A stretch of 22,734 nucleotides of DNA from a virus: IMG/VR virus record IMGVR_UViG_3300028676_000245, positions 1 to 22,734 of that record; one strand, given 5' to 3'. The notes below the pieces were generated by a model. It did no database searches and was not told the origin of the DNA. It saw only the letters and a list, made by a program, of their open reading frames with translations. The translations under genes and the position numbers were made by a program. This document shows, one piece after another, positions 1-22,734 of this stretch. Every line of letters begins with the position of its first letter. Position 1 is the stretch's first letter.

Positions 1-363
1 CTACTCATCCAGGTGCGGGGTGAACAGGTCGCCTTGGTCACGGGCGATTACTGCTTGGCGCATCCTTTTCACCACCTTGTAAACGAACGCCAGCGAGATG
101 TTGTACTTCATGGCGATCTCACGATGGTTGCGACCCTTCCACTCATCAAAAATCTGTTGATGCAGCTTCGAGGCCTGTATGTGAATGCCTTTCGGCATGT
201 ACAGCTGTTGGCCACCCCAGACAGTAGCCATTTGCATGGCAACCTCAATACCGTGTGCCTCGGCAAGTTCGTCACTGACGTGAAGCGTTTCTTTCGCTGA
301 CTGGGTGACGTGGTCCGCCAAGGTCTGGAGCAACTCGCCTGCTGTGCTGCTGGGCTCTTTCAT
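1..363 (-). CDS. mor: Mor/C family transcription activator
   Basis: 120-residue activator of the Mu Mor/C family. In Mu, Mor drives the middle promoter and C the late promoters by binding a dyad as a dimer and contacting RNA polymerase. Visible here are the conserved turn WGGQQLYMPKG (about residues 49-59), typical of the Mor dimerisation domain, and a C-terminal helix-turn-helix around residues 78-101 (NHREIAMKYNISLAFVYKVV). The gene is complete, with its TAG at bases 1-3. The start has a strong AAGGAGG site and overlaps the GemA stop by four bases, so it is the last early-operon gene in the window. No second Mor/C gene is seen, so this one may serve the late promoters; the repeats at 9948 and 19449 are candidate targets (inference). 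Confidence 0.93.
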   Translation of the reverse strand: MKEPSSTAGELLQTLADHVTQSAKETLHVSDELAEAHGIEVAMQMATVWGGQQLYMPKGIHIQASKLHQQIFDEWKGRNHREIAMKYNISLAFVYKVVKRMRQAVIARDQGDLFTPHLDE

Positions 364-815
364 ACACCCTCCTTATTAGTCACGCGGCTCTGCCACTGTT
401 TCAGGTTCTCAATAACTCGGCTGGCCTGGCCGGTGTTAAGCCATTGCAGTGCTGAGACCTTCGTCATGTTCAGCACGAACTTAGCCAGAGCCTCCTCTGA
501 AGGATCGCGGACGGCGCCCAGATCATGCAGAGTCAGCCACAGCGACCGGATTTTCTTGGACTGCTCGTCATTGGCCTTCGGCCGCTTTCCTGCTGCGTTT
601 GGACGAACCTTAAAGCCCCGCTGCTTGAGCTGTTCCAAAACCTTCAACAGATTTGGAACGCTTAAGTCAGCGGTCGATGTCGCGCCGTCCAATACCTTCA
701 TTCCAGCCAGCATCATTCGATAGGTGTCGTCATCCATGCGCAGCTCGCGCCGTGCAACATGAATCAGCTTGATGTAACGCAGTCGGTCTGGATTGGAGGA
801 CGTCATAGTGTTCAT
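360..815 (-). CDS. gemA: GemA / Mu gp16-like regulatory protein (DUF1018)
   Basis: 151 residues, full length for the DUF1018/GemA family found in early or middle operons of Mu-like phages. In Mu, GemA has been linked to modulation of host gene expression and DNA topology; the mechanism is not well settled. Typical features are the N-terminal helix with YIKLIHVARRELRMDDDTYR (about residues 14-33) and the later segments IRSLWLTLHDLGAVRDPSEEAL and LQWLNTGQASRVIENLKQW. The start at 815 is two bases beyond the DUF2786 stop, behind a G-rich stretch; a second in-frame ATG three codons on is an alternative. The 3' end overlaps mor by four bases, suggesting translational coupling. Confidence 0.9.
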   Translation of the reverse strand: MNTMTSSNPDRLRYIKLIHVARRELRMDDDTYRMMLAGMKVLDGATSTADLSVPNLLKVLEQLKQRGFKVRPNAAGKRPKANDEQSKKIRSLWLTLHDLGAVRDPSEEALAKFVLNMTKVSALQWLNTGQASRVIENLKQWQSRVTNKEGV

Positions 816-816
816 G

Positions 817-1512
817 TCATCCCCCCATTGTCAGGAGTGCACGTGACTGGTGGTTCACCGCTTTATGCAACTGGGCCGACTTGCCGGCCTGGTAGCCGGC
901 TGTTGAGGCACCCTCATCACGAGCTTTGACCTTGCGACGCTTGAGATTCGCCTGTTCCAGATCAGGATGATGCTTGGCCATATAGGCGTCGATGGCCTCT
1001 GCGACGTTCTCTTCAACGCCCGCGAACTCATCGACCTTGTGGTACACCGCATCGATCCAGCCGTTGGCGAAGTGATCACCACGTGCCGCCTTGGTTGAAC
1101 GCTTGCAACGCTTGTTCTTGGGCGATGACAGGAACTCCCTACGAGCTTTTTGTAACTGCCGCTCTAGAACCTCGTAGGCATACCCAGTCAACTCCGGCGC
1201 TGCTGCACATCCGACAAAGATGAACCCGCCCCCAGTCAACCAGCTGTGCGAGATGATCATTCGTGTACCAAACGCATGGGCACACACCTGGGCCAGGCGC
1301 ACACGCCACGTCGGTGGCACTCCGTCTGAGCCTGCCGCGATACTGGCTTCACATGCCATGCTGGCCAGCACGTCACCCATCTCAAGGTTGTAAAGCTCCA
1401 TCAGCTTGTGAGCCTGGCGCAGTGCAATCTCAGCCTCGTTCGGGTTACTGGTTTTGGACTTTGCCATCTCCAGACATTTCTTGATTTTCTCCAGCAGACG
1501 GTTGTCGTCCAT
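817..1512 (-). CDS. DUF2786 domain protein
   Basis: 231 residues. The N-terminus (LLEKIKKCLEMAKSK, then NEAEIALRQAHKLMELYNL, about residues 5-45) matches the DUF2786 domain, a small helical domain common in Mu-like and other phages and of unknown function. The central part (about residues 70-130) and basic, lysine/arginine-rich C-terminal part resemble the usual C-terminal extension of this family. I chose the ATG at 1512 because it lies just past the upstream stop at 1514-1516 and has GGGGGTG before it. A longer frame reaches 1581, but that extension would overlap DUF3164 by 68 bases and reads unlike protein. Its place in the early block suggests a role in replication or host takeover; no function is claimed. 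Confidence 0.85.
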   Translation of the reverse strand: MDDNRLLEKIKKCLEMAKSKTSNPNEAEIALRQAHKLMELYNLEMGDVLASMACEASIAAGSDGVPPTWRVRLAQVCAHAFGTRMIISHSWLTGGGFIFVGCAAAPELTGYAYEVLERQLQKARREFLSSPKNKRCKRSTKAARGDHFANGWIDAVYHKVDEFAGVEENVAEAIDAYMAKHHPDLEQANLKRRKVKARDEGASTAGYQAGKSAQLHKAVNHQSRALLTMGG

Positions 1513-1513
1513 C

Positions 1514-2140
1514 TCACACCCCCGCAATATCAAGGCTAATAGCGCGGTACTGATCCGAGTCACCGATCCGCTCATACACACGGATATAGGATTTGGAGCC
1601 GACCACCTGGCACGCTTCGCCGATTGCCTTCATAGCGCGCTGCCAACGCTCGTCCTTGATATCCAGGCGGCGCAAAGCAAGTACCCGTGCGGTACGGATC
1701 TCGCCCTGGGAGTCGGTGCGGAACGCGTCATTGGCAAGGGTGGCCACCTCTGGCCGAGCGCCTTGGGTCCAATCACGCAGACATTCATCGATTAATGCGC
1801 GTGCAGCTTGGAGTCGTTCGTCGAAAGCAATCGACTCCTGTACTGAACGCTGGATTTTGAACTGGCCATCGAAGCTAAAAAGAGTGACATTGCCTTTCTT
1901 GCCGCCGAGTTTAATGTCGTACTGTTCGGCGCTCAGTTCGATAAAGGCCTCAATGTCACCAAACGCGACGGCCTTGAAGTCGACCAGCTCGGAGTTGAGT
2001 TTACTGGCGCGATCCACCAGATGACGCACCAACCGATCACGCTCGATGTCGATTGGCTTGATCAGACTCGCGGGCACCATACGACCCTGTGCGTCTTGCC
2101 AAAAACCTGCGGGTACTAACGGTTGTGGGGCGTTACTCAT
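1514..2140 (-). CDS. DUF3164 family protein
   Basis: 208 residues, the normal size for DUF3164, a family almost confined to Mu-like phages and prophages. The start (VPAGFWQDAQGRMVPASLIKPID, residues 9-31) and the middle (ELVDFKAVAFGDIEAFIELSAEQYD) are characteristic. The segment LGGKKGNVTLFSFDGQFKIQRSV looks like beta strands, followed by helices ending in ERIGDSDQYRAISLDIA. Older database entries sometimes label the family 'sulfate transporter', which nothing here supports: there is no membrane segment. It begins behind an AAGGAAG ribosome site and overlaps the preceding small gene by eight bases. It is part of the early operon; the biochemical role is unknown. Confidence 0.88.
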   Translation of the reverse strand: MSNAPQPLVPAGFWQDAQGRMVPASLIKPIDIERDRLVRHLVDRASKLNSELVDFKAVAFGDIEAFIELSAEQYDIKLGGKKGNVTLFSFDGQFKIQRSVQESIAFDERLQAARALIDECLRDWTQGARPEVATLANDAFRTDSQGEIRTARVLALRRLDIKDERWQRAMKAIGEACQVVGSKSYIRVYERIGDSDQYRAISLDIAGV

Positions 2141-2453
2141 AATGTTCTTCCTTAAAAGAGGTGGCGCAGTTGCTGCTCGGACTGATCACGCCTTGCGTCG
2201 GCTTCGCGCAGTTCGCGCAACCGTCAGCTGAAACCTGGTGCGCCGAAGCAGTCAGTGTTTTTTGAAGTACTTCGACGATGTCCCGAATGCCGACTACATG
2301 ACTCTCAGGTTTGTTTTGCATTGCGGCTGTCAACCTGGTGATCGCGTTGGCCACGCCTTTCGGTGTGTAAAGCTGTTCACCGAGCGACTCGACGAGTTCA
2401 AGTGCGTACTTGCGCCCTTGCAAGCGCATGTATTGGTTAATCCGCGCCGTCAT
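2133..2453 (-). CDS. small protein resembling the N-terminal domain of Mor, without a helix-turn-helix
   Basis: 106 residues when started at the ATG of 2453, which overlaps the preceding stop in an ATGA junction; the frame is open further upstream but that would overlap the neighbour by 79 bases. Residues about 15-50 (YALELVESLGEQLYTPKGVANAITRL) align by eye with Mor residues 41-67 (VAMQMATVWGGQQLYMPKG...), sharing G-x-Q-L-Y-x-P-K-G. Mor's DNA-binding helices have no counterpart: the tail instead holds three cysteines (GCANCAKP, then SNC) and an acidic end. The resemblance is seen directly; a role as Mor modulator or partner is inference. Small proteins at this position in related phages are normally annotated hypothetical. 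Confidence 0.78.
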   Translation of the reverse strand: MTARINQYMRLQGRKYALELVESLGEQLYTPKGVANAITRLTAAMQNKPESHVVGIRDIVEVLQKTLTASAHQVSADGCANCAKPTQGVISPSSNCATSFKEEHYE

Positions 2454-2767
2454 TGGTCCTGCTCCTTCACCAAGGAAAACCATGAAACGTAGATGCCGCG
2501 GATCTGCACTGAGTGGCGAGTCATGCACTGCAGCGTCTTACTGCTCTGGCTGCGAATTTCGTGAGCAAACCGGCGCGCAATTACGTCCACATTGTCGATG
2601 GAGACAACGATTCGCTTTTCGAGGAAGTTCAGCTCCAGGACAGGAACGCCTGCTGCGCGGATGTCGCGGGTCAGGTCGTTGAACGTCGACAGCAATGGCT
2701 GAAACTCTGGTGCCAAGAGGCTTAGCTGGGGTTTTGGCTTCGGCGGTACGAGCGATAGATTAGGCAT
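2450..2767 (-). CDS. hypothetical early phage protein
   Basis: 105 residues, not recognised. It begins with a proline-rich leader (LVPPKPKPQLSLLAPE, residues 6-21), continues with a predicted helix (LLSTFNDLTRDIRAAG) and then a mixed segment with alternating hydrophobic residues (VPVLELNFLEKRIVVSI). There is no signal peptide, membrane span or metal-binding motif. The start at 2767 follows the MuB-like stop by one base and has GGGGG upstream; the 3' end overlaps the next gene by four bases. Its lack of a gap on either side makes it a genuine member of the early operon, directly behind the transposition genes. Confidence 0.75.
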   Translation of the reverse strand: MPNLSLVPPKPKPQLSLLAPEFQPLLSTFNDLTRDIRAAGVPVLELNFLEKRIVVSIDNVDVIARRFAHEIRSQSSKTLQCMTRHSVQIRGIYVSWFSLVKEQDQ

Positions 2768-2768
2768 G

Positions 2769-3950
2769 TCAAACCCCCTTCACGACATCAGCGGTGATCT
2801 TTGGCACGCCCAGCTGAGTCGCGAGATTCATCGCCGCAATCACCAGGTTGCCGATGGCCAGCGGGTACAGCAGGGAAACGGTCTCGTCGCGAACACCGCG
2901 CCGGCTCGGCTGGGACAACCGCGCAGCAATGGCCTGAATGCCGCTTGCATCAATGACATCACCGAGTTCTTTTCCCGCACGGTCAAATCGGAACTTCAAG
3001 AATTCTTCCAGGCGACCGCCTTCGATTGGCGTCAGGGTGACCCGCTCGCAACGCTGCACCACTTCCCGCACATCGGCGTTACGCTCACTGAGTTTCACCC
3101 CCAGCTCGGGCTGGCCGATCATGATGATGCTGACCAGCTTGGTGAAACCAACCTCCAGCTCCAGGATGCGCTTTAGGTGCTTGAGCGTCGGGATCGGCAG
3201 GCTGTGTGCTTCTTCAATTACCAGGCAGTGGCGATAGCCCGCCGCGTGGGACTCCTTCAGCGCCTTGTGCAATTGAGCAAAGCGGGCCTCAGGGCTGCTC
3301 TTCGGTTTCGCGAGTGGCGCGACAGCCGCCATCATCGACTCGGCAATGTGAGTGCTTTTCAGGGATTTACCCTTGGTATCGTTGTCTTCGGACGCCAGGA
3401 CGTAAGGCTCGATGATGATCACCGGGTCATTGTTCTCAGCAATACGGTTCACCAGGTCACGGCGAAGGGTGCTTTTACCGGCACCGGATTCACCCTCGAC
3501 CGCGAGGAACCCGCCGTGGCGCGCAGTCTGATACATGACCTCGCGGACGTAGCGAATATCGGGACTGACCCACATGTCCTGGGCGCACTGCAGCTCATCA
3601 AACGGATCGCGGAACAGACTGAAGGCTTTGCGGGTATTTGGTTGCAAGGTCTGTTTAGGCAGTAACATAGGTTCGTCCTCCCCGGACGGCTCTTTTTTAA
3701 GGGCCGGATCTGCCGTGTTGGCGCACGGCAGATCCACTTCTTCAAAGGCGTTGGCGATATCGGCATCGTTGGCGCCGGATTCGGTCAGGAACACACGAAT
3801 GCGCCCCTGCAGTTCGTCGCAGTCCAGACTGCGCGGCCAGTGGCCGTGGTTCAGCAGCTGAGCCACCGTGGCGCCACTGAGACTCAGCGACTCGGCCAAG
3901 GCCGATTGAGGGCGGCCCACCCCCTGTAAAATTTGCTTTAGCTTCAACAT
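2769..3950 (-). CDS. MuB-like AAA+ ATPase, transposition target-selection protein
   Basis: 393 residues. In Mu, MuB binds target DNA as an ATP-dependent filament, delivers it to the transposase and provides target immunity. The N-terminal part (about residues 10-40, GRPQSALAESLSLSGATVAQLL) is a lambda-repressor-like helix-turn-helix, as in MuB. The ATPase domain has Walker A GESGAGKST (about 153-161), Walker B CLVIEEAH (about 242-249) and a sensor-1-like stretch IIMIGQPEL (about 275-283). ExeA-like ATPases share this fold, but its position directly behind the transposase decides the call. I prefer ATG at 3950, with GGAGG six bases upstream and overlapping the transposase stop; a GTG at 3953 would add one residue. 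Confidence 0.92.
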   Translation of the reverse strand: MLKLKQILQGVGRPQSALAESLSLSGATVAQLLNHGHWPRSLDCDELQGRIRVFLTESGANDADIANAFEEVDLPCANTADPALKKEPSGEDEPMLLPKQTLQPNTRKAFSLFRDPFDELQCAQDMWVSPDIRYVREVMYQTARHGGFLAVEGESGAGKSTLRRDLVNRIAENNDPVIIIEPYVLASEDNDTKGKSLKSTHIAESMMAAVAPLAKPKSSPEARFAQLHKALKESHAAGYRHCLVIEEAHSLPIPTLKHLKRILELEVGFTKLVSIIMIGQPELGVKLSERNADVREVVQRCERVTLTPIEGGRLEEFLKFRFDRAGKELGDVIDASGIQAIAARLSQPSRRGVRDETVSLLYPLAIGNLVIAAMNLATQLGVPKITADVVKGV

Positions 3951-5725
3951 CACTCACCTCCAACCGCAGCCAACACCAGGCTGAACGGCTTGCGCATGAC
4001 CTCAACAGGTCGTTTCAGCTCAGCCTCAATGGCATCAAGCCGCTCTTGTGGAATTCCCTCCGGGTACTTCTGTTGCAGCCAGCTGAAGCTTTCGGCCGAC
4101 CAGAGATTGGCCAGGCGCGGTTGCAGCCATTTCGCTGCCTCGACATGGGTCAACAGTGCGTGCTCCACGGTCGGAGCATTGACGTTTAGCGATGTACCGC
4201 GACGTGGCAAATACGACGGAAGCACGGTGTCATTGACGTGTTTATGCGGATCGATCAGGCCACCGAACGGAACCGCCTTGGCCTTGCGAGCAGCTTCGGC
4301 GTCGGCTTGATTGGTGGTGCCGGTAGCGAGCTGTTCCAACACCTTGCGCGATACCTGAGCCGGGGTTTCGGCGTGGCTCTTGTATTGCTCACCAATCGTT
4401 GCCGAGGTTTCGGCAAAGCCGAACTCGTCCATCTCGATTCGCTCGATGACGTGATAGTTTTCGCGACCGTCTTCACCGACCAGGACTGCGATTGCCGCAT
4501 CCTTGTCGCGCCAGCAGTTGCGGGTGATCAACAGTTTTTCACCGACCATTACGCCCGGTACCGAGCAGACATCGAACTGAGCGCCACGGAACGAAACACG
4601 CAGCAGGTTGCTGACCTTGCGGTACTCCGGCGTACTGACCGCCAGCTCCCGGCAGACCTCAATGCTCGGAGCCAAGCGCAACTGCTCCTGCTTGATCAAC
4701 TGCCAGACCCCATACCGGGTGCGGCGAGTCCGGGTATGGATCGAGGTGGCGTTGTAGTAACGCATCCACTGGCCCGCCCAGTTGTTGATCTGCTCCAGGC
4801 TGTTGGCCGCCTGAAACTTCAACGCACTCTCAAACTCACGTTCAACAATGTTGTGCGCCTGCTCAACCTGACCTTTAGCTCGTGCATTACCGACCTGATT
4901 AATGATCAGGTCGATGGACATGGCGCGGCAGAGGTTGCGGAAAATGCCGCTGGTCATCGCCGCGCCGGGGTCGGTCATCAGCATCCACGGCACACCATGA
5001 AACGGATCTGACTCGTGGCGTTTTTGCATCGCGTTGATCAACACGTTGCAGAGGTTCTCGGCCGACTCAGCGCCCAGCACGTACTCCAGGTACAAGGTGC
5101 CGCTGGTGTGATCGGTGATCACATACCGCCATAGCCGCTGGCGCTCGATCTTTTTCAAGTTCCCCGGCTTGCCGTCATAGAACTCGGCCTTATTCATCAC
5201 CCGCGCTCCATCGTCAGCGAGGTAGAACTGCGTGGAGATCGACGCGTCCACTTGCCAAACATGGTTGGGGTGATTGCTGGCCAGCGACACCGCAGGTGCG
5301 TCATGCAGCAGCTGTTCCGGGTGCAACTTGTAACTCTGAAGTGCCCGACTGATAGCGCCGCTGGTCAATGGGCGAAACAAGCCAGTGGCTTCATCCACCC
5401 GACCAGCCGCAATCAAACCATTGCTGCGCAGCCGTTCAACTGCGCGCTCAATAGTGGACAACTGTTTGTTGTTGGCGCGGATCGACTCCAGAAGTACGGC
5501 TGAGATCAAGCGTGCTTCTCCCAGCGGCAAGGCACTATTACCTGCATCGCTGCGACGTTTACGCGGCTTGGCCACTCGGACCTCCTTCAGCTTGCGCTGA
5601 AGTGTTTGAAGGGAGACACCCAGTTCAGCCGCGCCCGCCTTGTAGACGGCTGTACGCTGACCGTGCGGTGCGTTGTCGGCGCGCAGGGCGATCTGCGCCA
5701 GTTGCTGGGTCTGTACTGGGTTCAT
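3950..5725 (-). CDS. Mu-type DDE transposase A (integrase catalytic core)
   Basis: 591 residues. It catalyses strand transfer for integration and replicative transposition. Residues about 1-60 form an N-terminal DNA-binding region (GVSLQTLQRKLKEV) ending in a basic patch (KPRKRR). The RNase-H-like rve core follows: HVWQVDAS gives D160, MLMTDPGAAM gives D252 and KGQVEQAHN gives E289, with 36 residues between the last two, as expected for this superfamily. The remainder (about 330-591) matches the Mu-transposase C-terminal beta-barrel and MuB-interaction region (RVSFRGAQFDVCSVPGVMVGEKLLI). The start has AGAGG upstream and follows the coiled-coil gene's stop by three bases. All catalytic residues are present, so it should be active. 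Confidence 0.95.
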   Translation of the reverse strand: MNPVQTQQLAQIALRADNAPHGQRTAVYKAGAAELGVSLQTLQRKLKEVRVAKPRKRRSDAGNSALPLGEARLISAVLLESIRANNKQLSTIERAVERLRSNGLIAAGRVDEATGLFRPLTSGAISRALQSYKLHPEQLLHDAPAVSLASNHPNHVWQVDASISTQFYLADDGARVMNKAEFYDGKPGNLKKIERQRLWRYVITDHTSGTLYLEYVLGAESAENLCNVLINAMQKRHESDPFHGVPWMLMTDPGAAMTSGIFRNLCRAMSIDLIINQVGNARAKGQVEQAHNIVEREFESALKFQAANSLEQINNWAGQWMRYYNATSIHTRTRRTRYGVWQLIKQEQLRLAPSIEVCRELAVSTPEYRKVSNLLRVSFRGAQFDVCSVPGVMVGEKLLITRNCWRDKDAAIAVLVGEDGRENYHVIERIEMDEFGFAETSATIGEQYKSHAETPAQVSRKVLEQLATGTTNQADAEAARKAKAVPFGGLIDPHKHVNDTVLPSYLPRRGTSLNVNAPTVEHALLTHVEAAKWLQPRLANLWSAESFSWLQQKYPEGIPQERLDAIEAELKRPVEVMRKPFSLVLAAVGGE

Positions 5726-5728
5726 GAA

Positions 5729-6658
5729 TTAAGCCTCTGCCTGACTCAGCCATATTGGGGTGTCGCCCTGGTGTTCGGGCAGGTGAAACTCGCTGCGCAC
5801 CGATGCCAAGGTGATTTCAAGTTGGTGAATCAGGGCGGCTTTAAAGGTGCGATGGTCTTCACCACTTTCTGCGGCGTGCGCCTCCAGCTTGGTGAAGCCT
5901 TCGCGCAACGAACCCGAGATGTTGGCTTCGGCCTCATATGCGATGGCCGCGACTTCCTGGCGTAGTTCTTTCGCGACCTCATCGGTAGGCATCGATTGAA
6001 TGCGTTTGCGGGTTTTCGCCAGCTCCTGCTTGGTCTTATCCAGCTCGGCGGTTTTCTTCGCCATGACTTCGCTTTGCGCTTCGTAGTCGGCGTTGGTCTC
6101 GTCAAGGCGCTGGGTCAGCTCTTCTTTTTCCTTGGCGTGCTTGGCGATGATCTCTTCGGCCAGATCAATGAATGCGTCTTTGTCGCCGGTCTTGGCAACC
6201 TCAATCAGTGCGGCCTGGTGGTCTTCCGGCAGGCGACGGTACTGACGCATTTCACGGTAGCCGATGCCCATGCGGGACATGGACTCCAGAGCTTCTTCGC
6301 CGAATGCACGCAGGTTTTGAAGGTCGACATCAACCTTATCTTTGGATGATCCAAGCAGCTCGCAAAACTCTTCCCATGTTCCAGAAAATGCCGAACCGTC
6401 CGGCATGCTTTTGCCAGCCAATGCACGGTACAGCTTGTTTTCTTTCACATAGGCTAGTTTTGAAAGCCGAACCGTTCGGCAAAAATTGCCAAAGGCATCA
6501 GCCATCTGAGCTTGCCCGAGAAGCTGATTTAGTAGATCGCGCTCCTCGCTGTGCGAAGAGACAATTGTTGCCATCAAATTCTGATCAGCCGTCAGCGCTT
6601 CTCCGTCCAGTGCAGGCAGTTCGATAGCAGGTGTTGCGTCCAGTTTTGTACGCGCCAT
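5729..6658 (-). CDS. coiled-coil early phage protein, function unknown
   Basis: 309 residues, cytoplasmic. The first 160 residues are mainly helical and include SHSEERDLLNQLLGQAQ and TWEEFCELLGSSKDKVDVDLQNLRAFG, which resembles a helix-turn-helix in spacing. Residues about 165-245 form a strongly charged coiled coil rich in Lys, Glu and Gln (AKEKEELTQRLDETNADYEA and AELDKTKQELAKTRKRI). The combination recalls DNA-bridging or partition-type proteins such as KfrA or ParB relatives, but I cannot assign it to a family. Genes of this type lie just ahead of the transposase in BcepMu-like phages. It has an AAGGAG site. Two near-identical palindromes lie inside its coding sequence (6390-6404 and 6466-6480). 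Confidence 0.82.
   Translation of the reverse strand: MARTKLDATPAIELPALDGEALTADQNLMATIVSSHSEERDLLNQLLGQAQMADAFGNFCRTVRLSKLAYVKENKLYRALAGKSMPDGSAFSGTWEEFCELLGSSKDKVDVDLQNLRAFGEEALESMSRMGIGYREMRQYRRLPEDHQAALIEVAKTGDKDAFIDLAEEIIAKHAKEKEELTQRLDETNADYEAQSEVMAKKTAELDKTKQELAKTRKRIQSMPTDEVAKELRQEVAAIAYEAEANISGSLREGFTKLEAHAAESGEDHRTFKAALIHQLEITLASVRSEFHLPEHQGDTPIWLSQAEA
6390..6404. repeat. imperfect palindrome, copy 1 of a pair
   Basis: The plus strand reads GCCGAACCGTCCGGC. It differs at one base from the perfect palindrome at 6466-6480 and lies inside the coiled-coil gene. It encodes MPDGSA there, in a different codon frame from copy 2, so protein conservation does not explain the similarity. A protein-binding site is possible (inference). 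Confidence 0.5.
6466..6480. repeat. perfect palindrome, copy 2 of a pair
   Basis: The plus strand reads GCCGAACCGTTCGGC, which is GCCGAAC, a central C, and its exact reverse complement. It lies inside the coiled-coil gene (encoding CRTVR), 76 bases from the matching element at 6390-6404. The symmetry fits an operator or centromere-like site for a dimeric protein; no binding protein is identified. Confidence 0.5.
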
Positions 6659-6668
6659 GGTGTTCTCC

Positions 6669-6971
6669 TTAGTTCGTCGAGCCAGCAGATATGCGCTGGT
6701 TAATTTCCTGCATACGGTTGGTCAGGCGGGCCATATGCTCGGCATGGGCCTGGGCGATCTGCAGCATTCCCACTGAGTGAGCGAAGCGACCGTTGTCCAG
6801 TTTCACCACCAAACCTTCTTCAACCAGCGTCTGCATGGCGCGGCTGATATTGCTCGGGCTGTCCTGGGTGAGTTGGGCCAGCTCTGTGTTGCTGAGGCCG
6901 GTCACGGTGTGGCCTTTCAAGGCCTTAAGAGCGCGCAATACCCGTGCAGCGGCAGAGACGGTACGGCTCAT
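6669..6971 (-). CDS. small winged-helix DNA-binding protein (IclR-type N-terminal fold)
   Basis: 100 residues. Residues about 5-65 form a winged helix: AARVLRALKALKG, then LSNTELAQLTQDSPSNISRAMQTLVEEGLVVKLDNGRFAHS, where the second helix pair is the recognition helix and 'GLVVKLDNGRF' the wing. This is like the N-terminal domain of IclR regulators without the ligand-binding domain. The C-terminus is helical and may dimerise. The start at 6971 forms an ATGA overlap with the upstream regulator; a longer frame to 7031 would overlap that gene by 64 bases and is less likely. It is probably an early-phase regulator or replication accessory protein; the target is unknown. Confidence 0.85.
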   Translation of the reverse strand: MSRTVSAAARVLRALKALKGHTVTGLSNTELAQLTQDSPSNISRAMQTLVEEGLVVKLDNGRFAHSVGMLQIAQAHAEHMARLTNRMQEINQRISAGSTN

Positions 6972-7447
6972 GGCTGCCCCTCCAGTTCGAGTTGTGGTTG
7001 TTGGGTTTGGCTGACATTGCCCCGGTGCCAAGCAAGCCCCTCCATTGCCGCCTGAATGGCAGCAAGGGTTTCATCGGCTTCGCAATTGTTGGCATAGAAG
7101 GCCAACAGCTTTCCGGTCGCGGTGGTCAGCATTTCCTGCAGGGCTTGTGTGTCCTGTGCGGTGCACTTGCGACCTGTTGGCACTGCAATGGTCAGACGCC
7201 CCGAGCTAGCGGCGATCCAGCGGGTGACAAAGTCGCAGCCGCAGGCCCGTTCATAAGGAAGGATAAAATTGGCCGGCATGCGACCCGTTTGCAGCCACTT
7301 GTAAACTGACCAATGATCAGTGACCCCCATCTCATCGGCGATACGCTCGACACCTTTGTTGTGGGCTTCCTTTGCGAAGTCCTTGCACAGCTCCATTGCA
7401 TGGCGCAGGGAGGTCGGTTGGGCGTTCTTCCAGCGACGACGGTTCAT
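6968..7447 (-). CDS. CII-like / Mu-like phage regulatory protein
   Basis: 159 residues. Residues about 14-75 (HAMELCKDFAKEAHNKGVERIADEMGVTDHWSVYKWLQTGRMPANFILPYERACGCDFVTRWIA) match a regulator widespread in Mu-like prophages and related to the phage CII-type family. Its helix-turn-helix lies at IADEMGVTDHWSVYKWL, with the 'GRMPAN' turn and the conserved C-x-C in ERACGCDF. The rest is helical and ends in a Gln-rich tail. I chose the ATG at 7447, which has GAGGG seven bases upstream; a longer frame to 7495 lacks a comparable site. It is the first large gene of the leftward block, 346 bases after the Ner-like gene, and overlaps the next gene by four bases. Confidence 0.82.
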   Translation of the reverse strand: MNRRRWKNAQPTSLRHAMELCKDFAKEAHNKGVERIADEMGVTDHWSVYKWLQTGRMPANFILPYERACGCDFVTRWIAASSGRLTIAVPTGRKCTAQDTQALQEMLTTATGKLLAFYANNCEADETLAAIQAAMEGLAWHRGNVSQTQQPQLELEGQP

Positions 7448-7559
7448 TGGAAAGCCCTCGGCGGAACCATTTCCAAACAATTCCCGCGTTTGCAACTAGG
7501 CAAAAGGATTACTCCAGGCGCAATCTTTTCGGGTACATTCGCCGACATGGATACGAGAT

Positions 7560-7790
7560 ATGACCGACCGAACTGAAAGGCTGGAAGCGCAGGTGAATGC
7601 TCTGGCACAAGGCTGGTTACGCCTTGTTGCGATGCTTGAGGTTGAAGGACTGATAGCACCTGAGCGCATTGATCAGGTTTTGCGACCCATCCGCTGGCCG
7701 GGGCAACCGATAGAAAGCGAGGCGACAAAGACAGTGTCCTGGCTGTGCGATCAGTTGGCCGGAGCGCGAGAAGCTCGCCGTTCAAGGTAG
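7560..7790 (+). CDS. small hypothetical protein on the strand opposite the early operon
   Basis: 76 residues, no recognised family. The sequence reads as plausible protein: an N-terminal helix (MTDRTERLEAQVNALAQGWLRLVAMLE, residues 1-27), a short loop (GLIAPERIDQVLRPIRWPG) and a second helix ending in arginines. The competing minus-strand frame over the same bases is rich in scattered Pro/Ser and looks like a shadow. The gene points towards the Ner-like gene and ends three bases from it, so it is convergent with that gene and antisense to the leftward transcript. The ribosome site is weak (GAGAT immediately before the ATG), and no clear promoter was found. If it is not real, 7448-7793 is a 346-base leader without another gene. 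Confidence 0.48.
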   Translation: MTDRTERLEAQVNALAQGWLRLVAMLEVEGLIAPERIDQVLRPIRWPGQPIESEATKTVSWLCDQLAGAREARRSR

Positions 7791-7793
7791 CCA

Positions 7794-8006
7794 TCACGCT
7801 GCCAACGCCATTGAAGGTTTGAGACCGAGCTTCACCGCAATATCATGAGCCTTGCCGTAGTTGGCTTTGGCTTGGCCATTGAGGACGCGATACACCTCGT
7901 TCCGGGTGTAACCGTTTTCGATAGCCCATTGAGTGAACGTTTTGCCGACACGACGGAAGTTTTCTTTCACCTGGTCGGCGGTTAGGGCTTTGGCATGGGT
8001 GGCCAT
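7794..8006 (-). CDS. BcepMu gp16-family DNA-binding protein (Ner-like)
   Basis: 70 residues. GKTFTQWAIENGYTRNEVYRVLNGQAKANYGKAHDIAVKLGLK (residues 21-63) is the signature of the BcepMu gp16 family: a compact helix-turn-helix like that of Ner/Nlp, with recognition helix at TRNEVYRVLNG. In Mu, Ner dampens early and repressor transcription as the lytic cycle starts. Here the gene diverges from the XRE repressor with 85 bases between them, the arrangement expected for a Ner/repressor switch. The start has AGGAG eight bases upstream and lies downstream of a strong leftward promoter (8053-8081). Its likely target is the operator inside that promoter (inference). Confidence 0.88.
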   Translation of the reverse strand: MATHAKALTADQVKENFRRVGKTFTQWAIENGYTRNEVYRVLNGQAKANYGKAHDIAVKLGLKPSMALAA

Positions 8007-8052
8007 AGTGGTGGCTCCTGTGATGCAAAGATAATTGGGTTATGTGGTAATC

Positions 8053-8081
8053 ATGATGGTATCCAAAAGGATACCTGTCAA
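8053..8081 (-). promoter_or_regulatory. leftward early promoter (-35 TTGACA, 17-base spacer, -10 CATCAT)
   Basis: On the minus strand TTGACA (8081-8076) is a perfect sigma-70 -35 box. Seventeen bases on lies CATCAT (8058-8053), matching TATAAT at four of six positions. It directs transcription into the Ner-like gene and the transposase operon. The spacer is filled by a perfect inverted repeat, so repressor binding there would block polymerase. The assignment rests on sequence only. Confidence 0.7.
8058..8075. promoter_or_regulatory. 18-bp operator-like inverted repeat
   Basis: GGTATCC-AAAA-GGATACC is perfectly symmetric: seven-base arms with a four-base centre. It lies between the -35 and -10 boxes of the leftward promoter and 17 bases before the repressor start, so one bound dimer could control both directions. 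Candidate binders are the XRE repressor and the Ner-like protein. An adjacent 8-base palindrome, ATCATGAT (8050-8057), may extend the control region. Confidence 0.75.
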
Positions 8082-8091
8082 GTGGTGATGT

Positions 8092-8508
8092 ATGCTTTTG
8101 AGTATCGGCGAGCGCCTTAGAGAGGAGCGAGAGCGGCTGGGTTACAGCCAATCTGCGATTGGGGCTGTCGGGGGAGTCAGGAAGCTTGCTCAACTGAAGT
8201 ACGAACAGGGCGAAAGGTATCCGGGGGCGGACTACCTTGCTGCGCTCGCAAAGATCGGTGCAGATACGCTTTATATCGTTACTGGAGAGCGATCTGCGGG
8301 GTCACTCACTGCGGCCGAAGTAGAGCTGCTTGAGAAGTTCAGATCCGCACCTTTAGCGGTCAAGGCGGCCGCTCTTGCTGCTGTCACTGCTGGCTCTATC
8401 CCCGTGAAACAAACGTTCCATGGGGCCGTGGGCCAATCGGTTGCTGGCAATGTCACAAACAAAGCAGGTGTGACCTTCAATTTTGGGGATGTGAAATCCA
8501 AGGAGTAA
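8092..8508 (+). CDS. XRE-family phage repressor with C-terminal Gly/Asn motif
   Basis: 138 residues. Residues 4-66 are a lambda-Cro/XRE helix-turn-helix domain (IGERLREERERLGYSQSAIG, then YEQGERYPGADYLAALAKIGADTLYIVTG), a form typical of Pseudomonas prophage repressors. A helix (TAAEVELLEKFRSAPLAVKAAALAAV, 73-98) follows. There is no room for a LexA/S24 peptidase domain and no Ser-Lys pair. Instead the tail (109-131) carries FHGAVGQSVAGN and a Phe/Gly-rich end, also found at the N-termini of the proteins at 8512 and 9530. The start is uncertain: ATG at 8092 has a weak ribosome site and TTG at 8098 would give MSIGERL, a common beginning. It heads a four-gene operon. Confidence 0.87.
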   Translation: MLLSIGERLREERERLGYSQSAIGAVGGVRKLAQLKYEQGERYPGADYLAALAKIGADTLYIVTGERSAGSLTAAEVELLEKFRSAPLAVKAAALAAVTAGSIPVKQTFHGAVGQSVAGNVTNKAGVTFNFGDVKSKE

Positions 8509-8511
8509 CCC

Positions 8512-9102
8512 ATGAGCCAGGACTTTCATGGTGATGTGGGCCAAGCGGCGGCTGGCGATATCAACAATTACGGCATCAATATCAATCTCGCCGACAAAAC
8601 CGAGACACGAGGTTTGGTATCAGCTCAGCGAAAGGAGCTGCATCAGTTGCGCGCAAAGTGTGAGGAACTAGGTGATGACCCGCGCGATGTTTGGCGTCGG
8701 GTTCATGCTCAGCTTGGGGTCACTACGATTAGCGAAATCACCGCCGAGCAGTTCGTAAATGCACGAGGCGTGTTGCAAGCAAGGTTGGAGTATCTGCAAG
8801 AAGAGGCTGATAAACGCAGGTTGGTCGGCAAGGTATTGCGGGTCGTCGCTGAAAAAGATGCCAAAGCTGAGATGAACAATTTTTGCGAGTTAACTTTCGG
8901 CCGTACTCAGCTAAACAACCTTCAAAAAACACAGCTACAAATGACACTAGAGTTCGTCCAGGGCTTCGTGCCAGGTCGACAGGAAACACCATTGATTCCC
9001 GAGGTTAGCAAGCTGGCCATCAAGGAGTTTTTGATGCTGCATCAGAAGAACGCAGCAGCCCTGTTTTTCGCCGGTATTTGTATTGGCGGCATTTTGTTTT
9101 AA
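8512..9102 (+). CDS. tail-anchored protein with N-terminal repressor-like motif
   Basis: 196 residues, no named family recognised. Residues 5-25 (FHGDVGQAAAGDINNYGININ) repeat the motif at the repressor C-terminus. Residues about 38-100 (AQRKELHQLRAKCEELGDDPRDVWRRVHAQLGVTTISEITAEQF) resemble the ORF6C-type helical domain common in phage regulators: helix, D-P-R-x-V-W, G-V, I-x-x-I-x-x-x-x-F. The last 17 residues (AAALFFAGICIGGILF) form one short hydrophobic segment at the very end, as in tail-anchored membrane proteins. The ribosome site AAGGAG overlaps the repressor stop and the gap is three bases, so it is translated with the repressor and probably expressed in lysogens. Function unknown. 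Confidence 0.8.
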   Translation: MSQDFHGDVGQAAAGDINNYGININLADKTETRGLVSAQRKELHQLRAKCEELGDDPRDVWRRVHAQLGVTTISEITAEQFVNARGVLQARLEYLQEEADKRRLVGKVLRVVAEKDAKAEMNNFCELTFGRTQLNNLQKTQLQMTLEFVQGFVPGRQETPLIPEVSKLAIKEFLMLHQKNAAALFFAGICIGGILF

Positions 9103-9116
9103 TTAAGGACGTGAAA

Positions 9117-9524
9117 ATGAAAACAAGGATTTTGGGGTTGCTCGGGCTGTCGCTGCTGGGTTTGTCGGGATGTGGGAAAGAATCGTCCGTGCCCTCTGTG
9201 TTCGCCGTGTCATCGGATGATCAAGTAGTCATCAAATCACTGCCCGGTGTCCGTCAGGTTTGCCCTGGTTTGGACAAGTACGCTCAGACGTTTAGGAACA
9301 TCCGCGTGGAAGACCATTTCAGGACATCCATTATCTTCGATGTCCCAGAAACAGCCCGCATTCCTGATGCTTACAAGGCTGGTGGACATACCTGCTATGT
9401 AGAAATTGATTCAGCTGGCAAAAGTATTTTCATTGAAAAACTAGCCTGCAAGTCGATTTGTCTAGACCAGCTGAACGCACCAGAAGGTCAGCTCAAAATT
9501 GACTTGCCGCACTTGAACGGATAA
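9117..9524 (+). CDS. small lipoprotein, lysogeny operon
   Basis: 135 residues. The N-terminus is a classic lipoprotein signal: two basic residues, a hydrophobic stretch (ILGLLGLSLLGL) and lipobox LSGC with the modified cysteine at 19. The next residue is Gly, not Asp, so outer-membrane sorting is expected under the usual +2 rule. The mature part (about 117 residues) has four cysteines after C19, including HTCYVEI and LACKSICLDQ, which could form disulfides. The ATG at 9117 has AAGGA seven bases upstream; an upstream in-frame start would precede the signal peptide and is unlikely. The gene follows the tail-anchored protein by 14 bases. A surface change in the lysogen is possible, but no family was recognised. 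Confidence 0.82.
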   Translation: MKTRILGLLGLSLLGLSGCGKESSVPSVFAVSSDDQVVIKSLPGVRQVCPGLDKYAQTFRNIRVEDHFRTSIIFDVPETARIPDAYKAGGHTCYVEIDSAGKSIFIEKLACKSICLDQLNAPEGQLKIDLPHLNG

Positions 9525-9529
9525 TCCAT

Positions 9530-9913
9530 ATGGACTTCAATGGCAATGTAGGGCAAGTGGCTGGCGGCGACATTTATAACTATGGCGTGGGTGACCTGAC
9601 CTACCATAGCCGCGAGCAAGTAGCTGAGCTACTTATCCATCTGCGCAAACGGCTAAAAGATGCTCGCAGAAAAACCCTATTCAATCCCCTCGTGGGGTGG
9701 ATGGTCTTAGGTGCGTTGACGTTTCTAATAGAGCTATTTTCCGACATTGTCCTTGGCTACCCACTCCTGATCGCAGCGACTATCTTGTTTGGGATGATAG
9801 TGCCGTACTTTCTGTTCTTACGAGTTGAGCGTAGGTACGGCCCGATGATTTACGCGTATCGAGAAAGCATCACTACTGTGGAGATCTTCCAGCACAGCCG
9901 GGGCTGGGTTTAG
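9530..9913 (+). CDS. two-helix membrane protein with N-terminal repressor-like motif
   Basis: 127 residues, family not recognised. Residues 3-19 (FNGNVGQVAGGDIYNYG) are a third copy of the motif found in the repressor and in the 8512 protein. A basic amphipathic stretch follows (SREQVAELLIHLRKRLKDARRK), then two predicted membrane helices (about 55-77, GWMVLGALTFLIELFSDIVLGY, and about 79-97, LLIAATILFGMIVPYFLFL). The loop between them is very short, so both termini should face the same side, probably the cytoplasm. It is the last gene of the repressor operon, five bases after the lipoprotein stop, and ends 34 bases before the late-promoter repeat. Confidence 0.78.
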   Translation: MDFNGNVGQVAGGDIYNYGVGDLTYHSREQVAELLIHLRKRLKDARRKTLFNPLVGWMVLGALTFLIELFSDIVLGYPLLIAATILFGMIVPYFLFLRVERRYGPMIYAYRESITTVEIFQHSRGWV

Positions 9914-9947
9914 TTAAACAGACCGTAAAAATCACCAAGCCAGCAAT

Positions 9948-9972
9948 CTCTTTAAACTCGATTAAAAGCCCT
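9948..9972 (+). promoter_or_regulatory. late-promoter box, copy 1 (25-bp repeat with TTTAA-N6-TTAAA)
   Basis: This 25-base sequence recurs exactly at 19449-19473. Its core, TTTAA-N6-TTAAA at 9951-9966, has perfectly symmetric arms with the same six-base spacing as the Mu C-protein consensus TTAT-N6-ATAA. It lies about 80 bases before the first lysis gene, the position of Mu promoter Plys. The Mor/C homologue at 1-363 is the likely binder. The -10 box is not clear; CATCAT at 9989-9994 is at a suitable distance. Confidence 0.75.
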
Positions 9973-9980
9973 CCTGTATC

Positions 9981-10002
9981 ACGCCGCCCATCATGGCGGC
10001 GT
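9981..10002 (+). terminator. GC-rich hairpin ahead of the lysis operon
   Basis: ACGCCGCC-CATCAT-GGCGGCGT is a perfect eight-base-pair stem with a six-base loop. The downstream sequence (GTGTATTTCT) is only moderately T-rich, so it is a weak candidate intrinsic terminator. It could stop repressor-operon transcripts before the lysis genes, or act in the 5' leader of the late mRNA. The terminator label is tentative. Confidence 0.45.
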
Positions 10003-10051
10003 GTGTATTTCTGGCGTCCGAAAGTGGCGGCGCCATTACAGGAGGCGTCCC

Positions 10052-10546
10052 ATGCGACCCGAAACCCCTCGCGGCATCCGCAACTTCAATCCCGGCAACA
10101 TCCGTCACGCCAAGGGCGTGCGCTGGCAAGGCATGGCCGTTGCCCAGTCAGATACCAACTTCGTCCAGTTCAATGGCCCGCGCTGGGGCATTCGGGCTAT
10201 TGCCCGCGTGCTCATTACCTACCAGGACAAGCGCCTAGCCGCTGATGGCAGCCGGATTGACAGCGTGCGCGAGATCGTTGAGCGCTGGGCCCCAGCCTCG
10301 GAAAACGACACCAAGGCCTACACCCTGCAAGTCGCCCGCGCCATGGGGCTCGACCCGGACTTTGAAGGCGTCGACTTGTATCAATACGACGCTATGCGCG
10401 CCCTGGTGCTGGCAATCATTCGTCATGAAAACGGCTCGGGTCCACTGCCAGGCGGTCAGTGGTACGGCGAATCAGTGATCGCGGATGGGCTGGCCCTGGC
10501 TGGCATCGAGCGCGGGGTACAGCACGGTGCGGGAGTCCCCGCATGA
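10052..10546 (+). CDS. phage muralytic / structural P5-like protein (endolysin candidate)
   Basis: 164 residues. RGIRNFNPGNIRH (residues 8-20) and the pattern W-x-G...Q-x-D-x-x-F-x-x-F...GIRA.AR.L..Y, followed by IVERWAPASENDTKAY, mark a family found in Mu-like and other Pseudomonas phages, annotated as structural protein P5 or peptidoglycan-degrading protein. It has no signal peptide, so release would depend on the holin. The start at 10052 has AGGAGG nine bases upstream; the frame is open to 10001 but without a site. It is the first gene of late operon I and overlaps the holin start by four bases. That context supports the endolysin role; catalytic residues are not proven. Confidence 0.83.
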   Translation: MRPETPRGIRNFNPGNIRHAKGVRWQGMAVAQSDTNFVQFNGPRWGIRAIARVLITYQDKRLAADGSRIDSVREIVERWAPASENDTKAYTLQVARAMGLDPDFEGVDLYQYDAMRALVLAIIRHENGSGPLPGGQWYGESVIADGLALAGIERGVQHGAGVPA

Positions 10547-10761
10547 AACTGATCTGCGATTGGCGATGCTGCTACAAACTCTACAGCGTCCAACTCGGCG
10601 TGCTGATCGCCTTGTTTGGCTTCGCTCAACTTGAGCTGCTGCCGTTGTGGCAGGCGCAGCTTTCACCCAAGGCTTATGCCGCGTTCAACAGCGGTTTGGG
10701 CCTGCTGCTGTTCGTCGCTCGCCTGATCAAACAAGGCCCTGATCAGGAGGTTCAGCCATGA
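10543..10761 (+). CDS. putative holin
   Basis: 72 residues with two predicted membrane helices: about 13-36 (LYSVQLGVLIALFGFAQLELLPLW) and about 44-62 (AYAAFNSGLGLLLFVARLI), a short linker and a charged C-terminus. Size and topology fit class II holins, which make lesions in the inner membrane and set lysis timing. The first membrane helix contains FAQLELLPLW, seen in holins of Pseudomonas Mu-like prophages. The ATG overlaps the endolysin stop (ATGA), and the spanin pair follows one gene later, making a complete lysis cassette. Confidence 0.85.
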   Translation: MKLICDWRCCYKLYSVQLGVLIALFGFAQLELLPLWQAQLSPKAYAAFNSGLGLLLFVARLIKQGPDQEVQP

Positions 10762-10970
10762 GACTGAATCTGTTTGGTCGAACCTTCACGGCGCTGATAG
10801 CGGGCTTGTTCGGAACCTGGCGCTGGACCATTCCCAGTACAGCCGCTGGCACCTGGATCAGATCCAGCGTCATGCCTCCAAGCTCCCATGGCAAGACCGG
10901 CATCACAGCGGCCAAGCGCCGCGCACGTAAATCACGCAATCGCTTGAGGCATCGTCATGGGCGCGCTTGA
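10758..10970 (+). CDS. small basic hypothetical protein in the lysis cassette
   Basis: 70 residues. The N-terminal half has a hydrophobic stretch (LFGRTFTALIAGLFGTW, residues 5-21) that could be a membrane segment or uncleaved signal. The C-terminal third is very basic (AAKRRARKSRNRLRHRHGR). It begins in an ATGA overlap with the holin stop, seven bases after a strong AGGAGG-like site, and overlaps the next gene by 14 bases. Those junctions are the main reason to accept it. Similar short 'phage exported protein' genes occupy this slot in related prophages. No function can be given; an accessory role in lysis is possible from position. Confidence 0.68.
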   Translation: MRLNLFGRTFTALIAGLFGTWRWTIPSTAAGTWIRSSVMPPSSHGKTGITAAKRRARKSRNRLRHRHGRA

Positions 10971-11571
10971 ACAGCTTGTCTCGCCGTTACCGGCCCGCCT
11001 GGCGACGGCGTTCTTGGCTTGCACCCTCAGTGCAGCGGCAGCGGGCTCAGTGGCCTATGGCTTTGGGTTTCGTTATGCCCAGTCGTTGGGTGCCACCGAC
11101 CTGGCAAACCTCAAGGGAACGCATGCAGAGCAGGCGCTCGCCGCCGAGACCGCCAACCGTGTGCATCTGCTGCAGCAAGTCACCCGTGCCACCGAAGCCG
11201 AGGCTCTGCTGTTCGCCACGTTCAACCGTTTCACAGAAGAAAAACGCCAGCTCCAGGAGCGCATCTCCCATGTCACGACCCAATACATTGCCACGCCTGG
11301 CACTGTCGCTAAGCCTATCCCTCGTTGTGTGTTCACTGCTGGCTGGTTGCGCGACTACAACGCAGCCCTTGGTGTGCCCACCCCAAGACCAGGCACCGCT
11401 GCCACCACTTCTGAAAAAGCGGCCTGGCCCGCCACCGGCACTGACGCCGAGCTACTGGAAAGCGGCGTCACTGCGGCCGACATCCTTGCCCACGCCCAAG
11501 ACTACGGTGTGTGGGCCCGCTCCAACCTCGCCCAACTCAACGGCCTGCTCGATCTCCAGGAAAAGGACTGA
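10957..11571 (+). CDS. i-spanin, Rz-like inner-membrane lysis protein
   Basis: 204 residues. A single N-terminal membrane helix (about residues 14-41, ARLATAFLACTLSAAAAGSVAYGFGF) is followed by a periplasmic alpha-helical, coiled-coil-prone region (about 50-105, HAEQALAAETANRVHLLQQV through RFTEEKRQLQERI). This is the layout of i-spanins, which with an outer-membrane lipoprotein fuse the two membranes at the end of lysis. The o-spanin gene starts inside it in another frame (11270), as in many phages, which strongly supports the call. The C-terminal part is longer than in lambda Rz. The start has TTGAGG upstream and overlaps the previous gene. Confidence 0.85.
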   Translation: MGALEQLVSPLPARLATAFLACTLSAAAAGSVAYGFGFRYAQSLGATDLANLKGTHAEQALAAETANRVHLLQQVTRATEAEALLFATFNRFTEEKRQLQERISHVTTQYIATPGTVAKPIPRCVFTAGWLRDYNAALGVPTPRPGTAATTSEKAAWPATGTDAELLESGVTAADILAHAQDYGVWARSNLAQLNGLLDLQEKD

Positions 11572-11587
11572 TGCCCTATGGATGTAG
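11270..11587 (+). CDS. o-spanin, Rz1-like lipoprotein embedded in the i-spanin gene
   Basis: 105 residues in the +1 frame relative to the i-spanin. It starts with a lipoprotein signal (SRPNTLPRLALSLSLSLVVC) ending in lipobox LLAGC, cysteine at residue 27, so the mature protein has about 79 residues. As usual for Rz1, the mature part is proline-rich (CPPQDQAPLPPLL and KKRPGPPP). AGGAG lies ten bases before the ATG at 11270. The frame runs 16 bases beyond the i-spanin stop into the zinc-finger gene, longer than most Rz1 proteins. An earlier in-frame start would remove the signal-peptide layout and is rejected. Confidence 0.85.
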   Translation: MSRPNTLPRLALSLSLSLVVCSLLAGCATTTQPLVCPPQDQAPLPPLLKKRPGPPPALTPSYWKAASLRPTSLPTPKTTVCGPAPTSPNSTACSISRKRTDALWM

Positions 11588-11799
11588 CTGAATACGCTAC
11601 AGAGGAAGACGACACCGACGAGGCGGTACTGCGCGCCCGCACCAGTGGGTTGCAACGTCGCTCAGGTCGCTCGGGTTACCGCTGCGAAGAATGCGGTGAT
11701 GCCATTCCTGAAGATCGCCGCCAGACCGAGCCTGGTACCGAACATTGTTTTGATTGCATAGACGCCTTGGAACACTTGGCCACGCGGAGTTTTGAATGA
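11578..11799 (+). CDS. TraR/DksA-type C4 zinc-finger protein
   Basis: 73 residues. YRCEECGDAIPEDRR (about residues 34-48) and HCFDCIDALE (about 56-65) supply the C-x-x-C...C-x-x-C zinc site of the TraR/DksA family, whose members bind the RNA polymerase secondary channel. The N-terminus is acidic (YATEEDDTDEAVLRAR), compatible with the short coiled-coil tip of TraR-size proteins. Small members are common in Mu-like and P2-like late operons. The start at 11578 lies six bases after the i-spanin stop with a rather distant AAAGGA; an ATG at 11571 runs into an early stop. The 3' end overlaps the DUF2730 start by four bases. Confidence 0.88.
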   Translation: MDVAEYATEEDDTDEAVLRARTSGLQRRSGRSGYRCEECGDAIPEDRRQTEPGTEHCFDCIDALEHLATRSFE

Positions 11800-12101
11800 A
11801 CTTGAACGAAGTGAACTTCGGTTTCCAAACCGTGCAGTGGCTGATTTTGACAGTGCTCGGTATCTACACATGGTTGACCAAGCGCCAGGCAGCCAGCGGT
11901 CAAGAACTGCTGGAACTGCGTACCCGCATTGTCGCCCTGGAGGAGCACGTCCGGCACCTTCCAGACCAGACCGCTGTCACCGACCTGTTGGGTGATATGA
12001 AAGCTGTACGGGCCGAGCTGTCCGGGGTCAAGGAAGCGCTTGGCCCTTTAGCCCGTTCGCTGGACCGGATCAATGACTACTTGCTGCGAGAAAAGACATG
12101 A
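11796..12101 (+). CDS. DUF2730 family protein
   Basis: 101 residues, the usual size of DUF2730, a family of Mu-like phages. There is one N-terminal membrane helix (about residues 9-28, GFQTVQWLILTVLGIYTWLT), then a helical, coiled-coil-like soluble region (ELLELRTRIVALEEHVRHLP and VRAELSGVKEALGPLARSLDRINDYLL). Mu gp25 occupies the same slot, between the lysis genes and the terminase. The function is unknown. It is joined to both neighbours by ATGA overlaps, so translation is likely coupled through this section. Confidence 0.88.
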   Translation: MNLNEVNFGFQTVQWLILTVLGIYTWLTKRQAASGQELLELRTRIVALEEHVRHLPDQTAVTDLLGDMKAVRAELSGVKEALGPLARSLDRINDYLLREKT

Positions 12102-12391
12102 CCCAATACGCCGACTTTCTGCGCCAGGACATCCGCCTAGTGATCCTTCGCCTGTTGGCCGAGATGACCGGTTATCGCGCCAACAGCTCAGTGTTGACCA
12201 TGGCCCTGGACAGCTACGGGCATACCCTTAGCCGTGACCAAGTGAAAACCGAATTGAACTGGCTGGCCGAACAAGGCGCATTGACCGTTGCCGATGTTGG
12301 CCCTGTGCTGGTAGCCACGCTCAATGAGCGCGGGCAGGACATTGCTGCAGGACGCGCTCGTGTTCCCGGTATCAAACGGCCGGGGGCGTAA
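12098..12391 (+). CDS. VpaChn25_0724-like phage protein (winged-helix-like)
   Basis: 97 residues. DIRLVILRLLAEMTGYRANSSVLTMAL (about 11-37), then LSRDQVKTELNWLAEQGALTVADVG (about 44-68) and VLVATLNERGQDIAAGRARVPGIKRP, is the pattern of the phage family often named VpaChn25_0724, sometimes predicted as an ArsR-like winged helix. It is found immediately before the small terminase in Mu-like phages (the Mu gp26 slot). The first helices and the 'LAEQGAL' turn resemble a winged helix, but DNA binding is not shown. A role in packaging or as a late regulator is inference from position. Confidence 0.85.
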   Translation: MTQYADFLRQDIRLVILRLLAEMTGYRANSSVLTMALDSYGHTLSRDQVKTELNWLAEQGALTVADVGPVLVATLNERGQDIAAGRARVPGIKRPGA

Positions 12392-12393
12392 CC

Positions 12394-12945
12394 ATGGCAG
12401 GCAAGTCCTCCATCAATCGCCTGCCTTCGATGGTCAAGGCCTACATCCAGAAGCTATTGCGCGAAGACCGCATGACCCTAGACGACATGCTGGCCGATAT
12501 TCAGGCGCGCTTCCCCAATGAGAAAGCCCCCAGCCGTAGTGCACTGGGCCGCTTCAAGCTCGGCTTTGACGAACTGACCGACAAGGTCCGCCAACAGCGC
12601 GAAATGGCCGAGGCGTTCGTGGGCGCGTTCGGCGAAGACGCCTCGGACAAAACCGGCGTGTTGTTGGTGGAGGCCATCTCGACGCTGACCTACCAGGCTG
12701 CCATGGGCGCCCATGAAAAGGATGAAGTGACCATCGCCGAAGTCTCGGCCCTGGCCCGCGCCGCCAAGGCCACCATGGAAGCGCGGACGATGAGCGTGAA
12801 GGAACGTCAGGTCATCGAAAAAGCGGCCCGCGACCGTTTGCTCCAGGAGCAAGCCGCCGAACTGGACAGCGCGGTGAAAGCCAAAGGCATGACCGAAGAC
12901 CAGGCCATGTTCTGGCGCCAGAAGTTCCTGGGTGTGAAACGATGA
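12394..12945 (+). CDS. DUF3486 protein, probable small terminase subunit (Mu gp27-like)
   Basis: 183 residues. It starts with SSINRLPSMVKAYIQKLLREDRMTLDDMLADIQ (residues 5-37), the DUF3486 signature, followed by a putative helix-turn-helix (PSRSALGRFKLGFDELTDKV) and a long helical region. The family lies immediately before the large terminase in Mu-like phages and is regarded as the DNA-recognition (small) subunit. The start is two bases after the previous stop behind a GGGGG site; the end overlaps the large terminase by four bases. The small-subunit role follows from family position, not from a motif visible here. Confidence 0.88.
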   Translation: MAGKSSINRLPSMVKAYIQKLLREDRMTLDDMLADIQARFPNEKAPSRSALGRFKLGFDELTDKVRQQREMAEAFVGAFGEDASDKTGVLLVEAISTLTYQAAMGAHEKDEVTIAEVSALARAAKATMEARTMSVKERQVIEKAARDRLLQEQAAELDSAVKAKGMTEDQAMFWRQKFLGVKR

Positions 12946-14549
12946 AACCCTCGTCCAGCACGCTGCGCGTCATCGAATGGGACGAACTGCCGCCGAGCGT
13001 CCGGGAAATCCCCGAGGGCTATAACCCGCTCGATGACGGGATTCTGATGGCTCACCAGTCGGAATGGCTGGGCATCGACGCGCAGATCAAACTCTGTGAA
13101 AAAGGCCGCCGTACCGGCATCACCTTTGCCGAAGCGCTGGACTCGGTCATCACCGCTGCCTCGCAAAAAGTCGCGGGCGGCATGGACTGTTTTTACATTG
13201 GCGACACCAAGGAAAAAGGCCTGGAGTTCATTGGCTATTGTGCCAAGTTCAGCCGGGTAATGGCTGAGGCTCAGGCATCGGGGGTCAGCGAGATCGAGGA
13301 GTTCCTGTTCGATGACCAGGACGAAGCCGGCAACACCCGCCAGATCAATGCCTACCGCATTCGTTACGCCTCCGGTTTCAAGATCGTTGCACTGTCGAGC
13401 AACCCAGCCGGCGTGCGTGGCTTGCAGGGCAAGGTCATCATCGATGAAGCCGCATTTCACCGTGACGTGTCGGCCGTCCTCGATGCCGCCACGGCGTTAC
13501 TGATCTGGGGCGGTCGTATCGTCATCATCAGTACCCACAACGGCAAGGGCAATGCGTTCAACCAGATGGTCAACGACATCCGGGACAAACGTTACGGGGA
13601 CAGCGCCGAAGTCTACCGGGCTACCTTTGATGACGCTGTGGCCAACGGCTTGTTTGAGCGGGTTTGCTTCATGGCCGGCAAAGTCGCTACGGCCGAAGAG
13701 AAGGAAGCCTGGTACAAAAAGATTCGCAACGCCTACGGCCCGCGCAAGGCACAGATGCGCGAAGAGCTTGATGCAATCCCACGTGACGGCAACGGCGTGT
13801 GCATTCCCGGCGTGTGGATCGATGAGGCCATGCGCCCCGGTCGGGTTGTACTGCGACTGGCGTTGGACGATGACTTCACCCTGCAGCCGGTGTATCGCCG
13901 TGAAGCCTATGTTGATGACTGGATCGGGCGCTATCTGACGCCCTTGATGCAGCAGGCTTTGGCGCCTGATCTACGTCACTTCTTGGGCATGGACTATGCC
14001 CGGCACCGGGACTTTTCCATCATCTGCCCGATGTCTGTCGATCAGGTTAGGCATCGTGATGTGCCCTTTGTGGTGGAGATGCACAAGGTTCCAACACGGC
14101 AACAGAAACAAGTCCTGTTTTACATCCTGCGCGGGCTACCGCGTTTTGTCGGCGCCGCGCTGGACGCGACCGGCAGCGGCGAAACACTGGCCGAAGAGAC
14201 AGCCGATGAGTTCGGCCATAACCGAATCCAGCAGGTGAAGATCAGTCGCTCCTGGTACGGCGCCTGGATGCCGAAATTCGTGCAGTTGTTCGAAGACGCC
14301 ACCATCACATTGCCGCTCGATGACTCGTTGCACCAAGACGTGCGCGCCATCGAAATGGTGGACGGCATCCCCATGATCATGAAAGCCCGCTCACAAGACC
14401 ACAAAGACCCGGACCTCTACCGCCACGGCGACTTCGCCGGGGCCGGCGCGTTGGCCAACTTCGCCACTCTGGAAGTCGCCTCAGGTCCCATCTCCGTCAA
14501 ATCACGCCGCCCACGCCAGGGCAAACGCATCACCCAGGGGTACGCATGA
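12942..14549 (+). CDS. large terminase subunit (Mu gp28-like)
   Basis: 535 residues. It is the motor and nuclease that packages DNA into proheads. The ATPase half shows a Walker A-like segment (EKGRRTGITFAEA, about 53-65), Walker B KVIIDEAAFH (about 164-173) and a coupling motif IISTHNG (about 195-201). The nuclease half begins near residue 345 with FLGMDYARHRDFSII, an RNase-H-like first strand with its Asp, and continues with ALDATGSGETLAEE. In Mu this enzyme packages headful DNA with host flanks after replicative transposition. It overlaps the small subunit by four bases and the portal by four. Length and motifs are intact. Confidence 0.94.
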   Translation: MKPSSSTLRVIEWDELPPSVREIPEGYNPLDDGILMAHQSEWLGIDAQIKLCEKGRRTGITFAEALDSVITAASQKVAGGMDCFYIGDTKEKGLEFIGYCAKFSRVMAEAQASGVSEIEEFLFDDQDEAGNTRQINAYRIRYASGFKIVALSSNPAGVRGLQGKVIIDEAAFHRDVSAVLDAATALLIWGGRIVIISTHNGKGNAFNQMVNDIRDKRYGDSAEVYRATFDDAVANGLFERVCFMAGKVATAEEKEAWYKKIRNAYGPRKAQMREELDAIPRDGNGVCIPGVWIDEAMRPGRVVLRLALDDDFTLQPVYRREAYVDDWIGRYLTPLMQQALAPDLRHFLGMDYARHRDFSIICPMSVDQVRHRDVPFVVEMHKVPTRQQKQVLFYILRGLPRFVGAALDATGSGETLAEETADEFGHNRIQQVKISRSWYGAWMPKFVQLFEDATITLPLDDSLHQDVRAIEMVDGIPMIMKARSQDHKDPDLYRHGDFAGAGALANFATLEVASGPISVKSRRPRQGKRITQGYA

Positions 14550-16042
14550 ACAAGAGAGGCCTGTGGGTCAGCCCCACCGAATTCGTCAGCTTTGCGGACG
14601 CCAAGCGAAGCTCCAACCTTGACCAACACATTGCCACCCGTGGACGGTCCAATGCGGGCGGCTCCAGCGGGGCAAACCTGCCAAACCCGGACCCGATCCT
14701 GAAAGCCCAGGGCAAGGACATAACCGTGTACCGCGACCTGCGCAGCTCGGCATTGGTTGGCGGCAACGTTCGTCGCCGCAAAGCTTCGGTGCTGGCGTTG
14801 GAGCGCGGTATCAAACGCGGCGATGCGCCAATCAAGGTGGAACGTTTTATTCGCGATTGGCTGTCGGATCTTGATCTGGACCGCATCATTCGCGAGCTGC
14901 TCGACGCGCCCCTGTTCGGCTATCAGCCTGTCGAGCTGATGTGGCAGCCGGTGGGCATGAACCTGGTGCCGGGAGACTTGCTCGGCAAGCCCGCCGAATG
15001 GTTCTTCTACGACAAGGACAACGCGCTGCGTTTTCGCTCCAAGGAGGCTGGACAAGACGGCGAGGTGTGCGATCCGCAGCGTTTTATCGTCGCCCGGCAG
15101 GACGCGACCTATGCCAACCCGTATGGCTTCCCGGACCTCAGCATGTGCTTTTGGCCGGCGACCTTCATGAAAGGCGGCCTGAAGTTCTGGGTGCAGTTCA
15201 CTGAGAAGTACGGCAGCCCATGGGTCATTGGCAAGCACCCACGCGGCGCCACTGATGGTGAAACTGATTTGCTGCTCGATAGCCTTGAGGCCATGGTGCA
15301 GGACGCCGTTGCAGCCATCCCGGACGACTCCAGCGTGCAGATCATTGAGGCCGCCGGTAAGGCGGGCAGCGCCGACGTCTACCGTGAGCTGCTGGAGTAC
15401 TGCCGCAGTGAAATCAACGTCGCCATGCTCGGGCAAAACCAGACCACTGAGAAGGACAGCAACCGCGCCAGTGCGACAGCGGGTGCCGAAGTCACCAAAG
15501 ACATTCGCGACGGTGATGCGGGTATTGTTGCGGCGTCATTGAACGCCTGTATTCGCCTGGTCGTAGACCTCAACTTCGGCACCGACGTTGTGGCGCCGCT
15601 GTATGAACTGTGGGAACAGGAGGAAATCGACAAGACATTGGCCCAACGCGACAAGTCGTTGACCGAGTCCGGGGTGAAGTTCACCAGCGCGTACTGGAAA
15701 CGCACTTACAACCTGCAGGACGGCGATATCAATGAGGCGGCGGCCACCGCCGAGTCGCCAGAGTTTGCCGAGCCGACCGTGCGGCCTCTGCTGGATCAGA
15801 TCGCCCTCGATCAGGCCATCGACAGCTTGCCCGCCGAAGCGTTGCAACAACAGGCCGAACAGGCCGTGGCCCCCTTCATCGAGATGCTGCAACGCGCCCG
15901 CAACGACTCCGAGGCTCTCGGTCTACTGGCCGAGGCACTGCCGCAGATGGACGGCGAGGCGCTCCAGCAGCGACTCGCCGATTTGTTGTTCATTGCCGAC
16001 ACTTGGGGCCGTTTGAGCGCCAATGCTGACCGGGAGGATTGA
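14546..16042 (+). CDS. DUF935 portal protein (Mu gp29-like)
   Basis: 498 residues, normal for DUF935 portals, which form the dodecameric DNA gate of Mu-like heads. Diagnostic segments are TVYRDLRSSALVGGNVRRRKASVLALE (about 60-86), DAPLFGYQPVELMWQPVG (about 121-138), EWFFYDKDNALRF and FTEKYGSPWVIGKHPRGA (about 218-235). EKDSNRASATAGAEV (about 305-319) is the usual conserved loop. The C-terminus is helical and acidic. It starts in an ATGA overlap with the terminase and ends one base before the gpF-like gene. Confidence 0.93.
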   Translation: MNKRGLWVSPTEFVSFADAKRSSNLDQHIATRGRSNAGGSSGANLPNPDPILKAQGKDITVYRDLRSSALVGGNVRRRKASVLALERGIKRGDAPIKVERFIRDWLSDLDLDRIIRELLDAPLFGYQPVELMWQPVGMNLVPGDLLGKPAEWFFYDKDNALRFRSKEAGQDGEVCDPQRFIVARQDATYANPYGFPDLSMCFWPATFMKGGLKFWVQFTEKYGSPWVIGKHPRGATDGETDLLLDSLEAMVQDAVAAIPDDSSVQIIEAAGKAGSADVYRELLEYCRSEINVAMLGQNQTTEKDSNRASATAGAEVTKDIRDGDAGIVAASLNACIRLVVDLNFGTDVVAPLYELWEQEEIDKTLAQRDKSLTESGVKFTSAYWKRTYNLQDGDINEAAATAESPEFAEPTVRPLLDQIALDQAIDSLPAEALQQQAEQAVAPFIEMLQRARNDSEALGLLAEALPQMDGEALQQRLADLLFIADTWGRLSANADRED

Positions 16043-16043
16043 C

Positions 16044-16874
16044 ATGGCCGTCACAGAGAAACACCTCAGCCCAACCGACCTCAAAGCCGTCTTTGGCCTT
16101 GAACCCGCCAAGGCCATCGCATACCTCAAGTTCAAGGGATACGCGATCACCTGGGATTGGCAGGAGATGCTCGACCAAGCCCACGATCAATCCTTCACCG
16201 TCGCCAAGGCGATGCGACTCGATTTGTTATCAGATATTCGGAGCGCATTGGAAACAGCGCTCCAGGAAGGACAAACCCTCAAGCAGTTCACCGAGGGCAT
16301 GCAACCGACTTTGGAGGCGCAGGGCTGGTGGGGGCAACAAGTCATCGTCGATAGCGACGGCGTCGGCGAGCTGGTCCAGTTAGGCAGCCCACGCCGGCTC
16401 AAAACGATCTATCAGACCAACCTGCAAAGCGCCTACATGGCCGGCCGTAAAGCCAACATGGAGGAAACCACAGACACCCATCCGTACTGGATGTACGTTG
16501 CGATCCTGGACGGCAAGACGCGCCCAAGCCATCGGGCGTTGCACGGTCAAGTGTTCCGCCACGATGATCCAATCTGGTCAGCGATCTTTCCCCCAAATGG
16601 GTTTAACTGCCGCTGCCGCGTGGTGGCCTTGAGCGAAGCCGCCGTCAAACGTCGCGGGTTGAAGGTCGTATCGAGCGACGGGCGAATGTTCACCGAAACC
16701 GTAGAAACCGGAATCAACAAACGTACCGGTGAAATCAGAACAGCCACGGTCACCGGTCTGCGCACCAGCGATGCAGGAGGCCGGGCCGTAACCTTCCGCA
16801 CCGATCCGGGTTTCAATCATGCACCAGGCACCGGACTGGCCGAGGTGTTGAAGCGTAAAGAGGCAGCCGCTTAG
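16044..16874 (+). CDS. phage minor head protein (Mu gpF-like)
   Basis: 276 residues. The F/SPP1-gp7-type domain is at about 125-195: IYQTNLQSAYMAGRK, then the signature DGKTRPSHRALHGQVF and DDPIWSAIFPPNGFNCRCRV. In Mu, gpF is a head component needed for morphogenesis; relatives bind the portal. The N-terminal region (about 1-60) includes AIAYLKFKGYAITWDWQEML, typical of the Mu/BcepMu branch. I chose the ATG at 16044, one base after the portal stop and behind GGGAGGATTG; seven upstream codons are open but inside the portal gene. The next gene is ten bases away. Confidence 0.92.
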   Translation: MAVTEKHLSPTDLKAVFGLEPAKAIAYLKFKGYAITWDWQEMLDQAHDQSFTVAKAMRLDLLSDIRSALETALQEGQTLKQFTEGMQPTLEAQGWWGQQVIVDSDGVGELVQLGSPRRLKTIYQTNLQSAYMAGRKANMEETTDTHPYWMYVAILDGKTRPSHRALHGQVFRHDDPIWSAIFPPNGFNCRCRVVALSEAAVKRRGLKVVSSDGRMFTETVETGINKRTGEIRTATVTGLRTSDAGGRAVTFRTDPGFNHAPGTGLAEVLKRKEAAA

Positions 16875-16884
16875 GAGGCGCAAA

Positions 16885-17361
16885 ATGTTCACAGTTGAAT
16901 TAGATCACCAGCGATTGCAGAACGCCCTGCGAAAAGTTGAGTGGGCCGTCGGGGATCTTGCACCGCTGATGCGTGGCGTTGCCGCCGAGCTGGTAAGCCA
17001 AACAGAAGAGAACTTTGAAAACGAGGGGCGGCCCGACTGGGCCGACCTGTCCGATACGACTACCGAGCGCCGGGCAAAAAACGGCAACTGGCCGGGCCAG
17101 ATTTTACAGGTCAGTGCGGCGGGTCTAGGGGCCTCGGTCACCAGCCTTGCAACCGACAGCTCAGCGTTAGTCGGCAGCAACAAACCCTATGCGGCGATGA
17201 TGCACTTCGGTGGAAAAAAATCCGAGTTCCCGCATCTGTGGGGTGATATTCCAAGTCGGCCATGGTTGCCGATGGACGCCGAGGGAGTCCTCCAGCCCGA
17301 GGCAGAGGAAGCCTTGCTTGAACTGGCGCTTTCGCATCTCAGACAAACCACTAACCTTTAG
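16885..17361 (+). CDS. phage virion morphogenesis protein (Mu gpG-like)
   Basis: 158 residues, the normal size. It belongs to the virion morphogenesis / tail completion family (Mu gpG, P2 gpS). Visible signatures are LMRGVAAELVSQTEENFENEGRP (about 28-50), WADLSDTTTERRA, ILQVSAAGLGASVTS (about 74-88) and the loop SSALVGSNKPYAAMMHFGG (about 92-110), followed by the IPSRPWLPMD ending typical of the family. In Mu it acts late in head assembly or tail joining. The ribosome site AGGAGG is strong. It is the last recognised structural gene before the cargo segment at 17362-19448. Confidence 0.9.
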   Translation: MFTVELDHQRLQNALRKVEWAVGDLAPLMRGVAAELVSQTEENFENEGRPDWADLSDTTTERRAKNGNWPGQILQVSAAGLGASVTSLATDSSALVGSNKPYAAMMHFGGKKSEFPHLWGDIPSRPWLPMDAEGVLQPEAEEALLELALSHLRQTTNL

Positions 17362-17510
17362 TTCCACAAGGTAGACGCTAGTCACTCAATCGGGTTGCGG
17401 ATAAATACCCTGAGACAGGCATCATCAGATCCATCAAGGTCAAACTCGACCGGCGCCAAGGATTGGGGTCCTGTACTAAACTTGATGAGTTCTGACCAAG
17501 TGGGGTTTGT

Positions 17511-18356
17511 ATGATTTCAGAGATGATGACGCGGTTGGCTGACTTTCTTCATAGCGTTCCGGATGTAATTTGGTCAGGAGTCATTGCATCAGTGCTAACG
17601 CTGAGTGGGGTGTTGATATCGAATTACGACAATTCCAGGCGTTTGCGGATGCAGCTCGTCCACGATTCCGCCGAGAAATCAAAGGAACGGATAACAAGTA
17701 TTCGTCGTGAGATCTATCTACGCGCAACAGACGAAGCACTCCTGGTTATGAGGTATTTCGTAAGGCTACCGCACGTAGATTTGGCGGAGACCAATCCGTC
17801 GGACGAGCTACAAGGCTTCCAGTCCACTTTATCAAAGCTGAAGCTGGTCACTGGGCCGGCCAATTTATCTCTCGTGACTTCACTGGATACAGAATGCACC
17901 GTCCTCTTTGTGAAGTTATTGCAGAGTGCTCAACCAGTACAGGACCTACGCTCGGAGGTAACCGGGTTGGATGCAGAGATTGATTTCTTTGATGACCAGT
18001 CGACAAAAACATTCGCAGAGAAAGAAAACCTGAACCAACATGCTGGGTCTGACAGCCAGCAACTAGCGGCATTGATGAGGCTTCATGAAAGCCAGTTGGC
18101 AAAAGTGGCTCAGCTTACTCAGTTAAGAAACGCAAAACAGGAGGAGTTAGATGCTCGTATCAAGGCTTACTCCAAGGCAATTTATTCCGAGTTGACTTCA
18201 TTCGGAAGGCTCTTGGAGCAAATATCAATAGTAATGCGCGCTGAGCTTGGGCTCACAACAGATACTCTCGCCTACGCCGTAGAATCGGAACGGCTGCGGA
18301 TTGAAATGGGGGCGTTGGTCGATAGGACTTTAGACTCCATGCATTCGTCCAAATAA
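17511..18356 (+). CDS. membrane-anchored coiled-coil protein, probable moron, unknown function
   Basis: 281 residues, family not recognised. One N-terminal membrane helix (about residues 18-38, VIWSGVIASVLTLSGVLISNY) is followed by a basic stretch (NSRRLRMQ), so the large C-terminal domain is probably cytoplasmic. That domain is helical, with coiled-coil-like parts around 40-62 and about 160-235 (LDAEIDFFDDQS and LHESQLAKVAQLTQLRNAKQEELDARIKAY). A 60-base sample (17521-17580) is about 48% G+C against about 60% in the preceding head gene, suggesting separate acquisition. It is preceded by 149 bases without a gene, has a TGGGG site five bases before the ATG, and no clear promoter. Position suggests cargo such as superinfection exclusion, but nothing shows this directly. 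Confidence 0.78.
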   Translation: MISEMMTRLADFLHSVPDVIWSGVIASVLTLSGVLISNYDNSRRLRMQLVHDSAEKSKERITSIRREIYLRATDEALLVMRYFVRLPHVDLAETNPSDELQGFQSTLSKLKLVTGPANLSLVTSLDTECTVLFVKLLQSAQPVQDLRSEVTGLDAEIDFFDDQSTKTFAEKENLNQHAGSDSQQLAALMRLHESQLAKVAQLTQLRNAKQEELDARIKAYSKAIYSELTSFGRLLEQISIVMRAELGLTTDTLAYAVESERLRIEMGALVDRTLDSMHSSK

Positions 18357-18622
18357 CCTGGCAGCTATCGCACGCACGCACAGCTGACGTAGACACCACA
18401 AATAACGGTGGTCAACGTGTCGGATCGCGGCGAGCAAACAGTCCGGCGGAAAACTGGTCCTGAATTACTGGAACAAGCCGAACGCGTATAACGCCCTCAA
18501 GAGCGCCACGCGCCACTCGCGGCTCCGGTTCTCCTCCCTACTACAGAAAAGCCGTCGTAAAGGCTTTATAAAGACGTATTGGGCCTCTCTTGGCGCGAGG
18601 CCGCGCGTAAAAGGAGATTGCG
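18357..18622. other. 266-base intergenic segment in the cargo region
   Basis: No convincing gene is seen. Two inverted repeats are present: AAAGCC-N8-GGCTTT at 18548-18567, followed by ATAAAG, and GGCCTC-N9-GAGGCC at 18582-18602. The first may be a weak terminator or leader hairpin; the second precedes the AAAAGGAG ribosome site of the gene at 18623. A plus-strand frame stays open across about 18420-18620, but it has no good start and very few acidic residues, so I do not call it. Confidence 0.4.
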
Positions 18623-19435
18623 ATGAGCCAGATGAACAAAATGGAGCAAGAGGTGGTTTATCTAACCGCCGTGGTGGACCTGATTGGATCAATGGTCAAC
18701 AAGGCCATGTTCAGTGTCGTCGGAGATGGCGGGCATAAAAACGTGTGGTTCGAATCATCCACACACCGGCAACTTTTCTCAATTTTTCTGGTGGATTTTC
18801 TATCGCCAACTGATGCAAAGGCACCTGTTCCGTCAAAACCGTACTTGGCCGCACTGAATTCTGTTGCGGAAAAACCAAGCTTCGACGTTGGCGGATCTGT
18901 CCAGTACCTCAGCGAAGCGGTTGCCAGTTTCAAGGACTGGTTAAACGTGGAGATATCCGTCGATGCTTGGTTGCCATCCATTGACCGTCAGGTGGTGCTC
19001 CGGATCCCTAGATACATATTGCTAAAGAACGAGGGGGACATCTCAAAGCACAACTCACTGCGTTCAGTTGGCGTTGCTGAAGGGTTACAGAAGCTTTTAA
19101 TCAAGGCGGGTGAGCCGACCGAGCTGTACCAGGCAATGTTGGTCCAGCAAGACATTTACGACATTTTTCATGACGATGTTTGCGCTTATCACGCCAGCAC
19201 TATTGCCGAGTTTTTAAATGGTTTGTGGTGGGGAATACAGAACTATCTACAGCCTGAGTACAACCGCAGTTTTACGCCACCTGAAGGTGGCTTCCTGATT
19301 TACGGTTTCAAGCCCCCTCCAGAGTTGAAGCATCCCTACGCCAAAGCCTGCTACAGGACGCTTATGAATCAGATTCATAAAGGACCGATATTCAAACCCT
19401 TTACCGTGACGTGTCACCTCAAAGGCAAGTATTAG
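18623..19435 (+). CDS. hypothetical soluble protein, probable moron
   Basis: 270 residues, no family recognised. The start is well supported by AAAAGGAG six bases upstream; a second ATG at 18632 is possible. There is no signal peptide or clear membrane span. Aromatic-rich segments stand out: HRQLFSIFLVDFLSP (about 48-62), FKDWLNVEISVDAWLPSIDRQVVLRIPRYILLKNEGDISKHN (about 103-144) and FLNGLWWGIQNYLQPEYNRSF (about 199-219). It lies between the gpG-like gene and the protease promoter box, where Mu has no gene, and it ends 13 bases before that box. A phage-borne defence or host-interaction role would fit the location, but no motif supports a specific activity. Confidence 0.78.
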   Translation: MSQMNKMEQEVVYLTAVVDLIGSMVNKAMFSVVGDGGHKNVWFESSTHRQLFSIFLVDFLSPTDAKAPVPSKPYLAALNSVAEKPSFDVGGSVQYLSEAVASFKDWLNVEISVDAWLPSIDRQVVLRIPRYILLKNEGDISKHNSLRSVGVAEGLQKLLIKAGEPTELYQAMLVQQDIYDIFHDDVCAYHASTIAEFLNGLWWGIQNYLQPEYNRSFTPPEGGFLIYGFKPPPELKHPYAKACYRTLMNQIHKGPIFKPFTVTCHLKGKY

Positions 19436-19448
19436 CCCTTCTGCGGCA

Positions 19449-19473
19449 CTCTTTAAACTCGATTAAAAGCCCT
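19449..19473 (+). promoter_or_regulatory. late-promoter box, copy 2 (25-bp repeat with TTTAA-N6-TTAAA)
   Basis: Exact copy of 9948-9972; the dyad TTTAA-N6-TTAAA is at 19452-19467. It lies 52 bases before the protease ATG, matching the place of Mu late promoter PI. It would let the protease-scaffold-capsid operon be activated independently of the lysis/terminase operon and across the inserted cargo genes. No convincing -10 hexamer is visible. Confidence 0.75.
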
Positions 19474-19493
19474 AGGCCACTCACTGGCCCAGG
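19471..19493 (+). other. hairpin directly after late-promoter box 2
   Basis: CCTAGGCCA-CTCAC-TGGCCCAGG folds into a nine-base-pair stem with one A-C mismatch and a five-base loop. It begins at the edge of the 25-bp repeat, much as the hairpin at 9981 follows copy 1, although the stem sequences differ. It may be part of the promoter or the 5' leader. Confidence 0.4.
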
Positions 19494-19525
19494 CTGTGCG
19501 CATTACCTCGACGCAGCGCACAGCC

Positions 19526-20545
19526 ATGAAATCACTGCACATCTTCAAATCCGGCAGCCACACCGCAATGAATGGCGTCAGCTTCGACTTTAGCGAGTCC
19601 GATCTGGCCGCCACGGTGGACGCATACGACCCGGCCCTGCACGAAGCCCCGATGGTCATCGGCCACCCGAAGCATGACGCCCCGGCCGCCGGCTGGGTTA
19701 AGTCGCTGACGGCTACCGCACAAGGCCTGATCGCCGAACCGCAACAGGTCAACCCCGCTTTCGCCGAACAAGTAGCCAAGGGCAGCTACAAGAAAATTTC
19801 CGCCTCCTTCTACCACCCAGACGCAGTCAACAACCCCGTGCCCGGCGTGTACTACCTGCGCCATGTCGGTTTTCTCGGCGCCCAGCCGCCGGCCGTGAAA
19901 GGACTTCGCCCCATTGAACTGGCCGACGGCGAAGAAGGCGTTGTCGAGTTCGGCGACTACGGCCACGAACTCAACTCCGACATGTGGCGCCGTTTCCGCG
20001 AATGGCTTATTGGCAAGTTTGATAAAGACACCGCCGACCAGGTGGCCCCGTCCTGGGCTATCGACAGCCTCGCCGAAATCGCCCGACAACCCGTGCCAGG
20101 TGATCAACCCGCTTTCTCTGACCCCACCCGATCCACTGAGGTAACCAGTATGTCCGTCCAAGACAACGCCGCCCTGGAGGCGGAGAACAAGCGCCTGAAG
20201 GCTGACATCGCCAAGCGCGACAAGGCCGCCCGCACCGCTGTACAGGACGCTATCCATGCCGCGAACACTGAGTTCGCCGAGAAACTGGTGGCGGCGGGCA
20301 TGAAGCCGGTGCACGCACCCGCAGTGATTGCCGCGCTGGACTACGCCGACTCCAGCGAAACGCTGTTGGAGTTCGGTGAAGAGGACGCCCGCGAGCCGTT
20401 GAGCGATGGCCTGAAGGCGATCTTCAGCGACCTGGCCGGCGGTGTCAGTTTCGCGGAAGTCGCCACCAAGGACCGCGCCGGCAAAACCGTCACCCAAACC
20501 ACCAACCCGCTGATGGCCGATGCCGAAGCCCGCATTCAACGATAG
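19526..20545 (+). CDS. Mu gpI-like head maturation protease (with scaffold domain)
   Basis: 339 residues. The N-terminal half (MKSLHIFKSGSHTAMNGVSFDFSESDL, then EAPMVIGHPKHDAPAAGWVKSL, about 41-62) is characteristic of Mu-like protease I; KGSYKKISASFYHPDA (about 88-103) contains a candidate catalytic Ser region. The C-terminal part is the scaffold, also made separately from an internal start at 20150. The protease trims scaffold and capsid protein during prohead maturation. I chose ATG at 19526 because family members begin MKSLHIF; its ribosome site is poor, and a GTG at 19496 in the same frame is an alternative. It is the first gene of late operon II. Confidence 0.9.
   Translation: MKSLHIFKSGSHTAMNGVSFDFSESDLAATVDAYDPALHEAPMVIGHPKHDAPAAGWVKSLTATAQGLIAEPQQVNPAFAEQVAKGSYKKISASFYHPDAVNNPVPGVYYLRHVGFLGAQPPAVKGLRPIELADGEEGVVEFGDYGHELNSDMWRRFREWLIGKFDKDTADQVAPSWAIDSLAEIARQPVPGDQPAFSDPTRSTEVTSMSVQDNAALEAENKRLKADIAKRDKAARTAVQDAIHAANTEFAEKLVAAGMKPVHAPAVIAALDYADSSETLLEFGEEDAREPLSDGLKAIFSDLAGGVSFAEVATKDRAGKTVTQTTNPLMADAEARIQR
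20150..20545 (+). CDS. internal in-frame scaffold protein (Mu gpZ-like)
   Basis: 131 residues, identical to the C-terminal part of the protease (from its residue 209). TGAGG lies eight bases before ATG 20150, a much better ribosome site than that of the full-length protein, so the shorter product should be made in excess. Its N-terminus is a coiled coil (NAALEAENKRLKADIAKRDKAA), as expected for scaffolds. In Mu, gene Z lies inside gene I in the same frame and encodes the scaffold; lambda C/Nu3 is a parallel. Both proteins should be degraded on maturation. The internal start is inferred from sequence. Confidence 0.8.
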   Translation: MSVQDNAALEAENKRLKADIAKRDKAARTAVQDAIHAANTEFAEKLVAAGMKPVHAPAVIAALDYADSSETLLEFGEEDAREPLSDGLKAIFSDLAGGVSFAEVATKDRAGKTVTQTTNPLMADAEARIQR

Positions 20546-20553
20546 GAGGCCCC

Positions 20554-20922
20554 ATGGCCACGTTTACTCAACCGAAAGATCCGGGTGATTTGCTCTTAGT
20601 CGAGGTCTGCACCGGCTGGACGAAAGACAAAGTCACTCTCTTGGGCGGGACGAATTACCCGTTCGGCCAGGTGCTGGCGAAAGTCTCCGGCAAGTACCAG
20701 GTACTCGATCTCGCGGGCACCGGAGCAGCCAAGAAGTCCGCTGCCGTCCTGATTGAGGCCGTGGATGCAACGGTCAGTGACATGCCTGGCGTGGTGATTT
20801 CTCGCGGTGCCGTCATTGAACCCGTCGAACTGGCATGGCCGGCCGGCGTCACCGAAACCCAGAAGGCCACCGCCCTGGACGAACTAAACGCCCTGGGCAT
20901 CGTTGCCCGTACGGCCCTGTGA
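20554..20922 (+). CDS. head decoration protein (lambda gpD-like)
   Basis: 122 residues, typical for the head decoration D family. The middle shows the expected G-rich loop (VTLLGGTNYPFGQVLAKVSGKYQVLDLAGTG, about 29-59), then AAVLIEAVDATVSD, VVISRGAVIEPVELAWPAG (about 75-98) and a C-terminal TALDELNALGIVAR helix. Trimers of such proteins stabilise expanded shells at the three-fold axes. The gene starts nine bases after the protease stop with AGGAGG upstream and precedes the capsid by 13 bases, so stoichiometric expression is expected. Confidence 0.9.
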   Translation: MATFTQPKDPGDLLLVEVCTGWTKDKVTLLGGTNYPFGQVLAKVSGKYQVLDLAGTGAAKKSAAVLIEAVDATVSDMPGVVISRGAVIEPVELAWPAGVTETQKATALDELNALGIVARTAL

Positions 20923-20935
20923 TCAGGAGTACTCC

Positions 20936-21916
20936 ATGAATCTGCAAGACATGTTCAGCATCGCCAACCTCACCGCCGCCGTGAACAAACTCCCAGCCAT
21001 TCCCGGCAAAGTCGGCGCCATGGGCTTGTTCGATGAGAAAGGCGTCACCAGCACCAGTGTTGTTATTGATGAGCGCGAAGGCCGACTGGTGCTTGTGCCC
21101 AACACCTCCCGTAACGACGATCCAGCCCCAATGAAGGGCGAAAAGCGCAAACGCCGCACCTTCGAAACTTTGCATCTGCCGATCAATCGCCCCCTCTTGC
21201 CGAGCCAGTTGCAAGGCATCGCGGCGTTTGGCCAGGAAAGCACTACCGCACCTGTGGCCACTGTGATCAATGACAACCTGCAGGAGCTTAAAAACAGCAT
21301 TGAGGCCACCCGCGAGTTTCAACGTGTGGGCGCATTGCGCGGCAAGCTGCTGGACTCGGACGGCGAAGTCCTGACCGACCTCTTCAAAGAGTTTGAGGTC
21401 AGCCAAAAGAAAATCACGGTGGCGCTGGGTAATGCCGGCACCAACGTGCGCAAAGCTTGCCTCGACGCCAAACGTTACTCCGAATCCAAGTTGGGTGGCG
21501 TGATGGTGACGGGCTTCCGCGCACTGTGCGGGCCTGATTGGTTCGACGCGATGATTGACCATGAAAAGGTCAAAGCCGCGTTTGCCAATTACCAGGAGGC
21601 TCAAGATCGCCTTGGAGGCGATGTGCGCTCGGGCTTCACCTTCGGCGGCATCGAGTTCATCGAATACGACGTCACTGTCAGCGGCCAGCGCTTCATTCCG
21701 GCCGATATCGCCCAGGTGTTCCCGGTGGCACGTGGCGTGTTCCGTATGTTCAACGCCCCGGCGAACTACAACGAAACCGTCAACACTCTGGGTCAGCCTT
21801 TCTACAGCAAGGCCGAGGAACGCAAATTGGGCAAAGGTTGGGATCTCGAAGCCCAAGCCAATCCGCTGGCCATGTGCTTGTTCCCGGAAGCCCTGGTCGA
21901 GTTGAAGGCGGGCTGA
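20936..21916 (+). CDS. major capsid protein E family
   Basis: 326 residues. The sequence matches the lambda gpE-type capsid family: MNLQDMFSIANLTAAVNKLP at the start, GKVGAMGLFDEKGVTSTSVVIDEREGRLVLV (about 24-54), the long helix region VINDNLQELKNSIEATREFQRVGALRGKLLD (about 110-140) and FGGIEFIEYDVTVSGQRFIP near the end. I chose ATG 20936, behind AGGAG, over an open extension to 20903 that overlaps the decoration gene. With the D-like decoration protein upstream this gives a lambda-style shell combined with Mu-style packaging proteins. The protein is full length. Confidence 0.92.
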   Translation: MNLQDMFSIANLTAAVNKLPAIPGKVGAMGLFDEKGVTSTSVVIDEREGRLVLVPNTSRNDDPAPMKGEKRKRRTFETLHLPINRPLLPSQLQGIAAFGQESTTAPVATVINDNLQELKNSIEATREFQRVGALRGKLLDSDGEVLTDLFKEFEVSQKKITVALGNAGTNVRKACLDAKRYSESKLGGVMVTGFRALCGPDWFDAMIDHEKVKAAFANYQEAQDRLGGDVRSGFTFGGIEFIEYDVTVSGQRFIPADIAQVFPVARGVFRMFNAPANYNETVNTLGQPFYSKAEERKLGKGWDLEAQANPLAMCLFPEALVELKAG

Positions 21917-21919
21917 CCT

Positions 21920-22351
21920 ATGCGCTACTGCACCCGTGCGGACATCGGCAACGCCATCCCGGAGATGACGTTGCTTCAGCTTTCCAACGATGACCCAGCC
22001 GCCTCGCTGCCCAATGAAAGTGTTATCGAGGATGGTGTGCGTCAGGCGGAAGAACTGGTCGATGGATACCTTCGCGGAAGGTACAACCTACCGCTCGATC
22101 CAGTGCCGACGGTGCTGCGCGATGCAGTGGTGTACTTGGCGCGTCATTGGTTGTACCAGCGCCGCCCGGAGGGTGCTTTGCCCGATGCGGTGAAGGACAG
22201 CCGCAAAGACACGATTAATCTGCTGGTGAGCATCCGCGATGGCGTGGTCACGCTTGGCATGCCCACCGGTCAAGCCGCACCGGAACCTGGTGAGATCCGT
22301 GTGCGCTCACGTCGTCAGCAGTTCGATACCGATCTATGGGGGCGCTACTGA
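21920..22351 (+). CDS. DUF1320 protein, probable head-tail connector (Mu gp36-like)
   Basis: 143 residues. The family pattern is clear: MRYCTRADIGNAIPEMTLLQLSNDD (residues 1-25), EDGVRQAEELVDGYLRGRYNLPLDPVPTVLRDAVVYLARHWLYQRR (about 37-82), and a C-terminal LWGRY after a variable loop. DUF1320 proteins follow the capsid in Mu-like phages and resemble gp6/HK97-type helical connector adaptors. It begins three bases after the capsid stop and overlaps the next start in a TGATG junction. The connector role is by family and position. Confidence 0.9.
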   Translation: MRYCTRADIGNAIPEMTLLQLSNDDPAASLPNESVIEDGVRQAEELVDGYLRGRYNLPLDPVPTVLRDAVVYLARHWLYQRRPEGALPDAVKDSRKDTINLLVSIRDGVVTLGMPTGQAAPEPGEIRVRSRRQQFDTDLWGRY

Positions 22352-22734
22352 TGAGCGAATCCACGCCTACAACTCAAACCGAGCAATTGCTGGAAGCGAT
22401 GCGTACTCGGCTGCAGGAGAGCTTCGGGAAGGCGTTGATGGTCGAGCTATTCCCCGAGAACCCAGTCGGATACCGACTCAACCATCCACGTGGGGCGATT
22501 TTGCTGGCTTACGGCAAATCAACCTTCGGTGGTTCAGAAGCTGGCGATTCGATTTTCCAGGCACGCAACATCGTTATTCGATTGACCCTGGTGTTTCGCC
22601 AACTCAATGGCAAGGACGGCGTGGTCAGCTACCTCGACCAGATCCGCACCTGCCTCACGGGCTGGTTTGCACCGCACTGTGACCAAGCCTGCCGTCCCAT
22701 TGCCGAGCACTTTATCGGCCAGATGGCGGGGCTC
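22351..22734 (+). CDS. Gp37 family protein (Mu gp37-like), 3' end outside the window
   Basis: The open frame starts at ATG 22351, overlapping the DUF1320 stop by one base (TGATG), and continues to the last base, giving 128 codons with no stop. The translation includes EQLLEAMRTRLQESFGKALMVELFPENPVGYRLNHPRGAILLAYGKS, then IVIRLTLVFRQLNGKDGVVSYLDQIRTCLTGWFAP. This is the Gp37 family pattern of Mu-like phages, generally regarded as a head-tail joining or tail terminator-type protein of about 150-200 residues. The truncation is due to the window edge, not mutation. Confidence 0.85.
   Translation, partial: MSESTPTTQTEQLLEAMRTRLQESFGKALMVELFPENPVGYRLNHPRGAILLAYGKSTFGGSEAGDSIFQARNIVIRLTLVFRQLNGKDGVVSYLDQIRTCLTGWFAPHCDQACRPIAEHFIGQMAGL

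What the first reader, a model, noticed from the sequence alone, without database searches (positions are those of the whole stretch)
8416..9586. One short Gly/Asn motif shared by the repressor tail and two downstream membrane proteins
Directly seen: repressor residues 109-121 (FHGAVGQSVAGNV), residues 5-17 of the 8512 protein (FHGDVGQAAAGDI) and residues 3-15 of the 9530 protein (FNGNVGQVAGGDI) follow one pattern, F-x-G-x-V-G-Q-x-x-x-G-[ND]-[IV], with an Asn and an aromatic or Gly-rich tail after it. It sits at the end of the repressor and at the beginning of the others, and nothing else in these proteins is alike, so it behaves as a transferable module. Two carriers are membrane anchored. 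Established: short beta-forming motifs with a V/I-G-Q or V-Q-x-G core (RHIM and bacterial amyloid-signalling motifs) mediate like-with-like assembly. Inference: the module may bring the repressor to the membrane, or form a homotypic signalling assembly controlling lysogeny or blocking superinfection.
Basis: partly seen in the sequence, partly recalled or inferred. Interest (0 to 1): 0.78.

Follow-up and report, generated by a model that had tools for sequence, protein, structure and literature searches.

The report
Repressor tail matches membrane partner's start
In many temperate phages the protein that keeps the virus dormant ends in a short sequence tag, and the next gene, usually for a membrane protein, begins with a matching tag; the two change together while the rest of each protein is exchanged, which suggests that the phage's on/off switch is physically plugged into the cell membrane.

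Summary
In detail: three copies of F-x-G-x-V-G-Q-x3-G-[ND]-[IV] sit at the repressor's C-terminus and at the N-termini of two membrane proteins in one operon (about 6e-6 expected by chance).
It is not confined to this locus. Across P2-like and Mu-like phages and prophages of Pseudomonadaceae, Burkholderiales and Enterobacterales, including laboratory phage B3 and 515 of 5,426 complete E. coli genomes, short-tailed P22-c2-like repressors end in a Gly/Asn motif and the next gene begins with a matching one. The motif class varies (VGQ, AGRD, others), but tail and 'key' covary within a locus in two samples (no permutation of 20,000 and 50,000 reached the observed value), also after controlling for similarity of the rest of both proteins. 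DNA-binding domains and partner bodies are exchanged; the match persists. Codon identity is only what codon usage predicts, so the match is kept at protein level.
The main partner body is a Flk/ORF6C-like helical domain, related to a region of antirepressors, with a membrane anchor. Natural fusions join the repressor HTH to that domain, and that domain to the lipoprotein's periplasmic domain.
Best reading: a docking code tethering the repressor to a membrane partner. Direct binding, amyloid nature and direction of control are untested.

The parts
7794..8006 (-). Ner-like HTH protein, divergent from the repressor (immunity switch)
   Evidence: PHROG 925 'HTH DNA binding protein' E 8e-30
8092..8508 (+). 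Immunity repressor: P22 c2-like HTH (about residues 1-70), helices to about residue 99, short tail in place of an S24 peptidase domain
   Evidence: PHROG 8 E 1.7e-10; Foldseek best hit P22 c2 3jxb E 3.6e-4; AF2 tail with a weak hairpin
8416..8454 (+). Repressor tail motif FHGAVGQSVAGNV ('lock')
8512..9102 (+). Partner 1: N-terminal key, Flk/ORF6C-like helical domain (about 35-150), C-terminal membrane anchor (180-196)
   Evidence: PHROG 5825 E 4e-54; NCBIfam Flk E 2.5e-15 over residues 27-150; AF2 pLDDT >90 for most of 41-150; hydropathy
8524..8562 (+). Key motif FHGDVGQAAAGDI of partner 1
   Evidence: modelled as disordered, pLDDT about 42
9117..9524 (+). Lipoprotein of the operon (signal peptide with LSGC lipobox); a homologous domain is fused to a key-Flk-TM protein elsewhere
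   Evidence: PHROG 10002 covers both this protein and the 8512 protein; fused homologue in L313
9530..9913 (+). Partner 2: key plus two transmembrane segments
   Evidence: keyed genes at the same position in many related loci
9536..9574 (+). Key motif FNGNVGQVAGGDI of partner 2
9980..10003 (+). Terminator-like hairpin closing the four-gene operon
   Evidence: consensus match only; 2 found, 2.4 expected by chance

Best explanation
The Gly/Asn motif is a like-with-like docking tag. The repressor carries it on its flexible C-terminal tail, where related repressors carry an S24 (LexA/CI-type) domain; the gene translated right after it carries the matching tag on its cytoplasmic N-terminus. Docking joins the DNA-binding repressor to a membrane-anchored partner, most often a Flk/ORF6C-like helical domain with a tail anchor, in some phages linked to a periplasmic domain. 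The phage repressor is thus a split, membrane-tethered complex. I think the partner most likely acts as a conditional regulator (antirepressor-like), capturing or releasing the repressor in response to the state of the envelope and so replacing SOS self-cleavage. Shown: the motifs, their covariation, modular exchange, operon layout, membrane segments, natural fusions. Inferred: direct binding (about 0.75), membrane recruitment (about 0.7), regulation of the repressor by the partner rather than the reverse (about 0.5).
For: Cognate tail/key scores: 36.1 v 24.8 non-cognate in 88 non-redundant pairs, maximum of 20,000 permutations 28.5; 29.7 v 21.4 in 56 further pairs from bacterial genomes, maximum of 50,000 permutations 25.4. 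Within one partner-body family (48 pairs) 44.4 v 29.6, permutation maximum 36.9; partial Mantel r 0.68 controlling for both bodies, permutation maximum 0.19. Exchange: L110/L130 repressor bodies 89% identical, tails 39%, partner bodies 12%, each tail fitting its own partner; L317/L316 HTH 41% but tail core RIAGRDYNETKG identical; window/L040 partner body 53% but key 5% and tail 17%. Codon identity 210 v 222 expected. Fusions: L320, L322, L325 and phage Gregale are HTH + linker + Flk/ORF6C-like domain (Pfam ORF6C above cutoff for L320); L313 is key + Flk-like + TM + lipoprotein domain. Partners match antirepressor PHROGs 245 (20 of 28) and 2127 (14 of 28). Frequent translational coupling, start at -3 to +5 of the stop. 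In the relative Fc02 the lysogen's transcript covers the repressor and the next gene (PMC9936078).
Against: No binding, localisation or induction data exist. Some repressors keep the tail without a keyed next gene (Komp_PAO1_1, L102, L150; in L041 the keyed gene is only the second one), and phage 520873's partner reads frameshifted, so the partner does not look essential to lysogeny. Co-expression with the repressor in lysogeny does not suit a constitutive antirepressor. Only 44% and 30% of cognate pairs reach z >= 4 against shuffled tails (11% and 5% of non-cognate ones), partly because both samples include tail-less repressors. 43 of 56 keyed genes have a clear hydrophobic segment; 13 do not at that threshold.
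Confidence: 0.55

Rival explanations
1. Constitutive co-repressor: the partner supplies in trans the oligomerisation domain that the short repressor lacks, so tail-key docking strengthens operator binding or anchors the prophage; it senses nothing.
For: Short-tailed repressors lack an S24 domain; single-chain proteins join HTH and ORF6C-like domain without a membrane segment; partner is co-oriented and coupled to the repressor gene.
Against: Partner is missing or frameshifted in some temperate phages; partner bodies are very diverse (Zn ribbon + TM, two-TM, Flk-like), which does not suit a conserved oligomerisation role.
Confidence: 0.2
2. Repressor-guarded membrane effector: the membrane proteins are exclusion or abortive-infection effectors, and the repressor tail nucleates or restrains them, as a bacterial NLR does with its motif-bearing effector.
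For: Diverse bodies behind a constant tag and up to three keyed genes behind one repressor (two in the window; three in L049) resemble exchangeable effectors; PHROG 6521 is filed as a moron membrane protein.
Against: No PADLOC match for the partners; no known pore-forming or enzymatic domain; the main body resembles a domain of antirepressors instead.
Confidence: 0.17
3. Each motif only self-associates, or is a generic disordered linker; tail and key look alike by common descent from one duplication and do not meet.
For: Both segments are modelled with low confidence; some tails occur without a keyed neighbour.
Against: Tail and key track each other after controlling for both bodies and across exchanges of HTH and body; codon identity shows old divergence with a retained protein match.
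Confidence: 0.06
4. Chance or a DNA/RNA-level repeat (recombination site, regulatory element).
For: The three copies share 23-30 of 39 bases.
Against: Expected 5.6e-6 by chance; identical residues use identical codons no more than codon usage predicts, 210 v 222 of 528.
Confidence: 0.02

Closest known systems
Bacterial amyloid signalling sequences (BASS) of NLR/Bell gene pairs (PMC8086366)
   Same: Short motif (20-40 aa there) matched between the C-terminus of one protein and the N-terminus of the protein of the neighbouring gene; several sequence classes; exchangeable attached domains
   Different: Carriers here are a phage immunity repressor and mostly membrane proteins, not a Bell effector and an NLR; amyloid formation is untested
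RHIM / fungal PP motif
   Same: Gly-containing, beta-prone short core; a few variants read VQIG or VQVG (L267, L315)
   Different: The window's core is VGQ, without [IV]Q[IV]G; no Pfam RHIM match
Flk (RflH), flagellar regulator
   Same: Partner domain is homologous (E 2.5e-15); both have a membrane anchor (Flk's is mentioned in PMC13344023)
   Different: Far below the Flk equivalog cut-off (56.6 v 353 bits); about 200 aa v a 339-position model; carries a key and follows a repressor
Phage antirepressors (Ant, ORF6C family)
   Same: Partner domain matches positions about 130-245 of antirepressor PHROGs; fused proteins carry ORF6C
   Different: First about 130 positions of those profiles are not matched; partner is membrane-anchored and lies directly behind the repressor
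P22 c2 / lambda CI repressors
   Same: Same HTH fold
   Different: S24 self-cleavage and oligomerisation domain replaced by a short tail motif

Membership tests
BASS | Matching short motifs at C-terminus of one and N-terminus of the neighbouring gene's protein | tested here: met
BASS | Carriers are Bell-domain and NLR proteins | tested here: not met
   Carriers are an HTH repressor and Flk/ORF6C-like or TM proteins
BASS | Match to BASS1-10 profiles | not tested
   Those profiles are not in the libraries on hand
BASS / RHIM | Forms amyloid that templates the partner | not testable with these tools
   Needs peptide experiments
RHIM | Pfam RHIM match or [IV]Q[IV]G core | tested here: not met
   No RHIM hit in the window proteins or in B3; core is VGQ
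Flk | Full-length equivalog score | tested here: not met
   56.6 bits v cut-off 353; local domain homology only
Phage antirepressor Ant | Full-length Ant architecture | tested here: not met
   Only positions about 130-245 of the PHROG 245/2127 profiles are matched in most partners
P22 c2-like repressor | c2-type HTH | tested here: met
   Foldseek 3jxb E 3.6e-4; PHROG 8
CI/LexA-type repressor | C-terminal S24 peptidase domain | tested here: not met
   138 aa, no S24 match; relatives recognised from their sequence as S24-type (most of L064-L086, L090, L010) have no tail motif and no matching next gene

The most novel reading that the evidence does not exclude
A widespread class of temperate phages keeps its immunity repressor docked, through a diversifying self-recognising peptide code, to a membrane-spanning sensor, so that lysogeny is controlled by the envelope rather than by DNA damage, with the code insulating co-resident prophages from each other.
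Probability: 0.35. Interest if true: 0.92.

Novelty: new variant of a known kind. Interest (0 to 1): 0.77.

Why it matters
How prophages whose repressor lacks the S24 domain sense their host is, to my knowledge, largely open. A cognate-tag code between repressor and membrane partner would give such phages an input, would explain insulation between co-resident prophages, and would extend the logic of paired short signalling motifs from immune receptors to transcriptional switches. Phage B3 in the laboratory strain PAO1 and a P2-like prophage in about 9% of complete E. coli genomes make it directly testable.

Tried and rejected
Alignments A1 and A3 could not be used for a genome-contig scan; the smaller A5 worked. 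B3 ORF20 and the L313 fusion found no relatives in viral contigs, and the 9530 protein only identical copies in two other contigs. Pfam and PADLOC gave nothing useful for the partners. Foldseek of the partner against PDB gave no match better than E 1 and only a weak ORF6C-type viral match, E 4.5e-3. Literature searches for prophage amyloid, RHIM anti-phage and membrane-bound repressor systems found no description of this pairing; the library is open-access only. The Fc02 exclusion genes lie upstream of the repressor, not at the partner's position. Fc02's next gene has the size and place of Fc22's lipoprotein gene; Fc22's is not a keyed partner. DNA repeat, gene conversion and chance were rejected.

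Full report
OBSERVATION. The window is a 22.7 kb IMG/VR fragment of a Mu-like phage (transposase-type genes on the minus strand, lysis and head genes on the plus strand). At 8092-9913 four co-oriented genes follow a Ner-like gene on the other strand: repressor, 8512 membrane protein, lipoprotein, 9530 membrane protein, then a terminator-like hairpin. They are the only three hits of the pattern in all six frames; 5.6e-6 are expected by chance.

WIDER OCCURRENCE. Other phages' immunity regions show the same arrangement with other sequence classes. P2-like Burkholderia phages KS5, Carl1 and AP3: tail NF(E/Q)GA(S/N)(I/V)GQ(Q/H)VTGDV, next gene MNQKF(D/S)G(E/D)(I/V)GQVAGGDV. Escherichia phage 520873: tail GGNNRIAGRDYNETKGR, next gene (frameshifted) MAVNSNGSNNRVAGRDFHEK. 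KS10: tail GNMVASGSGITQVG, next gene GTMSASGFGIIQVAG. Pseudomonas B3: ORF18 tail VTGDGNRTAGRDFHERKE, ORF20 start VNIEVTGSNNIVAGRDFIEN. Viral contigs add many classes, e.g. L135 GGQVAGRNIINK / DGQVAGRDINNY, L146 HGDIGQNIYGNIT / SGDVGQNVFGNIV, L171 GSVGHQVNGDVHG / GDVAHLVNGNVHE. The AGRD-class locus is in 515 of 5,426 complete E. coli genomes, O157:H7 strains among them.

STATISTICS. In 88 non-redundant pairs the local score of repressor tail against its own next gene's start averages 36.1, against other loci 24.8; the maximum of 20,000 permutations was 28.5. Fifty-six further pairs taken from bacterial genomes and not near-identical to the first set repeat this: 29.7 v 21.4, permutation maximum 25.4 of 50,000. 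Relatedness was controlled: among 48 pairs whose next genes share one body family, tail similarity and key similarity correlate at r 0.79, and at 0.68 after removing the effects of repressor body and partner body (permutation maximum 0.19, P 2e-4 at 5,000 permutations). Among 24 close homologues the partial r is 0.59, permutation maximum 0.45.

MODULE EXCHANGE. Near-identical repressor bodies carry different tails, each fitting its own partner (L104, L110, L130). Unlike HTH domains carry the same tail core with the same key (L317/L316; window/L038). The same partner body carries different keys with different tails (window/L040; L042/L091). The same key sits on unrelated bodies (window/L042, 2% identity). 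In L039/L040 and L091/L093/L094 the Gly/Asn tail is replaced by a helical repressor tail, and the next gene's N-terminus changes with it, whichever body follows. In the B3 group, Fc22 is 97% identical to B3 beside the immunity region yet has an unlike repressor without the tail and a lipoprotein as next gene.

LEVEL OF SELECTION. Where matched motifs share a residue, the codon is the same in 210 of 528 cases; codon usage alone predicts 222. So the match is old and kept at protein level.

PARTNERS. 51 of 88 next genes belong to one body family by iterated profile search. Its domain matches Flk (E 2.5e-15 for the window protein) and a region of antirepressor PHROGs (20 and 14 of 28 members). AlphaFold2 models helices at pLDDT above 90 for most of residues 41-150, a terminal membrane helix, and a disordered key. 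Of 56 best-matching next genes, 43 have a strong hydrophobic segment.

FUSIONS. L320, L322 and L325, and Pseudomonas phage Gregale, encode one chain: c2-like HTH (E about 1e-18 to 1e-21), a Gly/Asn-containing linker (e.g. GNSNNVIYGDNGIINSGTINN), and the Flk/ORF6C-like domain (E about 1e-10 to 1e-12); ORF6C passes its Pfam cut-off in L320. L313 encodes key, Flk-like domain, TM and a domain homologous to the window's lipoprotein in one chain. Upstream, its broken repressor frame ends GDVLGNVIKGNVTIGAG against the key GDVGNVVSGDVTIHNY. Such fusions are classical evidence that the separate proteins act together.

MECHANISM. I infer that tail and key dock, which tethers the repressor to a membrane partner and forms a split regulator. 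That the partner is a conditional antirepressor-like sensor rests on its similarity to antirepressors, on the missing S24 domain, and on the link to a periplasmic domain; it is about as likely as not. Rivals are a constitutive co-repressor and a repressor-guarded membrane effector. Dispensability of the partner in some phages argues against an essential co-repressor. Expression fits all three: in Fc02, a B3 relative, the lysogen's transcript covers the repressor and the next gene (PMC9936078), although neither the tail nor a key was checked there.

COMPARISON AND NOVELTY. The arrangement works like the BASS pairs described in PMC8086366, but the carriers differ, and neither amyloid formation nor BASS profiles could be tested, so it is not filed as BASS or RHIM. 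I found no published description of the pairing in the open-access library searched.

Noticed in passing
L049:5702-6524: Besides the keyed 8512-type gene, two further keyed genes follow (FNGEVGQVAGGNIINN and FNGSIGQVAGKNIINH), i.e. three keyed genes behind one tailed repressor.
   Followed up: partly
L039, L040, L091, L093, L094: A second, helical type of repressor tail (RWPxxxLxxxxAEVYNxL...) that pairs with an N-terminal DEKL/DEEL...IKVKGNN segment on two different partner bodies; possibly a second docking code.
   Followed up: partly
L267, L315, L308: Variants of the motif that read VQIG, VQVG or VQIAG, close to the RHIM core; L315's repressor has no recognisable tail motif.
   Followed up: no
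L003 (Escherichia phage 520873), 2850-3960: The keyed partner gene reads frameshifted in the deposited genome while the repressor is intact.
   Followed up: partly
window 9117-9524: Lipoprotein between the two keyed genes; relatives follow the Flk-like gene in several phages and are fused to it in L313.
   Followed up: yes
L326 (Pseudomonas phage Gregale, Casadabanvirus): Annotated CI-like repressor is a single chain of HTH and ORF6C-like domain; its linker SISGGNFAGFVGTAQTGSTVHMI resembles the motif.
   Followed up: partly

Follow-up and report, generated by a model that had tools for sequence, protein, structure and literature searches.

The window, meaning the whole stretch of DNA that was analysed (a virus record of 22.7 kb), contains a leftward early operon, whose last gene encodes a Mor-family protein, and two late operons running the other way (Table 1). 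The same 25 letters, CTCTTTAAACTCGATTAAAAGCCCT, precede both the lysis/terminase and the protease/capsid operon, the two copies lying 9501 bases apart. The core of each copy is a perfect dyad, 5-bp arms around a 6-nt spacer, and it starts 101 nt before the likely start codon of the endolysin gene and 74 nt before that of the protease gene. The ATG at 19526 is preferred as the protease start because the alternative GTG sits right behind the -10-like hexamer. These findings bear out an earlier note on this DNA, which had described an identical 25-base repeat, about 9.5 kb apart and with a perfect six-spaced dyad, ahead of both late operons. The 22.7-kb record holds neither a third copy of the 25-mer nor a further copy of the dyad pattern, nor a third match to the central 19-mer with up to three mismatches. 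This 19-mer was matched zero times in 100 dinucleotide shuffles, and the repeat is far from chance expectation.

Table 1. Features of the window that bear on the repeat and the proposed late promoters
Feature	Position	Strand	Basis or remark
Mor-family transcription activator, 120 aa, proposed site reader	1..363	-	PF08765 E 1.5e-32; PHROG 532 late transcriptional activator
Small HTH proteins	7794-8006 and 8092-8508
25-mer copy 1	9948..9972	+	sequence
Dyad TTTAA-ACTCGA-TTAAA, proposed Mor site, lysis/terminase promoter (about -50 to -35)	9951..9966	+
9-bp perfect inverted repeat CACGCCGCC/GGCGGCGTG, loop = -10	9980..10003	+
-10-like hexamer CATCAT, 22 nt past dyad	9989..9994	+
Predicted transcription start, lysis/terminase	10001	+	inferred from -10 and leaderless genes in relatives
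Endolysin, gene 1 of lysis/terminase operon	10052..10546	+	AGGAGG at 10040-10045
Terminase large subunit, lysis/terminase operon	12942..14549	+
25-mer copy 2	19449..19473	+	sequence
Dyad TTTAA-ACTCGA-TTAAA, proposed Mor site, protease/capsid promoter	19452..19467	+
-10-like hexamer CAGGCT, 22 nt past dyad	19490..19495	+
Predicted transcription start, protease/capsid	19502	+	inferred
Head maturation protease	19526..20545	+	ATG 19526 preferred over upstream GTG 19496

Each dyad is followed, 22 nt downstream, by a hexamer of the -10-like form nAnnnT. There is no evident -35 element at the repeat promoters: the place that it would occupy at a 17-bp spacing (positions 16-21, AAGCCC) agrees by eye with TTGACA in two of six letters. 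The spacing puts the centre of the dyad at about -42.5 relative to the predicted +1. Both copies are perfect examples of the 16-bp arrangement of Mor/C-family promoters, two 5-bp inverted repeats separated by 6 nt. The half-sites of the Mu C protein are TTAT-N6-ATAA, a consensus given in the earlier note and seen in this analysis only in the DNA of Mu Pmom. The half-sites here are TTTAA/TTAAA; the dyad would work like a C site, yet it is not one.

The candidate reader of the site clearly belongs to the Mor family, with a score of 112.2 bits against PF08765 (curated cut-off 24.9). An AlphaFold2 model (mean pLDDT 71.6) contains a pair of helices, residues 80-86 and 91-110, in the expected place of the recognition helix. 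The profile search gave a single Mor match in the window record, in line with the earlier claim of a sole Mor/C protein. This is also the usual state among relatives, as 62 of 64 records with a Mor-family match carry exactly one: all 33 positive records of a first set (37 searched) and 29 of 31 in a second. The exceptions are Mu, which carries two, and G065, where two matches fall inside one broken gene.

According to two studies of Mu (PMC4390567, PMC4287176), the Mor site is a 16-bp dyad, two 5-bp inverted repeats separated by 6 nt, that extends from -51 to -36. It is centred at -43.5 and takes the place of the -35 element, with a -10 downstream. The present promoters have the same 16-bp element in place of a -35, together with a -10, and the Mor-family protein is likewise encoded in the early operon. 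Their centre differs slightly (about -42.5, if +1 is at position 51, versus -43.5). Furthermore, Mu Mor drives the middle promoter only, whereas one Mor is predicted here to serve all late operons, and the half-site letters vary among lineages.

Of 36 related virus records, 29 contain exactly four copies of the dyad. Ten of the 29 were mapped, and in each the four copies precede lysis, protease, tail and baseplate genes. The window record ends before the tail genes, but the relatives supply the copy ahead of a tail gene that the earlier note had named as support for its model, as well as one before a baseplate gene. The earlier note had matched the two repeats to Plys and PI among the Mu late promoters Plys, PI, PP and Pmom. 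The lysis and protease positions agree with that proposal, and four late promoters are usual here as well; the third and fourth promoters lie before tail and baseplate genes, and not before P and mom. In Mu, four late promoters likewise depend on one activator, C, and those for lysis and protease occupy the same places (PMC4461284). Unlike Mu, the present phages have TTTAA rather than TTAT half-sites and lack a second Mor/C gene. A hand count gave 23 nt for the spacing in Mu Pmom, with a self-assigned -10, compared to 22 nt here.

The 22-nt spacing was examined in 40 records of Mu-like phages with at least two testable promoters, using windows upstream of mapped late genes, spacings from 10 to 34, and a match defined as one half-site with nAnnnT. 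At spacing 22, one 5-6-5 dyad with its -10 recurs in at least two promoter windows in 37 of the 40 records, in at least three windows in 27 and in all four in 23. The other 24 spacings reached at most 7, 4 and 1 records, respectively. Besides the window itself, nine of these records had been reached through the motif; among the remaining 30, 27 fit the pattern. Mu, phiSHP3 and Vibrio phage 1.028 showed no such sites in this test, and MuM16-2 and G070 offered fewer than two promoter windows. Inspection of the late promoters of phiSHP3, Vibrio phage 1.028 and Shewanella phage MuM16-2, and of the Mu Pm site, gave no clear assignment, and the sites of the JBD67 type are poor dyads. The clean result depended on looking only at windows ahead of mapped late genes: an annotation-free scan of whole genomes for dyads gave a modest peak under strict matching (7 clusters at spacing 22 versus 1 to 6 elsewhere) and no peak at 22 nt with a looser threshold. 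Many of the late genes appear to be leaderless.

The late regions of the B3-like phages (B3, JBD25, Fc02) share the early/late layout and the geometry, but have other half-sites, and three late promoters were found in them instead of four. In B3 the site reads TTTCG-N6-CGAAA; it occurs three times, and a -10 follows every copy at 22 nt. In Fc02 the three sites precede the holin, protease and tape measure genes; published RNA-seq of this phage grouped the forward genes into three clusters, of which the first begins with holin-endolysin (PMC9936078). Altogether, the proposed one-protein circuit occurs in phages of Pseudomonas, enterics and Pasteurellaceae, with a single geometry and five or more half-site types. 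Judging from these genomes, the single-activator design is very probably common to transposable phages whose hosts belong to several bacterial families, and every lineage has its own version of the site.

The copies within one phage are often identical, as functionless descent from a duplicated segment, or chance, might produce. It is extremely improbable that this accounts for the repeat, because the copies of a given phage are embedded in unrelated DNA, the -10 keeps one spacing although the downstream sequences are unrelated, and the geometry is kept with other letters in different lineages. Conservation sets in sharply where the dyad begins on its left side, and the flank upstream is hypervariable. 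Together with the open reading frames without a convincing family upstream of both copies, this could mark a recombination seam at which late operons swap accessory genes. Such a seam would leave the fixed -10 distance, the dyad, the half-site types and the presence before every late block without explanation; it is very improbable as the reason for the repeat, and may instead be a side effect of the site. The dyad symmetry and the small HTH proteins would also suit an operator for a phage repressor or a Ner-like protein. However, the dyad is absent between the HTH genes, in the early control region of the window, and late promoters account for all four copies in the ten complete mapped relatives, leaving this explanation with almost no likelihood. 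Both the operator and the seam rank lower than a Mor site.

A degenerate 22-mer found 41 stretches in 84,980 species genomes (257 Gb), all of them in records titled Pseudomonas. A 20-mer with slightly relaxed matching occurs 57 times in the 18 genomes behind these stretches, and most copies cluster on one contig. A Mor-family match is present in 14 of the genomes, and in 13 of these motif copies share a contig with a Mor gene, which is not the random spread in host DNA that the earlier note had named as evidence against its model. In two records that the motif also brought up, G025 and G014, the contigs are AT-rich and the matches look accidental, although G014 contains the complete 20-mer.

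The letters of the half-site differ between Mor lineages, including B3-like lysis promoters with nearly identical flanks. In 23 Mors the second residue of the predicted recognition helix is L, V or M, and all 23 go with half-sites of the NTTAA type (counting G055, whose half-site has C or T in second place), and none of the 11 with E or P there pairs with TTTAA. The lysis promoters of JBD25 and PM105 can be compared directly: the 90 bp upstream are 100% identical and the holin gene 94%, whereas the promoter is 49% and Mor 25% identical. To judge from these alignments the pair is a natural swap. Between JBD25 and JBD67 the protease (20%) and the portal (24%) differ too, besides Mor. Partial Mantel tests asked whether the half-site is set by the recognition helix and not by the entire Mor protein. 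The correlation of half-site with helix given the rest of Mor was only marginal (0.21, p 0.04), compared to 0.36 (p 0.0006) for the rest of Mor given the helix.

When kinship is weighed, the half-site tracks Mor loosely. It correlates better with portal distance (0.68) than with Mor distance (0.53), and the Mor term vanishes when portal is given (0.06, p 0.29); the comparison with control proteins was mixed overall, the terminase column being given no weight for some poor partial alignments. Furthermore, G017 and G026 have the same half-site with Mors that are just 32% identical. The portal correlation and this pair would fit a late promoter whose dyad is bound by a second phage regulator or a host factor. 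This is rather improbable, since the 5-6-5, 16-bp geometry and the predicted position are those of the Mu Mor site, and a host factor leaves unexplained why the letters differ in phages of the same host (B3 and JBD25, both from P. aeruginosa). The half-site of the window is one of several, and goes with Mor lineage in the collection examined. The sequence comparisons support the earlier proposal that Mor is the late activator acting through an altered half-site.

The 25-mer is thus very probably the docking site of the phage's own Mor, with a constant distance between it and each late-block promoter, and it is highly likely that one Mor-family dimer directly activates all late operons. A dimer of the 120-residue protein would bind the 16-bp dyad, at about -50 to -35, replace the -35 element and make host RNA polymerase start at a weak -10, whose first base is C instead of T, 22 nt further on. 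The late genes would be turned on once the early operon has been read through, because Mor is its last gene. The same protein would serve the four late operons of complete relatives (lysis, protease/capsid, tail and baseplate), and the two-protein sequence of Mu, Mor and then C, would be merged into one step. A literature search that did not extend to the B3 genome paper found no description of these late promoters.

Late control by Mor/C proteins was worked out in Mu with two sequential proteins, and the collection points to a one-protein version. The site predicts late transcription units, marks the late promoters of transposable prophages and corrects gene starts. In pairs of the JBD25/PM105 type, Mor and the lysis promoter are different and the surrounding DNA is almost the same; as ready-made natural swaps, such pairs suit tests of joint change in activator and site.

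A full site, TCTTTAAACTCGATTAAAAGTC, was also found outside the Mu-like phages. It lies between tail genes I and J of a lambda-like Pseudomonas siphophage (G029), immediately behind the first of them, with a -10-like CAAAAT 23 nt on; no Mor match was found in G029, and a relative of this phage is present in G075. Were this site functional, genes of an unrelated phage would be activated in trans by a Mu-like prophage sharing the cell, and the various types of half-site would amount to orthogonal late regulons. That the Mor site has spread beyond the Mu-like phages as a portable late-gene switch is an unlikely idea.

The exact 25-bp repeat described in the earlier note is present in two copies, at 9948-9972 and 19449-19473, and the 25-mer CTCTTTAAACTCGATTAAAAGCCCT occurs nowhere else in the 22,734-base window. 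The window belongs to a Mu-like transposable phage. As that note proposed, the repeat is, judging from its sequence context, very probably a Mor-family activator site of late promoters. The window stops ahead of the tail genes, and tail promoters are therefore not visible there.

Coordinates of features in the window and in the compared sequences (L-numbers denote compared sequence stretches)
Feature	Sequence	Position	Strand
Mor-family activator	window	1-363	-
Transposase	window	3950-5725	-
Regions with shared peptide motif	window	8400-8508, 8512-8570, 9530-9590	
Inverted repeat with -10 in loop	window	9980-10003	
Endolysin	window	starts 10052	+
Head protease	window	starts 19526	+
Terminator-like hairpin	L076	near 7617	-
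Terminator-like hairpin	JBD25 L183	27220-27248	
Start codon at positions 51-53 past dyad	Bise L159	15788	
Start codon at positions 51-53 past dyad	PhiKM L181	17272	
Site in lambda-like siphophage	L385 (record G029)	1501-1522	
Site in lambda-like siphophage	L028 (record G075)	3861-3882	-

Searching viral contigs for exact matches to a 17-mer gave at least 119 stretches, many sharing a contig. Among 36 whole records gathered via motif, Mor or protease matches, TTTAA-N6-TTAAA is present in four copies in 29, three in 4, two in 1 and one in 2; the three records with two or one copies (G025, G014 and G029) gave no Mor match. The copy ahead of the tail genes that the earlier note suggested looking for is present in relatives such as the annotated phage Komp_PAO1_1. 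Of its four copies, one precedes a tail gene, another a baseplate wedge gene, and the remaining two the endolysin and the protease region. The protease region of this phage (L156 5112-7241) is annotated as a single long reverse-strand ORF, probably a misannotation; a protease start maps to 5190 on the forward strand.

The core consensus over 148 distinct copies is TCTTTAAAC[T/C]CGATTAAAAG, and the hexamer 22 nt past the dyad has A second in 99% and T last in 98% of them. The copies share descent, and the weight rests on one hexamer standing at equal distance in four unrelated downstream sequences. Upstream of every copy the flank is hypervariable, with a sharp onset of conservation at the dyad's left end, as if exchange of accessory genes reached as far as the activator site.

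Random distribution in host DNA, which would have spoken against such a site, was not seen: a degenerate 22-base pattern found 41 stretches in the species genome collection, all of them in Pseudomonas. The 18 genomes behind these stretches hold 57 copies of the 20-mer, and 14 have a Mor-family match; the other four, which gave no such match, are also those that hold just one copy each. When the two lists are compared, copies share a contig with a Mor gene in 13 of the 14 genomes and lie on different contigs in the other, G049.

The design is general. In 42 phage records, tblastn was used to locate the starts of the lysis, protease, tail and baseplate genes. Around each start a promoter window, extending 220 bases ahead of the gene and 60 bases inside it, was searched for 5-6-5 dyads of whatever sequence with nAnnnT behind them. 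Forty records offered at least two promoter windows. With 22 nt between dyad and -10, one half-site was common to at least two windows in 37 of these records, to at least three in 27 and to four in 23, compared to maxima of 7, 4 and 1 records for the remaining 24 spacings (range 10 to 34). Nine of the 40 records, plus the window, had been reached through the motif; the design is present in 27 of the 30 records not found in this way. In the promoter-window test it is absent from Mu, phiSHP3 and Vibrio phage 1.028. At the protease promoter of the JBD25 type the spacing is 23 nt. In phiSHP3 (L158) the lysis and protease regions, near 11190 and 19260, have CGTGCAAATGACCTG in common and carry a CTCGC-N6-GCGA-like dyad at unequal distances. 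Among tail promoters, 8 of 11 of the Pseudomonas type and all three of the JBD25 type have a terminator-like hairpin with an 8-11 bp stem directly next to the activator site.

With +1 placed at position 51, where position 1 is the dyad's first base, the dyad would extend from -50 to -35. This assignment is indirectly backed by the piling up of ATGs: of 117 distinct promoters, 33 have an ATG at position 51 and 9 have one at position 52, but no other position between 45 and 65 has an ATG in more than 3. The promoters with ATG at 51 or 52 include all 26 baseplate and all 17 Bise-type promoters. Late mRNAs with the start codon at, or one base past, the predicted +1 are probably leaderless. The first base of the -10 is T in 24 of 25 Pasteurellaceae-type promoters, and C or G in 88 of the 92 others.

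In 28 of 117 promoters, as opposed to 3.4 expected from shuffles, the -10 forms the loop of a perfect inverted repeat whose arms measure at least 5 bp; these include 11/11 Pseudomonas-type lysis and 5/6 Pasteurellaceae baseplate promoters. Seven base pairs are kept in at least 23 of 24 distinct lysis 30-mers, and for one of them two sequences show a compensatory change; three sequences break each of two outer pairs. Because the lysis copies are related, this conservation is not independent evidence. One might guess that the repeat hinders translation of read-through RNA or eases melting.

All 33 positive records of the first set (37 searched) have a single Mor-family match, as do 29 of 31 in the second; Mu has two, and record G065 two within one broken gene. 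A profile built on 24 Mors matches the solved Mu C and Mor. By lineage, Pseudomonas and Pasteurellaceae types have the half-site TTTAA, enteric types NTTAA, JBD25 TTT[A/C/G]G, B3 TTTCG, JBD67 TT[G/T]T[C/G/T] and Bise types A[C/G/T]TAA. In the 23 Mors that go with the first kinds of half-site, the predicted recognition helix opens with [S/T][L/V/M]; in the other 11 it opens with [S/T][E/P]. JBD25 and PM105, whose Mors are 25% identical, are 100% identical over 90 bp upstream of the lysis promoter and 94% in the holin gene, compared to 49% in the promoter itself. A simple link of half-site to Mor is weakened, because statistical separation of the Mor effect from general kinship was weak or mixed, and because the Mors of records G017 and G026, only 32% identical, share a half-site. 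Protease, transposase, terminase and portal of these two are 93-97% identical, and the activator gene has probably been exchanged.

Strand-specific RNA-seq of phage Fc02 is reported to show a leftward early operon with mor as its last gene, followed by three clusters of forward genes; the first of these begins with holin-endolysin, and a rho-independent terminator bounds the second (PMC9936078). In Fc02 the sites number three: one before the holin gene at 11703, one before the protease gene at 20101 and one before the tape measure gene at 25608. Mu C is described as the activator of four late promoters (PMC4461284). Unlike Mu with its Mor and C, the present phages have one predicted activator, up to four late promoters and lineage-specific half-sites; on sequence grounds, this late-promoter design is a new form of the Mu Mor/C arrangement.

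In a lambda-like Pseudomonas siphophage, a complete site, TCTTTAAACTCGATTAAAAGTC, lies between tail genes I and J, directly behind I, and is followed by CAAAAT 23 nt downstream. The G029 record of this phage gave no match when searched for Mor. The Mor switch may have been captured here by an unrelated phage.

Between the late operons of the window lie ORFs 17511-18356 and 18623-19435, which have no convincing family in Pfam or PHROG and no DNA-level relatives among the phage collection, and are likely accessory genes. A short peptide motif, F-x-G-x-V-G-Q ... G-[DN], is common to three adjacent ORFs of the window; it lies C-terminally in the repressor-like protein and N-terminally in the two ORFs that follow.
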